Shown here: positions 1 through 64,000 of the stretch, in pieces
Layout of the letters: every line of letters starts with the position of its first letter
Position numbering within the stretch: the first letter of the stretch is position 1
Assembly (NCBI RefSeq): GCF_016907435.1
Contig: NZ_JAFBBZ010000001.1
Location: 3,224,001 to 3,288,000, forward strand
DNA: 64,000 nt
Origin: Nocardioides salarius
Lineage (GTDB): Bacteria; Actinomycetota; Actinomycetes; Propionibacteriales; Nocardioidaceae
Direction: 5' to 3'
Position numbers and translations under genes: made by a program
The notes under the pieces: generated by a model
The model's database searches: none
The model's input: only the letters and a program-made list of their open reading frames with translations
What the model was told of the DNA's origin: nothing

Positions 1-1
1 G

Positions 2-1327
2 ACCATCGAGATCAACGGCCGCCCGGTGTCCCTGGGCTCGCCCGCCGACGCCATCGGGCACGGCGTCGGGATGGTCTTCCAGCACTTCATGCTGGCCGAC
101 AACTTCACCGTGCTCGAGAACGTCGTGCTGGGCGCCGAGAAGCTGCACGGCATCGGTGCTGCGGCCAGGGCCGAGATCATGCGCATCTCCGACGCCTACG
201 GCCTCGACATCGAGCCCGACCGCCTCGTCGAGGACCTCGGCGTCGGCGCTCGCCAGCGCGTGGAGATCCTCAAGGTCCTCTACCGGGGCGCGCGCATCAT
301 CATCCTCGACGAGCCGACGGCGGTGCTGGTGCCGCAGGAGGTCGACGAGCTGTTCGACAACCTGCGCGAGCTCAAGGCCGAGGGGCTGGCCGTCATCTTC
401 ATCTCCCACAAGCTCGACGAGGTGCTGGCGGTCGCCGACACCATCACCGTCGTGCGCCGTGGCACCACGGTCGCCACCGTGTCCCCCGACGAGGTCGACT
501 CGCGCCAGCTCGCCGAGCTGATGGTCGGCTCCGAGCTGCCGAGCCCCTCGACGGAGTCCTCGACGGTCACCGACACCGTCACCCTCTCCGTGCGCGGGCT
601 GCGGCTGCGTGGCGAGGGCCGCCCGCTCCTCGACGACGTGGGCTTCGAGATCCACGCGGGCGAGGTGCTGGGGATCGCCGGTGTCGAGGGCAACGGCCAG
701 GCCGAGCTGGTCGAGGCCATCATGGGCATGCGCCCGGCCGCCACCGGCGCCGTCGAGCTCGCCGGCCGCGACCTGACCAAGACCTCCACCCGCCAGCGGC
801 GCGAGGCCGGCATCGGCTACGTGCCCGAGGACCGGCACCGCCACGGGCTGCTGCTCGACTCCCCGCTGTGGGAGAACCGGGTGCTGGGCCACCAGTCGCG
901 CGAGCCCGTGGTGCGCCGCGGCCTCATCGACCGGCGCGCCGCGCGTGCGGACACCCAGCGCATCATCGAGCAGTACGACGTGCGCACGCCCGGCACCGAC
1001 GTGCTCGCGGGAGCGCTGTCCGGCGGCAACCAGCAGAAGCTGATCGTGGGCCGCGAGATGAGCGGCGACCCGATCCTGCTCATCGCCGCCCACCCCACCC
1101 GTGGTGTCGACGTCGGCGCCCAGGCCGGCATCTGGGACCACATCCGCGACGCGCGCCGCGCCGGGCTCGCGGTGCTGCTGATCTCCGCCGACCTCGACGA
1201 GCTGATCGGCCTCTCCGACCGCATCGAGGTCATCCTCCGGGGCCGCCTCGTCGGCTCCTTCGACCCCAGCCAGGTCACTCCCGAGCAGCTCGGCTCGGCG
1301 ATGACCGGCGCAGGAGGTGCCGCATGA
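2..1327 (+). CDS. Nucleoside-type ABC importer ATPase (two NBDs), 5' partial
   Basis: This is the energising subunit of a BMP-family (Med/YufN type) nucleoside or sugar importer. The frame is already open at base 2, so the N-terminus and first Walker A lie outside the window; 441 residues are visible. It is a tandem-NBD protein of the RbsA/YufO type. The first domain shows the Q-loop (VFQHFML), a signature-like VGARQRVEI and Walker B IIILDEPTA. The second has the degenerate P-loop GVEGNGQ, signature LSGGNQQK and LLIAAHPTRGVDVGA, typical of this subfamily. The stop overlaps the next permease start by four bases (ATGA). Nucleoside rather than sugar specificity is inferred from the cdd/deoA genes downstream. 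Confidence 0.93.
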   Translation, partial: TIEINGRPVSLGSPADAIGHGVGMVFQHFMLADNFTVLENVVLGAEKLHGIGAAARAEIMRISDAYGLDIEPDRLVEDLGVGARQRVEILKVLYRGARIIILDEPTAVLVPQEVDELFDNLRELKAEGLAVIFISHKLDEVLAVADTITVVRRGTTVATVSPDEVDSRQLAELMVGSELPSPSTESSTVTDTVTLSVRGLRLRGEGRPLLDDVGFEIHAGEVLGIAGVEGNGQAELVEAIMGMRPAATGAVELAGRDLTKTSTRQRREAGIGYVPEDRHRHGLLLDSPLWENRVLGHQSREPVVRRGLIDRRAARADTQRIIEQYDVRTPGTDVLAGALSGGNQQKLIVGREMSGDPILLIAAHPTRGVDVGAQAGIWDHIRDARRAGLAVLLISADLDELIGLSDRIEVILRGRLVGSFDPSQVTPEQLGSAMTGAGGAA

Positions 1328-2445
1328 GCGGCCTGTCGCCCCGTCTGACCCGGCTGCTCCTGGGGCTCAGCGCCCCGGTGCTGGCCCTCCTGGCGGCGTT
1401 CGCCATCACCAGCCTGGTGCTCATCGTGGCCGGCGACCCGGTGGGCGGGGTCTGGGGCGAGATCCTCACCCTCCCCGAGACGCGCAACCTGGCCAACATC
1501 CTCAACAACGCCACGGTGCTCTACCTCTCCGGGCTCGCGGTGGCGGTCGGCTTCCGGATGAACCTGTTCAACATCGGTGTCGACGGCCAGTACCGCGTGG
1601 CCGCCTTCGTGGCGGCCGTCGTGGCCGGCGAGGGCTGGCTGCCGGGCGCGGCCAACATCGTGCTGGCGATCGCCGCGGCGATGCTGGCCGGCGCCGCGTG
1701 GGCGGGCATCGCCGGCGTGCTGCGCGCCAGCCGTGGCGTCAGCGAGGTGATCGCCACGATCATGCTGAACTTCATCGCCACCGGCCTGGTCGCCTTCTTC
1801 CTGCGCAAGGTCGCGGTGCGCGAGGCCGGCAGCAACACGATCGGCACCAAGGAGATCCCCGAGGGCAGCCGCATCCCCGGCTTCGAGATCGGCGACGGCT
1901 CGACCACCGAGGTCTACGGCTTCATCTTCATCGCCGCGCTGGCCGGCTTCGCCTACTGGTTCGTGCTCAACCGCACCCGCTTCGGCTTCGAGCTGCGCGC
2001 CACCGGCGCGTCGACGACCGCCGCGGTGGCCAGCGGCATCAACGTCAAGCGGATGACCATCACCGCGATGCTCATCTCCGGTGGGCTGGCCGGCCTGGTC
2101 GGGCTGCCGATCCTCTTCGGCGACGCCTACGCCTACGGCTCGACCTTCCAGAGCGGCCTGGGCTTCGCGGGCATCGCGATCGCGCTGCTGGGCCGCAACA
2201 ACCCGATCGGCATCGCCGTCGGTGCGCTGCTCTTCGCGTTCCTCGACGAGCAGTCCAACGCCCTGCAGATCCTGGTCGGGGTCTCGCCCGACATCGTGGC
2301 CATCACCCAGGGCGTCATCGTGCTGACCGTGGTGATCTCCTACGAGGTGGTGCGCCGCTACGGCGTCCGTCTCGAGCAGCAGCGCGTCGCCGGCGCGCTC
2401 GAGCAGGAGCACCGTTCCGCCGCCGAGCAGGAGACCTCCGCATGA
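1324..2445 (+). CDS. ABC importer permease, BMP/nucleoside family (first)
   Basis: 373-residue inner-membrane permease with about eight to ten hydrophobic segments (BPD_transp_2 family). The family signature is visible as FRMNLFNIGVDGQ near residue 80. It should pair with the second permease as the heterodimeric channel for the upstream ATPase. The start is the ATG inside the ATGA overlap with the ATPase stop, and its own stop overlaps the next start in the same way, so the three subunits are translationally coupled. The substrate-binding lipoprotein is not in the window and is probably upstream. Confidence 0.93.
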   Translation: MSGLSPRLTRLLLGLSAPVLALLAAFAITSLVLIVAGDPVGGVWGEILTLPETRNLANILNNATVLYLSGLAVAVGFRMNLFNIGVDGQYRVAAFVAAVVAGEGWLPGAANIVLAIAAAMLAGAAWAGIAGVLRASRGVSEVIATIMLNFIATGLVAFFLRKVAVREAGSNTIGTKEIPEGSRIPGFEIGDGSTTEVYGFIFIAALAGFAYWFVLNRTRFGFELRATGASTTAAVASGINVKRMTITAMLISGGLAGLVGLPILFGDAYAYGSTFQSGLGFAGIAIALLGRNNPIGIAVGALLFAFLDEQSNALQILVGVSPDIVAITQGVIVLTVVISYEVVRRYGVRLEQQRVAGALEQEHRSAAEQETSA

Positions 2446-3701
2446 GCACCACCACGTCCCCTCGTCCGGGCACTCCCGCGAAGCCCACCAAGCGGCGCCT
2501 GCCGCGCTGGTGGTGGCTCGGCGCCATGCTCGGCGTGCTCTTCGTCGTCTCGGTGCTCGAGGTGGTCACCGGCGCCGACGACCTGGCCTCCTCCGGCACT
2601 GTGCGCGCCACCCTGATCGCCCTGGTGCCGATCATGCTGGCCGGTCTCGGCGGCCTGTGGTCGGAGCGCGCGGGCATCGTCAACATCGGCCTCGAGGGCA
2701 TGATGATCCTGGGCACCTACGGCGCCGGCTTCTTCGGCTACCACTACGGCGCCTGGGCCGGCATCGCCGGCGCCCTGCTGATGGGCGCCCTCGGCGGCCT
2801 GGTGCACGCCATCGCCACCGTCGTCTTCGGCGTCGACCACATCATCTCGGGCGTGGCGATCAACATCATCGCGCTCGGTGCGGTGCAGTACCTGGCCTCC
2901 CTGACCTTCGCCGGGCTGCCGGGCGGCGGGTCGACGCAGTCGCCGAAGCTCGAGAACGTGCCATCGGTGACGATCGGGCCGCTCAGCGACGCGCTGGGCG
3001 ACCTCGAGGGCCAGGACATCTTCTTCCTCTCCCAGCTGGCCGCGGTGCTGCGCGCCATGGTCACCAACCTCTCGCTCTTCGTGCTGCTGGCCTTCGCGCT
3101 GCTCCTGCTGACCTACGTCGTGCTGTGGCGCACCACCTTCGGCCTGCGGCTGCGCTCGGTGGGCGAGAGCCCCTCGGCCGCGGAGTCGCTCGGCGTCGCG
3201 GTGCTGCGCTACAAGTTCAGCGCCGTGCTGGTCTCGGGCGCGATGGCCGGCCTGGCCGGTGGCTTCCTGGCGATGGTCGCCTCCTCCAACTACCGCGACG
3301 GGCAGACCGGTGGTCGTGGCTACATCGGCCTGGCGGCGATGATCTTCGGCAACTGGCGCCCCACCGGCCTGCTGGCCGGCTCCGGGCTCTTCGGCTACAC
3401 CGAGAGCGTCGGGCTGCGCCAGGGCGGCACCTCGGTGCACGCGCTGCTGCTCGGCGTCGGGGTGCTCGCGATGGGCCTGGCCGCCTACCAGCTCTACCGG
3501 CGCAACGTGACCCAGGCCAGCGTCATCCTGGGCATCGGTGCGCTGGTGATGGTCGTCTGGGCCTCCATCGACACCGTGCCGGGCGACTTCACCAGCATCA
3601 CGCCCTACGTGATCACGCTGCTGGTCCTGGCCTTCGCCTCGCAACGACTACGGATGCCCGCCGCCGACGGACAGATCTACCGCAAGGGGAGCGCGGGCTA
3701 G
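2442..3701 (+). CDS. ABC importer permease, BMP/nucleoside family (second)
   Basis: 419-residue multi-pass permease, partner of the preceding gene. The family motif appears as ERAGIVNIGLEGMM near residue 75. The N-terminus has a Lys/Arg/Pro-rich cytoplasmic segment of about 20 residues before the first membrane helix. The start ATG overlaps the first permease stop (ATGA), and its TAG shares one base with the GTG of cytidine deaminase. Uptake and deamination genes are thus one transcription and translation unit, which is the main support for a nucleoside substrate. Confidence 0.93.
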   Translation: MSTTTSPRPGTPAKPTKRRLPRWWWLGAMLGVLFVVSVLEVVTGADDLASSGTVRATLIALVPIMLAGLGGLWSERAGIVNIGLEGMMILGTYGAGFFGYHYGAWAGIAGALLMGALGGLVHAIATVVFGVDHIISGVAINIIALGAVQYLASLTFAGLPGGGSTQSPKLENVPSVTIGPLSDALGDLEGQDIFFLSQLAAVLRAMVTNLSLFVLLAFALLLLTYVVLWRTTFGLRLRSVGESPSAAESLGVAVLRYKFSAVLVSGAMAGLAGGFLAMVASSNYRDGQTGGRGYIGLAAMIFGNWRPTGLLAGSGLFGYTESVGLRQGGTSVHALLLGVGVLAMGLAAYQLYRRNVTQASVILGIGALVMVVWASIDTVPGDFTSITPYVITLLVLAFASQRLRMPAADGQIYRKGSAG

Positions 3702-4099
3702 TGGGCACGAGCGACGACTTCGACTGGGCGGCCCTGCAGGGGGCGGCGACCGAGGCCATGCGCCACGCCTACGCGCCGTACTCGCGCTACCGCGTCGGGG
3801 CGGCCGCGCGCGTCGACGACGGGCGGCTGGTCACCGGCTGCAACGTCGAGAACGCGGCGTACGGCGTCGCGCTGTGCGCCGAGTGCGGCCTGGTCAGCCA
3901 GCTGCACCTGACCGGCGGCGGCCGGCTGACGCACTTCGTGTGCGTCGACGGCGAGGGCGCGGTGATCATGCCGTGCGGGCGCTGCCGCCAGCTGCTGTGG
4001 GAGAACGGCGGGCCCGACCTCGAGCTGATGACCGTCTCCGGGCTCCGATCGATGAAGGAGGTCCTGCCCGATGCGTTCGGTCCCGACGACCTCGCTTGA
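3701..4099 (+). CDS. cdd: Cytidine deaminase
   Basis: Cytosolic zinc enzyme converting cytidine and deoxycytidine to uridine and deoxyuridine. Its 132 residues match the short tetrameric CDA class. All active-site elements are present: CNVENAAYG (substrate and first zinc ligand), CAE with the catalytic glutamate, and PCGRCRQ with the two remaining cysteine ligands. The GTG start shares one base with the permease stop. The last 29 bases overlap the start of the P450 gene, whose ribosome-binding site lies inside the cdd reading frame. Confidence 0.96.
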   Translation: MGTSDDFDWAALQGAATEAMRHAYAPYSRYRVGAAARVDDGRLVTGCNVENAAYGVALCAECGLVSQLHLTGGGRLTHFVCVDGEGAVIMPCGRCRQLLWENGGPDLELMTVSGLRSMKEVLPDAFGPDDLA

Positions 4100-5240
4100 C
4101 CTGACCGACCCGGCCGTCGCCGCCGACCCCTACCCCTTCTTCGCCGAGGAGCGCGCGCAGCACCCCGTCGCCTGGCACGAGGGCACCGGACGCTGGCTGA
4201 CCTTCGCGCACGCGAGCGTGGGTGCGGTCCAGCGCGACCGGCGACTGGGCCGGCTCTGGACAGACAAGGAGCCCGCCTCCTACCTCGAGCCGTTCAACCT
4301 GCTGCACCGCAACCAGATGATGGAGAACGAGCCGCCCGAGCACACCCGGCTGCGCCGCCCGGTGGCCTCGGCCTTCAGCCGCGGCCACGTGGAGCGGCTG
4401 CGCCCGCGGGTCCGCGAGATCGCCGCCGGCCTGCTCGCCGAGGTGGGCCACGACGACTTCGACGTGGTCGGCGCCTACGCCGAGCCGCTGCCGGTGCTGG
4501 TGATCGCCGAGCTGCTGGGCGTGCCCCGCAGCCACGTCGACGACCTGCGCGACTGGTCGCAGGCGATCGTGCGGATGTACGAGGTGGCGCCGTCGGCCGA
4601 GGTGGTCGACGACGCGGTGCAGGCCTCGGTCGACTTCGCCTCCCTGGTGCGCGACCTGGTCGCCGTACGCCGCCGCGTGCCGGCCGACGACCTGGTCACC
4701 GACCTCGCGGCCACCGACCTCAGCGACGACGAGGTGGTCGCGGCGGTCGTGCTCCTGCTCAACGCCGGTCACGAGGCCTCGGTGAACGTCTTCGGCAACG
4801 GGCTGGTCGCGATGCTGCGCCGCGGGCTGCGTCCCGGCGCCGACGTGGCGGCCTGCGTCGAGGAGATGCTGCGCTTCGACTCGGCCCTGCAGCTCTTCGA
4901 GCGCACCGCCACCGAGCCGGTCGAGATCGGCAGCGGCGCGCAGGCGGTGGTGGTCGAGCCCGGCCAGCGCATCGCCGCCCTGCTGGGCGCCGCCAACCGC
5001 GACCCGGCGGTCTTCGAGCAGCCCGACGAGTTCCGCGTCGACCGCGAGCGCAACCCGCACCTGGCCTTCGGGGTCGGCGTGCACTTCTGCCTCGGTGCGC
5101 CGCTGGCCCGCATGGAGCTCGCCGAGTCGCTGGCGGTGCTCTTCGAGCGTCTGCCGGGCCTGTCGCTGGCGGGAGAGCCCGAGAGCCGGGGCACCTTCGT
5201 GCTGCGCGGGTTCCGTAGGGTGCCCGTGGCAGCACGGTGA
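4071..5240 (+). CDS. Cytochrome P450
   Basis: 389-residue soluble bacterial P450. Visible are the I-helix LLLNAGHEASVN (oxygen-binding AG-E), the K-helix E-x-x-R in EEMLRF, and the heme-thiolate loop FGVGVHFCLGAPLARME containing the cysteine ligand. The ATG is preceded by GAAGGAGGT at eight-base spacing, so translation should be strong. It overlaps cdd by 29 bases and ends 14 bases before deoA, so it is embedded in the nucleoside salvage operon. No ferredoxin or reductase gene is nearby. The substrate is unknown; an oxidative step on an imported nucleoside is possible but is inference from position only. Confidence 0.93.
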   Translation: MRSVPTTSLDLTDPAVAADPYPFFAEERAQHPVAWHEGTGRWLTFAHASVGAVQRDRRLGRLWTDKEPASYLEPFNLLHRNQMMENEPPEHTRLRRPVASAFSRGHVERLRPRVREIAAGLLAEVGHDDFDVVGAYAEPLPVLVIAELLGVPRSHVDDLRDWSQAIVRMYEVAPSAEVVDDAVQASVDFASLVRDLVAVRRRVPADDLVTDLAATDLSDDEVVAAVVLLLNAGHEASVNVFGNGLVAMLRRGLRPGADVAACVEEMLRFDSALQLFERTATEPVEIGSGAQAVVVEPGQRIAALLGAANRDPAVFEQPDEFRVDRERNPHLAFGVGVHFCLGAPLARMELAESLAVLFERLPGLSLAGEPESRGTFVLRGFRRVPVAAR

Positions 5241-5254
5241 GGGAGAGGAACCCC

Positions 5255-6550
5255 ATGAGCAAGCACGACGCGGTCGAGGTCATCCAGGCCAAGCGCGACG
5301 GCCACGGCCTGAGCGACAGCCAGATCGACTGGGTGGTCGACGCCTACACCCGCGGCGAGGTCGCCGACGAGCAGATGTCGGCGCTGGCCATGGCGATCCT
5401 GCTGCGCGGCATGGACCGTGGCGAGATCAGCCGGTGGACCCGCGCGATGATCGCCTCGGGCGAGCGCATGGACTTCTCGTCCCTCTCCCGGCCCACCGCC
5501 GACAAGCACTCGACCGGCGGCGTGGGCGACAAGATCACCCTGCCGCTGGCGCCGCTCGTCGCGGCCTGCGGCGTGGCGGTGCCCCAGCTCTCGGGGCGCG
5601 GCCTGGGCCACACCGGCGGCACCCTCGACAAGCTCGAGGCCATCCCCGGCTGGCAGGCCGACCTGTCCAACGCCGCGATGCTCGAGCAGCTCGAGGAGAT
5701 CGGGGCCGTCATCTGCGCCGCCGGCTCCGAGCTGGCCCCGGCCGACAAGAAGCTCTACGCGCTGCGCGACGTCACCGGCACCGTCGAGGCGATCCCGCTG
5801 ATCGCCTCCTCGATCATGAGCAAGAAGATCGCCGAGGGCACCGGCGCGCTGGTCCTCGACGTCAAGGTCGGCACCGGCGCGTTCATGAAGTCCCTCGAGG
5901 ACGCCCGCGAGCTGGCCGAGACCATGGTTGCGCTGGGCAACGACGCCGGGGTCACCACGGTCGCGCTGCTCACCGACATGTCCACCCCGCTGGGCCTGAC
6001 CGCCGGCAACGCGATCGAGGTCGCCGAGTCGGTCGACGTGCTCGCCGGCGGTGGCCCCGCCGACGTGGTCGAGCTGACCGTGGCCCTGGCCCGCGAGATG
6101 CTCACCGCCGCCGGCGTCACCGACGTCGACCCCGCCGACAAGCTCGCCGACGGCTCGGCGATGGACGCCTGGAAGGCGATGATCCGCGCCCAGGGCGGCG
6201 ACCCCGACGCCGAGCTGCCCCGCGCCGAGGAGGAGCACGTCGTCGAGGCGCCCGCCAGCGGCGTGCTGACCCGTCTCGACGCGATGGCCGTGGGCATGGC
6301 CGCCTGGCGCCTGGGCGCCGGCCGCGCCCGCAAGGAGGACCCGGTGCAGGCCGGGGCCGGTGTCGTGTGGCACGCCCGCCCGGGCGACGAGGTCACCGCC
6401 GGCCAGCCGCTCTTCACACTGCTCACCGACGAGCCCGCACGCTTCGAGCGCGCGCTGGCCTCGCTCGAGGACGGCTACGACATCAGCGACATCAGCGACG
6501 CGGGGAGCGACTTCGCCCCCGACCCGCTGGTGATCGACCGCATCGGCTGA
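5255..6550 (+). CDS. deoA: Thymidine phosphorylase
   Basis: 431-residue pyrimidine-nucleoside phosphorylase that cleaves thymidine or deoxyuridine to base and deoxyribose-1-phosphate. The family signature SGRGLGHTGGTLDKLEAIPG is intact near residue 115, as are KHSTGGVGDK (phosphate binding) and KVGTGAFMKS. The ATG at 5255 is chosen over an in-frame upstream ATG because GGGAGAGGAA sits just before it. It follows cdd and the P450 on the same strand. Its product feeds the phosphopentomutase-like PmmB and DeoC encoded further along. Confidence 0.96.
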   Translation: MSKHDAVEVIQAKRDGHGLSDSQIDWVVDAYTRGEVADEQMSALAMAILLRGMDRGEISRWTRAMIASGERMDFSSLSRPTADKHSTGGVGDKITLPLAPLVAACGVAVPQLSGRGLGHTGGTLDKLEAIPGWQADLSNAAMLEQLEEIGAVICAAGSELAPADKKLYALRDVTGTVEAIPLIASSIMSKKIAEGTGALVLDVKVGTGAFMKSLEDARELAETMVALGNDAGVTTVALLTDMSTPLGLTAGNAIEVAESVDVLAGGGPADVVELTVALAREMLTAAGVTDVDPADKLADGSAMDAWKAMIRAQGGDPDAELPRAEEEHVVEAPASGVLTRLDAMAVGMAAWRLGAGRARKEDPVQAGAGVVWHARPGDEVTAGQPLFTLLTDEPARFERALASLEDGYDISDISDAGSDFAPDPLVIDRIG

Positions 6551-6574
6551 GCGGGCGACCGTGGACGAGCAGCC

Positions 6575-8029
6575 GTGAACGAGAAGGGCGCCGTCGCCCT
6601 GGTGTTCGGCTCCTCGGCGGCCGTGCTGGTCGTCGAGCTGGTGGCGCTGCGGCTGCTGGCGCCGTACCTGGGGCTGACGCTCGAGACCAGCACCCTGGTC
6701 ATCGGGCTGGCGCTCTCGGCGATCGCGCTCGGCTCCTGGGCCGGCGGCCGGGCCGCCGACCGGGTGCCGCCGCGGCGCACCCTGGGGCCGCTGCTCGGCA
6801 TCTCCGGGGTGGTCGTGGCGCTGACGCCCCTGCTGGTGCGCGGGGGAGCCGAGACCGGGGCCGGCACCCTGGTCGTGCCGGCCGCGATCGTCACGATCGT
6901 GGTGCCCGGAGCGCTGCTCTCGGCGATCACGCCGATGGTCACCAAGCTGCAGCTCACCAGCCTCGAGGAGACCGGCACCGTGGTCGGCCGGCTCTCCGGC
7001 ATCGCCACCGCCGGCTCGATCGCGGGCACCGTGGTCACCGGCTTCTTCCTGGTCTCGCTGGTGCCGGTCAGCGCCATCCTCGTCGCCCTGGGCGTCACCC
7101 TCGTGCTCTGCGGGGTGCTGGTCGACTGGCGGGTGCGCGGCTGGCGCACCGTGGCCGCGCCGGTGGCCCTGCTGGTGCTCGGTGGCCTGGGGGCGGCCGC
7201 CGCGCCCGGGGGGTGCGACGTCGAGACGACCTACCACTGCGCGGTGGTGCAGCAGGACCCCGAGCGCGACGGCGGGCTGGTGCTGGTCCTCGACGGCGTG
7301 CGGCACTCCTACGTCGACGCCGGCGACCCGACCCACCTCGAGTTCGCCTACGTGCGCGCGGCGGCGGCCGCGATCGACTCGGTGCGACCGGCCGGCGAGC
7401 CGCTGGAGGCCTACCACCTGGGCGGCGGCGGGCTGACCCTGCCGCGGTGGCTCGAGGCGACCCGCCCCGGCACCCGCAGCCTGGTCTCCGAGATCGACCA
7501 GGGCGTCGTCGACCTCGACGTCGAGCGGCTCGGGCTCGAGACCGGCCCCGACCTCGAGGTGCGCGTCGAGGACGGCCGGCTGGGGATCGAGCGCCTCGAC
7601 GACGCGGCGTACGACGTGGTGGTGGGCGACGCCTTCGGCGGGCTGAGCGTGCCCTGGCACCTGACCACGCTGGAGGCGGTGCGCGAGGTGCGCCGCGTGC
7701 TGGTCGACGACGGGGCCTACGTGCAGAACCTCATCGACCGCGGCCCGCTGGCCTTCGCTCGCGCCGAGCTGGCCACGCTCGACGCGGTCTTCGAGCACGT
7801 CGCCCTCCTGGCCGACCCCGCCACCCTCGCCCGCGAGGACGGCGGCAACCTGGTCGCCCTGGCCTCGCCCGCACCGCTCGACCTCGAGCAGGTGCAGGCC
7901 GGCCTCGACGAGCGCGGCACCGGCTGGGGCCTGCTCACCGGCGCGGACCTGCGGGAGTGGGTCGACGGGGCCGAGGTGCTCACCGACGACCACGCGCCGG
8001 TCGACCAGCTGCTGACGCCGTACGGCTGA
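6575..8029 (+). CDS. Membrane-anchored spermidine-synthase-like methyltransferase-fold protein
   Basis: 484 residues in two parts. Residues 1 to about 195 form roughly six membrane helices in the style of the transporter-like half of fused SpeE proteins. Residues about 220-484 form a Rossmann fold, with the SAM-binding loop seen as HLGGGGLTLPRW, acidic VSEIDQ, and the catalytic-region aspartate in VVVGDAFGG. Such fused proteins are annotated as spermidine synthases, but true aminopropyl transfer is rarely shown. The GTG start has no strong ribosome-binding site. It is 24 bases after deoA and possibly in the same transcript. Confidence 0.8.
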   Translation: MNEKGAVALVFGSSAAVLVVELVALRLLAPYLGLTLETSTLVIGLALSAIALGSWAGGRAADRVPPRRTLGPLLGISGVVVALTPLLVRGGAETGAGTLVVPAAIVTIVVPGALLSAITPMVTKLQLTSLEETGTVVGRLSGIATAGSIAGTVVTGFFLVSLVPVSAILVALGVTLVLCGVLVDWRVRGWRTVAAPVALLVLGGLGAAAAPGGCDVETTYHCAVVQQDPERDGGLVLVLDGVRHSYVDAGDPTHLEFAYVRAAAAAIDSVRPAGEPLEAYHLGGGGLTLPRWLEATRPGTRSLVSEIDQGVVDLDVERLGLETGPDLEVRVEDGRLGIERLDDAAYDVVVGDAFGGLSVPWHLTTLEAVREVRRVLVDDGAYVQNLIDRGPLAFARAELATLDAVFEHVALLADPATLAREDGGNLVALASPAPLDLEQVQAGLDERGTGWGLLTGADLREWVDGAEVLTDDHAPVDQLLTPYG

Positions 8030-8057
8030 GATCGCCAGGCCTGACAGCATGGGGCCC

Positions 8058-8915
8058 ATGACCTCCCGTGTGCTGCTCGCGACGTTCTGCCTGATGCCCG
8101 AGGGGGAGCCCGGCGGCTCGCTGCTCGTCGACGCCCTCGCCGAGCGCGGCGTCGAGGCCGCCTGGGCGACCTGGGACGACCCGGCGGTCGACTGGGCCGG
8201 CGCCGACCTGGTCGCGGTCCGGTCGACGTGGGACTACCAGCGCCGGCTGCCGGCGTGGCGCGACTGGGTACGCCGGGTGGAGGCCTCGACGGGCCTGCTC
8301 AACGGGGGTGAGGTGTTCGACTGGAACACCGACAAGGCCTACCTCGAGACCCTCGGCGAGCACGTGCCGGTGGTGCCCTCCGAGCTCGTCGACGACGAGG
8401 ACCTGGTCGGGGGACTGGGGCGTGCCCTGGGCCGCTGGGGGAGCGTGGTGGTCAAGCCGCGCATCGGCGCCGGCGGCGTGGGCGTCGTGGTCGTCGACTC
8501 GGTCGAGGACGACCGGCTGGTCGGGCTGACCCCGGGGCCGTGGCTGGCGCAGCCGCTCGTGGAGTCGGTGCGCACCCGCGGCGAGACCTCCGTGGTGCTG
8601 CTCGACGGGGTGGCGCACACGCAGGTCGACAAGGTCCCCGGCGCGGGGGAGGTGCGGGTGCACACCGAGCACGGCGGGCGCAGCACCCTGGTCGAGGTCG
8701 ACCCCGAGGCGGAGCGGCTGGCGCTCGACGCCGTGCGCGCGGCCGAGGCGCTGCTCGAGCAGCGCCTCGACTACGCACGCGTCGACATGATGGAGCTCGA
8801 CGGCCGGCTCGCGGTCAGCGAGCTCGAGCTCATCGAGCCCGGTCTCTACCTCGACCTGGCGCCCGGATCGGCCGGCCCCTTCGCCGACCTGGTGGTCGAC
8901 CGGGTCAGTCGGTGA
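8058..8915 (+). CDS. ATP-grasp domain protein
   Basis: 285-residue cytosolic protein resembling the RimK/glutathione-synthetase ATP-grasp superfamily. Visible are the nucleotide-binding lysine region [14 protein letters not shown] and the late metal-binding strand [13 protein letters not shown]. The substrate is not predictable. The second of two nearby ATGs is preferred because CAGCAT followed by seven bases precedes it, which fits a leaderless promoter; 8049 is the alternative. The last 11 bases overlap the stop of the convergent MaoC gene. Confidence 0.75.
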
Positions 8916-9360
8916 GCAGCAGCACGACCGACTCGGCGACGCAGGCCGGCTTGTCGGCGCCCTCGATCTCGACGGTGTAGCGCACGGTGGCCTGCTTGCC
9001 GGCCGGGATGTCGGTGACCTCGCCGAGGGTGACCGTGGCGCGGATCCGGCTGCCGACGAGCACCGGGTTGGGGAAGCGCACCTTGTTGACGCCGTAGTTG
9101 AGCTTGGCGCCGGGGGTGTCGAAGCTGAAGACCTTGCTGCCCAGCCACGGCACCAGCGACAGCGTCAGGTAGCCGTGGGCGATGGTGCCGCCGAAGGGGC
9201 CCTCCTTCGCGCGGTCCACGTCGACGTGGATCCACTGGTGGTCACCGGTGGCGTCGGCGAAGGTGTCGACCCGCTGCTGGTCGATCTCGACCCACTCGCT
9301 GGTGCCGAGCTCCTGGCCGGCGGCCTCGGAGACCTCGTCGAGGGAGGTGAACACGCGCAT
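8905..9360 (-). CDS. MaoC-like hot-dog-fold dehydratase
   Basis: 151-residue single hot-dog-domain protein of the MaoC/R-specific enoyl-CoA hydratase family. The catalytic motif is visible as [11 protein letters not shown] (Asp and His), followed by [13 protein letters not shown]. Its likely role is hydration of an enoyl-CoA or a related thioester. An AGGAG box seven bases before the ATG supports the start. It is divergent from adenosine deaminase by about 50 bases and converges on the ATP-grasp gene with an 11-base overlap. No functional link to nucleoside salvage is evident. Confidence 0.88.
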
Positions 9361-9411
9361 GGACTGCTCCTGTCTGGGGGGTGCCCGGTGGTGGGGTGCG
9401 AGGATGCCGCC

Positions 9412-10515
9412 ATGAGCGGCACTGCCACCGAACCTATCGTCCCCACCCCCGACCAGGTCGCCCGCGCGCCCAAGGTCGTCCTGCACGACCACCTCGACGG
9501 CGGGCTGCGCCCGGCGACGATCCTCGAGCTGGCCCACGAGGTGGGCCACGAGCTGCCGGCGGGCACCGTCGAGTCGCTCGCGCGCTGGTTCGCGGAGTCG
9601 GCCGACTCGGGGTCGCTGGAGCGCTACCTCGAGACCTTCGCCCACACGGTCGCGGTGATGCAGACGGCGCCGGCGCTGACCCGGGTGGCCCGCGAGTTCG
9701 TCGAGGACCTGGTCGCCGACGGGGTCGTCTACGCCGAGGTGCGCTACGCCCCCGAGCAGCACGTCGAGGAGGGGCTGAGCCTCGACGAGGTGGTCGCCGC
9801 GGTGCAGCAGGGCATGGACGAGGCGGTCGTCGCCGCAGACGGCGCGATCGTGGTGCGCCAGCTGCTGACGGCGATGCGCCACCAGGCCCGGTCGATGGAG
9901 ATCGCCGAGCTCGCGGTGGCCTGGCGCGACCGCGGCGTGGCCGGCTTCGACATCGCCGGCGCCGAAGCCGGCTACCCCCCGACCCGCCACCTCGACGCCT
10001 TCGAGTACCTCCAGCGCGAGAACGGGCACTTCACCATCCACGCCGGCGAGGCCTTCGGGCTGCCCTCGATCTGGCAGGCGCTGCAGTGGTGCGGGGCCGA
10101 CCGGCTCGGGCACGGTGTGCGCATCGTCGACGACATCGAGGTCGCGGGCGACGGCAGCGTCAAGCTGGGCCGGCTGGCGGCGTACGTGCGCGACCGGCGG
10201 GTGCCGCTCGAGCTGTGCCCGGCCAGCAACGTGCAGACCGGGGCGGCGACCTCGATCGCCGAGCACCCGATCGGGCTGCTGACGCGGCTGCGCTTCCGGG
10301 TCACGGTCAACACCGACAACCGGCTGATGTCGGACACGTCGATGACCAAGGAGATGACCGCGCTCGTCGACGCGTTCGGCTACACCCTCGACGACCTGCG
10401 CTGGTTCACGATCAACGCGATGAAGTCGGCCTTCCTGCCCTTCGACGAGCGGCTGGCGATCATCGACGAGGTCATCAAGCCCGGGTACGCCGCCCTGGCC
10501 GCGGAGGGCGCATGA
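9412..10515 (+). CDS. add: Adenosine deaminase
   Basis: 367-residue metal-dependent amidohydrolase deaminating adenosine and deoxyadenosine to inosine forms. Zinc ligands are seen in HDHLDGG near the N-terminus and HAGEAFG in the middle. The C-terminal [11 protein letters not shown] corresponds to the conserved Asp-Asp region, with the second Asp as Asn, as in several actinobacterial homologues. GAGGAT six bases before the ATG suggests a leaderless transcript. Its products would be substrates for the purine nucleoside phosphorylase encoded at 30170-31009. Confidence 0.94.
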
Positions 10516-10973
10516 GCCTCGCGCTGAGCGTGGTGATGCTGGGCGCCGCGGTGCTGGCGCTGCTCGCCGGCGTGGTCCTGGCCGCCCGCGGCCTGCACCA
10601 GCGTCGCGAGGCTGCTGGCTTCGGCGAGCGCTCCGAGCCGACCACGGCCGAGGTGCTCGAGTCGCTGCCCAAGGACGTGGCGATGGCCGGCGAGCCGGTC
10701 ACCATCTACTACCAGCAGCTGCGCTACCGCGCCGGTGAGCGCGACGTCGAGGCGCAGACCATGACCGGCGTCGAGCCGCCCGTGCCGCACGTGGGGGAGC
10801 AGGTCGAGGTCCGCTACGACCCCCGCCACCCCTCGCGCGTCGTGCTCGCCAGCGCCGACCCCACTGCCGGCGCCGGCGCCACCTCCCTCGCCCTGGCCCG
10901 CATCATGCTCGGCCTGGGCATGTCGCTGCCCGTCGCCTGGGTCGTCATCCTCGGCATCGCCCGCACGCTGTAG
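10512..10973 (+). CDS. DUF3592-like membrane protein
   Basis: 153 residues with one N-terminal membrane helix (about 4-26), an extracytoplasmic beta-rich region containing [13 protein letters not shown], and a second C-terminal helix (about 125-150). The VRYDP-P pattern is typical of DUF3592 proteins, whose function is unknown. Its ATG lies in an ATGA overlap with the adenosine deaminase stop, so the two are translationally coupled. The coupling gives no clear functional clue. Confidence 0.82.
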
Positions 10974-11011
10974 CGGCCGCCGCGTCGGGGGCGGCGTGCT
11001 GACGGCCGAGC

Positions 11012-11076
11012 AGTCACTTTTGCACCACCGACAGGTCAGTTCTGCACCATCGACCAGTCGCTTTCGCACCCTCGAG
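11012..11076. repeat. Three 22-base direct repeats upstream of DUF222/HNH gene
   Basis: Three imperfect copies start at 11012, 11034 and 11056, exactly 22 bases apart. The shared core is (A/G)GTC(A/G)-TT-(T/C)GCACC followed by tCGA. The copies sit on the same helical face about 90-150 bases before a leaderless start. They could be operator sites; they could also be remnants of a transposed sequence. No further copies were seen elsewhere in the window. Confidence 0.75.
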
Positions 11077-11161
11077 AAGGTCTCGAAGAAAGTTTCGATC
11101 TGCCTGTGGAAAATGGCTTCTGACCTGGTGCTTTGTCGGTGGGCCCTGAGATACTTTACTC

Positions 11162-12433
11162 ATGTCCACCACCGCGGCGCACCCCATCGGAGGTGCTGTC
11201 GCGCGGGTGCACGCCGCGCTCGACGAGGTGGCCGGTACGCCGGCGTGGTCGATGAGCCAGGCCGCAACAGCAGAAGCGCTGGTCGAGATCGCTCGGGCCG
11301 AGGCTCGGTTGGTCGAGCTGCGATCCCGGACCCTGGCGCACGCGGAGGCCGTGGCGGTGGCGGAGACGAATGCGTCGCCGTCGGTGGCGGTGTGGCACTC
11401 CAACGCGACGCGGTCGACGAAGCGCGAGTCGTTCCGCCAGGTGCGTCTGGCAGCGGGTCTGGATCGGTACGACCTGGTGCGGGAGGCACTGGGGCGTGGC
11501 GATGTCATCGCGGAGCAGGCGTCGGTGATCTGCACGGCTCTTGACGAGCTGCCCGACGACCTCGAGCCGTCGATCTTGGAGCAGGCGACCAAGGCGCTGG
11601 TCGCGTTCGCGGAGGTACACGACGCGAAGGCGCTGCGGGTGCTGGGCCGTCGGATCCTCGAGGTCGTCGCACCCGAGGTGGCCGAGGCCTGGGAGGCCGA
11701 ACAGCTCGCGAAGGAAGAACGCGAGGCGGAGAAGTCGGCGGTGTTCCGGATGCGCGAGGACGGCCACGGCCGGATCAAGGGCTCGTTCACGGTGCCGATG
11801 CTGGCCGGGCAGATGCTGGAGCGGGCGCTGCTGGCGTTCGCTGCCCCGAAGCACCAGATCGCCACCCGCGCCGCCGCCGATGAAGGCGAGCACGAAGAGC
11901 AGGCGCCGGTGCCGGTACGCCGGCCCACCGCCCAGCGGTTGGGCGCGGCGTTCGTGGAGCTCGTCGAGCGGCTCGACCCCCACGACCTGCCGAAGGCGGG
12001 CGGGGTGAACGCGACCGTCGTGGTGACGATGACCCTCGACTCGCTCAAGGACGGCCTGGCGGCCGCCACTCTCGACACCGGTGACCGGCTCAGCGCCGCC
12101 ACCGCACGCCGCCTGGCCTGCGAGGCCGGCGTCGTCCCCGTCGTGCTGGGCGGCAAGAGCCAGCCACTCGACGTGGGCCGTGCGAAGCGGTACTTCAGTC
12201 CCGCGCAGCGGGTCGCGATGGGTATCCGTGACGGTGGCTGCACCGCACGGGGCTGTGACGCCCCACCGGCGATGTGTCACGCCCACCACGACGACCCGTG
12301 GTCGTGCCACGGCCACACCGACCTCGACCGCGGGCGGCTGTTGTGTCCCTACCACCACCGCCGGATCCACAATCCCGAGTACGAGAGCGACGTCGGCGCC
12401 GACAACCAGGTCACCTTCCACCGACGAGCCTAG
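11162..12433 (+). CDS. DUF222/HNH (13E12-family) protein, copy 1
   Basis: 423 residues. The N-terminal DUF222 region is helical and rich in Ala and Glu. The C-terminus carries an HNH-type zinc-binding nuclease motif: CTARGC, then CHAHHDDPW, then LLCPYHHRRIHN. This is the REP13E12-like family, abundant in Nocardioides and Mycobacterium, often multi-copy and of uncertain role; in M. tuberculosis the repeats serve as phage integration sites. The start follows GATACT and six bases, which fits a leaderless promoter. Upstream lie three 22-base repeats. A second member is at 53739-55052. Confidence 0.92.
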   Translation: MSTTAAHPIGGAVARVHAALDEVAGTPAWSMSQAATAEALVEIARAEARLVELRSRTLAHAEAVAVAETNASPSVAVWHSNATRSTKRESFRQVRLAAGLDRYDLVREALGRGDVIAEQASVICTALDELPDDLEPSILEQATKALVAFAEVHDAKALRVLGRRILEVVAPEVAEAWEAEQLAKEEREAEKSAVFRMREDGHGRIKGSFTVPMLAGQMLERALLAFAAPKHQIATRAAADEGEHEEQAPVPVRRPTAQRLGAAFVELVERLDPHDLPKAGGVNATVVVTMTLDSLKDGLAAATLDTGDRLSAATARRLACEAGVVPVVLGGKSQPLDVGRAKRYFSPAQRVAMGIRDGGCTARGCDAPPAMCHAHHDDPWSCHGHTDLDRGRLLCPYHHRRIHNPEYESDVGADNQVTFHRRA

Positions 12434-12444
12434 GAGAGGACGCC

Positions 12445-13008
12445 TCAGCCGGCGAGCCGGCGTGGGGTGACAACGAACCACGGCGTGCGCCAGCGCCCGA
12501 ACGGCAGCCGGCCGGTCTCGAACGCCTCCCGGGTCACGCGCATCGTCGCGCCGCGCGCGGGGTCCCACACCAGCAGGTGCTCACCATCGGCACCGACCAC
12601 CAGCACCACGTGGCGCGGCAGCAGCCGGGAGCCGACGTACAGCGGCAGCGGCACGCCCAGGCCCGCCAGCACCAGCAGCGAGTCGAACGTCCCGGGTCCA
12701 CCGCCGTGGCGGACCAGCCGGGTGCGCCACCGCCCACCGGGCCGGCGCCCCAGCCGCCGCCCGACCGCCCACGGGGGAGTGCCCAGCAGTCGCGGCCACG
12801 GCACCCCCACCCGGCCGGCGTCCCGCAGCCCGGTCACCTCGCGGTGCGTGCGTTGCACCTCGGCGGGCCAGAGGCCGGGGTCGGCGCGCAGCCGGGCGTC
12901 GTACGACGCGTCGGTGAGCATCGTCGCCACGACCAGGCAGGCGGCGCCGCAGGAGCGCTGGTCGGGCTGGCGGTGCGGCCAGCGCCCGCCAGCCACGGAG
13001 TCAGACAC
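12445..13008 (-). CDS. Papain-like (C39-like) cysteine-peptidase-fold protein
   Basis: 187 residues. A papain-like triad is readable: QRSCGAAC near residue 15 (oxyanion Gln and nucleophile Cys), RHVVLVVG (His) and VWDPARG (Asp), in the order of C39 and related peptidases. There is no signal peptide or transmembrane helix, so it probably acts in the cytosol. The GTG start at 13008 lies inside the end of the upstream uridine-kinase-like gene (8-base overlap), making it the last gene of the deoC operon. Substrate unknown. Confidence 0.72.
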   Translation of the reverse strand: MSDSVAGGRWPHRQPDQRSCGAACLVVATMLTDASYDARLRADPGLWPAEVQRTHREVTGLRDAGRVGVPWPRLLGTPPWAVGRRLGRRPGGRWRTRLVRHGGGPGTFDSLLVLAGLGVPLPLYVGSRLLPRHVVLVVGADGEHLLVWDPARGATMRVTREAFETGRLPFGRWRTPWFVVTPRRLAG

Positions 13009-13615
13009 GGTCGGGGCGCAGCGCCGCGACCTGCGCGAGCGCCTCGGTCGGCGAGACCGGCTCGCAGCCCTTCGCCACCGCGTCGGCGACCACACCGCGC
13101 TGGGCGCGGGCCAGGGCCAGCCCGCGGCGCACCAGCACCAGCGGCGGCTTGCGCCGCTCGCGCAGGTCGCGGGTCAGCCGCAGCCAGAACGTGCGCGCCG
13201 TGCTGCGCCTGATGCAGTACGCCGCTCCCAGCAGGCCGGCGACGCGCGCCGGCTCCACCACGTCGGGCGCGAAGATGCCCTCGGCCACGAAGAGCGGGGC
13301 CCCGCCCAGGTCGACCGGGCGCCACCCGGTGCGGCCGTTGCGCGCGATCTCGTAGATCGGCACCTCGGCGCGGCCGGTCTCGCACAGCTCGCGCATGGTC
13401 GCCAGGGCGTCGGCCGGGAGCCACGAGTCGGGGTGGTCCCAGTCGACGATCCCGGCGTTGGGGCCCTCGGTGATGCGGGGCAGCGTCGGGTCGTCGCCGT
13501 CCTTGTAGAAGTCGTCGAGGCGCAGCACCGGCAGGCCGAGGCGTTCGGCGAGCCGGGACTTGCCCGACCCCGAGGGGCCGGCCAGGACGATGACCTGGGC
13601 GAGCAGGGCGCTCAC
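13001..13615 (-). CDS. Uridine-kinase-like P-loop kinase
   Basis: 204-residue cytosolic P-loop kinase. It has Walker A GPSGSGKS (residues about 13-20), the acidic LRLDDFYKDGDD and DWDHPDSW, all characteristic of the uridine kinase/phosphoribulokinase family. It would phosphorylate a nucleoside or sugar, in keeping with the operon. The GTG start overlaps the preceding aldehyde-dehydrogenase-like stop as GTGA, and its own end overlaps the papain-like gene. Exact substrate not proven. Confidence 0.85.
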   Translation of the reverse strand: MSALLAQVIVLAGPSGSGKSRLAERLGLPVLRLDDFYKDGDDPTLPRITEGPNAGIVDWDHPDSWLPADALATMRELCETGRAEVPIYEIARNGRTGWRPVDLGGAPLFVAEGIFAPDVVEPARVAGLLGAAYCIRRSTARTFWLRLTRDLRERRKPPLVLVRRGLALARAQRGVVADAVAKGCEPVSPTEALAQVAALRPDRV

Positions 13616-14484
13616 ACCCCCATGGGGTGCCAGACCGTCTTGGTCTCCAGGAACGCCGTCATCGGCTCGAGGCCGGGCTCGGCGCTCCAGTCGGGCTCGG
13701 CGGCGGGCGCGCGGCGCACCCGCTTGAGGTTGTCGGCGGCCGCGACCTCGAGGTCGGTGGCCAGGGCGGCGTCACCCGCGACCCCGGTCAGGTCGATGGC
13801 GTTGACGTCCATGTGGGCGGCCAGCCACGGCGCCACGGTGGCCGCCTTGCCGGTCAGGACGTTGACCACGCCGCCGGGCACGTCGCTGGTGGCGAGCACC
13901 TCGGCGAGGTTCACCGCGGGCAGCGGGCGCGAGTAGGAGGAGACCAGCACGGCGGTGTTGCCGCTGACGATCACCGGCGCCAGCACCGAGACCAGGCCCA
14001 GCAGCGAGGAGCGCTCGGGGGCGAGCACCGCCACGACACCGGTCGGCTCGGGGGTGGAGAGGTTGAAGAAAGGCCCGGCGACGGGGTTGGCGTTGCCGAC
14101 CACCTGGGCGAGCTTGTCGGCCCACCCGGCGTACCAGACCCAGCGGTCGACGGCCTCGTCGACGACCCGCTCGGCCTTGCTGCCCGAGAGGCCCTCGGAC
14201 TGCTGGACGGCCTGCACGAACTGCGGGCGGCGGTCCTCCATCACCTCGGCGACGCGGTAGAGGATCTGCGCCCGGTTGTAGGCGGCGCGCCCGGCCCAGC
14301 CGGCCTGGGCCTTGCGGGCGGCGCCCAGGGCGTCGCGGGCGTCCTTGCGCGAGGCGAGGGCGGCGTTGGCCACGAAGGCCCCCTTGTGGTCGTTGACGAC
14401 GTAGGAGTAGCCCGACTCCGAGCGGGGGAAGGCCCCGCCGATGAAGAGCTTGTAGGTCTTGCGGACGTCGATGCGGCTGCTCAC
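13612..14484 (-). CDS. Short aldehyde-dehydrogenase-family protein without catalytic domain
   Basis: 290 residues, against about 480 for a normal aldehyde dehydrogenase. It aligns by eye with the N-terminal, NAD-binding part (KLFIGGAFPRSESG, GVVAVLAPERSSLLG, VVNVLTGKA) and stops before the catalytic segment. It contains no cysteine at all, and the usual cofactor-binding KPAE is replaced by SSYSRP. It is therefore probably a pseudo-enzyme or a partner of the full-length dehydrogenase. The GTG start overlaps that gene's stop as GTGA. Similar short homologues are common beside deoC in actinobacteria, as far as I recall. Confidence 0.88.
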   Translation of the reverse strand: MSSRIDVRKTYKLFIGGAFPRSESGYSYVVNDHKGAFVANAALASRKDARDALGAARKAQAGWAGRAAYNRAQILYRVAEVMEDRRPQFVQAVQQSEGLSGSKAERVVDEAVDRWVWYAGWADKLAQVVGNANPVAGPFFNLSTPEPTGVVAVLAPERSSLLGLVSVLAPVIVSGNTAVLVSSYSRPLPAVNLAEVLATSDVPGGVVNVLTGKAATVAPWLAAHMDVNAIDLTGVAGDAALATDLEVAAADNLKRVRRAPAAEPDWSAEPGLEPMTAFLETKTVWHPMGV

Positions 14485-15917
14485 GCGTCGGCTCCCTTCA
14501 GGTAGGCGGCGAGGCCGTGGCGCCCGCCCTCGCGGCCGTAGCCCGACTCCTTGTAGCCGCCGAAGGGGCTGGTGGGGTCGAACTTGTTGAACGTGTTGGC
14601 CCAGACCACGCCGGCGCGCAGGCGCCCGGCGATGTCGAGGATGCGCGAGCCCTTGTCGGTCCAGATCCCGGCCGACAGCCCGTACGGCGTGTTGTTGGCC
14701 TTCTCGACCGCCTCGCTGGGGGTGCGGAAGGTGAGCACCGACAGCACGGGGCCGAAGATCTCCTCGCGCGCGATCCGGTGCGCCTGGCTGACCCCGGTGA
14801 AGACCGTGGGCGGGAACCAGAAGCCGTTGGCGGGCAGCTCGCACTCGGGCGACCAGCGCCCGGCGCCCTCGGCCTCGCCGATGTCGGAGAGCTCGTGGAT
14901 GCGGGCGAGCTGGGCGGCGGAGTTGATGGCGCCCACGTCGGTGTTCTTGTCGAGCGGGTCGCCCAGGCGCAGCGTCGACATCCGGCGCTTGAGGCGCTCG
15001 AGCACCTCGTCGGCCACCGACTCCTGCACCAGCAGCCGCGAGCCGGCGCAGCACACGTGGCCCTGGTTGAAGAAGATGCCGTTGACGATGCCCTCGACCG
15101 CCTGGTCCATCGGTGCGTCGTCGAAGACGATGTTGGCGGCCTTGCCGCCCAGCTCGAGGGTCACCTTCTTGTTGCTGCCGGCCACGGTGCGGGCGATGGC
15201 CTTGCCGACGCCGGTGGAGCCGGTGAAGGCGACCTTGTCGATGCCCGGGTGGCCCACGAGCGTCTCGCCGGTGGCGCCGGCGCCGGTGATGATGTTGACC
15301 ACGCCCAGGGGCAGGTCGGCCTGCTGGCAGATCTCGGCGAAGAGCAGCGCCGTCAGCGGCGTCGTCTCGGCCGGCTTGAGCACCACGGTGTTGCCGCAGG
15401 CCAGGGCCGGGGCGATCTTCCAGGCCAGCATCAGCAGCGGGAAGTTCCACGGGATGACCTGGCCGGCGACGCCGAGCGGGGTGCTGCCGTAGCCGGAGTG
15501 CTCGAGCTTGTCGGCCCAGCCGGCGTAGTAGAAGAAGAACGCGGCCGCGGTCGGCACGTCGACGTCGCGCGACTCCTTGATCGGCTTGCCGTTGTCGATC
15601 GTCTCCAGGACCGAGATCTCGCGGGCGCGCTCCTGCAGGATGCGCGCGATCCGGTAGAGGTACTTGGCGCGCTCGCGCCCGGGCATCGGGCCCCAGACCT
15701 TGTCGTAGGCCTTGCGGGCGGCCTTGACCGCGGCGTCGACGTCGGAGGCGTCGGCCTCGGCGACCTCGGCGAGCACCTCCTCGGTGGCCGGGTTGACCGT
15801 CTTGAAGGGGGTGCCGTGGCCGTCGGTGAACTCGCCGTTGACGAAGAGCCCGTAGGAGCCCTTGATGTCGACGATCGAGCGGGACTCGGGGGCGGGGGCG
15901 TACTCGAAGATGCTCAT
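14481..15917 (-). CDS. Aldehyde dehydrogenase (deoxyribose pathway)
   Basis: 478-residue NAD(P)-dependent aldehyde dehydrogenase. Visible are the cofactor motif VIPWNFPLLM, VLKPAETTPLTA, the glycine motif FTGSTGVGKAIA, the catalytic Glu in TLELGGKAANIV and the nucleophile in GHVCCAGSR. It starts four bases after the deoC stop. DeoC releases acetaldehyde, so oxidation of acetaldehyde to acetate is the likely role; this is inferred from position. Downstream it is coupled to the short cysteine-free homologue. Confidence 0.93.
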   Translation of the reverse strand: MSIFEYAPAPESRSIVDIKGSYGLFVNGEFTDGHGTPFKTVNPATEEVLAEVAEADASDVDAAVKAARKAYDKVWGPMPGRERAKYLYRIARILQERAREISVLETIDNGKPIKESRDVDVPTAAAFFFYYAGWADKLEHSGYGSTPLGVAGQVIPWNFPLLMLAWKIAPALACGNTVVLKPAETTPLTALLFAEICQQADLPLGVVNIITGAGATGETLVGHPGIDKVAFTGSTGVGKAIARTVAGSNKKVTLELGGKAANIVFDDAPMDQAVEGIVNGIFFNQGHVCCAGSRLLVQESVADEVLERLKRRMSTLRLGDPLDKNTDVGAINSAAQLARIHELSDIGEAEGAGRWSPECELPANGFWFPPTVFTGVSQAHRIAREEIFGPVLSVLTFRTPSEAVEKANNTPYGLSAGIWTDKGSRILDIAGRLRAGVVWANTFNKFDPTSPFGGYKESGYGREGGRHGLAAYLKGADA

Positions 15918-15921
15918 GCGA

Positions 15922-16917
15922 TCAGTCCAGGGTGAAGTAGTCGGGGCCGGAGTAGCGGCCGGTGCGCATCTTGGTGCGCTGCATCAGCAGGTCGTTGAGC
16001 AGCGTGGAGGCCCCGAAGCGGAACCAGTCGGGGTCGAGCCAGTCGGGGCCGGCGACCTCGTTGACGGTCACCAGGTACTTGATCGCGTCCTTGGCGGTGC
16101 GGATGCCGCCGGCGGGCTTGACGCCCACCATCTGCCCGGTCGCCGCGCGCCAGTCGCGCACCGCCTCGAGCATGATCATGGTCACCGGCAGGGTCGCTGC
16201 CGGCTGGGTCTTGCCGGTGGAGGTCTTGATGAAGTGGCCGCCGGCCATCATCGCCAGCCACGAGGCACGACGGACGTTGTCGTAGGTCTGCAGCTCGCCG
16301 GTCTCGAAGATGACCTTGAGGTGCGCGGGCCCGCAGGCCTCCTTGACCGCCACGATCTCCTCGAAGACCTCGAGGTAGCGACCCGAGAGGAACGCGCCAC
16401 GGTCGATGACCATGTCGATCTCGTCGGCGCCGGCCGCGACGGCGTCGCGGGTGTCGGCGAGCTTGATCTCGCGCGAGGCGCGGCCGCTGGGGAACGCGGT
16501 GGCCACGGCGGCGACGTGGACGCCGCTGTCGCCGAGGGTCCGGCGGGCGGTCGCCGCCAGGTCGCCGTACACGCACACGGCCGCGACCGACGGGCAGGTC
16601 GGGTCGGCGGGGTCGGGGCGCACGGCCTTGGAGGCCAGCGCGCGGACCTTGCCGTCGGTGTCGGCCCCCTCGAGGGTGGTCAGGTCGACCATCCGGATGG
16701 CCAGGTCGAGCGCCTGCGCCTTCGCGGTCGTCTTGATCGACCGCGTGCCGAGCGAGGCGGCGCGGGCGTCGGCGCCGACCTGGTCGACTCCGGGCAGACC
16801 GTGCAGGAACCGGCGCAGGGAGGCGTCGGAGCGGGTGACGTCCGAGAAGTCCCCGCCGGGTGCGGAGCCGGTGGCGGCGGTGGCGGCCGGGGCGTCCGTG
16901 GTGGGCGTGGTGGGCAT
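15922..16917 (-). CDS. deoC: Deoxyribose-phosphate aldolase
   Basis: 331 residues, class I aldolase splitting 2-deoxyribose-5-phosphate into glyceraldehyde-3-phosphate and acetaldehyde. The Schiff-base lysine is in FIKTSTGK and the second lysine in VGVKPAGGIRT; the catalytic Asp region is EIDMVIDRGAF. The ATG at 16917 is preceded by TATGCT and six bases, so the mRNA is probably leaderless. It heads a five-gene minus-strand operon (deoC, two aldehyde dehydrogenase homologues, kinase, papain-like protein) and is divergent from a PH-domain gene. Confidence 0.95.
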   Translation of the reverse strand: MPTTPTTDAPAATAATGSAPGGDFSDVTRSDASLRRFLHGLPGVDQVGADARAASLGTRSIKTTAKAQALDLAIRMVDLTTLEGADTDGKVRALASKAVRPDPADPTCPSVAAVCVYGDLAATARRTLGDSGVHVAAVATAFPSGRASREIKLADTRDAVAAGADEIDMVIDRGAFLSGRYLEVFEEIVAVKEACGPAHLKVIFETGELQTYDNVRRASWLAMMAGGHFIKTSTGKTQPAATLPVTMIMLEAVRDWRAATGQMVGVKPAGGIRTAKDAIKYLVTVNEVAGPDWLDPDWFRFGASTLLNDLLMQRTKMRTGRYSGPDYFTLD

Positions 16918-16998
16918 TGGACCAGCATAGGGTTGGCGGCCGACGGCGCCACAACCGTCGGATCGCACGTGCACGCCCCACGACAGGAGCACCCCCGG

Positions 16999-17625
16999 AT
17001 GAGCGCCCCGCAGGAGTACGTCGAGGTCTTCAAGCCGACCAGCGGTCGCATCCTCGGCGTGGTCGGCGTGCTGGTCTGCGCCGGGGTGGTCGCGATCGCC
17101 CTGGTCGACCCCGGTTCCGGCATCGGGGTGACGGGCATCGCGGTGGCGGTGCTCGTCGGGGTGCTGGTGCACGGCTCGATGCTCAAGCCGCTCGTGCGCG
17201 CCACCGACGACGAGCTCGAGCTGGTCAACCTCTTCGAGACCGTGCGGCTGCCGCTGGCGGCGGTCGAGTCGGTCGTGGTGCGCCAGGTGCTGGCCGTCCG
17301 GGTCGGTGACAAGCGCTACGTCTCCCCGGCGGTGGGGCGCACCTTCCGCCAGGCGCTGCGCAAGCCCCGATCGACCCGCGAGCTGGCGATGACCCCGGTG
17401 CCCGGCGAGGGTCTGGTCGCCGAGGAGGGCATGAGCTACGCCGACTACGTCGAGGACCGGCTGCGCGAGATGGCCGCGGGCGCCCGCAGCCGGCGCCGCG
17501 TCAAGATCGCCAGCCCCGAGCAGGCCGCCCTGGCCGCCGACGTCGTACGCCGCCCGGCGCTGGTGCAGATCGGCCTCGTGGTCGCCGCCGGGCTGGTCGC
17601 GCTGCTCAGCCTGGTGCTGGGGTAG
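16999..17625 (+). CDS. Membrane protein with bacterial PH-like domain
   Basis: 208 residues. Two membrane helices lie near the N-terminus (about 18-55), a PH-like beta domain in the middle (DELELVNLFETVRLPLAAV), and a final helix at about 187-207. Family function is unknown. AGGAG precedes the ATG at good spacing. It is divergent from deoC and ends just before a perfect 30-base hairpin. Confidence 0.8.
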   Translation: MSAPQEYVEVFKPTSGRILGVVGVLVCAGVVAIALVDPGSGIGVTGIAVAVLVGVLVHGSMLKPLVRATDDELELVNLFETVRLPLAAVESVVVRQVLAVRVGDKRYVSPAVGRTFRQALRKPRSTRELAMTPVPGEGLVAEEGMSYADYVEDRLREMAAGARSRRRVKIASPEQAALAADVVRRPALVQIGLVVAAGLVALLSLVLG

Positions 17626-17637
17626 TCACCGGCCCTG

Positions 17638-17667
17638 CATGAGTCCCCGGCCGGCCGGGGACTCATG
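17638..17667. terminator. Perfect 30-base palindrome between convergent genes
   Basis: A perfect inverted repeat with 15-base arms (arm reads CATGAGTCCCCGGCC) lies 12 bases after the PH-domain stop and about 70 bases after the pmmB stop on the other strand. It fits a bidirectional terminator of the GC-hairpin type used by actinobacteria, which often lacks a U-tract. Confidence 0.75.
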
Positions 17668-17717
17668 CGCTTGTCAGGGGTTGCAACACCCATCAAGCGC
17701 AGGACTTCCCTGACAAG
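17667..17717. terminator. Two mutually exclusive hairpins after pmmB
   Basis: GCGCTTG (17667-17673) pairs with CAAGCGC (17694-17700), while the overlapping CTTGTCAGGG (17670-17679) pairs with CCCTGACAAG (17708-17717). The two stems share bases, so only one can form at a time. They lie immediately beyond the 30-base palindrome, before it in pmmB transcription. They may be part of a compound terminator or an RNA switch. Confidence 0.55.
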
Positions 17718-17736
17718 TCCGCCGCCGGCGGGCCGG

Positions 17737-19407
17737 CTACAGCCCGAGCGCGGCCCGTACGTCGCCGCCGAGCGCGTCGAGGCGGGTGGCCGCGGAGATC
17801 CGCGCGGCCTCGACCGGCTCGTCGCGCACCGGCACCACGACCTCGAGGTAGGCCTTGAGCTTGGGCTCGGTGCCGCTGGGGCGCACCACCACCCGGGCGC
17901 CGTCGGCGAGGCGGTAGCGCAGCCCCTCGGTCGGGGGCAGGTCGCCGGAGCCCTCGGCGAGGTCGTCGACGGCCTCGACGGCCAGCCCGCCGAGCTCGGT
18001 GGGCGGCTGCTCGCGCAGCCGCGCCATGGCGTCGGTGATCAGCGCGAGGTCGTCGACGCGCACGCTGACCTGGTCGGTGGCGTGCAGGCCGTGCTCGGTG
18101 GCCAGGTCGTCGAGCAGGTCGAGCAGGGTGCGTCCCTGCGCCTTGGCGTCGGCGGCCATCTCGCAGAGCAGCAGCAGCGCCGAGACGCCGTCCTTGTCGC
18201 GCACGTGCTCGGGGTCGCAGCAGTAGCCCAGCGCCTCCTCGTAGCCGAAGGAGAGGCCCTCGACGCGGCCGATCCACTTGAAGCCGGTGAGCGTCTCGGC
18301 GTACGGCAGCCCGGCCGCGGCGGCGATCTTGCCGAGCAGGCTCGACGACACGATGCTCGTGGCCAGGGTGCCGGTGACCCCGCGGCGCACCAGGTGCGAG
18401 GCCAGCAGCGCGCCGACCTCGTCGCCGCGCAGCATCCGCCAGCCGGCCGGGGTGGGCACGGCGGCGGCGCAGCGGTCGGCGTCGGGGTCGTTGGCCACCA
18501 CGAGGTCGGCGCCGCAGCGCGCGGCCAGGTCGAGCGCCAGGTCCATCGCCCCCTCCTCCTCGGGGTTGGGGAAGGGCACGGTGGGGAAGTCGGCGTCGGG
18601 CTGCTCCTGCTGCTCCACGACCCGCGGGGCCGCGAAGCCGGCGGTCTCGAGCACCTGCGTCACGGTGCTGCCGCCGACTCCGTGCAGCGGCGTGTAGACG
18701 ACGTCGAGGTCGCGGGGGCCGTCGCCGGCCAGCCCGGCGACGGTGTCGAGGTAGGAGTCGAGGATGTTCTCGTCGAGCACCCGGGCGCCGTCGGCGCGCG
18801 GCACCGACGTCAGGTCGCCGACCGCGGCGATCCGCTCGGCGATCTCGGCGTCGGCGGGCGGCACGATCTGGCTGCCGTCGCCGAGGTAGACCTTGTAGCC
18901 GTTGTCCTGCGGCGGGTTGTGGCTGGCGGTGACCATCACGCCGGCGACGCAGCCGAGCTCGCGGATGGCGTAGGCCAGCACGGGGGTGGGCAGCGGGCGC
19001 GGCAGCAGCCACACGTCGAGCCCGGCGCCGTTGATGATCTCGGCGCTGTCACGCGCGAACTGCTCGGAGAGGTGGCGGGCGTCGTAGCCGATCACCACCG
19101 CGCCGCGACCGGCGTGCCCGCCCTCGGCCTCGGCTACCAGGTACGCCGCCAGCCCGGCCGCGGCCCGCGAGACCACGACCCGGTTCATCCGGTTGGGGCC
19201 GGCCCCCATGGCTCCGCGCAGGCCGGCCGTGCCGAACTCCAGGGTGCCGTCGAAGCGGTCGGCGAGCTCGGCCGAGGCGGCCTCGTCGCCCGACCCCGCG
19301 GCCGCGACGAGCCGCTCGAGCTCCTCACGCGTCGTCGGGTCGGGGTCGGCGTCGGCCCAGGCGCGGGCGCGGTCGAGCAGCTCGGTCGAGGAGGTCGGCG
19401 AGGTCAT
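17737..19407 (-). CDS. pmmB: Phosphopentomutase/phosphoglucomutase-type alpha-D-phosphohexomutase
   Basis: 556 residues. The active-site serine is in MVTASHNPPQDNGYKVY, the metal loop is NDPDADRC, the sugar loop GFKWIGRVEGLSFGYEEA and the phosphate loop VRPSGTEPKLKAY. It belongs to the group that includes mycobacterial PmmB and PGM2-like phosphopentomutases, so interconversion of (deoxy)ribose-1- and 5-phosphate is likely. That would link deoA and nucleoside phosphorylase products to deoC. TAGCGT and six bases before the ATG indicate a leaderless promoter. Confidence 0.93.
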   Translation of the reverse strand: MTSPTSSTELLDRARAWADADPDPTTREELERLVAAAGSGDEAASAELADRFDGTLEFGTAGLRGAMGAGPNRMNRVVVSRAAAGLAAYLVAEAEGGHAGRGAVVIGYDARHLSEQFARDSAEIINGAGLDVWLLPRPLPTPVLAYAIRELGCVAGVMVTASHNPPQDNGYKVYLGDGSQIVPPADAEIAERIAAVGDLTSVPRADGARVLDENILDSYLDTVAGLAGDGPRDLDVVYTPLHGVGGSTVTQVLETAGFAAPRVVEQQEQPDADFPTVPFPNPEEEGAMDLALDLAARCGADLVVANDPDADRCAAAVPTPAGWRMLRGDEVGALLASHLVRRGVTGTLATSIVSSSLLGKIAAAAGLPYAETLTGFKWIGRVEGLSFGYEEALGYCCDPEHVRDKDGVSALLLLCEMAADAKAQGRTLLDLLDDLATEHGLHATDQVSVRVDDLALITDAMARLREQPPTELGGLAVEAVDDLAEGSGDLPPTEGLRYRLADGARVVVRPSGTEPKLKAYLEVVVPVRDEPVEAARISAATRLDALGGDVRAALGL

Positions 19408-19466
19408 GCCCGCACGCTAGCCCCTGGTGGGGGGTCCTGCCCGGGGGAGGTGTCGGCGCCCGCGCC

Positions 19467-19493
19467 TAGGATCGAGGGGTGAAGCGACGATGA
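19467..19493 (+). promoter_or_regulatory. Leaderless promoter plus four-codon uORF
   Basis: TAGGAT (19467-19472) is followed by six bases and then GTG AAG CGA CGA TGA (19479-19493). The transcript would begin at or beside this GTG. The uORF stop overlaps the ATG of the next gene as ATGA, so the downstream gene would be translated by termination-reinitiation after a four-residue peptide (Met-Lys-Arg-Arg). Confidence 0.6.
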
Positions 19494-19762
19494 GCAAGAT
19501 GGACGCCCTGCGGGCGATGCGCGAGGCCAAGTACGAGGCTGCGCAGAAGGCCACCCAGAAGACCCAGAAGACGGGGCAGAAGCCGCCCCCGGCGCGCACC
19601 CGGCCCCCGGTGGCCCCGCCCGCCGCGAGGCCGGCGGCCGAGGCGCAGCCCGAGAAGACGGACGCCGCGCAGCCTGACGCCCTGTGCGGGCACCGCAACA
19701 TGAGCGGGCGCACCTGCACCCGCGAGCACGGCCACGCGGCCAAGAGCCACCGCTACTCCTGA
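19490..19762 (+). CDS. Small protein with C-terminal Cys/His cluster
   Basis: 90 residues. An N-terminal amphipathic, Lys/Ala-rich stretch (1-30) is followed by a Pro/Ala linker (31-60) and a C-terminal cluster C66-x-H68, C76, H80, H82 and H87 within CGHRNMSGRTCTREHGH. The cluster could bind zinc. I know of similar small uncharacterised actinobacterial proteins but no function. There is no ribosome-binding site; translation probably depends on the four-codon uORF that overlaps its start. Confidence 0.75.
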   Translation: MSKMDALRAMREAKYEAAQKATQKTQKTGQKPPPARTRPPVAPPAARPAAEAQPEKTDAAQPDALCGHRNMSGRTCTREHGHAAKSHRYS

Positions 19763-19792
19763 GCGACCCCAGGGGCCCGGGCGCGGGCGGCC

Positions 19793-20818
19793 TCAGCGGT
19801 CGATCGAGCTCATGTCGCCGTAGCGCTCGCCGACGACCGCCTCGCGCGGCACGGCGGCGGCGAGGGCGCCCAGGTCGTCGCCGGTGAGCACCACCTCGAG
19901 AGCGCCCACGTTCTCCTCGAGGTAGGGGATCCGCTTGGTGCCGGGGATCGGTGCGACGTCCGGCCCCTGGGCCAGCACCCAGGCCAGCGCCAGCTGGCCG
20001 GGCGTGCAGCCCTTGGCCGCGGCGAGCTCGCGCACCCGCTCGACCAGCACCAGGTTGGCGCGCAGCCCCTCGCCGTTCATGCGGGGGAAGTAGCCGGAGC
20101 GCCGCGAGTCGCCCTCCTCGAGCGAGTCCTCGGAGGTGATGGCGCCGGTGAGCAGGCCGCGCCCGAGCGGGGAGTAGGGGACCAGGCCGATGCCGAGCTC
20201 GCGCAGCGTCGGCAGCACCTCGTCCTCGAGGTCGCGGCTGAAGAGCGAGTACTCGCTCTGCAGCGCCGTGATCGGGTACGTCGCGTGGGCGCGGCGGATG
20301 GTCGTGGCCGAGGCCTCCGAGAGGCCGAGGTGGCGGACCTTGCCGGCCTCGACGAGCCCGGCCATCGCGCCCACGGTCTCCTCGATCGGCACGTCGGGGT
20401 CGACGCGGTGCTGGTAGTAGAGGTCGATGTGGTCGACGCCCAGGCGCTGCAGGGAGGCGTCGCAGGCGGCGCGGACGTAGTCGGGGCGGCCGTTGATGCC
20501 GACCCGGGTGCCGTCGGCGCGGCGCTCGTTGCCGAACTTGGTGGCCAGCTGGACGTCGTCTCGCCGGTCGGCGATGGCGGCCCCGACGAGCTGCTCGTTG
20601 GTGAAGGGGCCGTACATGTCGGCGGTGTCGAGGAGGGTGACGCCCAGGTCGAGGGCGCGGTGGATGGTCGCGGTCGCGGTCTGCTCGTCGGAGGTGCCGT
20701 AGAACTCCGACATGCCCATGCAGCCCAGGCCCAGGGCCGAGACGGTGAGCGGGGAGGTGGTGCCGAGGGTGCGGGGGTGGATGCCGGTGGGACCGGTGGA
20801 ACCTGTGGGAGTGGTCAT
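19793..20818 (-). CDS. Aldo/keto reductase
   Basis: 341-residue NADPH-dependent oxidoreductase of the AKR13-like group. It has the N-terminal [12 protein letters not shown], catalytic Asp/Tyr in [10 protein letters not shown], Lys in LATKFG and His in YYQHRVDP, and NADP-binding [14 protein letters not shown]. It reduces aldehydes or ketones; the physiological substrate is unknown. The ATG at 20818 is six bases from the -10 element of a MerR-type promoter, so the mRNA is probably leaderless. An in-frame TTG at 20830 is less likely because it lies within the -10 element. Confidence 0.93.
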
Positions 20819-20824
20819 GACCCC

Positions 20825-20855
20825 ACTCAAGACCCTGGAGCGCGCTCCAGGTCAA
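20825..20855 (-). promoter_or_regulatory. MerR-type promoter/operator of aldo/keto reductase
   Basis: Reading the minus strand, TTGACC (20850-20855) and TTGAGT (20825-20830) are separated by 19 bases, the long spacer typical of MerR activation. The spacer carries most of the perfect palindrome CCTGGAGCG/CGCTCCAGG (20834-20851). The site lies inside the last codons of the merR gene, and the predicted start of transcription is the ATG of the reductase. Confidence 0.82.
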
Positions 20856-21228
20856 GCCCCGCTCCGAGGACGACGTCCTCGTAGATGCCGATCTTCTGGT
20901 CGATGGCCCCGAGGTGGTCGGTGACCTCGGCCAGCTGGGCCAGCACCACCTGGCGGTGCGCCTGCAGCAGGGTGAGCCGCTCGGCCTCGTTGCCGGCGCC
21001 GGCGCGCACCAGGTCGGCGTAGCGGCGCACGTCGCGGATCGGCATGCCGGTGGCGCGCAGCCGGGTCAGCAGCAGCACCCACCGCAGGTCCTGCTCGTCG
21101 TAGCGGCGGTGCCCGCTGCTCGCGCGCGGCACCGGGCGCAGCATCAGCCCGTCGCGCTCGTAGTAGCGCAGGGTGTCGGCGCTGAGCCCGCTGCGCTCGG
21201 CTGCCTGCGCGATCGAGTAGGTGGGCAC
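20827..21228 (-). CDS. MerR-family transcription factor
   Basis: 133 residues. The N-terminal winged helix ([25 protein letters not shown]) is followed by a dimerisation coiled coil ending in [13 protein letters not shown]. That ending resembles regulators paired with aldo/keto reductases or alcohol dehydrogenases (AdhR-like). It has no cysteine, so cysteine-based carbonyl sensing as in AdhR is unlikely. Its last seven codons contain the operator of the adjacent reductase gene. Its own GTG start lies six bases from the -10 of an equivalent promoter. Confidence 0.93.
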
Positions 21229-21234
21229 CGGCCC

Positions 21235-21265
21235 AGTCTCGCGCCTGGAGTGCGCTCCAGGTCAA
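21235..21265 (-). promoter_or_regulatory. MerR-type autoregulatory promoter/operator
   Basis: On the minus strand TTGACC (21260-21265) and GAGACT (21235-21240) are 19 bases apart, with the near-perfect palindrome CCTGGAGTG/CGCTCCAGG (21244-21261). The geometry is identical to the site before the reductase, including six bases between the -10 and the start codon. This suggests autoregulation and a leaderless merR mRNA. Confidence 0.82.
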
Positions 21266-21304
21266 GGTGGCGTGAGGGTGGTGCTGGGGTGGCGCGGGGA
21301 AGGC

Positions 21305-21967
21305 TCAGCGTCGGAAGTCCTCGATCTGCCGGCCGAGCTCGACGAAGAGGGCCTGGTTGAGGCCGAAGGCGACCTTGACCTCGTCGACCACCCGGCGGGT
21401 GTCGTCGGGGCTGGTGCCGAGCGCGTCGAGGCGGGCCCGGTAGGCGTCCTTGTAGGGCTTGGGCTTGGGGATGCCGGGGAAGGCGTAGAACGCGACGCCG
21501 CGACCGTCGAGGTCGTGCTCGCGGTCGAGGATGCGGCCGATCGCCTGGCCGCCCGAGAGGTCGCCGAGGTAGCGGGTGTAGTGGTGCGCGCCGAGGAGGC
21601 CGCCCCACTCGCCGGCGGCCCGCACCCGCTCGGCGTACGCCGACGCGGCGGGGGAGTCCACCTCGCGCGAGGAGCCCGGTGCCCAGTGCTCGAGGTCGGC
21701 GTCGATGGCGCCCAGCCGCTCGAGCGCGGGGTCGTGGACCGCCGCCACGTGGGGGTCGTCGAGGTGCTCGCGCACGGTCGACTCGAGTGCGTCGTAGACC
21801 AGCCGCAGCCGCAGCAGGTACGCCGTGTAGCCGGTCGCGCCGATGCGCCCCGCCAGCAGCTCGCTCATGAACAGCGACCCCTCGGCGGCCTCGTGCTCGG
21901 CCCGGGAGCCCAGCCGCATGGCGGTGGAGAGCGGCTGGTCGACCTCGGTCGGCTCGGTGATGGTCAT
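21305..21967 (-). CDS. hmuO: Heme oxygenase
   Basis: 220 residues, HO-1/HmuO family, opening heme to biliverdin, CO and iron. The proximal histidine is in AEHEAAEGSLFM (about residue 25), and the distal helix RYLGDLSGGQAIGR is intact. GGGGAG lies shortly before the ATG. It faces away from hmuT across about 185 bases that carry two IdeR-like boxes and another inverted-repeat pair, so iron-repressed and perhaps heme-induced expression is expected. It releases iron from heme imported by HmuTUV. Confidence 0.95.
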   Translation of the reverse strand: MTITEPTEVDQPLSTAMRLGSRAEHEAAEGSLFMSELLAGRIGATGYTAYLLRLRLVYDALESTVREHLDDPHVAAVHDPALERLGAIDADLEHWAPGSSREVDSPAASAYAERVRAAGEWGGLLGAHHYTRYLGDLSGGQAIGRILDREHDLDGRGVAFYAFPGIPKPKPYKDAYRARLDALGTSPDDTRRVVDEVKVAFGLNQALFVELGRQIEDFRR

Positions 21968-22011
21968 CGGTCTCCCCGTGTGGTGGTGGCTCGCCCGCCG
22001 AACGGCGGCGT

Positions 22012-22050
22012 CGTGACGGATTGTCAGCACGTTCGTGACGATCTGTCACG
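22012..22050. promoter_or_regulatory. Paired CGTGAC-N5-GTCACG inverted repeats
   Basis: A perfect 17-base inverted repeat CGTGAC-N5-GTCACG lies at 22034-22050, and an imperfect copy CGTGAC-N5-GTCAGC at 22012-22028. They start exactly 22 bases apart, two helical turns. They lie on the hmuO side of the divergent region and are distinct from the IdeR boxes. The binding protein is unknown; a heme-responsive regulator is a reasonable guess. Confidence 0.6.
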
Positions 22051-22065
22051 ACCGGTCTGGACAGG

Positions 22066-22084
22066 TCAGGTAAGGCTTGCCTCA
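22066..22084. promoter_or_regulatory. DtxR/IdeR/DmdR1-like iron box 1
   Basis: The 19 bases match the actinobacterial iron-box consensus TTAGGTTAGGCTCACCTAA at about 14 positions (core AGGTAAGGCTTGCCT). The box begins 20 bases before an equivalent second box, so two regulator dimers could bind side by side. Iron-replete repression of hmuT and perhaps hmuO is inferred. Confidence 0.75.
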
Positions 22085-22085
22085 C

Positions 22086-22104
22086 TAATGTTAGCCTCAC
22101 CTTA
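22086..22104. promoter_or_regulatory. DtxR/IdeR/DmdR1-like iron box 2
   Basis: TAATGTTAGCCTCACCTTA matches the iron-box consensus at 15 of 19 positions. It lies about 50 bases before hmuT, overlapping the AT-rich segment (TTACTTTACT) most likely to hold the hmuT -10 element. Confidence 0.82.
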
Positions 22105-22152
22105 CTTTACTCCCTGGAGCGCCGCTCCGCCGTCGACAGGAGCACGCCCGAG

Positions 22153-23283
22153 ATGACGCAGCACCCCCGCCGAGCCGCCTCTCGGGCCCCGGGCGCCGTC
22201 CTGGCGGTGCTGCTGCTCGGGACGGGCTGCGGGGCGTCGTTGCCCGGCCCCGACGACCGGGGCGCCCGGGCGAGCAGCGCCGGGGGAGTCCCCACGCTCG
22301 CCGAGGTCGACGCGGCGGACCTGCTCACCGACCCCCGCGAGTGGCAGGGCCCGGGCACGGCCGTCGTCAGCGACACCGGCGCCGACCCGGTCGCCGACGA
22401 GCCGCGGCCCGAGCTGCCCGTGACCCTCACCGACGTGCAGGGCACCGAGGTGACGGTCACCGACGTCAGCCGGGTGCTGGCCCTGGACGTCTACGGCACC
22501 CTCTCGCGCACCGTCGTCGAGCTGGGCCTGGCCGACCGGCTGGTGGGGCGCGACGTGTCCACCCAGCTCGACGAGCTCGACGACCTGCCGCTGGTGACGC
22601 AGAACGGCCACGACCTCAACGCCGAGGCGATCCTGGCCCTGGACCCCACGGTGGTGCTGACCGACACCTCGCTGGGCCCCTGGGACGTGGTGCTGCAGCT
22701 GCGCGACGCCGGCATCCCCGTCGTCGTCACCGACGCCCACCGCGGCCTCGACAACCTCACCGCGCTCACCGAGCAGGTGGCGGCAGCACTGGGCGTGCCC
22801 CGCGCCGGGCAGCGCCTCGCCCGCCGCACCGAGCGACAGGTCGACGCGGTGCGCGCACGCATCGAGGAAGTCGCCCCCGACGCCCTCGACGAGCAGCTGC
22901 GCACCGTCTTCCTCTACGCCCGGGGCCAGGCGGGCGTCTACTACATGTTCGGCGAGGGATCCGGCGCGGACGCGCTCATCGAGGCCGTCGGTGCCTACGA
23001 CGTCGCGGGCGAGATCGGCTGGGCGGGCATGAAGCCGGTGACCGACGAGGGCATCGTGGCCGCGCAGCCCGACCTGGTGCTGATGATGAGCGGTGGCCTC
23101 GAGTCGGCCGGTGGGGTCGAGGGCCTGCTCGAGCGCTTCCCGGCCCTGGCCAGCACCCCGGCCGGGGAGCGGCGCCGCTTCGTGGACATGGACGACGCCC
23201 AGGTCCTCGGCTACGGCCCCGGCACGGCGGCCGTGCTCGACGCCCTCGCCGTCGCGGTCTACGCGCCGGGAGCCCTGCGGTGA
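22153..23283 (+). CDS. hmuT: Heme ABC transporter substrate-binding lipoprotein
   Basis: 376 residues. The signal peptide ends in a lipobox-like LLGTGC near residue 27 (Gly at -3 is slightly unusual). Two periplasmic-binding lobes follow (VTVTDVSRVLALDVYGTLSRTV and later PVTDEGIVAAQPDLVLMMSGG). It captures heme at the membrane for HmuUV. AGGAG lies about 11 bases before the ATG. Two iron boxes precede the gene. The stop overlaps the GTG of hmuU. Confidence 0.93.
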   Translation: MTQHPRRAASRAPGAVLAVLLLGTGCGASLPGPDDRGARASSAGGVPTLAEVDAADLLTDPREWQGPGTAVVSDTGADPVADEPRPELPVTLTDVQGTEVTVTDVSRVLALDVYGTLSRTVVELGLADRLVGRDVSTQLDELDDLPLVTQNGHDLNAEAILALDPTVVLTDTSLGPWDVVLQLRDAGIPVVVTDAHRGLDNLTALTEQVAAALGVPRAGQRLARRTERQVDAVRARIEEVAPDALDEQLRTVFLYARGQAGVYYMFGEGSGADALIEAVGAYDVAGEIGWAGMKPVTDEGIVAAQPDLVLMMSGGLESAGGVEGLLERFPALASTPAGERRRFVDMDDAQVLGYGPGTAAVLDALAVAVYAPGALR

Positions 23284-24350
23284 GCCTGCTCGTCCAGCGC
23301 CCCGCCGCCGCCCACGGCGCGCTCGCCGGGGCGGCGCTGCTCGGAGGTCTGGTCGTGGCGCTGGCCGCCTCCCTGGTCGTCAGCGCCGGCCACGGCCTGC
23401 TCGACGTGCCACCGGCCGAGGTCGTCGGCTCGGTGCTGCACCGCCTCGGTCTCGACGTGGGCCCGCTGCCCGCCCATCCCCGCGGCGAGGACACGCTGTG
23501 GCAGGTCCGCTTCCCCCGCGTGGTCATGGCGGCGCTGGTGGGCGCCGCGCTGGCCACGGCCGGTGCGCTGATGCAGGGCGTCTTCGGCAACCCGCTGGCC
23601 GAGCCCGGCGTCGTCGGGGTCTCCTCGGGCGCGGCCGTCGCCGCCGCCTCGGTCATCGTGCTCGACCTGTCCTTCGCCGGCACCTGGACCATCGCGGTCT
23701 GCGCCTTCGTGGGCGGCCTGGTCACCACGCTCCTGGTCTACGTGCTCTCCCGCGACGGCGGGCGCACCGAGGTGGTCACCCTCGTGCTGACCGGCATCGC
23801 CATCAACGCGATGACCAGCGCCGGCCTGGCCTTCCTTCTCTTCCTGGGCGACCAGCAGGCCCGCGAGGAGATCGTGTTCTGGACGCTGGGCAGCCTCAAC
23901 GGCTCGCGGTGGGAGTACGTCGCCGTGGTCGCGCCGCTGGCCGGCGCCGGCCTGGTGGCCGCGGTGCTGCTGACCCGCCAGCTCGACCTGCTCGCCCTCG
24001 GCGACCGCGCGGCCCGTCACGTCGGCGTGGACGTCGAGCGGCTGCGCCTGGGGGTCAGCGTGGTCGTCGCCGTGCTCACCGCGGCCGCGGTCTCCTTCTG
24101 CGGCGTCATCGCCTTCGTCGGTCTCGTGGTGCCCCACCTGGTCCGGCTCGTCGCCGGGCCCGGCCACCGGTTGCTGGTGCCGGCCAGTGCGCTGGGAGGG
24201 GCGGTCCTGCTGGTGCTGGCCGACCTGGCCGCCCGCACCGCGGTGGCCTACGCCGACCTGCCCATCGGGATGCTGACCTCGTTGGTCGGCGGCCCGTTCT
24301 TCTTCTGGCTGCTGCGCCGGGCCCGGCGCAGCGCGGGCGGCTGGGCGTGA
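23280..24350 (+). CDS. hmuU: Heme ABC transporter permease (FecCD family)
   Basis: 356-residue FecCD-type permease with about ten membrane helices. Recognisable segments are RFPRVVMAALVGAALATAGA, QGVFGNPLAEPGVVGVSSGA and the late FCGVIAFVGLVVPHLVR that contacts the ATPase. It forms the heme channel with HmuV. GTG start in a GTGA overlap with hmuT; the end overlaps hmuV the same way. Confidence 0.94.
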   Translation: MSLLVQRPAAAHGALAGAALLGGLVVALAASLVVSAGHGLLDVPPAEVVGSVLHRLGLDVGPLPAHPRGEDTLWQVRFPRVVMAALVGAALATAGALMQGVFGNPLAEPGVVGVSSGAAVAAASVIVLDLSFAGTWTIAVCAFVGGLVTTLLVYVLSRDGGRTEVVTLVLTGIAINAMTSAGLAFLLFLGDQQAREEIVFWTLGSLNGSRWEYVAVVAPLAGAGLVAAVLLTRQLDLLALGDRAARHVGVDVERLRLGVSVVVAVLTAAAVSFCGVIAFVGLVVPHLVRLVAGPGHRLLVPASALGGAVLLVLADLAARTAVAYADLPIGMLTSLVGGPFFFWLLRRARRSAGGWA

Positions 24351-25183
24351 GCGCCGCGGCCGCGCCGGCCCTGCGGGCCACCGGCGTCGGGGTCGCCCTC
24401 GGCGGCGCCCGCATCCTCGACGGCGTCGACCTGACGGTGGGGCGCGGCGAGATGGTCGCGCTGGTCGGTCCCAACGGGGCCGGCAAGTCCACCCTGCTGG
24501 CGGCGCTCGCGGGCGACGTGGAGCCCACGCACGGCGTCGTCGAGGTCGACGGCGAGCCGCTGGGCTCGTACCGCCCGCGTGCGCTGGCCCGCCGCCGGGC
24601 GGTGCTGCTGCAGCAGCAGGGCCTGGCCTTCGGGTTCCGGGTGCACGAGGTGGTCCGGATGGGCCGCTCCCCGTGGCACCGCACCGAGCGGGCGCGGCAC
24701 GACGACGACGTGGTGCTCGCCGCGATGGCGCGGACCGAGGTCGACCACCTGGCCGAGCGGCTCTTCCCGACCCTGTCGGGCGGGGAGCAGGCGCGCACCA
24801 GCTTCGGGCGGGTGCTGGCCCAGCAGGCGCAGGTGGTGCTGCTCGACGAGCCCACGGCCGCGCTCGACGTACGGCACCAGGAGGCGCTGCTGGGCGCGGC
24901 CCGCCGGCTCGTGCTGCGCGGCTGCGCGGTGGTCGTGGTGCTCCACGACCTCGCGCTCGCCGCCGCCTGGGCCGACCGGGTCTGCGTGCTGGCCGCCGGA
25001 CGCGTGCGTGCCGACGGCCCCCCGCGCGAGGTGCTCACCTCCGCCCTGCTCAGCGAGGTCTACGAGCACCCCCTCGAGGTCGTCGACCACGGCGGCGTGC
25101 TCCTCGTGGTCCCCGTCCGCCCCGCTCCCGTCCCCGCCGACCACGAGGAGGACCCGTGCCCCACGCACCCCGCCACCTGCTGA
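24347..25183 (+). CDS. hmuV: Heme ABC transporter ATPase
   Basis: 278 residues, iron-siderophore/heme class ATPase. Walker A GPNGAGKST, Q-loop LLQQQGLAFGF, a signature LSGGEQARTSFGRVLAQ, Walker B VVLLDEPTAALD and the switch His in VLHDLALAA are all present. The signature Ala-Arg-Thr after GGEQ differs from the usual QRV. GTG start coupled to hmuU. The last 28 bases overlap the following secreted-protein gene. Confidence 0.94.
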   Translation: MSAAAAPALRATGVGVALGGARILDGVDLTVGRGEMVALVGPNGAGKSTLLAALAGDVEPTHGVVEVDGEPLGSYRPRALARRRAVLLQQQGLAFGFRVHEVVRMGRSPWHRTERARHDDDVVLAAMARTEVDHLAERLFPTLSGGEQARTSFGRVLAQQAQVVLLDEPTAALDVRHQEALLGAARRLVLRGCAVVVVLHDLALAAAWADRVCVLAAGRVRADGPPREVLTSALLSEVYEHPLEVVDHGGVLLVVPVRPAPVPADHEEDPCPTHPATC

Positions 25184-26328
25184 GGTTCGTCCTGCTCGGC
25201 GCCCTGGCCGTGCTCGCGGCGCTCGCGCCGCTGGTCGTGCTGCCCGCCGCACCCGCCCGCGCCGACTCCCGGGTCAGCGTCGCCGGCCCCGACGGCACCG
25301 CGGCGGTCGACCCGACGTACGCCACCCGCCTGACCGTGCGGGGCAGCGGCTTCCAGTCGCTGGCCGGCGGCCACGGCGGCGTCTACGTCTTCTTCGGCCA
25401 CGTCACCGACGGCTGGCGCCCCAGCCAGGGCGGTGCCACCGGGCGTGACTACTTCTACGTGCCCGACGGCGAGGGCCGCGACAACCAGGGCTTCCAGCGC
25501 TTCGTGGCGTTCCCCGGGTCCGACACCGCGTCCTCGGCCAACGGCGGCTCGATGACCGCCGGTGGCGCCTGGTCGGCCACGATCACGGTGCCGGGCGCGG
25601 TCTTCGAGGCCTTCGACCGCGACGGCGGGGCCCGCACGATCGACTGCCGCAGGCTCACCTGCGGCATCCTGACGGTGGGCGCCCACGGCGTCGTCAACGC
25701 GCGCAACGAGACCTTCACGCCCGTCGCCGTCCGCGACCTGCAGGGCGGCGGCGAGCAGCAGGGCGCCGCCCCCACCAGCCCCGCGACGGACACCGCCGAC
25801 GACGACACGGAGCCGGCCCCCTCGACCGGTACGTCGAGCCCCGGCCCGGGCCGCGCCGGGGACGACGAGCCCGAGCCCGAGCCCGGGCTCGAGGTCGACC
25901 GCGCCTCGGCCGTCGCCGGACGGGTGCTGGCCTTCTCGGGCGCCGGGCTGGCCCCGGGAGCCCAGGTCAGCGCCGTGCTCGACGACGGGCTGTCGGCCGT
26001 CGGCCCGCTCCAGGCCGGTGCCGACGGCCGGCTGGCGGGAGTCATCACGCTGCCCGCCGACCTGCCCGCGGGCACCCACGAGCTGCGGCTGCACACGGGC
26101 GCGGACGCGGCGCCCACGGTGCGCTTCGCGGTGACGGCGGCCCCGGTGCCCGTGGCACCCGACGTCGAGCAGGCCCCGGGGATGCTCGGCCAGGAGCGCG
26201 CGGCCGCCGTCTTCCTCGCCCTGGCGCTGGTGGTGCTGGCGCTGGCCGTGCTGCGCCTGCTGCTGCCCCGGCTCTCGTGGCTGCCCCGCCCCTCCGGACC
26301 GAGGAGGCGTCGTGCGGCGGCGGCCTGA
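25156..26328 (+). CDS. Membrane-anchored heme-locus protein with GVYV domain
   Basis: 390 residues. A signal peptide (about 1-37, cleavage near APARA-DS) precedes an Ig/IPT-like domain (about 40-195: LTVRGSGFQSL, GGVYVFFGHV). A Pro/Glu/Asp linker, a second beta domain (about 245-335), a C-terminal membrane helix and a basic tail follow. The first domain resembles residues about 250-360 of the protein at 27565-28956. Its GTG follows GAGGAGGA and lies within hmuV. A role in surface heme capture or relay is inferred from the operon; no HtaA domain is obvious. Confidence 0.78.
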   Translation: MPHAPRHLLRFVLLGALAVLAALAPLVVLPAAPARADSRVSVAGPDGTAAVDPTYATRLTVRGSGFQSLAGGHGGVYVFFGHVTDGWRPSQGGATGRDYFYVPDGEGRDNQGFQRFVAFPGSDTASSANGGSMTAGGAWSATITVPGAVFEAFDRDGGARTIDCRRLTCGILTVGAHGVVNARNETFTPVAVRDLQGGGEQQGAAPTSPATDTADDDTEPAPSTGTSSPGPGRAGDDEPEPEPGLEVDRASAVAGRVLAFSGAGLAPGAQVSAVLDDGLSAVGPLQAGADGRLAGVITLPADLPAGTHELRLHTGADAAPTVRFAVTAAPVPVAPDVEQAPGMLGQERAAAVFLALALVVLALAVLRLLLPRLSWLPRPSGPRRRRAAAA

Positions 26329-27565
26329 GCGCGCCCTGGCCGGCCTCGCGGTCGCGGGAGCGGTGCTGCTCACGGCACTGCCCACCGCCACCGCCGCCAC
26401 TCCCGCCACCGAGGAGCCGGAGCCCGTCGACGGGCCGGTGGGCGTCGACGACGCGGTGCTGCGGTGGGGCATCAACAACGAGACGCACAACCGCGCCCAC
26501 GCACCGGACACCTACAACTTCCTCTCGGCGGGGCGGACCCCCGACCCGGGCCGCGGCGGCCAGCGGCTCGACCGCGCCGACTGGCAGCGCCGGGCGGGAG
26601 CGGTGCGCATCGAGAAGTGGGACGGGAGGTCCTGGCAGCGCGCCACCTGGGCCGGGCTGTCCACCGACAGCGACGGCCGGGCGCTGGGCTCCCCGGCCGC
26701 CGGCACGTTCAGCAACCACACCTTCGTCATCGAGGGCGGCGAGGGCGTCGTGGACGTCGCCGCCGGCACCGCCACGTTGTCGTGGGAGGGCGAGGTGAGC
26801 GTCCTCTACTACTCCGGGATGTCCTTCTTCCACCTCGCCGACCCCGAGCTCGTCGTCGAGGAGGGCGCCGCCACGCTGGCCGCGACGATGAGCGGCTTCG
26901 CCTCCTCGCAGGCCGAACCCGACGTGTGGGAGGAGGTGGCGCCCGCGGAGGTGGTGGTCGCCGACCTGCCGGGCGTCGACGTCGCCGACCTGGTGGGCGA
27001 GGGCCTCAGCGCCCAGCCGGCGTACGAGGGCGTGCGCGTCAGCGGCGTGCCCCAGCAGACCGAGGGCTCGCAGTGGGGCTCGTTCCCGCAGTCGTGGGTC
27101 GACTACGCCGACCGGCTCGGTGCGGCCGCCTTCTGGTACTCCAGCGGCGGCACGACCGACGCCTTCAAGGTCCCGCTGCCGGTCTCCGTCGGCGTCGGTG
27201 GCGCCGAGCCCGAGACGCCGGTCGACACCCCCCAGACCCCGGCCCCGGGGCCGGCGGTGCCCACGGCGTCGTCGCCCCCGACCAGCGCACCGTCGGTCGC
27301 GACGACCGCTGCGCGAGCGTCGGCGACGAGCCCTGCGGCAACCCCGACCCCGGTCGCGGCGCCCGCGGCGCCCACCCCCTCCACCGGTCCCACGACGTAC
27401 GCCGCCCCGCCGGCGTGGTCCGCGACCGCCGCTCGTCCGACCGCGGCCACGCCGTCGTCGGCAGCCGGCCCCACCGCCCCTGCGTGGTGGGCCGGCGGTG
27501 CGCTGCTCCTCGTGGCCGCGCTCCTCCTGCTCGTCCCCACACCCCACCCCGGAAGGAAACCCTGA
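26312..27565 (+). CDS. HtaA-domain cell-surface heme-binding protein
   Basis: 417 residues. Signal peptide about 1-30; HtaA domain about 45-215, seen in VLRWGINNETHNRA and GEVSVLYYSGMSFFHLADPEL; then a long Thr/Pro/Ala-rich stalk (about 300-385), a membrane helix (WWAGGALLLVAALLLLV) and a short basic tail. HtaA domains bind heme through a conserved Tyr in corynebacteria. No LPxTG motif is present, so anchoring is by the helix. GAGGAGG precedes the GTG. It overlaps its upstream neighbour by 17 bases and the next gene by one. Confidence 0.88.
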   Translation: MRRRPERALAGLAVAGAVLLTALPTATAATPATEEPEPVDGPVGVDDAVLRWGINNETHNRAHAPDTYNFLSAGRTPDPGRGGQRLDRADWQRRAGAVRIEKWDGRSWQRATWAGLSTDSDGRALGSPAAGTFSNHTFVIEGGEGVVDVAAGTATLSWEGEVSVLYYSGMSFFHLADPELVVEEGAATLAATMSGFASSQAEPDVWEEVAPAEVVVADLPGVDVADLVGEGLSAQPAYEGVRVSGVPQQTEGSQWGSFPQSWVDYADRLGAAAFWYSSGGTTDAFKVPLPVSVGVGGAEPETPVDTPQTPAPGPAVPTASSPPTSAPSVATTAARASATSPAATPTPVAAPAAPTPSTGPTTYAAPPAWSATAARPTAATPSSAAGPTAPAWWAGGALLLVAALLLLVPTPHPGRKP

Positions 27566-28956
27566 TGCGACAGCTCCTGGTCGTGCCGCTCGTCGGCGCG
27601 CTGCTCGGTGCCGGTCTGTCGGTGCCGGCGCACGCCGCGCCGAGCGCCGCCACGTCGGACGTCGACACCCCCGCCCCCGTGCTGCGCTGGGAGGTCTCCC
27701 AGCAGTTCGACGACCACCTGTCCACCCACGTCCTGGCGGACGGTGCGAGCGAGGACGTCGAGGGCGTCATCACCTTCCCCGACGGCGTCGGCTCGCACGA
27801 CCCGGTGACCGGCGTGAGCAGCGTCGCCTACCAGGGCGTGGTGCGCGGCTCGTTCGCCTTCGCGGGCACGGAGTACTACCACGTGCGCATCGAGGACCCG
27901 GCGCTCAGCGTCGACGAGGCCGGCCGCGGCGAGCTGACCGCAGTGGTCTCGGCCGGCAACGCGGCCGCGATGGGCAGCTCGGCCGAGGAGACCCAGCCGG
28001 CCCGGGTCGTGCTGACCACCTTCAGCGCCGGGACCGAGGACTGGAGCGGCGAGCCCGGTGACCTGGCCTCGCTGGCCGCGACCCCGGACTGGGTCGGCGT
28101 GCTGGCCCCCGGCAGCCAGGAGGCCGGCGACCTGGGCCTCGAGGGTGACGAGCCGGTCGACGGACAGGCCTGGAGCCCCGCCTTCCTGGGCCAGGTCACC
28201 AGCGGGGTGCGCGCCCACTTCTACGCCTCCGGGTCGGGCTCGGACGCCAAGAAGGCGCCGGCGTCGTTCGTGGCCGAGGCGAGCCGGGCCGCGGCGCCGC
28301 CCAGCACGTCGGTCTCGACCACCTCCGCCGACCGCGACGCCCTGGTGCTGCGGGTCGAGGGCAGCGGCTTCACCGGCGTCACCAACCCCGGCGACGACGG
28401 CGTCTACGTGGGGCTCGCGCCGGCCGGCGGCCTGCCCGACGTCGACGACCGCGAGAGCGGCACCGAGGCCTTCGCCGCGGTCACCTGGGTGCCGGCGGCG
28501 CAGATGACCGACGGCACGTTCGGGGTCGACCTCGACGCCGACCCCGCCGACCTGGACGACTCCCAGGACTGGTCGGTCTACACCTGGCGGGCCCACACGC
28601 ACTCGACGACCAGCCAGGACACCGAGCAGCCGGTCGAGATCGACTGGGTCGCCGTCGGCCTGCGCAAGGGGCGCTCGACCCTCCAGGTCGCCACGAAGCG
28701 GCAGCCGAGCGCCGCGCGGGCGGGGGTGCTGAAGGTGCGCGTCGCCGGGGACCACGGGCGGGCCACCGGCACCGTGGTCACCAAGCTCACGAAGGGCGAG
28801 CGGACCCGCCGCGTCAGCGACACGCTCAACGGCCGGGGCCGCACCTCGGTGCGGCTGCCGAAGGTCGCGAAGGGACGCTGGAAGGTGGTCGTGCGCTACA
28901 CCGGCTCGAGCACCTACCAGCGGGCCGTGGACCGCTCCCGCGTCACCGTGCGCTGA
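27565..28956 (+). CDS. Secreted HtaA-domain protein with GVYV and Ig-like domains
   Basis: 463 residues. Signal peptide (about 1-25, PAHA-AP); HtaA-like domain about 38-240 (VLRWEVSQQFDDHL, FAGTEYYHVRIEDPAL); a GVYV domain about 250-360 (LRVEGSGFTGV, DDGVYVGLAP) shared with the protein at 25156; and a basic Ig-like repeat at the C-terminus (STLQVATKRQPSAARAG). There is no C-terminal helix, so it is probably released. The ATG shares its first base with the previous TGA, and GGAAGGA lies just upstream. It converges with a TetR gene, overlapping by 14 bases. Confidence 0.86.
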   Translation: MRQLLVVPLVGALLGAGLSVPAHAAPSAATSDVDTPAPVLRWEVSQQFDDHLSTHVLADGASEDVEGVITFPDGVGSHDPVTGVSSVAYQGVVRGSFAFAGTEYYHVRIEDPALSVDEAGRGELTAVVSAGNAAAMGSSAEETQPARVVLTTFSAGTEDWSGEPGDLASLAATPDWVGVLAPGSQEAGDLGLEGDEPVDGQAWSPAFLGQVTSGVRAHFYASGSGSDAKKAPASFVAEASRAAAPPSTSVSTTSADRDALVLRVEGSGFTGVTNPGDDGVYVGLAPAGGLPDVDDRESGTEAFAAVTWVPAAQMTDGTFGVDLDADPADLDDSQDWSVYTWRAHTHSTTSQDTEQPVEIDWVAVGLRKGRSTLQVATKRQPSAARAGVLKVRVAGDHGRATGTVVTKLTKGERTRRVSDTLNGRGRTSVRLPKVAKGRWKVVVRYTGSSTYQRAVDRSRVTVR

Positions 28957-29506
28957 GCGCGCGGACCACGAAGTCCTCGACCCGCGCCACCGGCAGGTGG
29001 CGCGGGCCGAGGCACGAGTGCACGATCACCACGGCGGCGTCGAGGTCCTCGACCACCAGCTGCCCGCTGCTCGCGCCCCCGGCGAGGACCTCGCGCAGCA
29101 CCGACTCGACGGCGACCACGTGCTCGCGGATGGCGCCGCGCGAGCGCTGCGGCAGGACGCCGTACAACGCCGGGCCCAGGCCCATGTGGAAGCGCTCGCC
29201 GTGCTCGAGGTGGTGACGCACGTAGGTGCGCAGCTGCTCGACAGCGTCCTGGCAGCCCGCGAGCCGCGAGCGCAGCTCGTCGACGTAGCGGTCGGTCTCG
29301 TGGCCCGCGAAGGCCACGACCACCGCCTCGGTGTCGGGGAAGTGGCGGTAGATCGCGGTGCGGCCCAGCCCGGCGCGCTCGGCCAGGAGCGCCATCGTGA
29401 TGGCGTCGAAGCTGCGCTCGGCCATCAGCTCGGCGAACGCCGCGAAGACCCGCTGCCGCAGCTGGTCGCGGTGCTCCTGCAGGGAGCCGGCGTCGATGCG
29501 GGGCAC
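28943..29506 (-). CDS. TetR-family regulator
   Basis: 187 residues. N-terminal helix-turn-helix: MALLAERAGLGRTAIYRHF at about 37-55; the C-terminal ligand domain is not assignable. The GTG start is preceded by TAGCAT and six bases, so it is probably leaderless. It converges on the hta operon with a 14-base overlap; a regulatory link to heme uptake is possible but unsupported by operator evidence. Confidence 0.9.
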   Translation of the reverse strand: MPRIDAGSLQEHRDQLRQRVFAAFAELMAERSFDAITMALLAERAGLGRTAIYRHFPDTEAVVVAFAGHETDRYVDELRSRLAGCQDAVEQLRTYVRHHLEHGERFHMGLGPALYGVLPQRSRGAIREHVVAVESVLREVLAGGASSGQLVVEDLDAAVVIVHSCLGPRHLPVARVEDFVVRALSAR

Positions 29507-29532
29507 GCCCGGATGCTAGTGCGGTGGCCGGC

Positions 29533-30168
29533 TCAGGGCAGGTCGGCGCGCAGCATCGCCACGCTCATCCGCACCAGGTTGTCGACGAACTCGTCGGTCG
29601 CCAGCTGCGGGCGCCCGGGCTGCTCGCGGTCCATCGCGCGGGCCCGGTCGCTGATGGCGCGCAGCAGGAAGCTGGTCATCAGCGCGATGCGCTCGTCGGT
29701 CAGGTGCTGGGGCATGGCCGGCATCCGCGCGCGGATCTCGTCGAAGACGGCCCACCCGCCGGTGCGCTCGAGCGCACCCCGCACGTCGGGGTGGATGTCG
29801 ATGCGCTCCTCGGCCACCAGCTCGGCGACGATCTGCACGTAGTGCCGACCGCTGCTGCTGGCCTCGGCCAGCTCGGTGGTGGGCCGGGCTGCGGCCTCGA
29901 CGGCCGCGCCCAGGTCGCCGGGCCGCTCCTGGGCGAGCGCCAGCAGGGCGAGCTCGCGCTCGGCCAGGAACGACGCGTGCTGGTCGAGCACCGCCGCGAC
30001 CAGGCCCTCGCGGGAGCCGAAGTGGTAGTGCACCGCGCCACGGTTGCGCTGGCCGGCCTGCCGGGTGATGTCGAGCAGGGACGCGTTGGTCGTGCCGTGC
30101 TCGGCGAAGGCCCTGCTGGCGGCCGCGATCAGCAGCTGCCGGGTCTCGACCCCCGCCTCGGACGCCAT
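29533..30168 (-). CDS. TetR-family regulator coupled to purine nucleoside phosphorylase
   Basis: 211 residues. The helix-turn-helix is LLDITRQAGQRNRGAVHYHFG (about 30-50), with a TetR_C-type ligand domain. Only one base separates its ATG from the stop of the nucleoside phosphorylase gene, so the two are almost certainly co-transcribed. The ligand is unknown. Confidence 0.9.
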   Translation of the reverse strand: MASEAGVETRQLLIAAASRAFAEHGTTNASLLDITRQAGQRNRGAVHYHFGSREGLVAAVLDQHASFLAERELALLALAQERPGDLGAAVEAAARPTTELAEASSSGRHYVQIVAELVAEERIDIHPDVRGALERTGGWAVFDEIRARMPAMPQHLTDERIALMTSFLLRAISDRARAMDREQPGRPQLATDEFVDNLVRMSVAMLRADLP

Positions 30169-30169
30169 G

Positions 30170-31009
30170 TCAGACCCGCGGGACGAGTCGGCCCAGCAGG
30201 CTGCCCATCCGCTCCGCCGCGGCCCGCCCGGCCTCGATGACCTCCTGGTGGTCGAGGGGCTGGTCGCTGATGCCGGCGGCCAGGTTGGTCACCAGGCTGA
30301 TGCCGAGGACCTCCATCCCCGCCTCGCGCGCCGCGATCGCCTCAAGGGTGGTCGACATCCCGACCAGGTCGGCGCCGAGCACGCCGGCCATCCGCACCTC
30401 GGCGGGCGTCTCGTAGTGCGGGCCGGGGAACTGTGCGTAGACGCCCTCGTCGAGGGTCTCGTCGACCTCCTTGCACAGCGCGCGCAGACGGGCCGAGTAG
30501 AGGTCGGTCAGGTCCACGAAGGTGGCCCCGACGATGGGGGAGCGGCCGGTGAGGTTGAGGTGGTCCTTGATGAGCACCGGGGTCCCGGGTGTCCACGCCT
30601 CGTTGAGGCCGCCGCAGCCGTTGGTCAGCACGATGGTCGAGCAGCCGGCTGCGGCCGCGGTGCGCACCGGGTGCACGACCGCGGCGACGCCGCGGCCCTC
30701 GTAGTAGTGGGTGCGCGAGAGGAAGACCAGCAGGTTGCGCTCGCCGGAGCGCACCGAGCGGATCTTGCCCGCGTGGCCGGCCACCGCCGCGGCGCTGAAG
30801 CCGGGCAGGTCGGTGGTCTCGATCTCGGCGGTCGCCTCGCCCAGCGCGTCGACGGCGGGCAGCCAGCCCGAGCCGAGCACGAGCGCGACGTCGTGGCGCT
30901 CGACGCCGGTCAGCTCGGCGAGGCGCCGCGCGGCCGCCTGGGCGAGGTCGTACGGCGTGTCGCTGGGGGTCTCGCCGGGCGTGTCGGTGGGCGTGTCGCT
31001 GGGGTTCAC
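30170..31009 (-). CDS. punA: Purine nucleoside phosphorylase
   Basis: 279-residue trimeric-type PNP converting inosine, guanosine and deoxy forms to base and (deoxy)ribose-1-phosphate. Motifs: LVLGSGWLP, HAGKIRSV, RTHYYEGRG, NGCGGLN, FPGPHYETPAEVR, VGMSTTLEAI, VTNLAAG. The first 20 residues are a low-complexity Asp-Thr-Pro repeat not found in the core family. TAGGCT and six bases before the GTG indicate a leaderless start there. With add and pmmB it completes purine nucleoside salvage. The equivalent mycobacterial gene is deoD/punA. Confidence 0.94.
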   Translation of the reverse strand: MNPSDTPTDTPGETPSDTPYDLAQAAARRLAELTGVERHDVALVLGSGWLPAVDALGEATAEIETTDLPGFSAAAVAGHAGKIRSVRSGERNLLVFLSRTHYYEGRGVAAVVHPVRTAAAAGCSTIVLTNGCGGLNEAWTPGTPVLIKDHLNLTGRSPIVGATFVDLTDLYSARLRALCKEVDETLDEGVYAQFPGPHYETPAEVRMAGVLGADLVGMSTTLEAIAAREAGMEVLGISLVTNLAAGISDQPLDHQEVIEAGRAAAERMGSLLGRLVPRV

Positions 31010-31053
31010 GCCGTGAGCCTAGACGCTGGCGGTCCCCATCGTCAGACCCGTCG

Positions 31054-31506
31054 TCAGAGGCCCGTCGAGCGGCAGGGCCGCCGGCGCAGCGCCGCGACGT
31101 AGTCGTCGGGGGCGGCGGCCGCCTCCGCGGCGTCGGCCAGCACGCCCAGGTGCAGCGCCGAGGGCAGCCCGCCCTCGTAGGCGTCGAGGACGTAGGTCCA
31201 GGCGACCTCCTCGCCGTTCATCGTCGAGACCCGCACCTTGGTCTTGCGGTAGAGCCCGGAGTCGGCGGACTCCAGGGAGTCCAACAGCCTGGCGTCCTCG
31301 GGCGTCACGTCGTAGAGGGCCACGAAGACCTGCTCGAAGGGATCCTGGACCAGCGTGGGCAGCGCGCCGTCCCAGCCGTGCTCCTCCCCGCCGAAGGTCA
31401 GGCGCCACCCTCCGAGCCAGCCGGTGGTGCGCAGCGGCGAGTGCGGGCAGCGCTCGCCCATGCGGGCCGGGTCGAGGTTGGTGCCGTAGGCGGCGTAGAG
31501 GCTCAC
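31054..31506 (-). CDS. Gamma-glutamylcyclotransferase-like protein
   Basis: 150 residues, GGCT fold. The N-terminal [14 protein letters not shown] is the substrate loop typical of the family, and a late acidic residue lies in [14 protein letters not shown]. The substrate could be a gamma-glutamyl compound. The GTG at 31506 is preferred because TAGCCT lies eight bases before it and homologues begin near here; an in-frame ATG at 31539 would add 11 residues. It is divergent from lpd. Confidence 0.8.
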
Positions 31507-31552
31507 GACACCGAAGGCTAGACCGTCGGGCGTCGGCATTAGGGTGGTGGGC

Positions 31553-32956
31553 GTGACCCACTTCGATGTTCTCGTTCTTGGTGCCGGCCCTGGTGGCTAC
31601 GTCGCGGCGATCCGAGCGGCTCAGCTCGGCAAGTCGGTGGCGGTCGTGGAGGAGAAGTACTGGGGCGGTGTGTGCCTCAACGTCGGCTGCATCCCCTCCA
31701 AGGCCCTGCTGCGCAACGCCGAGATCTCCCACCTGATCACCCATGAGAAGAAGACCTTCGGCATCGAGGGCGACGCCACGATGTCCTTCGGCCCGACCCA
31801 TGCGCGCAGCCGCAAGGTGGCCGAGGCCAGCGCCAAGGGCGTGCACTACCTGATGAAGAAGAACAAGATCACCGAGGTCGACGGCTGGGGCACCCTGACC
31901 GGCACCAAGGACGGCAAGCACGGCATCGACGTCAAGGGCGCCGACGGCGAGGTCACCTCCCACACCTGCGACGACCTCGTCATCGCCACGGGTGCCAAGA
32001 CCCGCCTGATCCCCGGCACCGAGCTCAGCGAGCGGGTGGTCACCTACGAGGAGCAGATCCTCACCGACCAGCTGCCCGGCTCGATCATCATCGCCGGCTC
32101 GGGCGCCATCGGCGTCGAGTTCGCCTACGTGATGGTCAACTTCGGCGTGAAGGTCACCATCGTCGAGTTCCTCGACCGGATGGTGCCCACCGAGGACGTC
32201 GACGTGTCCAAGGAGCTGCTCAAGCAGTACAAGAAGCTCGGCGTCGACGTGATGCTCTCGACCAAGGTCGAGAAGATCGACGACTCCGGCGAGAAGGTCA
32301 AGGTCACCGTCACCAAGGACGGCCAGGAGCAGGTGCTCGAGGCCGACAAGGTGATGCAGGCCATCGGCTTCGCGCCGCGGGTCGAGGGCTTCGGCCTCGA
32401 CGCCACGGGTGTCGAGCTGACCGAGCGCGGCGCGATCGCGGTCGACGCGCGCGGGCGCACCAACGTCGACGGCGTGTGGGCGATCGGTGACGTCACCGGC
32501 AAGCTGATGCTGGCCCACACCGCGGAGTCGATGGGCGTCATCGCCGCCGAGACGATCGCCGGTGCCGAGACCGTCGAGATCGACTTCGACATGATCCCGC
32601 GGGCGACCTTCTGCCAGCCCCAGATCGCCTCCTTCGGCTACTCCGAGGAGCAGGCCAAGGAGAAGGGCTACGACGTGAAGACCGCGCAGTTCCCCTTCTC
32701 GGCCAACGGCAAGGCCCGCGGCATGGCCGAGAGCGTCGGCTTCGTCAAGATCGTCGCCGACGCCGAGCACAACGAGATCATCGGCGCCCACATGATCGGC
32801 CCCGAGGTCACCGAGCTGCTGCCGGCGCTGACGCTGGCGCAGAAGTGGGACCTCACCGCCGACGAGGTCGCCCGCAACGTCTTCGCGCACCCGACCCTGT
32901 CGGAGGCGATGAAGGAGGCCGTCGAGGGGATCGCCGGCCACATGATCAACCTCTGA
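31553..32956 (+). CDS. lpd: Dihydrolipoyl dehydrogenase (E3)
   Basis: 467-residue FAD disulfide oxidoreductase reoxidising lipoyl groups of 2-oxoacid dehydrogenase complexes. FAD motif [17 protein letters not shown], redox disulfide [16 protein letters not shown] motif [11 protein letters not shown], second FAD motif [13 protein letters not shown] and C-terminal catalytic His-Glu in [15 protein letters not shown] and seven bases before the GTG suggest a leaderless mRNA. No E1 or E2 genes are adjacent. Confidence 0.96.
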
Positions 32957-32984
32957 GACATCCAGCGACGCGCGGAAGGAACAG

Positions 32985-34379
32985 ATGAGCGACAAGGTCG
33001 TCATCGTCGGGGGAGGCCCCGGCGGGTACGAGGCGGCGCACGTGGCCGCCCAGCTCGGGGCCGAGGTGACCATCGTCGACCGCGACGGTCTGGGCGGCTC
33101 GGCCGTGCTCACCGACTGCGTGCCGAGCAAGACCCTGATCGCGACCAGCGAGGTGATGAGCGAGGTGGCCGAGGCCGCCGAGCTCGGCATCACCTTCAAC
33201 GACCCGCAGGGTGACGCCGCGACGGCGATCAAGGTCGACCTGGGCCGGGTGAACCGTCGGGTCAAGCAGCTGGCCACCGACCAGTCCAGCGACATCCGCC
33301 GCCGCCTCGAGCGCGACGGGGTCGAGCTGGTCGTGGGCCGCGGTCGCCTCGACGGCCCGGGACGGGTCGTGGTCACCGACGACGAGGGCGCCGAGTCCGT
33401 CCTCGAGGCCGACGCGGTGCTGATCGCCACCGGCGCCGCGCCGCGGGTGCTGCCCACGGCGCAGCCCGACGGGGAGCGGATCCTGACCTGGGAGCAGGTC
33501 TACGACCTCGACGAGCTGCCCACCGAGCTGATCGTGGTCGGCTCCGGCGTCACCGGCGCCGAGTTCGCCAGCGCCTACCTGGCCCTCGGCGTGCCGGTCA
33601 CCCTGGTCTCCTCCCGCGACCGGGTGCTGCCCGGCGAGGACGCCGACGCCTCGCTGGTGCTGCAGGAGGTCTCCGAGCGCCGCGGCATGAAGGTGCTCTC
33701 GAAGTCGCGCATGGAGTCGGTGACCCGCGACGGCGACGTCGTCACCGTCACCCTCACTGACGGGCGCACCGTGCAGGGCTCGCACTGCATCCTGGCGCTC
33801 GGCTCGGTGCCCAACACCGCCGACCTCGGTCTCGAGGAGTCCGGGGTGGTGCTCAAGGACGGCGGCTTCGTCAACGTCGACCGGGTCTCGCGCACCTCGG
33901 CGCGCGGCGTGTACGCCGCCGGCGACTGCACCGGCGTGCTGATGCTCGCCTCGGTGGCCGCGATGCAGGGCCGGATCGCGATGTGGCACTTCCTCGGCGA
34001 CACCGTGCACCCCCTCGACCTCAAGAAGGTCTCCTCCAACGTCTTCACCGCCCCCGAGATCGCCACCGTCGGCTGGTCGCAGCAGGCCGTCGACGCCGGC
34101 GAGATCCAGGCCGAGGTCGTGATGCTCCCGCTGGGCGGCAACCCCCGCGCCAAGATGCAGGGCGTGCGCGACGGCTTCGTCAAGCTCTTCTGCCGCCCCG
34201 GCACCGGCATCGTCGTCGGCGGCGTCGTGGTGGGCCCCCGCGCCAGCGAGCTGATCCACCCGGTGGCCCTCGCGGTCGCCGAGTCGATCACCGCCGACCA
34301 GCTGGCCCAGACCTTCACCGTCTACCCCTCGATGAGCGGCTCCATCGCCGAGGCCGCCCGCCGGCTGCACCGGGTCTGA
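32985..34379 (+). CDS. lpdA: LpdA-type NAD(P)H:quinone reductase-like flavoprotein
   Basis: 464 residues, a pyridine nucleotide-disulfide oxidoreductase homologue of mycobacterial LpdA (Rv3303c). FAD motif GGGPGGYEAAHVAAQLG and NAD motif GSGVTGAEFAS are present. The redox site reads GGSAVLTDCVPSKT, so the first active-site cysteine is missing, as in LpdA proteins that reduce quinones instead of disulfides. It starts 28 bases after lpd, with GGAAGGA upstream. The tandem pair probably arose by duplication. Confidence 0.92.
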   Translation: MSDKVVIVGGGPGGYEAAHVAAQLGAEVTIVDRDGLGGSAVLTDCVPSKTLIATSEVMSEVAEAAELGITFNDPQGDAATAIKVDLGRVNRRVKQLATDQSSDIRRRLERDGVELVVGRGRLDGPGRVVVTDDEGAESVLEADAVLIATGAAPRVLPTAQPDGERILTWEQVYDLDELPTELIVVGSGVTGAEFASAYLALGVPVTLVSSRDRVLPGEDADASLVLQEVSERRGMKVLSKSRMESVTRDGDVVTVTLTDGRTVQGSHCILALGSVPNTADLGLEESGVVLKDGGFVNVDRVSRTSARGVYAAGDCTGVLMLASVAAMQGRIAMWHFLGDTVHPLDLKKVSSNVFTAPEIATVGWSQQAVDAGEIQAEVVMLPLGGNPRAKMQGVRDGFVKLFCRPGTGIVVGGVVVGPRASELIHPVALAVAESITADQLAQTFTVYPSMSGSIAEAARRLHRV

Positions 34380-34387
34380 CGCCGCAC

Positions 34388-34786
34388 GTGTCCTCGCGCG
34401 GAGCAGCAACCACCAGCTGGCCGGGCGTCGCCCTCATCGGGGCCGTCCTGGTCGTCCTCGTGGCGTTGGTCCCGCTGGTGCTCGCGGTCGACGACCGGGC
34501 CGACCGGCAGCGAGCGATGTACCAGGACCGCTACGAGATGGCGCTGCTGCAGTACAAGCAGGCGGACGTCCACGGCGAGCCCGAGGCGCTGGTGCTCGGG
34601 CCGGAAGAGACGGTCGAGCTCGCCGGGTCGGCGTACACCACCGCGCCCGGGGTGAGCGTCGTCGTGGAGACCTCGGAGGACGGCTACTGCGTGCGGGCCA
34701 GCAACAGCCACGGTGACGTGACCGAGTGGCGCTGCTGGGCCGACGACGAGGACCCGTCGAAGTCGACCGGCGCCCCACGGTCCTGA
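34388..34786 (+). CDS. Small single-pass membrane protein
   Basis: 132 residues. One helix (about 13-35) is followed by an extracytoplasmic domain with two cysteines (GYCVRASN and WRCWADD) that could form a disulfide. The part from about 65 to 125 looks like the pilin-head-like C-terminus seen in some small actinobacterial membrane proteins. Function unknown. Start chosen at the GTG nine bases after the lpdA stop. Confidence 0.7.
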   Translation: MSSRGAATTSWPGVALIGAVLVVLVALVPLVLAVDDRADRQRAMYQDRYEMALLQYKQADVHGEPEALVLGPEETVELAGSAYTTAPGVSVVVETSEDGYCVRASNSHGDVTEWRCWADDEDPSKSTGAPRS

Positions 34787-34825
34787 CGAGCCTCACGCGA
34801 CGCGCCGACGGCGGCGTACGGATCG

Positions 34826-35569
34826 TCAGGACGGCTGCAGCACCCGCTCCTCGTGGGCGTGCCGGCGCGCGGTCGGCGCGGCGCGACGGCCGGTCGCGAC
34901 GAGTGCCAGCCACACCGTGAACCACAGCTCGGCGACCACCGAGGGCACCGCGACGATCGCCAGCATCAGGTCGGCGTACGCCTCGTAGTCGCTGAGCACC
35001 AGGTGCACGACGGTGTCGGTGGTGTACGCCGCTCCCGCGAGCACCAGCAGCCACGCCAGCGGGCGCGGGGCGCCGGTGGCCCGCAGCAGCAGGAGCCCGA
35101 CGAGCACCAGGTGCACGCCGAAGGCCGAGAGGCCCACGACCCACAGGAAGTCGAAGGACTGCAGGGCCAGCAGCACCGAGCTGTCCGCGGCCCCGGGAGT
35201 CTCGACCAGCTCGAGGGCCACGAAGAGCGCCACCATCGACGCGCCGAGCAGCACCGTGTAGGTCAGCCGGAACCACGCCGCGAGCAGCGCCAGGTCGGGC
35301 TGGACCGCGCGCAGCAGCACGAGCAGCGCCCAGGCGATGACCACGTCGAGCAGGAAGATCGCCAGGAAGGCGGCCGCCCCCAGCCGCATGGACGTCTCGT
35401 GCTCGACGAGCGCCGCGGCCGTGGCGGGGGCGTCGCCCGGGTCGAGCACCTGGTCCAGCGCGATGAAGTTGGCGAAGATCGCCAGCACGAACAGCAGGGC
35501 GTAGGAGACCGCGGCCCAGCCGGCGGCGGTGCGCGCCGACGTGCGCGGCGCCGTGGTCGCGGCGCTCAC
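34826..35569 (-). CDS. DUF4386-type integral membrane protein
   Basis: 247 residues with about six membrane helices. The ALLFVLAIFANFIALDQVLDPGDA opening and the central LVVLLRAV-type helices fit DUF4386, whose function is unknown. The GTG start overlaps the MDR stop as GTGA, so it is the second gene of a TetR-controlled operon. Confidence 0.82.
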   Translation of the reverse strand: MSAATTAPRTSARTAAGWAAVSYALLFVLAIFANFIALDQVLDPGDAPATAAALVEHETSMRLGAAAFLAIFLLDVVIAWALLVLLRAVQPDLALLAAWFRLTYTVLLGASMVALFVALELVETPGAADSSVLLALQSFDFLWVVGLSAFGVHLVLVGLLLLRATGAPRPLAWLLVLAGAAYTTDTVVHLVLSDYEAYADLMLAIVAVPSVVAELWFTVWLALVATGRRAAPTARRHAHEERVLQPS

Positions 35570-36531
35570 GGGGCCACCACGATCTTGCCGCGCACGTGGC
35601 CGTCGACGAGGTGGTCGATCGCCTTGGCGGCCTCCTCCAGGGCGTAGGTGCGCTCCAGCACCGGTCGCAGCTCGCCCCGGTCGGCCATGTCGGCCAGCGT
35701 GGCGAAGTCGGCGGCCGTCTCCTTGCTGAGCAGCGAGGTCAGGCGCTGGCGGACGAAGGGGGAGAGCGCCATCGCGCCGAGCTGGCGGTGGGTGCCGCCG
35801 AGCCAGCGGTCGCCGCCCTCGCCGCCGGCGATCACGAGCGTGCCGCCGGGCGTCAGGCAGCGGCGCAGCAGCGAGAGGCGACGCAGTCCGGCGAGGTCGA
35901 TGATGACGTCCCACTGCTCACCGGTGGCGTCGATCTCGTCGCGCGTGTGGTCGATGACGCGGGTCGCGCCCAGCGAGCGCACCAGGTCGGCCTTGGCGCC
36001 GCTGGCCACGCCGGTGACCTCGGCACCGCGCGCGGCCGCGACCTGCACGGCGTACGACCCGACGCCGCCGGAGGCGCCGATGACCAGCACCCGGTCGCCG
36101 GCCTCGACGCCGGCGCGGCGGACGACCTGGAGGGCGGTGGCGCCGGAGACCGGCAGGGTCGCTGCCTCCTCGAAGGAGAGGCTGGCGGGCTTGCGTGCCA
36201 GGCGGGTGACGGGGACGACCGCGAAGTCGGCGTACGAGCCGTTGGCGGTGCCGATCACCTCGTCGCCGATCGCGAACGACGTCACGTCGGCGCCGACCCG
36301 GTCGACGACGCCGGCGACGTCGCGGCCCACGACGGGGAACTTGGGGCGGCGCAGCCCGAAGGCCAGGCGCACGGCGTAGGGCTGTCCGGCCATCAGGTGC
36401 CAGGTGCCGCGGTCGACTCCCGCGGCGCGTACCCGCACGAGCACCTCGTCGGGCCCGGGGGTGGGGGCCTCGATCTCGGTGAGCTGCAGGGTCTCGGTGC
36501 CGCCGTAGCGGTGCTGCGTGATCGCACGCAT
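35566..36531 (-). CDS. MDR-superfamily NAD(P)-dependent oxidoreductase
   Basis: 321 residues, quinone-oxidoreductase-like branch without zinc ligands. The N-terminal GroES-like fold (EVLVRVRAAGVDRGTWHLMAG, VVGRDVAGVVDRVG) precedes a Rossmann domain with VLVIGASGGVGSYAVQVA. It probably reduces an enone or quinone. GGAG lies seven bases before the ATG. Its promoter (TTGACT at 36595-36600 and CTACAG at 36572-36577, read on the minus strand) contains one of two identical-type operators. Confidence 0.92.
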   Translation of the reverse strand: MRAITQHRYGGTETLQLTEIEAPTPGPDEVLVRVRAAGVDRGTWHLMAGQPYAVRLAFGLRRPKFPVVGRDVAGVVDRVGADVTSFAIGDEVIGTANGSYADFAVVPVTRLARKPASLSFEEAATLPVSGATALQVVRRAGVEAGDRVLVIGASGGVGSYAVQVAAARGAEVTGVASGAKADLVRSLGATRVIDHTRDEIDATGEQWDVIIDLAGLRRLSLLRRCLTPGGTLVIAGGEGGDRWLGGTHRQLGAMALSPFVRQRLTSLLSKETAADFATLADMADRGELRPVLERTYALEEAAKAIDHLVDGHVRGKIVVAP

Positions 36532-36545
36532 CGTGATCTCCGTTT

Positions 36546-36558
36546 CTTACGTCGTAAG
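36546..36558. promoter_or_regulatory. TetR operator CTTAC-N3-GTAAG, copy 1
   Basis: The 13-base inverted repeat CTTACGTCGTAAG lies just downstream of the predicted MDR transcription start (about 36565), where a bound repressor would block transcription. It is 33 bases, three helical turns, from the second copy. Confidence 0.85.
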
Positions 36559-36578
36559 GTTGCGGTGCCCACTGTAGG

Positions 36579-36591
36579 CTTACGGTGTAAG
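36579..36591. promoter_or_regulatory. TetR operator CTTAC-N3-GTAAG, copy 2
   Basis: CTTACGGTGTAAG sits between the -35 and -10 elements of the predicted MDR promoter and about 37 bases before the TetR start. The position suits repression of both divergent genes. Confidence 0.85.
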
Positions 36592-36627
36592 TTCAGTCAA
36601 GGACCAGATCGGGTACAGGAGGCACGG

Positions 36628-37275
36628 ATGGGCAGGAGCGGCCTGACTCGGGCGGGCATCGTGGCGGCGGCGGTGGGGGTCGCCGACGCAGAGGGGGTGG
36701 CGGCCCTGTCGATGCGCTCGGTGGGCAAGCGGCTGGGGGTGGAGGCGATGTCGCTCTACCACCACGTGGCCAACAAGGAGGACCTGCTCGACGGCATGGT
36801 CGACGCGGTCTTCGCGGAGTTCCACGCCCCCGAGGTCGGGGGAGCGTGGCGCGAGGAGATGCGCGCGCGCCACCACTCGGCGCGCGCGGTGCTGAAGAAG
36901 CACCCGTGGGCGGTGGGCCTGATGGACGCGCGCCGCAACGCCGGCTACGAGACCCTGCGCCACCACGACGCGGTGCTCGGCTGCCTGCGCGAGGCCGGCT
37001 TCTCCCTGGCGCTGACCGGGCACGCCTTCGCCGTCCTCGACGCGCACCTCTACGGCTTCCTGGTCCAGGAGCTCAGCCTGGCGTTCGACGGCGAGCAGGA
37101 CCTCGCCGAGCTGGGGGAGCAGATCCTCACCGCGCTGCCCGAGGGCCAGCTGCCCTACTTCCGCGAGTTCACCCTCGAGCACGCGCTGCAGCCGGGCTAC
37201 GCCTTCGGCGACGAGTTCGAGGTCGGTCTGGAGCTGCTGCTCGACGGGCTCGCGGCCCGGCTCGAGGGGTCCTAG
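36628..37275 (+). CDS. TetR-family repressor of the MDR/DUF4386 operon
   Basis: 215 residues. The N-terminal SMRSVGKRLGVEAMSLYHHV is a TetR helix-turn-helix of the TetR_C subgroup, and the C-terminal part holds a long helical ligand domain. AGGAGG precedes the ATG. It is divergent from the MDR gene across 96 bases containing two CTTAC-N3-GTAAG operators. Its TAG stop doubles as the start of the -10 element (TAGTCT) of the next gene. Confidence 0.92.
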   Translation: MGRSGLTRAGIVAAAVGVADAEGVAALSMRSVGKRLGVEAMSLYHHVANKEDLLDGMVDAVFAEFHAPEVGGAWREEMRARHHSARAVLKKHPWAVGLMDARRNAGYETLRHHDAVLGCLREAGFSLALTGHAFAVLDAHLYGFLVQELSLAFDGEQDLAELGEQILTALPEGQLPYFREFTLEHALQPGYAFGDEFEVGLELLLDGLAARLEGS

Positions 37276-37284
37276 TCTGTCGAG

Positions 37285-38658
37285 ATGCCCGACGACGAGG
37301 TCCTGCACCGCGCGCTGGCGCACGCCCGGGCATGGCGGGCCGGCGCCCCCGAGCACCCCGTGGGGCCGAGCGCCGGCGTCGAGGAGATGCTCGCGACCTT
37401 CGGGGGCCCGCTGCCCGAGCAGGGCAGCGACCCCGCCGCGGTGGTCGACGAGCTGGGCGTGGGCGCGGTCCCGGGGCTGCTGAACATCCAGTCGGGCCGG
37501 TTCTTCGGCTGGGTGATGGGCGGCACCCTCCCGGCCGCGCTGGGCGCCGACTGGCTGGTGAGCGCCTGGGACCAGAACGCCGGCCTGCGCGACGCGATGC
37601 CGGCGGTCGCGGCGCTCGAGCAGGTGGCCGGGGCGTGGATCCTCGAGCTGCTAGACCTGCCGCGCGAAGCCGACGTCGGCTTCGTGACCGGCGCGACGAT
37701 GGCCAACTTCACCGGGCTCGCCGCGGGCCGGTTCGCGGTGCTCGACCGCGTCGGGTGGGACGTTCACCGCGACGGGCTGACCGGTGCGCCGCGGGTGCAC
37801 GTGCTGGTCGGTGCCGAGCGGCACGACACGGTCGACCTGGCGCTGCGCTACCTGGGGCTGGGCGCCCCGGTGGTGGTGGCGGCCGACGCCCAGGGCCGGA
37901 TGGACCCGGCAGCCCTGGCGGCCGCGCTGGCCGACGTACCTGACGGGGAGCCGCTGATGGTGTGCCTGCAGGCGGGCAACCTGCACTCGGGTGCCTTCGA
38001 CTGCTTCCCCGAGCTCGTCGCGGCGGCCCACGACCGGGGCGCCTGGGTGCACGTCGACGGCGCCTTCGGGCTGTGGGCGCGCGCGACGCCACGACTGGCC
38101 CACCTCGCGCGCGGGGTCGAGGCTGCCGACTCGTGGGCCACCGACGCCCACAAGACCCTCAACGTCACCTACGACTGCGGCGTCGCGGTCGTGCGCGACC
38201 CGGTGGCGGTGCGCAGCGCGATGGGCGTGCACGCGAGCTACCTGCCCGATGCCGTCGGCCCCGGCAACCCCTACGAGAAGGTGCCCGAGCTCTCGCGGCG
38301 CGCCCGCGGCGTGCCGGTGTGGGCGGCGCTGCGCTCGCTGGGCCGCACCGGCGTCGCCGCCCAGGTCGACCGGCTGGCCGAGCGGGCGCGCGGCATCGCC
38401 GACGGGCTGGCCGGGATGGCGGGCGTCGAGGTGCTCAACGACGTCGTCTACACCCAGGTCTGCCTCGCCGTCGGCGACGGCCGCACCCAGGAGGTCTGCG
38501 CCCGGCTGACCGGCTCGGGCGAGGTGTGGATGTCACCGTCGCGCTGGCAGGACCGCGACGTCGTGCGGGTCTCGGTCTCCAACGCCGCGACCACCGACGA
38601 CGACGTACGCCGCACGGTGGCGGCGGTGCGCGCGGCCGTGGCCGGGTGCGGGGGCTAG
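37285..38658 (+). CDS. PLP-dependent group II decarboxylase-like protein
   Basis: 457 residues, aspartate-aminotransferase fold type I. The Schiff-base lysine is in SWATDAHKTLNVTYDCG; the preceding WVHVDGAFGLWA holds the PLP Asp. SGRFFGWVMGG and GFVTGATMANFTGL match the aromatic-amino-acid/glutamate decarboxylase group. The substrate is not predictable. TAGTCT and six bases precede the ATG (leaderless). Its TAG stop and the stop of the convergent S51 gene share CTAG. Confidence 0.9.
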   Translation: MPDDEVLHRALAHARAWRAGAPEHPVGPSAGVEEMLATFGGPLPEQGSDPAAVVDELGVGAVPGLLNIQSGRFFGWVMGGTLPAALGADWLVSAWDQNAGLRDAMPAVAALEQVAGAWILELLDLPREADVGFVTGATMANFTGLAAGRFAVLDRVGWDVHRDGLTGAPRVHVLVGAERHDTVDLALRYLGLGAPVVVAADAQGRMDPAALAAALADVPDGEPLMVCLQAGNLHSGAFDCFPELVAAAHDRGAWVHVDGAFGLWARATPRLAHLARGVEAADSWATDAHKTLNVTYDCGVAVVRDPVAVRSAMGVHASYLPDAVGPGNPYEKVPELSRRARGVPVWAALRSLGRTGVAAQVDRLAERARGIADGLAGMAGVEVLNDVVYTQVCLAVGDGRTQEVCARLTGSGEVWMSPSRWQDRDVVRVSVSNAATTDDDVRRTVAAVRAAVAGCGG

Positions 38659-39329
38659 GAGGGGAGCAGCCTCCAGTGCCCCTCGGAGACCACCTCGACG
38701 GTGCCGTCGACCACCGCGATGGCCGTCTGGTCGTCGATCGCGTAGGCGGGTCCCGCGATGCCGGCCGCCCACTGCTCCGCCTCGGCCATGGAGTTGCCCG
38801 GCATGCCGTCCCTGGCGAGGTGCGGGCAGATCGAGAAGTCGACGAGGCCCAACGTGCTGTCGTCGCCGCCCGGTGGCCGCCACTGGATGAAGTCCTCCCC
38901 GACCTCGGGGGTCATCACCATGCTGCCGGCGCTCAGACCCACCCACGTCGTCTCCTCCAGCGAGGGCAGCAGGTCGGCCAGGCCGGACTCCCGCATCCAG
39001 TGGCACAGGTACAGGACGTCCCCTCCCGCGGCCAGCAGGACGTCCGCCTCCCTGACCAGGGGCACCCAGTGCTCCTCGTCGATGCTGGGCAGCGCGGTGA
39101 GCTCCAGCACGCCGACGGACCGCCAGCCCAGGTCGACCATCGGGTTGCTCGACCTCCCGCTGATGAACTCCCAGGCCTTCACGCCGGGACCGACCGACGG
39201 GTGCCCGTACTGGGCCGTGGGGATGCAGAGGGCGGTGGACTCGGCGATCGGCTTGCCCACGAGGTCGACGAGCGCCTGACGGATGCTCGTGTTGGTGACG
39301 CCCCCGGAGGTGAGGAGGAGCTTCACCAT
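38655..39329 (-). CDS. Peptidase E-like protein (S51 family)
   Basis: 224 residues, class I glutamine-amidotransferase-like fold. The nucleophile serine lies in WVGLSAGSMVM, preceded by VLLAAGGDVLYL, as in dipeptidase E and cyanophycinase relatives. It may cleave Asp-X dipeptides. It lies 40 bases downstream of gnd on the same strand. Confidence 0.87.
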   Translation of the reverse strand: MVKLLLTSGGVTNTSIRQALVDLVGKPIAESTALCIPTAQYGHPSVGPGVKAWEFISGRSSNPMVDLGWRSVGVLELTALPSIDEEHWVPLVREADVLLAAGGDVLYLCHWMRESGLADLLPSLEETTWVGLSAGSMVMTPEVGEDFIQWRPPGGDDSTLGLVDFSICPHLARDGMPGNSMAEAEQWAAGIAGPAYAIDDQTAIAVVDGTVEVVSEGHWRLLPS

Positions 39330-39369
39330 GCCTCCCGGCGGGTCCGTGGGTCGTGGGCGGCGGCCGGGC

Positions 39370-40830
39370 TCATCCGGCCTCGACCTCGGAGCGGTCGCCC
39401 GACCAGAGGGTGTGGAAGACGCCGTCGCGGTCGGTGCGCCGGTAGGTGTGGGCGCCGAAGAAGTCGCGCTGGGCCTGGATCAGCGCGGCGGGCAGGCGCT
39501 CCGAGGCCAGCGCGTCGTACGACGCCAGCGCGGAGCCGAAGGCGGGGGCGGGGACGCCCGCGGTGACGGCGAGCGCGACGACGCGGCGCCAGGCGGCCTC
39601 GCCGTCGCGGACGGCCTCGGCGAAGTAGGGGTGCGCGAGCAGGGTGACCAGCGACGGGTCGTCGTCGTAGGCCTCGGCGATGCGGTCGAGGAACCTGGCG
39701 CGGATGATGCAGCCGCCGCGCCAGATGCGGGCCATCGCGCCGAGGTCGATGTCCCAGCCGTGCTCCTCGGCGCCGGCGCGGATCAGGTCGAAGCCCTGGG
39801 CGTAGGCGACCACCTTGGAGGCGTAGAGGGCGGCGCGCACGTCGTCCTCGAAGCCGTCGGGTGCCGCGGGCACCTCGGGGCGGTCGGTGAAGGTGCGGCG
39901 CACGGCGTCGCGGTGCTCGCCGGAGGAGGAGAGCGCCCGGGCGAAGACGGCCTCGCCGATCGCGGTGGCCGGGACGCCGAGGCCGAGGGCGTTCTGCACC
40001 GTCCACACGCCGGTGCCCTTGGAGCCGGCGTGGTCGAGGATCACGTCGACCAGCGGCCCGCTGGTCTCGGCGTCGTCCTGGCGCAGCACCTCGGCGGTGA
40101 TCTCGATGAGGTAGGACTCCAGGTCGCCCTCGTTCCACTCGGCGTAGACGTCGGCGAGCGAGGCGGGGTCGTGGCCGCCGATGCGCCGCAGCAGGTCGTA
40201 GGACTCGGCGATCAGCTGCATGTCGGCGTACTCGATGCCGTTGTGGACCATCTTGACGAAGTGGCCGGCGCCGTCGCTGCCGACGTGGGTGACGCAGGGC
40301 TCGTCCTGGGCGACCGCGGCGATGGAGCGCAGGGCGGGGCCGATGGCCTCCCAGGCCTCCTTCGAGCCGCCGGGCATCAGCGAGGGGCCGTTGAGCGCGC
40401 CCTCCTCGCCGCCGGAGATGCCGCAGCCGACGAAGTGCAGACCGCGCCCGCGCAGCTCCTCCTCGCGGCGGATGGTGTCGTGGAAGTCGGCGTTGCCGCC
40501 GTCGACGATGATGTCGCCCTCCTCGAACCGCTCGGCGAGCTGCTCGATGACCGCGTCGGTGCCGGCGCCGGCCTGCACCATGATGATCGCCGTGCGCGGC
40601 GTGGCCAGGGAGGCGACGAAGTCGTCGATGGTCTCCGCGGCGACGAAGCCGGCCTCGGGGTGCTCCTCGACCAGCGCGTCGGTCTTGGCGGTGGTGCGGT
40701 TGTAGACCGCGACCGTGTTGCCCTCGCGGGAGGCCAGGTTGCGGGCGAGGTTGGAGCCCATCACCGCCAGCCCGATGACGCCGATGGTGGCCTCGCCGCT
40801 GGTCTGGGTGGTCTGCTCGGTGTCGCTCAC
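39370..40830 (-). CDS. gnd: 6-phosphogluconate dehydrogenase, decarboxylating
   Basis: 486 residues, long (dimeric) form, converting 6-phosphogluconate to ribulose-5-phosphate with NADP. N-terminal IGVIGLAVMGSNLARNLA, substrate signature GISGGEEGALNGPSLMPGG, catalytic Lys-Asn in HFVKMVHNGIEYADMQL, and RIWRGGCIIRA near the C-terminus. GAGGAG precedes the GTG. It is flanked on the same strand by an AraC gene upstream and the S51 gene downstream. Confidence 0.96.
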   Translation of the reverse strand: MSDTEQTTQTSGEATIGVIGLAVMGSNLARNLASREGNTVAVYNRTTAKTDALVEEHPEAGFVAAETIDDFVASLATPRTAIIMVQAGAGTDAVIEQLAERFEEGDIIVDGGNADFHDTIRREEELRGRGLHFVGCGISGGEEGALNGPSLMPGGSKEAWEAIGPALRSIAAVAQDEPCVTHVGSDGAGHFVKMVHNGIEYADMQLIAESYDLLRRIGGHDPASLADVYAEWNEGDLESYLIEITAEVLRQDDAETSGPLVDVILDHAGSKGTGVWTVQNALGLGVPATAIGEAVFARALSSSGEHRDAVRRTFTDRPEVPAAPDGFEDDVRAALYASKVVAYAQGFDLIRAGAEEHGWDIDLGAMARIWRGGCIIRARFLDRIAEAYDDDPSLVTLLAHPYFAEAVRDGEAAWRRVVALAVTAGVPAPAFGSALASYDALASERLPAALIQAQRDFFGAHTYRRTDRDGVFHTLWSGDRSEVEAG

Positions 40831-40879
40831 GGTGCTCCTCGAGTGGTCGGTGGCGTGCTCCTCTCGACGGTAGGAGGTG

Positions 40880-41812
40880 CTACCCAGTCGCCGCCTCGCC
40901 CTGCCGGTGGTGGGCGCGGAACTGCTGGGGGCTGGTGCCCGTGTGGGAGCGGAAGGCGGTGTTGAAGGCGGTCAACGACCGGAAGCCCGAGCTGTGCGCC
41001 ACGTGGCTGACGGTGCTCGTGCGCCAGGCCGGGTCGAGAAGGCGCGACACGGCACGCTCGAGCCGCTGCTCGCGGATCATCTCGGCAGGGCTGGTCCCGG
41101 CCCGGCGGGTCGCCTTCTGCAGCGAGCGCAACGACGTCCCCAGCAGGGCGGCGAGGTCGTCGGGACCGAATCCGGGTGAGTCCGAGCGCTCGCGGACCAG
41201 GGCGAGGGCCTGGGCCGGGAGGTCGGTCGGCTCACGTCGGGGCAGCACCAGTGCTGCCGCCTCGCAGGCGCGGAGGAAGGAGTCGGCGTCGAGGTCGGCG
41301 CTCTGTGCCGCGACCTGGCGGAGCATGGCCGCGAAGACGGCACCGGGGCCCCGGCCCAGGTCCCAGACCACGGGCCGGTCGGCGGGCTCCGAGCGCCACC
41401 AGGCCCGCGGCAGGCTCAGCACGAGCGCGTGCGCGTGGGCGTCCTGCACGAGCTCGAAGTCGCGCTCCATCGACACCGCGCCGGCCAGCCCGGGGGAGAG
41501 GTCGTGCCGGTCGCCGGCCGCGACGATGCGCACCGTGCCCGCGGTCGGCAGGACCACGCGGAGGCTGTCGTCCCCGTCGTGGTCGACGTCTCGAGCCTGC
41601 CGGCGGTAGCGCACGGCGTCCGACCAGAACTCCACCAGCTGGACCGCCCCGCACCGCTGCACCTTCGTGCCGCCGCTGAACCCCGCCGGAGAGCCGAAGT
41701 CGAGGCTCAGGCGGCCGTGGTTGTCGGTGACGTGGTCGCGCCAGGCGCCGGCGCGAGCAGCCGGCGAGAAGGCGGCGGTGTCGGTGCCGCCCACGAGGTA
41801 GTCCACGCTCAC
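40880..41812 (-). CDS. AraC-family transcriptional regulator
   Basis: 310 residues. The N-terminal part resembles the AraC_binding_2 (cupin-like) domain, and the C-terminus is the double helix-turn-helix (PAEMIREQRLERAVSRLL, SHVAHSSGFRSLTAFNTAFR, GTSPQQFRAHH). The GTG start at 41812 overlaps the stop of a 10-residue upstream ORF as GTGA, which decides this start. It is divergent from the alpha/beta hydrolase, its likely target. Confidence 0.85.
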   Translation of the reverse strand: MSVDYLVGGTDTAAFSPAARAGAWRDHVTDNHGRLSLDFGSPAGFSGGTKVQRCGAVQLVEFWSDAVRYRRQARDVDHDGDDSLRVVLPTAGTVRIVAAGDRHDLSPGLAGAVSMERDFELVQDAHAHALVLSLPRAWWRSEPADRPVVWDLGRGPGAVFAAMLRQVAAQSADLDADSFLRACEAAALVLPRREPTDLPAQALALVRERSDSPGFGPDDLAALLGTSLRSLQKATRRAGTSPAEMIREQRLERAVSRLLDPAWRTSTVSHVAHSSGFRSLTAFNTAFRSHTGTSPQQFRAHHRQGEAATG

Positions 41813-41841
41813 GACGAGCACCTGCGGGGCCGTGCGTGCAT
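41809..41841 (-). CDS. Leader peptide (10 residues) of the AraC gene
   Basis: ATG at 41841 preceded by a strong AAGGAGG, encoding [10 protein letters not shown] and ending in TGA that overlaps the GTG of the AraC gene. The AraC gene has no ribosome-binding site of its own, so it is probably translated by coupling to this peptide. An Arg-Arg-Cys end could allow amino-acid-responsive control. Confidence 0.6.
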   Translation of the reverse strand: MHARPRRCSS

Positions 41842-41937
41842 CCGTCCTCCTTGGGCGCGAAACGGTGAGACCGACCCGAGCGGCATGACTACCGTCACAT
41901 CGTAGGAGCACCCACCCGACGTACCGGAGGAACTGTC

Positions 41938-42735
41938 ATGGAGCACGTGGAAGTCAACGGGACCCGCCTCGCCTACGTGGATGCGGGGCCGCGCGACGGC
42001 GAGGTGGTGCTGCTGAGCCACTCGCTGTTCTTCGACCACTCGATGTTCGAGCCGTTGAGCGCGCTGCTCAACGAGGCCGGCTACCGCACCGTCGCCTACG
42101 ACCACCGGGGCCAGGGCGAGAGCGCTGCGGCGTCCGCGCGTGAGGAGCTGTCGATGGACAACCTCACGGCCGATGCGGCCGCGCTGATCGAGGCGCTGGG
42201 CATCGGGCCGGTGCACGCCGTCGGCAACTCGATGGGCGGGTTCATCACGCTGCGCCTGGCGGCGCGCCACCCCGAGCTGGTGCGCACGGTCGCCGCGCTC
42301 GGCGCCTCGAGCGAGGAGGAGCACAAGCTGGAGGAGTTCGCGCCCCTGGTGGAGATCCTCGGCCAGGGTGGAGGAGCCCCCGTCATCGACGTGCTGCTGC
42401 ACATCATGTTCGGCGACGCGAGCCTCGCGGCGGGCGGGCCGGTGGTCGAGCACTGGCGCGAGAAGATGACCGCGCTCGGGCCCTCCATCGGGGATGCCGC
42501 CCACCAGGTCATCCACCGCACCCGCATCGTCGAGGAGCTGGACGGCTGCCGGGTGCCGGTCCTGGCGATCGCGGGCGAGCAGGACCACGCCTACCCCCAG
42601 CCCATCTCCGGGGAGAACATCGCCCGGGCCGCCGGTGGACGGGACGAGATCGTGGCCGACGCCGGTCACTCGCTGGCCCTGGAGAAGCCGCAGGAGGCGG
42701 CCGACCTCCTGCTGCCCTTCTTCAAGTCGGCCTAG
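41938..42735 (+). CDS. Alpha/beta hydrolase
   Basis: 265 residues. Nucleophile elbow GNSMGGFI, oxyanion SHSLFFDH (in place of HG), acid in AGEQDHAYP and His in ADAGHSLALEKP. This resembles 3-oxoadipate enol-lactonase-like hydrolases, but the substrate is unknown. GGAGG lies seven bases before the ATG. Divergent from the AraC gene; the stop shares CTAG with the convergent GNAT gene. Confidence 0.9.
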   Translation: MEHVEVNGTRLAYVDAGPRDGEVVLLSHSLFFDHSMFEPLSALLNEAGYRTVAYDHRGQGESAAASAREELSMDNLTADAAALIEALGIGPVHAVGNSMGGFITLRLAARHPELVRTVAALGASSEEEHKLEEFAPLVEILGQGGGAPVIDVLLHIMFGDASLAAGGPVVEHWREKMTALGPSIGDAAHQVIHRTRIVEELDGCRVPVLAIAGEQDHAYPQPISGENIARAAGGRDEIVADAGHSLALEKPQEAADLLLPFFKSA

Positions 42736-43313
42736 GGCTTCCTGCGTACGACGCGCCGGCGCAGCGTGGGGGAGGAGACCACCTCGTAGCCGGCGTCGAG
42801 GAAGACCTGCAGCAGCCCCACCGACGCCTCGTCCCAGATCACGGTCTTCCCGGGCTCGGGCTCGGTGGGGTAGCCCTCGAGCACCCGGGCGCCCACGTGG
42901 CGCCCGTGCTCGACGGTGGCGGCGGCCAGCTCGTACATCAGCCCCTCGCGGCGGAAGCCCTTGCGCACCACGAAGCAGGTGACCGACCAGACGCCCTCGA
43001 GGTCGGGGTCGGCGCGCATCCACGCCTTCTGCCGGTTCCAGATCCGCGGGTAGTTCTCCCGCGGCTCGACCGCCACCCAGCCGGCCGGCTCGCCGTCGAC
43101 GTACCCGATGAGGCCCGAGGTGGGGCCCGGCGTGCCGCAGGCGGTCTGCTCGAGCAGGGCGGCGTCACGCTGCTCCTGGGTGGTGTCGCGCCAGATCCAG
43201 CCCGCCACCTTCAGCCCCTGGCAGCGGCACTTGCGGGCGCCGCCGGCGGCGAAGACCGCCTCGACGTCCTCGGTCGTGGCCTCGTTGGCCGGTCGCCAGG
43301 TGAACTCGGGCAT
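42732..43313 (-). CDS. GNAT-family N-acetyltransferase
   Basis: 193 residues with a C-terminal GNAT core: VWSVTCFVVRKGFRREGLMYEL is the acetyl-CoA-binding strand-loop. An N-terminal Cys-rich segment (GGARKCRCQG) resembles family members sometimes described as GNAT proteins with a CxC motif. The substrate is unknown. It lies 11 bases downstream of the DHFR-like gene on the same strand. Confidence 0.85.
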   Translation of the reverse strand: MPEFTWRPANEATTEDVEAVFAAGGARKCRCQGLKVAGWIWRDTTQEQRDAALLEQTACGTPGPTSGLIGYVDGEPAGWVAVEPRENYPRIWNRQKAWMRADPDLEGVWSVTCFVVRKGFRREGLMYELAAATVEHGRHVGARVLEGYPTEPEPGKTVIWDEASVGLLQVFLDAGYEVVSSPTLRRRVVRRKP

Positions 43314-43324
43314 GCCGGATCGTC

Positions 43325-43969
43325 TCAGTCGCGCCAGAACAGATGGTGGACCACGCCGTCCCGCCCGGGTACGACGTCGCGGTGGTAGCGGTCGAGCAGC
43401 TCGTCGGGGGAGTCCCAGAGCCGCGTCCCGCCGCCCAGCTCGAGCGGTGCCACCGAGACGTGGAGCGTGTCGACGAGCCCGGCGTCCAGGAACTGCCGCA
43501 CGGTGGTGGCGCCACCACCGAGACGGACGTCCTTGCCGTCGGCCGCCTCGAAGGCGCGCGCCAGCACGGTCGCGGGGTCGCCGCCCACGAAGTGGAAGGT
43601 CGTGTCGGAGAGCGTGAACGACGGCCGCTCGTGGTGGGTCATCACGAAGACCGGGGTGTGGAACGGCGGCTCGTCGCCCCACCAGCCCTGCCACTCGTGG
43701 TCGGTCCACGGGCCGCGCTGGGGGCCGAACTTGTTGCGCCCCATGATCTCGGCGCCGATGTCGCGGTGGAACTCGCGCACCAGGTAGTCCTCCAGGCCGC
43801 GGCTGCCACCGCCGTCCGCCCGGCCGGGCCAGCTCGCGGTGCCCAGGGCCCAGCCGAGGAGGGTCTGCGGGTCGGCGTGGCCGAAGGGGCGCTCGAGGCT
43901 CTGGCCCTCGCCGGCGGCGTACCCGTCCTGCGACACCCCGAAGTTGTGGACCCTGACCAGCTGCGTCAT
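43325..43969 (-). CDS. Dihydrofolate-reductase-like (RibD C-terminal) protein
   Basis: 214 residues of the RibD_C/YyaP group. VHNFGVSQDGYAAG, IGAEIMGRNKFGP and DVRLGGGATTVRQFLDAGLVD are recognisable. It probably binds NADPH; whether it reduces folate is unknown. GAGGAG precedes the ATG. It is probably co-transcribed with the GNAT gene. Confidence 0.9.
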   Translation of the reverse strand: MTQLVRVHNFGVSQDGYAAGEGQSLERPFGHADPQTLLGWALGTASWPGRADGGGSRGLEDYLVREFHRDIGAEIMGRNKFGPQRGPWTDHEWQGWWGDEPPFHTPVFVMTHHERPSFTLSDTTFHFVGGDPATVLARAFEAADGKDVRLGGGATTVRQFLDAGLVDTLHVSVAPLELGGGTRLWDSPDELLDRYHRDVVPGRDGVVHHLFWRD

Positions 43970-44051
43970 CGCTGCTCCTCACCGCAGATGCGTGGTTGAC
44001 ACGATGGCAGACCGGGCGGACGTGCCGCCCTCATCGCTGAGGCGTCGTCGG

Positions 44052-45773
44052 TCAGGAGGCCTCGGTCAGGGTCGTGGGCGGCAGCCAGTCGGCGCCGAGC
44101 AGCTCGGCGAGGTCGGTGAGGCCGGTGGTGTCGCTGCCGACGGTGTCGGAGGCGGCGGCGATGCGCTCGACCATCACCTTGCCGACCTGCTCCTCGACGG
44201 TGCCTTCGGCGTAGGCGATGTGCCACGGCGAGACCTGGTGGTCGCGGTGGGTGCGGCCGGTGACCTGGCGCCCGGCGATGCCGGAGAAGCGGGCTTGGTG
44301 GAAGACGCCGACGCGGGGCTCGGTGCTGGCCTGGCGGCCGTCGGCGAGGCTCTCGCCGGCGTGCAGGCTGATGGAGGCGACGGTGGTGAAGACGCAGACC
44401 TTGGCCTGCCCGGTCTGGAACCGCAGCCGCTCGGCCTCGGGGTCGAAGCGGTCGCGGCCGTAGATCGTGGCGACCTCGATGCCGGAGTCGCGCAGCCGGT
44501 CGGCGATGGGGTCGGCGGCGGTCGCGACGAACTCGACCGAGCAGGCCACCTGCCGCTCGGCCTGCACCTGCTGGGCGATCCAGTCGACAGTGGAGTCGAC
44601 GCGGATCAGCCCGGCCTTCTGCCGGAAGCGCAGCAGCGCGGCCCGGCCCTTGGCGGTGTTGCGGCCGCGGCGGGCGATGTCCATCTCGCGGCAGAACTCG
44701 CCCCACTCGGCCTCGTACGCCGCCCGCTCGGCCGGTGTGAGCGTCACCGGCATGCCCGAGATCGGCACCGGCCCCCAGGGGGCGGCGCGGTGCAGCATCG
44801 CCGGGGGCTGCTCCTCGTCGAGCCATCCGCGCACCAGCTTGAGGTCGGCGGCGCGGCGGGCTGGGTCGGTGGTCCAGGTGGCGCCGTAGCGACCGTGCTC
44901 GACCTCGACGCCGTGGCGCTCGAGCGCGGTGGCGAACGCGACTCCGGGCTGCGTGGCCGAGGTCCAGTCCTTCATGGGCTCGCCGAGCACCTGCGCGTAG
45001 GCCGGGGCGAGGTAGGGCAGCTCGAGAGGAGTGTGGCCGGGGGTGGCGGTGGTGGCGATGACGAACGGCGCCTTGTCGTGGGGCTTGGCGTGGCTGGAGA
45101 TCCGCGCCCAGAGCTTCCACCGCTTGGTCGTCGTACGCCGCAGCGCGTGGGCCTCGTCGGCGATGATCACGTCCCAGGTGTGGTCCTTGACCTTCTCGAG
45201 CCGGTCCCAGGTGATCACCACCCACTCGAGCCCGCCGTCGCCGAGCGCGGTGATGGTGCGGCACCAGTGGCCGATCGTGATCGCGGCGGGCCGGTCGGCA
45301 ACCACGAGCACCCGCTGCGCGCCCCGGAGGTCACCGACCGCCGTCGCGCCAAGGACGGCGGAGATCGTCTTGCCGACACCGGGCTCGTCGGCGAGCAGGA
45401 ACTGCCGCCCGCCCGCCGCGGCGCGCTCCGCGATCGCGTCGGCCGCCTCGAACTGGAGCCGGCGCGGCTCGAGCGTGTCGGTCGGCTCGGGGGAGGGCGT
45501 CGGGTCGTCGGGGTTGAGGGTGTTCTCGATGAACCGCCCCAGCGTGTGCGGCCCGGGCGCGTACGGCGCCAGGTGCGCCGGCAGCGTGCGCCCGACGTAG
45601 AGGTGGGTCTTGACCGCGGGGTGCCAGCTCGCGCCGTCGACCTGCGTCCCGTAGGGCACGTCGAGCACCCACACCCGCTCGCCCGGGCCGGCGACCGGCA
45701 AGGGCCGGGGTGCGCTGCTCTTGCGCGAGCTGCCGCTACGTCGGCGGCCACTGGATCGACGAGAGCTGGCCAT
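44052..45773 (-). CDS. SNF2-like DEAH helicase with DUF5710-like N-terminus
   Basis: 573 residues. After a basic Ser/Arg tail, residues about 35-65 (VLDVPYGTQVDGASWHPAVK) resemble DUF5710. The helicase core has Walker A DEPGVGKT (129-136), box II ADEAHALR (about 205-212), SAT-like IATTATPG, and motif VI GRTHRDHQ near residue 500. TAGCGT and six bases before the ATG indicate a leaderless promoter. It is divergent by 125 bases from a PD-(D/E)XK-like gene. A DNA translocase role in defence or repair is inferred. Confidence 0.88.
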   Translation of the reverse strand: MASSRRSSGRRRSGSSRKSSAPRPLPVAGPGERVWVLDVPYGTQVDGASWHPAVKTHLYVGRTLPAHLAPYAPGPHTLGRFIENTLNPDDPTPSPEPTDTLEPRRLQFEAADAIAERAAAGGRQFLLADEPGVGKTISAVLGATAVGDLRGAQRVLVVADRPAAITIGHWCRTITALGDGGLEWVVITWDRLEKVKDHTWDVIIADEAHALRRTTTKRWKLWARISSHAKPHDKAPFVIATTATPGHTPLELPYLAPAYAQVLGEPMKDWTSATQPGVAFATALERHGVEVEHGRYGATWTTDPARRAADLKLVRGWLDEEQPPAMLHRAAPWGPVPISGMPVTLTPAERAAYEAEWGEFCREMDIARRGRNTAKGRAALLRFRQKAGLIRVDSTVDWIAQQVQAERQVACSVEFVATAADPIADRLRDSGIEVATIYGRDRFDPEAERLRFQTGQAKVCVFTTVASISLHAGESLADGRQASTEPRVGVFHQARFSGIAGRQVTGRTHRDHQVSPWHIAYAEGTVEEQVGKVMVERIAAASDTVGSDTTGLTDLAELLGADWLPPTTLTEAS

Positions 45774-45898
45774 CCGCTGACGCTATCGGGGCCGCGACCG
45801 GGAACCGGGCCGGCACGCCAAGTCGAGTTCTCCGATGATGGCTCCATCGCGGGGCTAGGGTGCCGAGCACCGGTCTTTACTTTCGCAAGGGGAATCGC

Positions 45899-47242
45899 GT
45901 GGCTGAGGAGTCCTGGCATGAAGCTCGTCTGATCCCGACCTCGGGGATCTCCGGGGTTGAGGAGCAGGAGCGACGAGCGACCTCGGCCCTGCTGGCGGTC
46001 ATGAGCGTCGTCAAGGAGTTCGGCCGGGCCCTGCTCGGTCCGGTCGGCGCCATCGCGGGCAACGTCGAGACGTTCATCGAGGTCCCGTTCGCTGTGGGGG
46101 ACGGGAAGAAGGTGATTCCGGACGGCCTGATCAGGGTCACCCGCGGCCAGCGTTCCTGGACCGCGCTGGTCGAGGTCAAGACCGGCAAGAACGAGCTCGA
46201 CACCGCGCAGCTCGAGAACTACCTCGACGTCGCCAAGGAACAGGGCTTCGATGCGCTCATCACGATCAGCAACGAGATCCCGGCGGTGGCAGGTCAACAC
46301 CCCACGAAGGTCGACAAGCGGAAGCTCAAGAAGGTCGCGCTCCACCACTGGTCCTGGACCTACATCCTCTCGACGGCGGTGATGCAGAAGGAGCATCGCG
46401 GCGTCACCGACCCGGAGCAGGCGTGGATCCTGGGCGAGCTGATCAGGTATCTGGAGCACCCGCGTTCGGGGGCCATGGAGCTCGAGGACATGGGTTCCGC
46501 CTGGGTGCCCGTCCGCCAGGCCGTGACAGCCGGCACGCTGCGCGCCAACGACCAGCAGGTCCCTGAGGTGGTCGCACGCTTCGACGCGCTCCTCCGGTAC
46601 ACCGCGCTGCGCCTCGGCAGGCAGCTCGGCACCGACGTCCTCCACGTGCTCAGCCGCAAGGAGCAGGCCGATCCCTCGCTGCGGGCGCAGGCGCTGACGG
46701 CGAGCCTGGTCGAGAACGGCTGCCTCGCGGGCACCATCCGTATCCCGCACACGGTGGCACCCCTGGAGATCCGGGCGGATCTGCGCGCCGGACGCATCAC
46801 CGCCTTCCTGGACATCGACGCCCCCAAGACCGGGAGGCCCGCCACCCGAGTGAACTGGCTGGTCCGGCAGCTCAAGCACGCCCCGGAGGGGGTCCGCATC
46901 GAAGCCTTCGCGGTGGGCGCGCGAGGGCCCGGTGCGACGGAGCTCTTGGCCAAGGTGCGTGAGGACCCCTCCTGCCTGGTCGCGGATCCCAAGCGGGACC
47001 TACGTGGTTTCCGGGTCGAGATCAGCGCCCCGCTGGGCACCAAGCGTGGCCGCGGCCGTGGGGCCTTCATCGACTCCGTCATCGACCTCGTCGACGACTT
47101 CTATACAGACGTCGTCCAGCACCTCAAGGCGTGGACCGCTTCGCCGCCCAAGATGCGTGAGACACCGGCCGAGGAGCCCGACGTCAGCCCTCAGCTGGTC
47201 TCGACGTCGCTCTCTTCGCAGGACGGACAGGACGAGGCGTAG
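45899..47242 (+). CDS. PD-(D/E)XK-nuclease-like protein of the defence island
   Basis: 447 residues, family not recognised with certainty. The N-terminal 125 residues have a restriction-endonuclease-like arrangement: a helix with E21/E22/Q23, VIPDGLI (Asp75), then WTALVEVKTG (Glu92-x-Lys94) and a following helix with Gln and Tyr (LDTAQLENYL). The remaining 320 residues are unassigned, mixed alpha/beta. The GTG at 45899 has AAGGGGA upstream, which decides the start over an in-frame GTG at 45860. Divergent from the helicase; possibly a helicase-nuclease pair. Confidence 0.75.
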   Translation: MAEESWHEARLIPTSGISGVEEQERRATSALLAVMSVVKEFGRALLGPVGAIAGNVETFIEVPFAVGDGKKVIPDGLIRVTRGQRSWTALVEVKTGKNELDTAQLENYLDVAKEQGFDALITISNEIPAVAGQHPTKVDKRKLKKVALHHWSWTYILSTAVMQKEHRGVTDPEQAWILGELIRYLEHPRSGAMELEDMGSAWVPVRQAVTAGTLRANDQQVPEVVARFDALLRYTALRLGRQLGTDVLHVLSRKEQADPSLRAQALTASLVENGCLAGTIRIPHTVAPLEIRADLRAGRITAFLDIDAPKTGRPATRVNWLVRQLKHAPEGVRIEAFAVGARGPGATELLAKVREDPSCLVADPKRDLRGFRVEISAPLGTKRGRGRGAFIDSVIDLVDDFYTDVVQHLKAWTASPPKMRETPAEEPDVSPQLVSTSLSSQDGQDEA

Positions 47243-47298
47243 GGGCGGACGGGCGGGTGAGAGCTGGTGGGTGCCCAGCGGCTCTGTTTCCATGAGCC

Positions 47299-47889
47299 AT
47301 GGCTTTCGACCCGCCCGCTGCACGCGACCTTTCCGGCGCAGAACCCTTCGATGGCCTTGACGCATCCGTCGTTGACTTCTGGAGGTTCGCGATGAGCGAC
47401 CTCCGCACCAACAACGTCCGGGGCTACCTGGCCGAGTTCCTCGTCGCGCGCGCCGTGGGCTCGACGAGCCCACGGGTGGAATGGGCCCCATGGGACGTGA
47501 CTGCGCCAGACGGGACCAGGATCGAGGTGAAGTCGTCTGGATTCCTCCAGTCGTGGGCACAGAGGAGGTTGAGCACTCCGAGGTTCCAGGTCTCGGCGGC
47601 CTACGGATGGGATGCAGGGACGGGCGCCTGGTCCGAGGAACAGGGATTCAACGCAGACGCCTACGTGTTCTGCCTCCACACGGCGAAGACTCACGATGAG
47701 TACGATCCGCTCGCCCTTTCTCAGTGGCAGTTCTACGTCGCGGCACGCCAATCGATCGAGGACCTGGCCGGAGCCGCCATGGGCCTCCCAAGGCTCGCGA
47801 GGGTCGCCGGTGACCCAGTGCTCTATGCGGGCCTGCGGGACGCGATCGCTGTCGCCGCAGAGAGGACTCGGCTCATCAACTGGTCATGA
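47299..47889 (+). CDS. Small PD-(D/E)XK-like protein
   Basis: 196 residues, no recognised name. The pattern is nuclease-like: NNVRGYLAEFLVARAVG (Glu46), WDVTAPDG (Asp66), then IEVKSSGFLQSW (Glu76-x-Lys78). This order is common in type II restriction and recombination nucleases. It lies 56 bases after the 447-residue protein on the same strand. No methyltransferase is nearby, which argues against a classical restriction enzyme. Codon use is less G/C-biased than in the flanks. Confidence 0.68.
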   Translation: MAFDPPAARDLSGAEPFDGLDASVVDFWRFAMSDLRTNNVRGYLAEFLVARAVGSTSPRVEWAPWDVTAPDGTRIEVKSSGFLQSWAQRRLSTPRFQVSAAYGWDAGTGAWSEEQGFNADAYVFCLHTAKTHDEYDPLALSQWQFYVAARQSIEDLAGAAMGLPRLARVAGDPVLYAGLRDAIAVAAERTRLINWS

Positions 47890-47947
47890 CCGACCTGTGT
47901 GCGAGGCGTCCGGCACGTGGCGTCACGACGCAGGTACTCGATGGGCG

Positions 47948-49114
47948 TCAGACCCTCTCGAGATCTTCGGCAAGCCGCACGACTGCGTCGCCTATCGCAG
48001 AGGAGGCCTCGATGAGTCTGTCGGACGAAACACGTCCGCCGTCGACTTGGAGCGACCGCAGGATCGCCTTGACCCGGGCGCTCTCGCCCGCGACGGCGCG
48101 GTAGATGGGCGACTGGTTGTCCCCGTTCGCGGCTGCCAGGGCTAGTTCCGCAACCTCGATGAACTTGGCGTTCATGACGTCGAAGTACTGCTGGAGGACC
48201 GCGACGATCTGCGCCTGGTTCTCGAACTCGGCCGGGTCGAAGGCGTCGTCGCCGCCAGCGCGGTCGTGCAGAACCTGAGCAGCGTGGTTGCAGGACTGGA
48301 CATCGCCGCTCTCGTTGTAGGTGAAGAGCGCCACTGCGGCATCGTTGGCGTACTCCACCGCGGCCTTCGTGTAGCCGGACAAGCTGTAGAAGAGCGCTGC
48401 TCCGCGACCGTGGGCGGCTCCGCGAAGTTGCTGGATGACGGGAGCGCCGATCGGCGTCGCGTAGTGCTTCACCTGGGCCACTGCATCGGTCGCCCGGACG
48501 TCGAGGCCGCCGTCCGCGCCTGGAGGAGTCATCTTGGCGTCCTCGAAGCCGAGCTTCTGCATGTGCCAGGCCGCGAGGGCCTCGGCCTGCTGCCAGGAGG
48601 AGACGGCAGGACCGGCCTGTTCGTCAGGCACGGCTTCGATCTGCGGCGCGTCGCGTTCGAGGGCCGGGACTTGCTCAGCCGGGACAGACACCGCCCGCGT
48701 GGGAACATCGTCCTGGGGAACCGCGACAGGCATCGGGCTAGGTGCAACCGGGGCAGCCGGCACCTGGGGCGCGGCGATGGGCGGCACCGGCTCTTGGGCA
48801 GACCGCCACCGGAGGTAGTCACGGTTGACGAAGAGGCCATAACCGATGAGGACGAGCCACAGGACCGCCGCGTAGCCTGCGCCGACCTCCTGCATGAGCT
48901 CGACGGGCGTCAACAGCAGGACGAGGCCGAGGAGGCTGAACGCGGTCGTGACGAAGGCGCGGCGCTTCCAGGCGGTCGAGCGGACACGGACGGCGCAGTA
49001 GATGAAGCCGATGCATGAGAACGATCCGACTCCCAAGGCCACCGCCAGGAGCCAGGCACTATGGCGGACCTTCCACGCGAGGCTGCGAGTGGCGAAGGAG
49101 GCGGTGTCGGACAT
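47948..49114 (-). CDS. Membrane-anchored Mrr-type restriction endonuclease
   Basis: 388 residues. Three membrane helices (about 18-42, 53-72 and 80-98) and a long Pro/Ala/Val linker (105-170) precede an Mrr_cat domain (about 175-270) with GADGGLDV (catalytic Asp), AQVKHY (Gln-x-Lys) and QQLRGAAHGRGAA. Mrr enzymes cut modified DNA, and membrane-tethered versions occur in defence islands. A helical domain follows. It converges with the small PD-(D/E)XK gene. Confidence 0.88.
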   Translation of the reverse strand: MSDTASFATRSLAWKVRHSAWLLAVALGVGSFSCIGFIYCAVRVRSTAWKRRAFVTTAFSLLGLVLLLTPVELMQEVGAGYAAVLWLVLIGYGLFVNRDYLRWRSAQEPVPPIAAPQVPAAPVAPSPMPVAVPQDDVPTRAVSVPAEQVPALERDAPQIEAVPDEQAGPAVSSWQQAEALAAWHMQKLGFEDAKMTPPGADGGLDVRATDAVAQVKHYATPIGAPVIQQLRGAAHGRGAALFYSLSGYTKAAVEYANDAAVALFTYNESGDVQSCNHAAQVLHDRAGGDDAFDPAEFENQAQIVAVLQQYFDVMNAKFIEVAELALAAANGDNQSPIYRAVAGESARVKAILRSLQVDGGRVSSDRLIEASSAIGDAVVRLAEDLERV

Positions 49115-49340
49115 GCGGGAAGTCTGTCAAACACTGCCGACACTCGTCCGACAACGTTGGCTGTCCCCCCGCTGGGTAGCAGCGTCCCGCCCGCTCAGCC
49201 GGCCGCGCGGATCGAAGCGGGATGCTTGTTTCGTCCTCCATCTCCCGGCGCGACACTCGCGGCGGAATGACGCATGTGGTCGCCATGGTTCCAGTGAGAC
49301 GGTCGGAGGTCGCTGCGGCTTTAGCTAGCCCGCCGCCCTC

Positions 49341-50292
49341 CTAGCTGAGTTCTTGCTCGTTCTCCTCGCGCAGGTGGGTCACCACCAAGAAGTCGGGAGT
49401 GTCACGGAGGATTGGCCCCATGTCACGGTCATAGACTGGTGCAGCGGCACTATCGACATTGGGCTCGGCGTCTGACAATGACCGCCACGCTGAGTCGACC
49501 TGCTCCTCCTGCAGCAAGTCAGCCCAAGCCTGCGGCGTGTCGCTCACCCCAAGAGGATGCCCATGCCCATGCCCATGCCCATGTCCACTTGCCGGATTGT
49601 GTAACGCTCGCCGCGCTCGGCCAAGTAGGTATTCCTTCGGCAGCGAGCCGCTGCACCAGGGGGTAGTCATCGGGCAGGTGATGCACTCCCAAGGCACCGC
49701 TGCCGGATTGATGTCGTATCCGGTGATAGCCCACTTCGGAGTAGTCGCCTCGGGCTTGCGCTTTATGTGTGAACGCACCCAGTCGGCGTCCGCCAAACTG
49801 ATGGCAAGTGGCGATGTCGCAGGCGAAGCACTCGCCAAACTTCCGCGGGTGACTGCGGCCGCACCCTAGATGGGCGCCTACATGACCCTCTGTACCGAAG
49901 GGGAGAGCCGAGCCGTTATAAAAAGCATATACTGGGACTTGGCCGTTCCCCTTCGCGCGTAGCAGCGCGGCGGCTTGGTCGTCTGCCTTATCGTTCCCGT
50001 CTTTGGTCGTGCCTAACCCCTCGTACTGGCCCGACGGGAACAAGATCTTGGCCTGCACGCGAAGGTGAAGCCAGCGTCGCCTGTCGACCGAACGCAAGGC
50101 CCACAGGAAGTCGTGACCGTCCCTGACCTCCTCGGCAATCGTCGCTTTGCTGACCCAAGTCGTGGACGACCTGAAGCGATGCATTGCCACCAACAAGCCT
50201 TCGGTCGCAGTCTCTTCACGGGGCTTAAATGGCGCATCCCGCAGGAACTCCCATAGCCTTCCCGACAGTTGCTCTAAGTCATGCCGATTCAC
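49341..50292 (-). pseudogene. DUF6615-like gene split by a frameshift
   Basis: The 5' part reads from GTG 50292 (NRHDLEQLSGRLWEFLRDA, HDFLWALRS, LRVQAKILFPSGQYEG) to about SHPRKFGE. The family-like continuation (ISLADADWVRSH, then WECITCPM and DTPDFLVVTHL) is in another frame ending at 49341. Frames must change between about 49800 and 49832; an in-frame TAG at 49866-49868 blocks the second frame further upstream. Without a shift, translation would end at 49519 in unrelated sequence. A TTA codon near the start and AT-rich stretches mark it as foreign. The DUF6615 assignment is from memory of the family; a sequencing error is possible. Confidence 0.68.
49557..49584. repeat. Six-base tandem repeat encoding Gly-His
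   Basis: About four to five copies of CCATGC in a row. In the minus-strand frame that ends at 49341 they encode a (Gly-His)5 run. Because the unit is a multiple of three, copy-number change would keep the frame. Confidence 0.85.
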
Positions 50293-50613
50293 GCCGTCAA
50301 GTATTGCGCAGCGAGCGCGTGAATTGTCCGCACCGCACCGCGGCAGTTAGCGCCCGTGGTCCGCGCGCCGAACGAGATGCCAGGTGTCGCCGCCGAGGTT
50401 GTTCCGAGTCAGCATCGAAAGGTCAGATCCTTCGAGCGTCCTGCAAGCGGCGGGATAACCCACACGGTTCGCCCAGCAGTCCCCAGCTGGCCTTGATGGT
50501 TCTGTGTTCCGGATTGTTGACACTGGGCTTGATCCAGCGATCTCCATTGCCGCGAGATGCCCTGGTTGGCGATTCGCGTCAATTTCCTGGATCTCCCGGT
50601 AGCGTGCTGGAGC
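50293..50613. other. Divergent intergenic region without a recognised gene
   Basis: About 320 bases between the DUF6615-like gene and the SIR2 gene. No convincing gene was seen. It should hold both promoters: AATACT just before the minus-strand GTG at 50292, and TAGCGT (50600-50605) eight bases before the SIR2 ATG. Composition is less GC-rich than the window average. Confidence 0.6.
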
Positions 50614-51783
50614 ATGGAGGAGCCATCTGTTGGAGACCGCAAGACTGGACCAAGGCCGGCGAGTAGTCACAACAGCACTGGACCATCGGTCAGGGTGCCA
50701 GGTGAGAAGGAATGGCAGTCACTCACGGAATCTGACGGACGTGCCTGGAACTTGTTCGAGTCGGTCGGTCTGGCTAGCTACCGCAGCGAGAACCTTGTTG
50801 TCTTGCTGGGTTTGGGAACCTCACTCGGCCTGAATGGCGGCGGCGGCATGGCGCCCACGATGAGTGACCTGTTCGTTAGTGTAAAGACATTGGACGGGTA
50901 CGACCGCGCGGCAGAACTGGCGCCGACCGCGATCGAGGCTGGCGACGTCGAAGCGCTTCTGTCGGCCTGTCAGATGCAGGTAGGTCTGACCGACGACGAA
51001 GTCACGAAACGGTTCTTGGACGCCGCCGAAGCGGTAGTCCTCCAGGCGTGCAGCTTTGTGGACGACACGACCGACCTAGGCACGCACGAGGCCTTCCTTC
51101 GTAAGGTCGGTAGACGGGCGACAAGGCTCGCTCGCACCAAGGTGTTCACCACGAACTACGACCTCGCCATTGAGCGTGCAGCCCAAGCAACACGCTTCAC
51201 CCTTCTCGACGGCTTCGGTCCGACCGCGGGTGAACTCTTCGACGGAGGCAACTTCGATCTTGACGTCGTACGTCGCGCACCAGACGGGACGCTCCAACTA
51301 GCTCCGAACGTCATTCAGCTCTACAAGCTCCACGGCTCCGTGGATTGGGACGAGACGAACGACGGTGTGCGTCGGGACCCAAGCCCCGCGAACCCAGTAT
51401 TGATCTACCCGTCGAGCATGAAGTACCAGCAGTCGTACCGTCCGCCCTACCTCGAATCGATGGCTCGCTTCCAGATGACGCTGCGACAGCCAGAGACGAC
51501 CGTCATCGTCGCCGGTTTCGGCTTCAACGACGCACATGTCGTTGGCCCACTGCTATCGGCTGTCCGGTCCAACGTGTCACTGCGCCTCATCGTCGTCGAC
51601 CCGGTTCTGCGCGAGACCAAGAACGAGTCCTTGCTGACGTTATTGCGTCTCTCGGACGCGCGTGATGAGCGGATCCTGCTCTTCGCTGGCACCTTCGCCG
51701 AGTTCACCACCCGCCTTCCCGATATGGCACCTCAGGACGCGCACGAGGCTCACGACGAGCGAGTGCGAAGCACGTCGATCTGA
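50614..51783 (+). CDS. SIR2-domain NADase of a SIR2-HerA defence system
   Basis: 389 residues, SIR2_2-type domain. Visible are the nucleotide loop LLGLGTSLG (about 64-72), FTTNYDLAIERA (about 178-189), KLHGSVDW (about 238-245, with the conserved His) and IVAGFGFNDAHVVGPLL. In SIR2-HerA systems the SIR2 protein degrades NAD during phage infection while complexed with the HerA ATPase. Its TGA shares its last base with the HerA ATG. The ATG at 50614 is chosen for the TAGCGT upstream. Codon use is less G/C-biased than the flanks. Confidence 0.9.
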   Translation: MEEPSVGDRKTGPRPASSHNSTGPSVRVPGEKEWQSLTESDGRAWNLFESVGLASYRSENLVVLLGLGTSLGLNGGGGMAPTMSDLFVSVKTLDGYDRAAELAPTAIEAGDVEALLSACQMQVGLTDDEVTKRFLDAAEAVVLQACSFVDDTTDLGTHEAFLRKVGRRATRLARTKVFTTNYDLAIERAAQATRFTLLDGFGPTAGELFDGGNFDLDVVRRAPDGTLQLAPNVIQLYKLHGSVDWDETNDGVRRDPSPANPVLIYPSSMKYQQSYRPPYLESMARFQMTLRQPETTVIVAGFGFNDAHVVGPLLSAVRSNVSLRLIVVDPVLRETKNESLLTLLRLSDARDERILLFAGTFAEFTTRLPDMAPQDAHEAHDERVRSTSI

Positions 51784-53477
51784 TGGAATTCCTCGACCCT
51801 TTCATCCCCGAGCGCCTGGCCGGCACCGTCATCGCCGTCCAAGGGTCCGAAGCGACGGTGTCCCTGCCGTGGGCAGGCATGGCGCCGGTGTCGCTCTTCG
51901 GCCAGCCGGTCCTTCGCGGCGAGGTCGGGGAGTTCTTGCTCTTCGCATGCGGACCCTTCGCGATCTTCGGTCGACTGGTGACCCTCGAAGCACCGCGGAC
52001 CAAGCGGCCGGAAGCCAGCACGACACCTGGTGCCCAAGTCGCAACTGAGGTCTCCGGGACCGTCCAGCTCTTGGGGACGCTTCGGCTCAACGGAAAGTTC
52101 GCGCGCGGTTTGGAACGTCACCCCCGTGTCGGGGACCTCGCCTACGCCGCCGATGCTGACGCGATCCGCGCCGTGTTGTCGTCGGGGGTCGATGCAGACG
52201 GCGCGCGACTGCCCCTCGGCGTCCTGCGTGGCGGGCAGGACGTCGAGATCGACGTGCCGGCCGAGGTGTTGTTCGGTCGACATCTGGCCATAGTCGGATC
52301 CACCGGTGGTGGAAAGAGTTGGACACTGCAGACCCTGATGGAGCAGTCCGCAAAGGAGGGGGTGCGGATCCTGCTTCTGGATGCCACCGGTGAATTTGCC
52401 CCGCTCGATAATCTGGCCGACCACGTCTCTGTTGCGACATCGCCACCGGCGATCGGGTCTCAGGCCTCCCTGCCGCACCGTCAGCTCAGCGAGTCGGACA
52501 GGCGTGCGCTCCTGCGCCCATCGGCGGGAGCCCAGCTTCCGAAGCTTCGATCCGCCATTCGGTCGCTACGCCTTGCAAACGCGCTGGGAGAGGGGCACAG
52601 CCTGATTCAAGACGGGCTGCTCTATAAGGCCAACCGGCCGCGCAAGCCCTACTCGGATGCGTGCTTCGAGCATGCGGCAGTACTTGATGACCCCCAAGCC
52701 CCCTTCAACCTTCGGAAGCTCAGCCAGCAGGTGCCGCTCGAGTGCGTCTACGAGAACGACCAGCGCGAAGGGACAAGTTTCGGGAACTGGGCGATGAATG
52801 AACTCAGCTACTGCAACACGATGATCGCTCGGATCCTCGACCTCACCTCGACAGCCGAGGTCATGGACATCCTCGACCCGCATGACGCGTCGCCGTCGGA
52901 GTCAGTGCTTGATCTCGTTGACCAGTGGCTGGATAGCGAACCTTCCAAGAACATCCTGCGCATCTCGCTCGCCGACCTCACGTTCGAACACAACATGCGC
53001 GAGATCGTCGTGAACACCATCGGTCGCCACCTTCTTTCAAAAGCAAGAAAGGGCGCGTTCAATCCCCGACCCCTCGTTGTCGCAATTGATGAGGCGCATC
53101 AGTTCTTCGGGCAGGGCGTTGCGGACGAGTTTGTGGCAGCTTCTTTCGATTCGTTCGACCTCGTCGCGAAAGAAGGGCGCAAGTATGGGCTAGTGATCTG
53201 TATGGCGACCCAGCGTCCAGGCGATCTGCCCGCCGCAGTCCTTAGTCAGGCCGGCATGCTTTTGGTGCACAGGCTCACTGAGAGACGCGACCGTGAGCGC
53301 GTGGAGCAGGCAGCTTCCGAGCTGACGCTGGCGGCTACTCGGCTTCTCCCGGCACTGGTGCCGGGAGAGGCGCTAATCGTGGGTAGCGAATTCGCGGTAC
53401 CGGTTCCCGTCCGCATGCACCGACCACAACGGCCCCCGAAGTCCGATGGGCCTACTTTTTCGCGCACGCATCACTAG
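51783..53477 (+). CDS. HerA-like hexameric ATPase of a SIR2-HerA defence system
   Basis: 564 residues. The N-terminal beta-barrel (HAS-barrel-like, about 1-110) is followed by a HerA/FtsK-type RecA core: Walker A VGSTGGGKSWT (about 171-181), LLLDATGEF, Walker B VVAIDEAHQFF (about residue 430) and the sensor ATQRPGDLP. HerA proteins form hexameric translocases. Here it would assemble with the SIR2 NADase, as described for SIR2-HerA. One-base overlap with the SIR2 gene. A nuclease activity reported for some such complexes cannot be judged here. Confidence 0.93.
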   Translation: MEFLDPFIPERLAGTVIAVQGSEATVSLPWAGMAPVSLFGQPVLRGEVGEFLLFACGPFAIFGRLVTLEAPRTKRPEASTTPGAQVATEVSGTVQLLGTLRLNGKFARGLERHPRVGDLAYAADADAIRAVLSSGVDADGARLPLGVLRGGQDVEIDVPAEVLFGRHLAIVGSTGGGKSWTLQTLMEQSAKEGVRILLLDATGEFAPLDNLADHVSVATSPPAIGSQASLPHRQLSESDRRALLRPSAGAQLPKLRSAIRSLRLANALGEGHSLIQDGLLYKANRPRKPYSDACFEHAAVLDDPQAPFNLRKLSQQVPLECVYENDQREGTSFGNWAMNELSYCNTMIARILDLTSTAEVMDILDPHDASPSESVLDLVDQWLDSEPSKNILRISLADLTFEHNMREIVVNTIGRHLLSKARKGAFNPRPLVVAIDEAHQFFGQGVADEFVAASFDSFDLVAKEGRKYGLVICMATQRPGDLPAAVLSQAGMLLVHRLTERRDRERVEQAASELTLAATRLLPALVPGEALIVGSEFAVPVPVRMHRPQRPPKSDGPTFSRTHH

Positions 53478-53486
53478 CTATTGACT

Positions 53487-53525
53487 CAGCGAAGTCAGGG
53501 CGTATTCCAACGACAAGCTTCGCTG
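53487..53525. terminator. Weak hairpin after HerA gene
   Basis: CAGCGAAG (53487-53494) can pair with CTTCGCTG (53518-53525) across a 23-base loop, ten bases beyond the HerA stop. There is no T-run. A terminator role is tentative. Confidence 0.3.
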
Positions 53526-53550
53526 GCGGAGGATGTCAGGCATGGTGCCC

Positions 53551-53580
53551 GGAGCGCCGGAGCGCCGGAGCGCCGGAGCG
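53551..53580. repeat. Eight-base tandem repeat GGAGCGCC x 3.75
   Basis: A perfect run of three full GGAGCGCC units plus GGAGCG in the 261-base gap between the HerA gene and the DUF222/HNH gene. It marks the right edge of the low-GC island. Likely a slippage-prone tract. Confidence 0.85.
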
Positions 53581-53738
53581 ACGTGGCGGAGTGGACCCAG
53601 CCGCGAGGTCGACCGGCGCGTCATAGTGGGCGGTAGGACGCTGGTCCGCCGGGTCCGTTGTGCCTGAACTGATATCGCGTTCACGCAGGTCAGCGTGGGT
53701 GCGGCGGGACTGTCGGTGGCTGGTGCTTGAGTGGGTGC

Positions 53739-55052
53739 ATGCTGATCGAGACGGACCTCGCGGGTGGTCCGGTTCGGGTGGATGACCTGGACCGGGACTC
53801 GGTGCTGTGGTTCGCCGAGCAGGCCAAGGCACGCGAGGCCGCGGCGGCGTTGGCGGTGCTGCACGCGACGATCCGCTGGTGCGAGACCAACACCGTCGAG
53901 GACCCGAAGTGGGCGGCGGGGTTCGGGGAGGTCGGCGGCGACCTGGACTGCCCGGAGAAGATCGGTGGCGACGGGCGACCGATGGTCGCGGCGTTCTCCG
54001 CCGAACCCCTCGCCGCGGCGATGGAGATCTCCACGACCGCCGCCCTGACCCTGATGGCCGATGCGCTCGAGCTGGCGCACCGGCTGCCGCGGGTGATGGC
54101 ACGAGTCGAGGCCCTCGAGGTACCGGTGTGGCGCGCACGCAGCATCGCCCAAGCCACGTCCTCGCTCTCACCCGAGGCGGCGGCCTACGTCGACGCCGAG
54201 ATCGCCTCCCGCGCCCACCGAGTCGGGCCCGTGGTGCTGGCCCGGCTGGTCGAGACCGCCCGGGCTCGCTACGACACCGACGCCCACGAAGAGGCCGAAG
54301 AGTCCGCGCGGGAGTCGTGGGACGTGACGCTGACCCACGGCGACGGCCGCGACCAGCGGTGGTTGGGGACCTCGTGGATGGAGATCACCGGCGACACCGC
54401 CACCCTGGCCGACCTCCACGACCTGGTGGGGCGTACTGCCCACGACCTGCTGGCCATCCACCCCGACCTGCCCCTGGCCCGGCGCCGGGTGCTGGCGCTG
54501 CAGGTCATCGTCGACCGGGCCCGCGCCCACGGCGACAGCCCCGCACCGAGCCGGCCGTACAAGGCCTACGTGCACCTGACCGCGACCCCCGAGGGTGACA
54601 TCGCACCCCTGGGGCGGGTGGAGGACCTCGGCCCCGCGACCAGTGCGATGATCCGTGACTGGCTCACCGGCGCCCGGGTGACGGTGACGCCGGTGCTCGA
54701 CCCCGACCGCGGCGACCCCGTCGATGCCCACGACCCGCCGGAGTGGATGCGCGAGCTGGTCGTCCAGCGCGACCAGCACTGCGTCTTCCCCGACTGCCGC
54801 CGCCCCGCCAGGCGCTGCGACCTCGACCACATCAGTACCTGCATCGACCCCGCCCACGGCGGACCACCCGGCCAGACACATCCCGGCAACCTCGCCCCCT
54901 TGTGCAGACGACATCACCGGGCCAAGACCACCACCGACCCCACCAAGCAGTGGCGCTACCGACGCATGGACCACGGCCACTACACCTGGACCGGACCCCA
55001 GGACCAACGACTCGTCGTCGTCCCCGGCATCGGCACCTACTCACCCCTCTAA
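53739..55052 (+). CDS. DUF222/HNH (13E12-family) protein, copy 2
   Basis: 437 residues. N-terminal DUF222-like helical region, C-terminal HNH motif: CVFPDCRRPARRCDLDHI, then NLAPLCRRHHRAKT. This HNH is the canonical type and differs from copy 1 at 11162, so the two are not recent duplicates. The ATG is preferred to an in-frame TTG 12 bases upstream. It lies directly beyond the SIR2-HerA genes. 13E12-like loci are known integration sites, so it may mark the island edge. Confidence 0.92.
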   Translation: MLIETDLAGGPVRVDDLDRDSVLWFAEQAKAREAAAALAVLHATIRWCETNTVEDPKWAAGFGEVGGDLDCPEKIGGDGRPMVAAFSAEPLAAAMEISTTAALTLMADALELAHRLPRVMARVEALEVPVWRARSIAQATSSLSPEAAAYVDAEIASRAHRVGPVVLARLVETARARYDTDAHEEAEESARESWDVTLTHGDGRDQRWLGTSWMEITGDTATLADLHDLVGRTAHDLLAIHPDLPLARRRVLALQVIVDRARAHGDSPAPSRPYKAYVHLTATPEGDIAPLGRVEDLGPATSAMIRDWLTGARVTVTPVLDPDRGDPVDAHDPPEWMRELVVQRDQHCVFPDCRRPARRCDLDHISTCIDPAHGGPPGQTHPGNLAPLCRRHHRAKTTTDPTKQWRYRRMDHGHYTWTGPQDQRLVVVPGIGTYSPL

Positions 55053-55066
55053 GAGGAGGGGAGGGG

Positions 55067-55717
55067 CTACTGACGACCCATCATCCCGGCCTGCGACACC
55101 CCGGCGCGCGTGCCCGCTTCGGCCTTGGCGACGCTGGTCAGCCACCCCGACGTCGATGCGTTCGCCGTCGAGCTCCACGAGTGCATCGCCGCGTCGTCGG
55201 CGGCGTACCAGGGCACGTAGCGGTCGCCCACCCGCACCTGGCGCACGTCGGGCGCCTCGCCGTCGTCGAGGCGCACCGCGTCGTTGCGGCAGACCTCCAC
55301 CTCGCGCTCGGTGCCGTGCGGGGGAGTCCACGACACCGTCGTGACCGCCGGGCCGTGCTGGGGGTTGAAGAAGCACGGGCCGCGACGCTCCGGCAACGGC
55401 TCGTCGGCCCGCAGCGCCAGCACCGCCGCCCGGGCGTAGCGCCCCTTGTTCAACAGCTCCTCGACCGAGCCGACCTCCTGCACCGTCGACGCCCCCTCCA
55501 GCGCCGCCGCGGCCGCGGCGTACGCATCGAGCGCCTCCTGGTGGAAGTCGCGCACCTCGTGGCTGTGCGAGCCCTCGAGGTCGACGTCGAGCTCGGCGAC
55601 CTGCTCACCGAGCACCGTCACGTCCTCGCGCGCCAACCGCCTGGCCGAGCGGAACTCCTCGGCCGCCTGCAGCTCCCGCTCACGACGATCCCGACGGGCT
55701 CCCCACGGTGTCCTCAT
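55067..55717 (-). CDS. Conserved actinobacterial protein with CFFNPQHGPA motif
   Basis: 216 residues, probably cytosolic. An N-terminal coiled-coil-like region (10-90) is followed by CFFNPQHGPAVTTVSW and a second cysteine in VEVCRNDAVRL, a pattern I associate with the C-terminal part of some TPM-domain membrane proteins. Residues about 180-216 are Ala/Gly-rich. Function unknown. It follows the GyrI-like gene by 28 bases. Confidence 0.75.
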   Translation of the reverse strand: MRTPWGARRDRRERELQAAEEFRSARRLAREDVTVLGEQVAELDVDLEGSHSHEVRDFHQEALDAYAAAAAALEGASTVQEVGSVEELLNKGRYARAAVLALRADEPLPERRGPCFFNPQHGPAVTTVSWTPPHGTEREVEVCRNDAVRLDDGEAPDVRQVRVGDRYVPWYAADDAAMHSWSSTANASTSGWLTSVAKAEAGTRAGVSQAGMMGRQ

Positions 55718-55745
55718 GCCTCCTCTTTACCCTGCGTCCCCGATC

Positions 55746-56237
55746 TCATGCACCCCGGGCCACCGGCCAGCAGACCAGCGTGCGCCACTGCTGCGGGTCC
55801 GGCTCGGCCTCCGGGTCGCTCAGGTAGGACTCCCACGGCGGCCCCGCCGGCACCATGCCCTGCTCGCCCATCCACGACTCCATCGCGGCGTACGTCTCGA
55901 CGACCTTGTCGTAGGGGCCCGTGTGCAGCGCCTGCGCCACCTCGCCTCCTGGCAGCAGCAGGTCGTGCACCCCCTCCGCCTCGCCCGTGCCGCCCGTGGC
56001 CCCCGTCGCCGCCGAGACCGGGAAGCCCGCCTCGACCTCCACCGTCTCGCCCGGCATCGACGGGAACAGCCCGAACGGTGGGCCGACCAGGTCGACCCCC
56101 GCCGCCGCGGCCGCCGCCGGCACCGCCGAGAAGGCCCGCCCGAAGAGGCTCGGCAGGTCGGGCGGTGCGACGTCGCCGTGCACGGCGAGCGCGGGCTGCG
56201 GCGCCAGGGTGACGATCTCGACCGGTGAGGTGACCAT
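55746..56237 (-). CDS. GyrI-like small-molecule-binding domain protein
   Basis: 163 residues resembling the GyrI/AraC effector-binding fold: VEIVTLAPQPALAVHGDV at the N-terminus, then VEVEAGFPV and ALHTGPYDKVVETYAAMESW, and the late WESYLSDPEAEPDPQQW. No DNA-binding domain is attached. Such stand-alone domains bind or hydrolyse drug-like molecules. The start is the ATG giving a standard-length domain. Confidence 0.87.
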   Translation of the reverse strand: MVTSPVEIVTLAPQPALAVHGDVAPPDLPSLFGRAFSAVPAAAAAAGVDLVGPPFGLFPSMPGETVEVEAGFPVSAATGATGGTGEAEGVHDLLLPGGEVAQALHTGPYDKVVETYAAMESWMGEQGMVPAGPPWESYLSDPEAEPDPQQWRTLVCWPVARGA

Positions 56238-56328
56238 GCTCCAGCCTGCGCCTCGGGATCTCCCAAGACAACCAACCTGCGCCACCGCGCGTCGTACGCT
56301 GCACACTCCCGTCTCGAGAGGGCCCCCC

Positions 56329-57531
56329 ATGCCCCGTCGCACCGCGCTGCTCGCGCTCCCGCTGGCCGCGCTCCTGGCTACCGCCCCCACCACCCTCACC
56401 AGCACCGCCTCCGCCGCCCCCGAGCGCGACGAGCGCGCCGCCGACGTGGTGCTCGAGGGCCGCGGCTTCGGCCACGGCAAGGGCCTCTCGCAGTACGGCG
56501 CCCGGGCCGCGGCCGCGCAGGGCCGCACCCACCAGGAGATCCTCGACTTCTACTACCCGGGCACCCAGCGCGGCGGCGTCGCCGGCGACGTCGAGGTGCT
56601 GATCAGCGCCGACACCACCACCGACGTCAAGGTCCGGCCCGCCCGCGGTCTGCGGGTGCGCAGCGTCGCCACCGGCCGCAGCCGCTGGCTCGCGCGCCTG
56701 GCCCCCGACGCCCGCGCCTGGCGGATCACCTCGGCCACCCGAGGCCGCAGCAACGTCGAGGCCAAGGTCAAGGGCGGCTGGAGCCGCGTGCGCACCCTCG
56801 CCGGTGACGCCGAGCTGCTCGCCAAGGAGCCGCTCACCCTGCTCCTGCCCCGCGGTGCCCGGGCCACCTACCGCGGCGCGCTGCGCTCGGCCTCCACCGG
56901 CGCCGGCCGCGACCGCGACACCGTCAACGTCGTCGACTTCGAGGACTACCTGCGCGGCGTCGTGCCCGGCGAGGTCCCCGCCCTCTGGCCCACCGAGGCC
57001 GTGCGCGCCCAGGCCGTCGCCGCCCGCACCTACGCGGCGTACGAGCGCGACCACGCGCCCGCCGCCCGTCACTACGAGCTCTGCGACACCTCCGCCTGCC
57101 AGGTCTACCGCGGCGTCGACGCCGAGCACCCCGGCTCCGACGCCGCCGTGGCCGCCACCGTCGGCGTCGTCGTGACCGCCGACGGCGCCCCCGCCTTCAC
57201 CCAGTTCTCCGCCAGCAACGGCGGCTGGACCCGGGCCGGCTCCTTCCCCTACCTCCAGGCCGTCGAGGACCCCTGGGACACCGCCCCCGAGGCCCAGAAC
57301 CCGTACGCGCAGTGGAGCAGGACCCTCACGCCAGCCGTCCTCGAGAAGGTCTGGCCCGGCTCCGGCAGCTTCGTCTCCCTCGAGGTCGTCGCCCGCGACG
57401 GCAACGGCGCCTGGGGTGGGCGGGTGGTGCGCGTCGAGGTGACCTTCACCGGCGCCACCCGCAGCGCGACCGGCGACCAGTTCCGCAGCTGGCTGGGGCT
57501 GCGCTCCGACTGGTTCCGGCCGCAGCCCTAG
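56329..57531 (+). CDS. Secreted SpoIID/LytB-domain protein, paralogue 1
   Basis: 400 residues. Signal peptide about 1-29 (STASA-AP). The early GFGHGKGLSQYGARAAAAQG and late VDFEDYLRGVVPGEVPALWP, AVRAQAVAARTYAAY and CDTSACQVYRG define SpoIID/LytB, a family acting on peptidoglycan as lytic transglycosylase or amidase activator. It ends 10 bases from the convergent ABC-F stop. A clear paralogue lies on the other side of the ABC-F gene. Confidence 0.92.
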   Translation: MPRRTALLALPLAALLATAPTTLTSTASAAPERDERAADVVLEGRGFGHGKGLSQYGARAAAAQGRTHQEILDFYYPGTQRGGVAGDVEVLISADTTTDVKVRPARGLRVRSVATGRSRWLARLAPDARAWRITSATRGRSNVEAKVKGGWSRVRTLAGDAELLAKEPLTLLLPRGARATYRGALRSASTGAGRDRDTVNVVDFEDYLRGVVPGEVPALWPTEAVRAQAVAARTYAAYERDHAPAARHYELCDTSACQVYRGVDAEHPGSDAAVAATVGVVVTADGAPAFTQFSASNGGWTRAGSFPYLQAVEDPWDTAPEAQNPYAQWSRTLTPAVLEKVWPGSGSFVSLEVVARDGNGAWGGRVVRVEVTFTGATRSATGDQFRSWLGLRSDWFRPQP

Positions 57532-57541
57532 GGGCCGGCTC

Positions 57542-59203
57542 CTAGACGACGCCGACCGTGACCCGGCCGGCCTCGACGTGCCAGCGCTGGTCGAGGCGCA
57601 CCCCGGCCAGCAGCCGCCGGTCGTGCGAGACCAGCAGCAGCGCCCCGTCGTACGACGCCAGCGCCTGCTCGAGCTGCTCGATCGCCGGCAGGTCGAGGTG
57701 GTTGGTGGGCTCGTCGAGCACCAGCAGGTTGACCCCGCGCGCCTGCAGCAGCGCCATCGCCGCGCGAGTGCGCTCGCCGGGGGAGAGGCGGCCGACCACA
57801 GCGCCCACCTGGTCGGCCTTGAGGCCGAACTTCGCCAGCAGCGTGCGCACCTCGGCCTGGGTCATCTCGGGCACCGCCCGCTCGAACGCCTCACCCAGCG
57901 CCAAGTCGTGGTCGAGCCCGGTGCGGGCCTGGTCGATGACCCCCACGGCCACCGACGCCCCCAGCGACGCCGAGCCGCTGTCGGGCTCGGCCCAGCCCAG
58001 CAGCAGCCCCAGCAGCGTGGTCTTGCCGGCGCCGTTCGGCCCGGTCACGCCGATCCGGTCGCCCGCCTCGACCTGCAGCGAGACCGGCCCGAGCGTGAAG
58101 TCGCCCAGGCGACGCGTCGCCTCGTTGAGCGTGGCCACCACCGCGCTCGAGCGCGGCGCCGCCGCGATGTCGAACTGCAGGCGCCACTCCTTGCGCGGCT
58201 CCTCGACCTCGTCGAGCCGGGCGATGCGCGACTCCATCTGCCGCACCTTCTGCGCCTGCTTCTCCGAGGACTCCGTGGCCGCCTTGCGCCGGATCTTGTC
58301 GTTGTCGGGGCTCTTCTTCATCGCGTTGCGCACGCCCTGCGAGCTCCACTCGCGCTGGGTGCGCGCCCGCGCCACCAGGTCGGCCCGGGTGCCGGCGTAC
58401 TGCTCGTAGGCCTCGCGGGCGTGGCGCCGGGCGACCTCGCGCTCCTCGAGGAACGCCTCGTAGCCGCCGTCGTAGACGCTGACCTGGCCCTGGGCCAGGT
58501 CGAGCTCGACGACCCGGGTCACGCACCGGGCCAGGAACTCGCGGTCGTGCGAGACCAGCACCACCCCGCCCCGCAGCCCCTGCACGAAGGCCTCGAGCCG
58601 GGCCAGCCCGTCGAGGTCGAGGTCGTTGGTCGGCTCGTCGAGCAGCACCACGTCGAAGCGGCTCAGCAGCAGCGCCGCCAGCGCCGCGCGCGCCGCCTGC
58701 CCGCCCGACAGCGCGGTCATCGGCGTGGCGATGTCGACGTCGAGGCCGAGGTCGGCCAGCACCGGGCCGAGCCGGTCCTCCAGGTCGGGGGCGCCGCTGC
58801 CCAGCCAGCGGTCGAAGGCCACGCCGTAGGCGTCGTCGGCGCCGGGCTCGCCCGAGCCGAGCGCGCCGGCGGTGCGCTCCATCTCGGCGGTGGCCTCGGC
58901 CGCGCCCGTACGCCGGGCGACGTACTGCGCGACCGTCTCGCCCGGCACCCGCTCGTGCTCCTGCGGCAACCAGCCCACGAAGGCGTCCCTCGGCGCGCAG
59001 GCGACGCTGCCGGCGAGCGGTGTCGTGGCGCCGGCCAGCAGCCGCAGCAGCGTGGACTTGCCGGCACCGTTGGCGCCGACCACCCCGACCACGTCACCGG
59101 GGGCGACGGTCAGGTCGAGTCCCTCGAAGAGCACCCGGTGGCCGTGGCCGCCGGACAGGTCCTTGGCGACGAGGGTGGCGCTCACGGGCCGAGCGTAGGC
59201 CAT
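57542..59203 (-). CDS. ABC-F family ATPase
   Basis: 553 residues with two ABC domains and no membrane helices. Walker A GANGAGKST and GPNGAGKTT; signatures LSGGQAARAAL and LSPGERTRAAM (Pro replaces Gly); Walker B VVLLDEPTND and LLVLDEPTNH; and a charged linker (about 240-320) between them. ABC-F proteins act on the ribosome and some give antibiotic resistance. The ATG at 59203 lies just beyond a perfect 20-base palindrome containing its likely -10; a GTG at 59185 is an alternative start. Confidence 0.92.
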   Translation of the reverse strand: MAYARPVSATLVAKDLSGGHGHRVLFEGLDLTVAPGDVVGVVGANGAGKSTLLRLLAGATTPLAGSVACAPRDAFVGWLPQEHERVPGETVAQYVARRTGAAEATAEMERTAGALGSGEPGADDAYGVAFDRWLGSGAPDLEDRLGPVLADLGLDVDIATPMTALSGGQAARAALAALLLSRFDVVLLDEPTNDLDLDGLARLEAFVQGLRGGVVLVSHDREFLARCVTRVVELDLAQGQVSVYDGGYEAFLEEREVARRHAREAYEQYAGTRADLVARARTQREWSSQGVRNAMKKSPDNDKIRRKAATESSEKQAQKVRQMESRIARLDEVEEPRKEWRLQFDIAAAPRSSAVVATLNEATRRLGDFTLGPVSLQVEAGDRIGVTGPNGAGKTTLLGLLLGWAEPDSGSASLGASVAVGVIDQARTGLDHDLALGEAFERAVPEMTQAEVRTLLAKFGLKADQVGAVVGRLSPGERTRAAMALLQARGVNLLVLDEPTNHLDLPAIEQLEQALASYDGALLLVSHDRRLLAGVRLDQRWHVEAGRVTVGVV

Positions 59204-59210
59204 CGCCGTC

Positions 59211-59230
59211 GAACTACAGATCTGTAGTTC
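59211..59230. promoter_or_regulatory. Perfect 20-base palindrome before the ABC-F gene
   Basis: GAACTACAGA/TCTGTAGTTC is perfectly symmetrical and contains TGTAGT on both strands, usable as a -10 in either direction. On the minus strand this -10 would start transcription a few bases before the ABC-F ATG. It is likely a repressor operator, perhaps for a TetR or MarR protein not in the window. Confidence 0.75.
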
Positions 59231-59335
59231 CTCGCGGTCGATTGCACACCGCTGTGGCCCGTGGTGCGATGGGGGCTGGTGTGGTCACTCCAGCCACATC
59301 CTTCCCCCTCGTTCGGTGTCTTCCGGGAGTCCTCC

Positions 59336-60568
59336 ATGCGCGCTGCGCCGCTCTGCCTGCGGGCAGTGCTGCTGCCCGCGCTCGCCCTCGCCCTGGTGTC
59401 GGTCGGCGCGCCCCCGGCCGTGGCCGCGAAGGACTCCTGGAAGGTGCCCGCGAAGGCGAGCATCACCGTGCGCGGCCACGGCTTCGGGCACGGCCACGGC
59501 ATGTCGCAGCACGGCGCCGAGGGCGCGGCGCGACGCGGGCTGAGCGCCGCGAAGATCCTGGACTTCTACTACCCGGGCACCACCGCGGGGAAGCGCGGCG
59601 GACGGGTCAGCGTGCTGATCTCGGCCGACACCACCGACGACCTCGTGGTCCGCAGCCGCGACGGGCTGCGCGTGCGCGACCTCGGCTCCGGCGCCACCAC
59701 CCGGCTGCCGACGAAGATCGGCGGCCGCACGCCCGCGCTGTGGCGGGTGCGGCAGAACCACCGCGACCGCACCCGCGTCTCGTGGCGCACCTCCGCCGGC
59801 GGCAAGGGCTCCTGGACCAAGTGGCGCGACCTCAAGGGCCACGGCGAGCTCAGCGCCGGCAACGCGCCGGTCACCCTGGTCACCCCCTCCGGCGACCGCG
59901 CCTACCGCGGCCGGCTGCGCGCGCTGCCGCCCAGCGCCGGCTCGAAGGCACGCGACACCGTCAACAAGCTGCGCCTCGACGACTACCTGCGCGGCGTCGT
60001 GCCGCTCGAGATCCCCGCGTCGTGGAGCCCGGCCGCCGTGCGCGCCCAGGCGGTCGCCGCCCGCAGCTACGCCGTCTTCGAGCGGCGCACCCCGCGCGCG
60101 GCGCACTACCAGCTCTGCGACACCTCCTCCTGCCAGGTCTACGGCGGGGTGCGCGCCGAGCAGCCGGGCTCCGACGCCGCCGTGCGCGCCACCGCCAAGC
60201 AGGTGCGCCTCGCCGACGGCCAGGCCGCCTTCACCCAGTTCTCCTCCAGCAGCGGCGGCTGGACCGCCGCCGGCTCGCGGTCCTACCTGCGCGCCAAGCC
60301 CGACCCGTACGACGACTGGGCCGGCAACCCGCACCACGACTGGTCGGTGACCCTCACCGACGGGCGCCTCGAGAGCGCGTTCCCCGCCGTCGGCGACCTG
60401 CGCTCGATCAAGGTCCTCGACCGCGACGGCAACGGCCAGTGGGGCGGGCGGGTGCGCTCGGTGCGCCTGGCCGGCACCCGCGGCACGGTCACGGTGAGCG
60501 GTGACGCCCTGCGCTTCGGGCTGGGGCTGAAGTCGCCGTGGGTGACGTTCCGGGTGCGCGCGCGCTGA
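59336..60568 (+). CDS. Secreted SpoIID/LytB-domain protein, paralogue 2
   Basis: 410 residues. Signal peptide about 1-30 (AVAA-KD). GHGFGHGHGMSQHGAEGAARRG, LDDYLRGVVPLEIPASW, AVRAQAVAARSYAVF and CDTSSCQVYGG follow the same order as the paralogue at 56329. GGGAG precedes the ATG. Its last 80 bases overlap the end of the convergent BenE gene, an unusually long overlap. Confidence 0.92.
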   Translation: MRAAPLCLRAVLLPALALALVSVGAPPAVAAKDSWKVPAKASITVRGHGFGHGHGMSQHGAEGAARRGLSAAKILDFYYPGTTAGKRGGRVSVLISADTTDDLVVRSRDGLRVRDLGSGATTRLPTKIGGRTPALWRVRQNHRDRTRVSWRTSAGGKGSWTKWRDLKGHGELSAGNAPVTLVTPSGDRAYRGRLRALPPSAGSKARDTVNKLRLDDYLRGVVPLEIPASWSPAAVRAQAVAARSYAVFERRTPRAAHYQLCDTSSCQVYGGVRAEQPGSDAAVRATAKQVRLADGQAAFTQFSSSSGGWTAAGSRSYLRAKPDPYDDWAGNPHHDWSVTLTDGRLESAFPAVGDLRSIKVLDRDGNGQWGGRVRSVRLAGTRGTVTVSGDALRFGLGLKSPWVTFRVRAR

Positions 60569-61718
60569 GCGCGGCCCGCGGCACGACCGACCGCACGAGC
60601 AGGCCCACCAGCAGCGCCCAGAAGGCCGCGCCCACGCCCAGCACCGTGACGCCGCTGGCGGCCACCACCAGGCAGGCCACCGCCGCCACCCGCTCGGCCG
60701 GGTCGGCCAGGGCGTCGGCCAGCGACACGGCCAGGGTGCCCAGCAGGGCCAGCCCGGCGGCCGCCTGCACCACCCCGTCGGGCGCCGCGGTGACCAGCGC
60801 GGTCAGGCCGGCCGCGGCGGCGGCCAGCACCAGGTAGGTCACCGCGGCCCCGGCCGCGCCCCGCCACCGCTGCGACCGGTCGGCGCCGCCCTCGGGCCCG
60901 GCCACCATCGCCGCGGTGATCGCGGCGAGGTTGACCGCGTGCCCGCCCAGCGGTGCGGCCAGGGCGGTGCCGAGGCCGGTGACCACCATCGTCTCGCGCC
61001 ACGGCACGCGGTAGCCGTTGCCGGCCATCACCGCGACGCCCGGCACGTTCTGCGAGGCCATCGTGACCACGTAGAGCGGCAGCGCGATGCCGACCAGCGC
61101 GGGCACGCTCCACGTCGGGGTGGTCCAGGCCAGCGCGGGCGTCGCGTCGGCCAGAGCGACCTCGCCCGCGGTCTCGACCAGCACCACGACCAGCGCCACC
61201 ACCAGCGAGGCCGGCACCGCCCAGCGCGGGAAGAGCCGCTGCCCGACCAGCCAGGCCAGCACCACCGGGCCGACGAGCAGCGGCGCGGCGGCCACGCCCA
61301 GCACCGGCTCGAGGCAGATCGGCAGCAGCACCCCGGCCAGCATCGCCCGGGCCAGGCTCGGGGGGATCCGCGCCACCAGGTCGCCCAGGGCCGGCACCAG
61401 CCCGGTCAGCGCGATCAGCGCCGCGGTGGCCAGGAACGCCCCCACCGCCGCCGACCAGCCGCCGGCGACGGCGCCGGTCGAGACCAGCAGCGCCGCCCCG
61501 GGCGTCGACCAGGCCAGCGAGAGCGGGGTGCGGTGGCGCACCGCCAGCCACGCCATGCCCAGCGCCTGGGCCACGCACAGCGCCAGCAGCCCCGACGCCG
61601 CCTGGGCCGGGGTCGCGCCCACCGCGGCCAGGCCGGTCAGCACGACCACGAAGGAGCTGCTGAAGCCGACGACGGCCGCGACCACGCCGGCCACGACGGG
61701 GGAGTGGTCTTGGGACAT
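60489..61718 (-). CDS. benE: BenE-family benzoate/H+ symporter-like transporter
   Basis: 409 residues with about twelve membrane helices. SSFVVVLTGLAAVGATPAQAASGL at the start and ASQNVPGVAVMAGNGYRVPW in the middle are typical of the BenE family of aromatic-acid permeases. The C-terminal tail of about 30 residues is Ala/Ser-rich and is the part overlapping the convergent SpoIID gene. Divergent by 31 bases from an XRE-cupin regulator. No benzoate catabolic gene is near, so the substrate is open. Confidence 0.92.
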   Translation of the reverse strand: MSQDHSPVVAGVVAAVVGFSSSFVVVLTGLAAVGATPAQAASGLLALCVAQALGMAWLAVRHRTPLSLAWSTPGAALLVSTGAVAGGWSAAVGAFLATAALIALTGLVPALGDLVARIPPSLARAMLAGVLLPICLEPVLGVAAAPLLVGPVVLAWLVGQRLFPRWAVPASLVVALVVVLVETAGEVALADATPALAWTTPTWSVPALVGIALPLYVVTMASQNVPGVAVMAGNGYRVPWRETMVVTGLGTALAAPLGGHAVNLAAITAAMVAGPEGGADRSQRWRGAAGAAVTYLVLAAAAAGLTALVTAAPDGVVQAAAGLALLGTLAVSLADALADPAERVAAVACLVVAASGVTVLGVGAAFWALLVGLLVRSVVPRAALSARAPGTSPTATSAPARSAGRHRSP

Positions 61719-61739
61719 GCCGTGCCTCCCGGGGAGTAC

Positions 61740-61757
61740 CGTTCTGTTTGTGGAACG
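61740..61757. promoter_or_regulatory. CGTTC-N8-GAACG inverted repeat across the regulator start
   Basis: CGTTC (61740-61744) and GAACG (61753-61757) flank the GTG of the XRE-cupin gene, and overlap its likely -10 (TACCGT, 61737-61742). Binding here would stop transcription of the regulator and could affect benE 22 bases away. Confidence 0.6.
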
Positions 61758-62277
61758 ATCCTACGACGCCGGCGCCTCGGCCGGGGCCCGCATCCGCCTG
61801 CTGCGCAGCGAGCGCGGGTTCTCGCTGAGCGCCCTGGCCGCCGCGGCCGGCATCGGCAAGGGCACCCTCTCCGAGCTCGAGGGCGGCCGGCGCAACCCCA
61901 CGCTCGAGACCCTGTACGCCGTCGCCGGCCCGCTCGGCGTACCCCTCGCGGCCCTGCTCGAGGACCACGACGGCGCCACCGCGGCCGACGAGGCGCTCAC
62001 CGCCCGCCGGCTGCACGTGGCGACCGAGCACGGCACCACCACCGAGGTCTACCTGGTGCAGGTCGCGCCGGGCCGCACCCGGCGCTCCCCGGCGCACGCG
62101 CGCGGCGCCCACGAGCAGCTCGTGGTGCTCACCGGCCACTGTCGCCTCGACGTCGACGGGGCCGTCGTCGAGCTGGGGCCGGGCGAGCACCACGCCTGGG
62201 CCGCCGACGTGCCGCACTCCTACGCCGCTGGCCCCGCGGGGTTCAGCGGCGTCGACGTGATCCGCACGCCGGGCTGA
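61750..62277 (+). CDS. XRE-family regulator with C-terminal cupin
   Basis: 175 residues. The XRE helix-turn-helix (RIRLLRSERGFSLSALAAAAG, GKGTLSELEGGRRNPTLETL) spans about 10-65, and a cupin_2 domain about 95-170 (GAHEQLVVLTGHCRLDVDG, LGPGEHHAWAADVPHSY). Such regulators commonly sense small metabolites and control an adjacent transporter; here BenE is divergent by 31 bases. TACCGT and seven bases precede the GTG, consistent with a leaderless mRNA. Confidence 0.9.
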   Translation: MERSYDAGASAGARIRLLRSERGFSLSALAAAAGIGKGTLSELEGGRRNPTLETLYAVAGPLGVPLAALLEDHDGATAADEALTARRLHVATEHGTTTEVYLVQVAPGRTRRSPAHARGAHEQLVVLTGHCRLDVDGAVVELGPGEHHAWAADVPHSYAAGPAGFSGVDVIRTPG

Positions 62278-62291
62278 GGGCCGGCTGAGGC

Positions 62292-64000
62292 TCAGGCCAG
62301 CACGACCACCAGGTCGCCGCCCTCGACGGCCTGGGTGCCGCCCAGCGCCACCCGCTCGACCGTGCCGGCGACCGGGGCGGTGATCGCGGCCTCCATCTTC
62401 ATCGCCTCGATCGTGGCCAGCGTCTCGCCGGCGGCCACCTGCTGGCCCTGCTCGACCACCACCGTGACGACCCCCTGGAACGGGGCGGCGACCTGGCCGG
62501 GCACGCCCGGGTCAGCCTTCTCGGCGGCCGCGACCTCAGAGGCCACCGAGGTGTCGCGCACGCTCACGGGCCGCATCTGGCCGTTGAGCAGCGCCATCAC
62601 CGTGCGGTAGCCGCGCTCGTCGGGCTCGCTGATCGACTGCACGCCCAGCAGCAGGGTCTTGCCCTCGTCGAGCTCGACCTCGTGCTCCTCGCCCTGGCGC
62701 AGGCCGTAGAGGTAGTCCATGGTCGAGAGCACCGACACGTCGCCGTAGGTCTCGCACGACTCCAGGTAGCTCGTCGTCGGGCCGGGGAAGAGCAGCTCGT
62801 TGAGCGCGCGGCGGCGCTGCGCGGAGGAGCCCGCCAGCCGCTCGGCGTCCTCGGGCGAGAGCTCCTCGGCCGGCGGCGTCCACGACCGGCCCTCGAGCGC
62901 CCGGGTGCGGAACGGCTCGGGCCAGCCGCCCGGCGGGTCGCCGAGCTCGCCGTTGAGGAAGCCGATGACCGAGTCGGGGATGTCGTAGGAGCCGGGGTCG
63001 GCCGCGAACTCCGCGGGGTCGGCGCCCAGGCCGACCAGCGACAGCGCCAGGTCGCCGATCACCTTCGACGACGGGGTCACCTTGGGCACGTTGCCGAGGA
63101 TGTCGTTGGCGGCGGCGTACATGTCCTCGACCTGCTCGAACTTCTCGCCCAGGCCGAGCGCGATCGCCTGCTGGCGCAGGTTGGAGAGCTGGCCGCCGGG
63201 GATCTCGTGGCGGTAGACCCGACCGGTCGGGGCGCTGAGCCCCGACTCGAAGGGCGCGTAGACGCGGCGGGTCGCCTCCCAGTAGGGCTCCAGGGCGTTG
63301 ACCGCGGCCAGGGACAGGCCGGTGGGGCGCTCGGAGTGGTCGGTGGCCGCGACCAGCGCGGCCAGCGAGGGCTGCGAGGTGGTGCCGGCCATCGACGCGG
63401 TGGCCGCGTCGACGGCGTCGACCCCCGCGTCGATCGCGGCGGTCAGGGTGGCCAGCTGGCCACCGGTGGTGTCGTGGGTGTGCAGGTGCACCGGCAGGTC
63501 GAAGCGCTCGCGCAGGGCGGTGACCAGGGTGCGCGCCGCCGGGGCCCGCAGCAGCCCGGCCATGTCCTTGATCGCCAGCACGTGCGCTCCGGCGTCGACG
63601 ATCCGCTCGGCCAGGCGCAGGTAGTAGTCGAGGGTGTAGAGCTGCTCGCCGGGGTCGGAGAGGTCGCCGGTGTAGCACAGCGCCACCTCGGCCACGGCCG
63701 TGCCGGTGGCGCGCACCGCGTCGATCGCCGGGCGCATCTGCTCGACGTCGTTGAGGGCGTCGAAGATGCGGAAGACGTCGAGCCCGGTCGTCGCCGCCTC
63801 CGCCACGAACGCGTCGGTGACCGACGTGGGGTACGGCGTGTAGCCCACGGTGTTGCGCCCGCGCAGCAGCATCTGCAGGCACACGTTGGGCACCGCCTGG
63901 CGCAGCTGGGCCAGGCGCTCCCAGGGGTCCTCGGAGAGGAAGCGCAGCGCGACGTCGTACGTCGCCCCGCCCCAGCACTCCAGCGACCACAGCTCGGGGG
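62292..64000 (-). CDS. pyc: Pyruvate carboxylase, 3' part (carboxyltransferase and biotin domains)
   Basis: The C-terminal 568 residues are visible; the biotin carboxylase half lies beyond the window. From the open right edge it shows ELWSLECWGGATYDVALRF (carboxyltransferase barrel), LQMLLRGRNTVGYTPYP, VFRIFDALNDV and LAIKDMAGLLRA with the metal/biotin-site lysine, and the C-terminal biotinyl site IEAMKMEAAI with the modified lysine. It makes oxaloacetate from pyruvate and bicarbonate. It converges with the XRE-cupin gene. Confidence 0.96.
   Translation of the reverse strand, partial: PELWSLECWGGATYDVALRFLSEDPWERLAQLRQAVPNVCLQMLLRGRNTVGYTPYPTSVTDAFVAEAATTGLDVFRIFDALNDVEQMRPAIDAVRATGTAVAEVALCYTGDLSDPGEQLYTLDYYLRLAERIVDAGAHVLAIKDMAGLLRAPAARTLVTALRERFDLPVHLHTHDTTGGQLATLTAAIDAGVDAVDAATASMAGTTSQPSLAALVAATDHSERPTGLSLAAVNALEPYWEATRRVYAPFESGLSAPTGRVYRHEIPGGQLSNLRQQAIALGLGEKFEQVEDMYAAANDILGNVPKVTPSSKVIGDLALSLVGLGADPAEFAADPGSYDIPDSVIGFLNGELGDPPGGWPEPFRTRALEGRSWTPPAEELSPEDAERLAGSSAQRRRALNELLFPGPTTSYLESCETYGDVSVLSTMDYLYGLRQGEEHEVELDEGKTLLLGVQSISEPDERGYRTVMALLNGQMRPVSVRDTSVASEVAAAEKADPGVPGQVAAPFQGVVTVVVEQGQQVAAGETLATIEAMKMEAAITAPVAGTVERVALGGTQAVEGGDLVVVLA

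What the first reader, a model, noticed from the sequence alone, without database searches (positions are those of the whole stretch)
50614..53477. Complete SIR2-HerA anti-phage module
A SIR2_2 protein and a HerA ATPase overlap by one base and both keep their catalytic motifs (KLHGSVDW; GSTGGGKS; VVAIDEAHQ). The two-gene arrangement matches the SIR2-HerA systems described as NAD-depleting defence. Finding it intact in a high-GC actinomycete, beside a degraded DUF6615-like gene, makes it a good functional candidate.
Basis: partly seen in the sequence, partly recalled or inferred. Interest (0 to 1): 0.6.

Follow-up and report, generated by a model that had tools for sequence, protein, structure and literature searches.

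The report
SIR2-HerA anti-phage gene pair
A two-gene bacterial anti-virus system, probably one that destroys the cell's NAD when a phage attacks, sits intact in this chromosome; it is a distant but ordinary member of an already known defence system.

Summary
A 389-aa SIR2_2 protein (50614-51783) and a 564-aa HerA ATPase (51783-53477) overlap by one base and keep Asn181, His240, Walker A and Walker B. PADLOC models place them with defence SIR2 (251 bits) and HerA (462 bits). Both predicted folds match solved SIR2-HerA complexes best; for SIR2, Z 26.9-29.9 in nine entries, next system Z 17.6. In 56 of 61 related loci the genes are neighbours on one strand. The pair is foreign: 61-65% GC at 50-54 kb while 52 of the window's 64 kilobases are 70% or more; HerA is found in 3 of 196 genus genomes, this one included; a fecal contig holds an 80% identical pair with unrelated flanks. 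dN/dS against that copy is 0.10 and 0.05. Limits: it scores far below NCBI's anti-phage equivalog cut-offs (98 of 500, 132 of 800 bits); its NAD loop is GLGTS, not GAGxS; 'degraded' DUF6615 is plausible, not shown. NAD depletion is inferred from homologues, not demonstrated. New member of a known kind, low-to-moderate interest.

The parts
50614..51783 (+). SIR2_2 protein, 389 aa, predicted NADase effector; NAD loop G66-L67-G68-T69-S70, Asn181, His240
   Evidence: PADLOC SIR2 251 bits, Pfam SIR2_2 39.7 bits, AlphaFold model pLDDT 87.0, best PDB fold matches SIR2-HerA; Asn in 62 of 62 rows, His in 61 of 61 rows with a letter
51783..53477 (+). HerA/FtsK-family ATPase, 564 aa; Walker A GSTGGGKS (K178), Walker B VVAIDEAH (D436, E437)
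   Evidence: PADLOC HerA 462 bits, Pfam DUF87 and HerA_C, model pLDDT 86.9, best PDB fold matches HerA of SIR2-HerA; K178, D436 and E437 invariant in the 32 aligned rows
51781..51785 (+). TGATG: one-base overlap of SIR2 stop and HerA start (translational coupling inferred)
   Evidence: of 56 adjacent pairs 30 overlap by 4 bases and 11 by 1, counted on longest-ORF starts
49519..50292 (-). DUF6615-like ORF upstream, divergently oriented; partial match, possibly broken; not shown to belong to the module
   Evidence: Pfam DUF6615 32.5 bits, positions 28-134 of 289

Best explanation
This is a complete, horizontally acquired SIR2-HerA (Nezha-type) anti-phage module. Most likely the two proteins, translated from one message, assemble into a large SIR2-HerA complex; HerA, an ATPase of the DNA-translocase family, is engaged during phage infection and licenses the SIR2 subunits, which hydrolyse NAD+ with Asn181 and His240, so that the infected cell cannot complete the phage cycle. 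Shown here: gene anatomy, motifs, predicted folds, conserved pairing, purifying selection, foreign origin. Inferred from tested homologues: complex formation, NAD hydrolysis, phage protection. Unknown: the trigger, and the effect of Leu67 in the NAD loop.
For: Matches to SIR2 and HerA defence models. A profile of 38 SIR2 relatives hits only three distinct PDB sequences at E 0.001, each a SIR2 from an entry or system with HerA. Fold: ten entries at Z 20.3-29.9, all SIR2-HerA or its SIR2, then ThsA at 17.6; Foldseek ranks 1-39 for SIR2 are chains of such entries, as are ranks 1-16 for HerA, counting 8wiv, whose HerA sequence lists together with 8wld. Of 61 loci with a SIR2 relative, 56 have HerA adjacent on the same strand; of the five others, two have shorter HerA ORFs 356 and 1164 bases on, two have the SIR2 gene at a contig end, one (L047) shows no HerA at E 1e-5. 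Asn 62 of 62, His 61 of 61. In the printed alignment these residues fall on 168 and 227 of the E. coli chain 8j4u (my count along the alignment); N168A and H227A in V. cholerae Nezha, and loss of herA, cost it phage immunity (passages of PMC11559045). dN/dS against the L076 copy 0.10 and 0.05 (synonymous distances 0.97 and 1.46, so rough).
Against: NCBIfam equivalog cut-offs not met (98.1 of 500; 132 of 800 bits). NAD loop GLGTS: at the second position 18 of 62 rows have Leu, 38 Ser, 4 Ala. Identity to solved SIR2-HerA SIR2s only 16-26%. No promoter-like or terminator-like site found by a sigma-70 type scan, which may not suit this organism. Expression and activity could not be measured.
Confidence: 0.86

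Rival explanations
1. A SIR2-HerA system by descent whose SIR2 has changed chemistry: with Leu in the NAD loop it makes a signalling nucleotide or modifies a target instead of simply depleting NAD.
For: GLGTS or GLGAS in WIN, L076, L002, L077 and in most Burkholderiales rows, 18 of 62 rows in all; in most of the Burkholderiales rows the loop before the APTM/APMM motif is also longer.
Against: Asn, His and flanking core residues are invariant. The loop varies among solved relatives: GCPVS in PsSIR2, GSGCS in 8yhx, GAGAS in 8j4u (alignments). L066, sister to L077, has Ser, and one Leu row (L022) lies in another group, so Leu does not mark one clade cleanly.
Confidence: 0.08
2. A recently acquired but dead or silent module, carried by a decaying island.
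For: The neighbouring DUF6615-like ORF may be broken; low GC and GC3 show little adaptation to the host; no promoter-like site.
Against: Both frames intact, catalytic residues kept, dN/dS 0.10 and 0.05 against the L076 copy. That averages over both lineages and cannot exclude very recent silencing.
Confidence: 0.05
3. HerA is a chromosomal DNA-repair helicase and the SIR2 neighbour is coincidence.
For: [quoted passage not shown]
Against: Adjacent in 56 of 61 loci from several phyla, and both trees put the same five rows, the window included, in one supported group; found in only 3 of 196 genus genomes.
Confidence: 0.01

Closest known systems
E. coli SIR2-HerA / Nezha (PDB 8sub, 8su9, 8j4u, 8uae)
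   Same: SIR2 plus HerA, Asn and His in register, SIR2 fold Z 27.5-28.6 over 322-331 residues, HerA chains among the best fold hits
   Different: 24-26% identity in SIR2; GLGTS where 8j4u has GAGAS
PsSIR2-HerA (PDB 8w9l, 8wld, 8wiv) and the 8yhx SIR2 with its DUF87 HerA
   Same: Same two-component build and fold; SIR2 Z 27.0-27.2 and 29.9; best HerA Foldseek hit 8wld_L
   Different: 16-20% identity; other wording of the NAD loop
Vibrio cholerae Nezha (SIR2-herA)
   Same: Two-gene module in a genomic island with other defence genes; Asn and His needed for immunity (passages of PMC11559045)
   Different: Its sequence was not compared with the window here
PADLOC models PDLC04075 (SIR2) and PDLC04103 (HerA)
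   Same: Best models for both window proteins and for the pairs in L066 and L077
   Different: A library label; I found no tested protein tied to it, but did not compare all tested proteins
Pair on MT837022.1 (fecal contig, L076)
   Same: 84% (SIR2) and 88% (HerA) identical, same one-base overlap, same GLGTS
   Different: No DNA match outside the pair; filed as a phage but 'UNVERIFIED'; three other ORFs scanned have no PHROG match at E 0.001

Membership tests
SIR2-HerA (Nezha) anti-phage system | SIR2_2-domain protein with catalytic Asn and His | tested here: met
   Pfam SIR2_2 above cut-off; Asn181, His240
SIR2-HerA (Nezha) anti-phage system | HerA ATPase with Walker A and B encoded next to it | tested here: met
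   one-base overlap
SIR2-HerA (Nezha) anti-phage system | Defence-library HMMs for both partners | tested here: met
   PADLOC PDLC04075 E 4.3e-75, PDLC04103 E 7.5e-139
SIR2-HerA (Nezha) anti-phage system | Fold of both partners closest to solved SIR2-HerA complexes | tested here: met
   predicted models
SIR2-HerA (Nezha) anti-phage system | 12:6 SIR2-HerA assembly, NAD hydrolysis, phage protection | not testable with these tools
   Reported for homologues (passages of PMC11559045)
NCBIfam equivalogs NF042942 (SIR2_antiphage) and NF042943 (HerA_antiphage) | Score above the curated cut-off | tested here: not met
   98.1 of 500 and 132 of 800 bits: homologous, but not a member of these narrow equivalogs
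SIR2 with GAGxS NAD loop (canonical wording recalled; seen in 8j4u) | Ala at the second position | tested here: not met
   Leu67; of 62 rows 18 Leu, 38 Ser, 4 Ala, 1 Val, 1 gap
SIR2-Argonaute (SPARSA) | Short Argonaute partner | tested here: not met
   The partner is HerA; none of the nine window proteins scanned hits an Argonaute model, only the SIR2 hits Aga_SIR2 models, at 78.9 bits against 251

The most novel reading that the evidence does not exclude
The GLGxS-bearing SIR2-HerA systems (actinobacterial copies plus many Burkholderiales) are a functional variant whose Leu-bearing NAD loop changes substrate, product or basal activity, so that the output differs from plain NAD depletion.
Probability: 0.08. 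Interest if true: 0.5.

Novelty: new member of a known kind. Interest (0 to 1): 0.27.

Why it matters
It gives an intact, foreign copy, kept by selection, of a subgroup that is seldom seen in this phylum (HerA model in 2 of 396 genomes, this one included). It would let the NAD-loop variant and the trigger be tested outside the solved systems. It does not change the picture of how SIR2-HerA works.

Tried and rejected
Empty insertion site: the ABC-F gene to the right of the island was found in 18 of 30 genomes, this one included, and 8 regions were fetched. Besides the ABC-F gene the window genes matched there only in scattered places. One hint is not excluded: in L070 a 62% relative of the gene at 38655-39329 lies about 7 kb left of the ABC-F gene, against 18 kb in the window; but the genes next to it in the window are not found there, so no empty site is claimed.

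Shared neighbours: 13 other called genes from 43 kb on, plus the second DUF6615-region ORF (14 queries), gave no tblastn hit at E 1e-5 in 57 loci. Repeated with a control, the same database gave SIR2 in 56 and HerA in 53 of the 57 loci. The island genes do not travel with the pair in this set.

Repeats at the island edges: none convincing in 45500-55500. Promoter and terminator scan of 50280-53800: nothing. PDB sequence search with the 460-aa neighbour: nothing at E 1. tRNA scan: none in the window.

Rows left out of the 61-locus count and so of the 62-row motif count: L001, L061, L064 (own genome), L057 (appears to be the same as L050), L062 and L063 (same places as L066 and L067), L065 and L068 to L075 (synteny regions), and the three distinct short loci L058, L059, L060 from the phylum search. 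Of these three, L059 and L060 have HerA next to SIR2 and L058 has none at E 1e-5 in its 3.8 kb; all three keep Asn and His and read GAGxS. L056 has no SIR2 match at E 1e-5. The HerA tree is the quick version, as the careful one did not finish; long branches make the deeper forks of both trees unsure.

Papers: passages of PMC11559045, PMC13316683 (a mention and citations only) and PMC12700824; others only as listings with abstract starts. DUF6615 gave 0 papers; 'SIR2-HerA' with 'actinobacteria' gave 2.

Full report
What is there. Two plus-strand genes, 50614-51783 (389 aa) and 51783-53477 (564 aa), overlap by one base in TGATG. The first matches Pfam SIR2_2 and PADLOC SIR2 (best 251 bits), the second Pfam DUF87/HerA_C and PADLOC HerA (best 462 bits). 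The start at 50614 is supported by a close copy, L076, whose ATG aligns with it.

Motifs. Asn181 in FTTNYD and His240 in KLHGS align, in the printed alignment (my count), with residues 168 and 227 of the E. coli chain 8j4u. Residues with those numbers in V. cholerae Nezha, N168 and H227, are needed for phage immunity (passages of PMC11559045). In 62 rows (window plus 61 relatives) Asn is present in 62 and His in all 61 that have a letter there. HerA keeps Walker A GSTGGGKS and Walker B DEAH. The N-terminal NAD loop is GLGTS; the second residue is Leu in 18 of 62 rows, Ser in 38, Ala in 4, Val in 1 (an ORF truncated at its N-terminus, probably misaligned) and a gap in 1. Solved relatives vary here too: GAGAS in 8j4u, GCPVS in PsSIR2, GSGCS in 8yhx. 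Leu is therefore not by itself a sign of inactivity, but it is untested.

Structure. AlphaFold models made from the window proteins and their relatives are good (mean pLDDT 87.0 and 86.9). VIA-align gives Z 20.3-29.9 for ten entries, all from SIR2-HerA systems (top rows Z 29.9, rmsd 3.4 over 328 residues; Z 28.6, rmsd 2.7 over 331), then ThsA at Z 17.6 and ordinary sirtuins near 16. For HerA, Foldseek ranks 1 to 16 are HerA chains of SIR2-HerA entries, 8wiv counted as the same sequence as 8wld; an archaeal HerA-NurA chain is next and DUF4297-HerA chains follow close by.

Related loci. A scan of named bacterial and archaeal genomes gave 55 loci, the nearest Tsukamurella asaccharolytica (63%), then mainly proteobacterial ones at about 40%. 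Across 61 loci examined, 56 have HerA next to SIR2 on the same strand, most often with a 4-base (30) or 1-base (11) overlap on longest-ORF starts. The window groups with L076, Tsukamurella, a Rhodococcus plasmid and one genus relative (G470) with strong support in the SIR2 tree (99/98) and in the quick HerA tree (100). The G470 and plasmid pairs hit the same two PADLOC models best. Another genus relative, G486, carries a different subtype (PDLC04084 with PDLC04106) right after PglZ and BrxL of BREX.

Foreign origin. 52 of the 64 one-kilobase steps of the window are 70% GC or more, while 50-54 kb is 61-65%. Third-position GC of the two genes is 0.73-0.74, against 0.94-0.98 for the genes at 44052-45773 and 55067-60568 outside the island. 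The HerA protein search finds 3 of 196 genus genomes, the HerA model 2 of 396 phylum genomes, the SIR2 protein search 5 of 296, this genome included each time. DNA similarity to L076 runs from 50698 to 53443 at 80% and no other match is found; L076 is 61-66% GC. The pair therefore moves as a unit. dN/dS between the copies is 0.10 and 0.05; the synonymous distances (0.97 and 1.46) are large, so the ratios are rough, but both point to selection for function.

Mechanism. The best reading is a SIR2-HerA complex that responds to phage infection and destroys NAD+. Steps resting on homologues and not on this locus: assembly of 12 SIR2 with 6 HerA, need of HerA for NADase activity, and conversion of NAD+ to ADP-ribose plus nicotinamide (passages of PMC11559045). 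The trigger is unknown.

Membership and novelty. It meets the gene-level and fold-level features of SIR2-HerA that could be tested. It does not meet NCBI's two narrow equivalog models. I file it as a new member of a known kind, in a subgroup for which I saw no tested member; my paper searches cover open-licence papers only and tested proteins without a solved structure were not compared by sequence.

Noticed in passing
window 45860-50292: Left of the pair lie a 460-aa gene with a weak restriction-nuclease-fold match (Tox-REase-7, below cut-off), a 196-aa gene with an EVK motif that I read as nuclease-like (no database match), an Mrr_cat gene (47948-49114) and the DUF6615-like ORF: possibly a small defence island of nucleases with falling GC.
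   Followed up: partly
window 49557-49587: About five copies of ATGCCC inside the 3' part of the DUF6615-like ORF; another frame stays open across and beyond the repeat.
   Followed up: partly
window 53549-53580: Four perfect copies of the 8-base unit CCGGAGCG between HerA and the DUF222 gene.
   Followed up: no
L067 187-7488 (unnamed genus relative G486): A different SIR2-HerA subtype (PDLC04084 with PDLC04106) directly follows PglZ and BrxL, as if built into a BREX locus.
   Followed up: partly
L078 5878-12734 (IMG/VR contig): A SIR2-HerA pair on a putative viral contig is followed, after a 515-aa gene of unknown function, by a PtuA-like ATPase (173.6 bits) and an HNH-like protein, resembling Septu.
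   Followed up: partly
L076 (MT837022.1): Filed as a bacteriophage from human feces, but the three other ORFs scanned have no PHROG match at E 0.001; it may be a fragment of a bacterial genome or island.
   Followed up: partly
L070 8709-18427 (unnamed genus relative G311): A 62% relative of the window gene at 38655-39329 lies about 7 kb from the ABC-F gene that flanks the island (18 kb in the window), a weak hint of shared flanks without the island.
   Followed up: no
plasmid collection: SIR2 relatives (E 1e-5) lie on 390 plasmid records, led by Listeria, Citrobacter, Klebsiella and Escherichia; HerA relatives (E 1e-20) on 42, led by Acinetobacter and Klebsiella.
   Followed up: no
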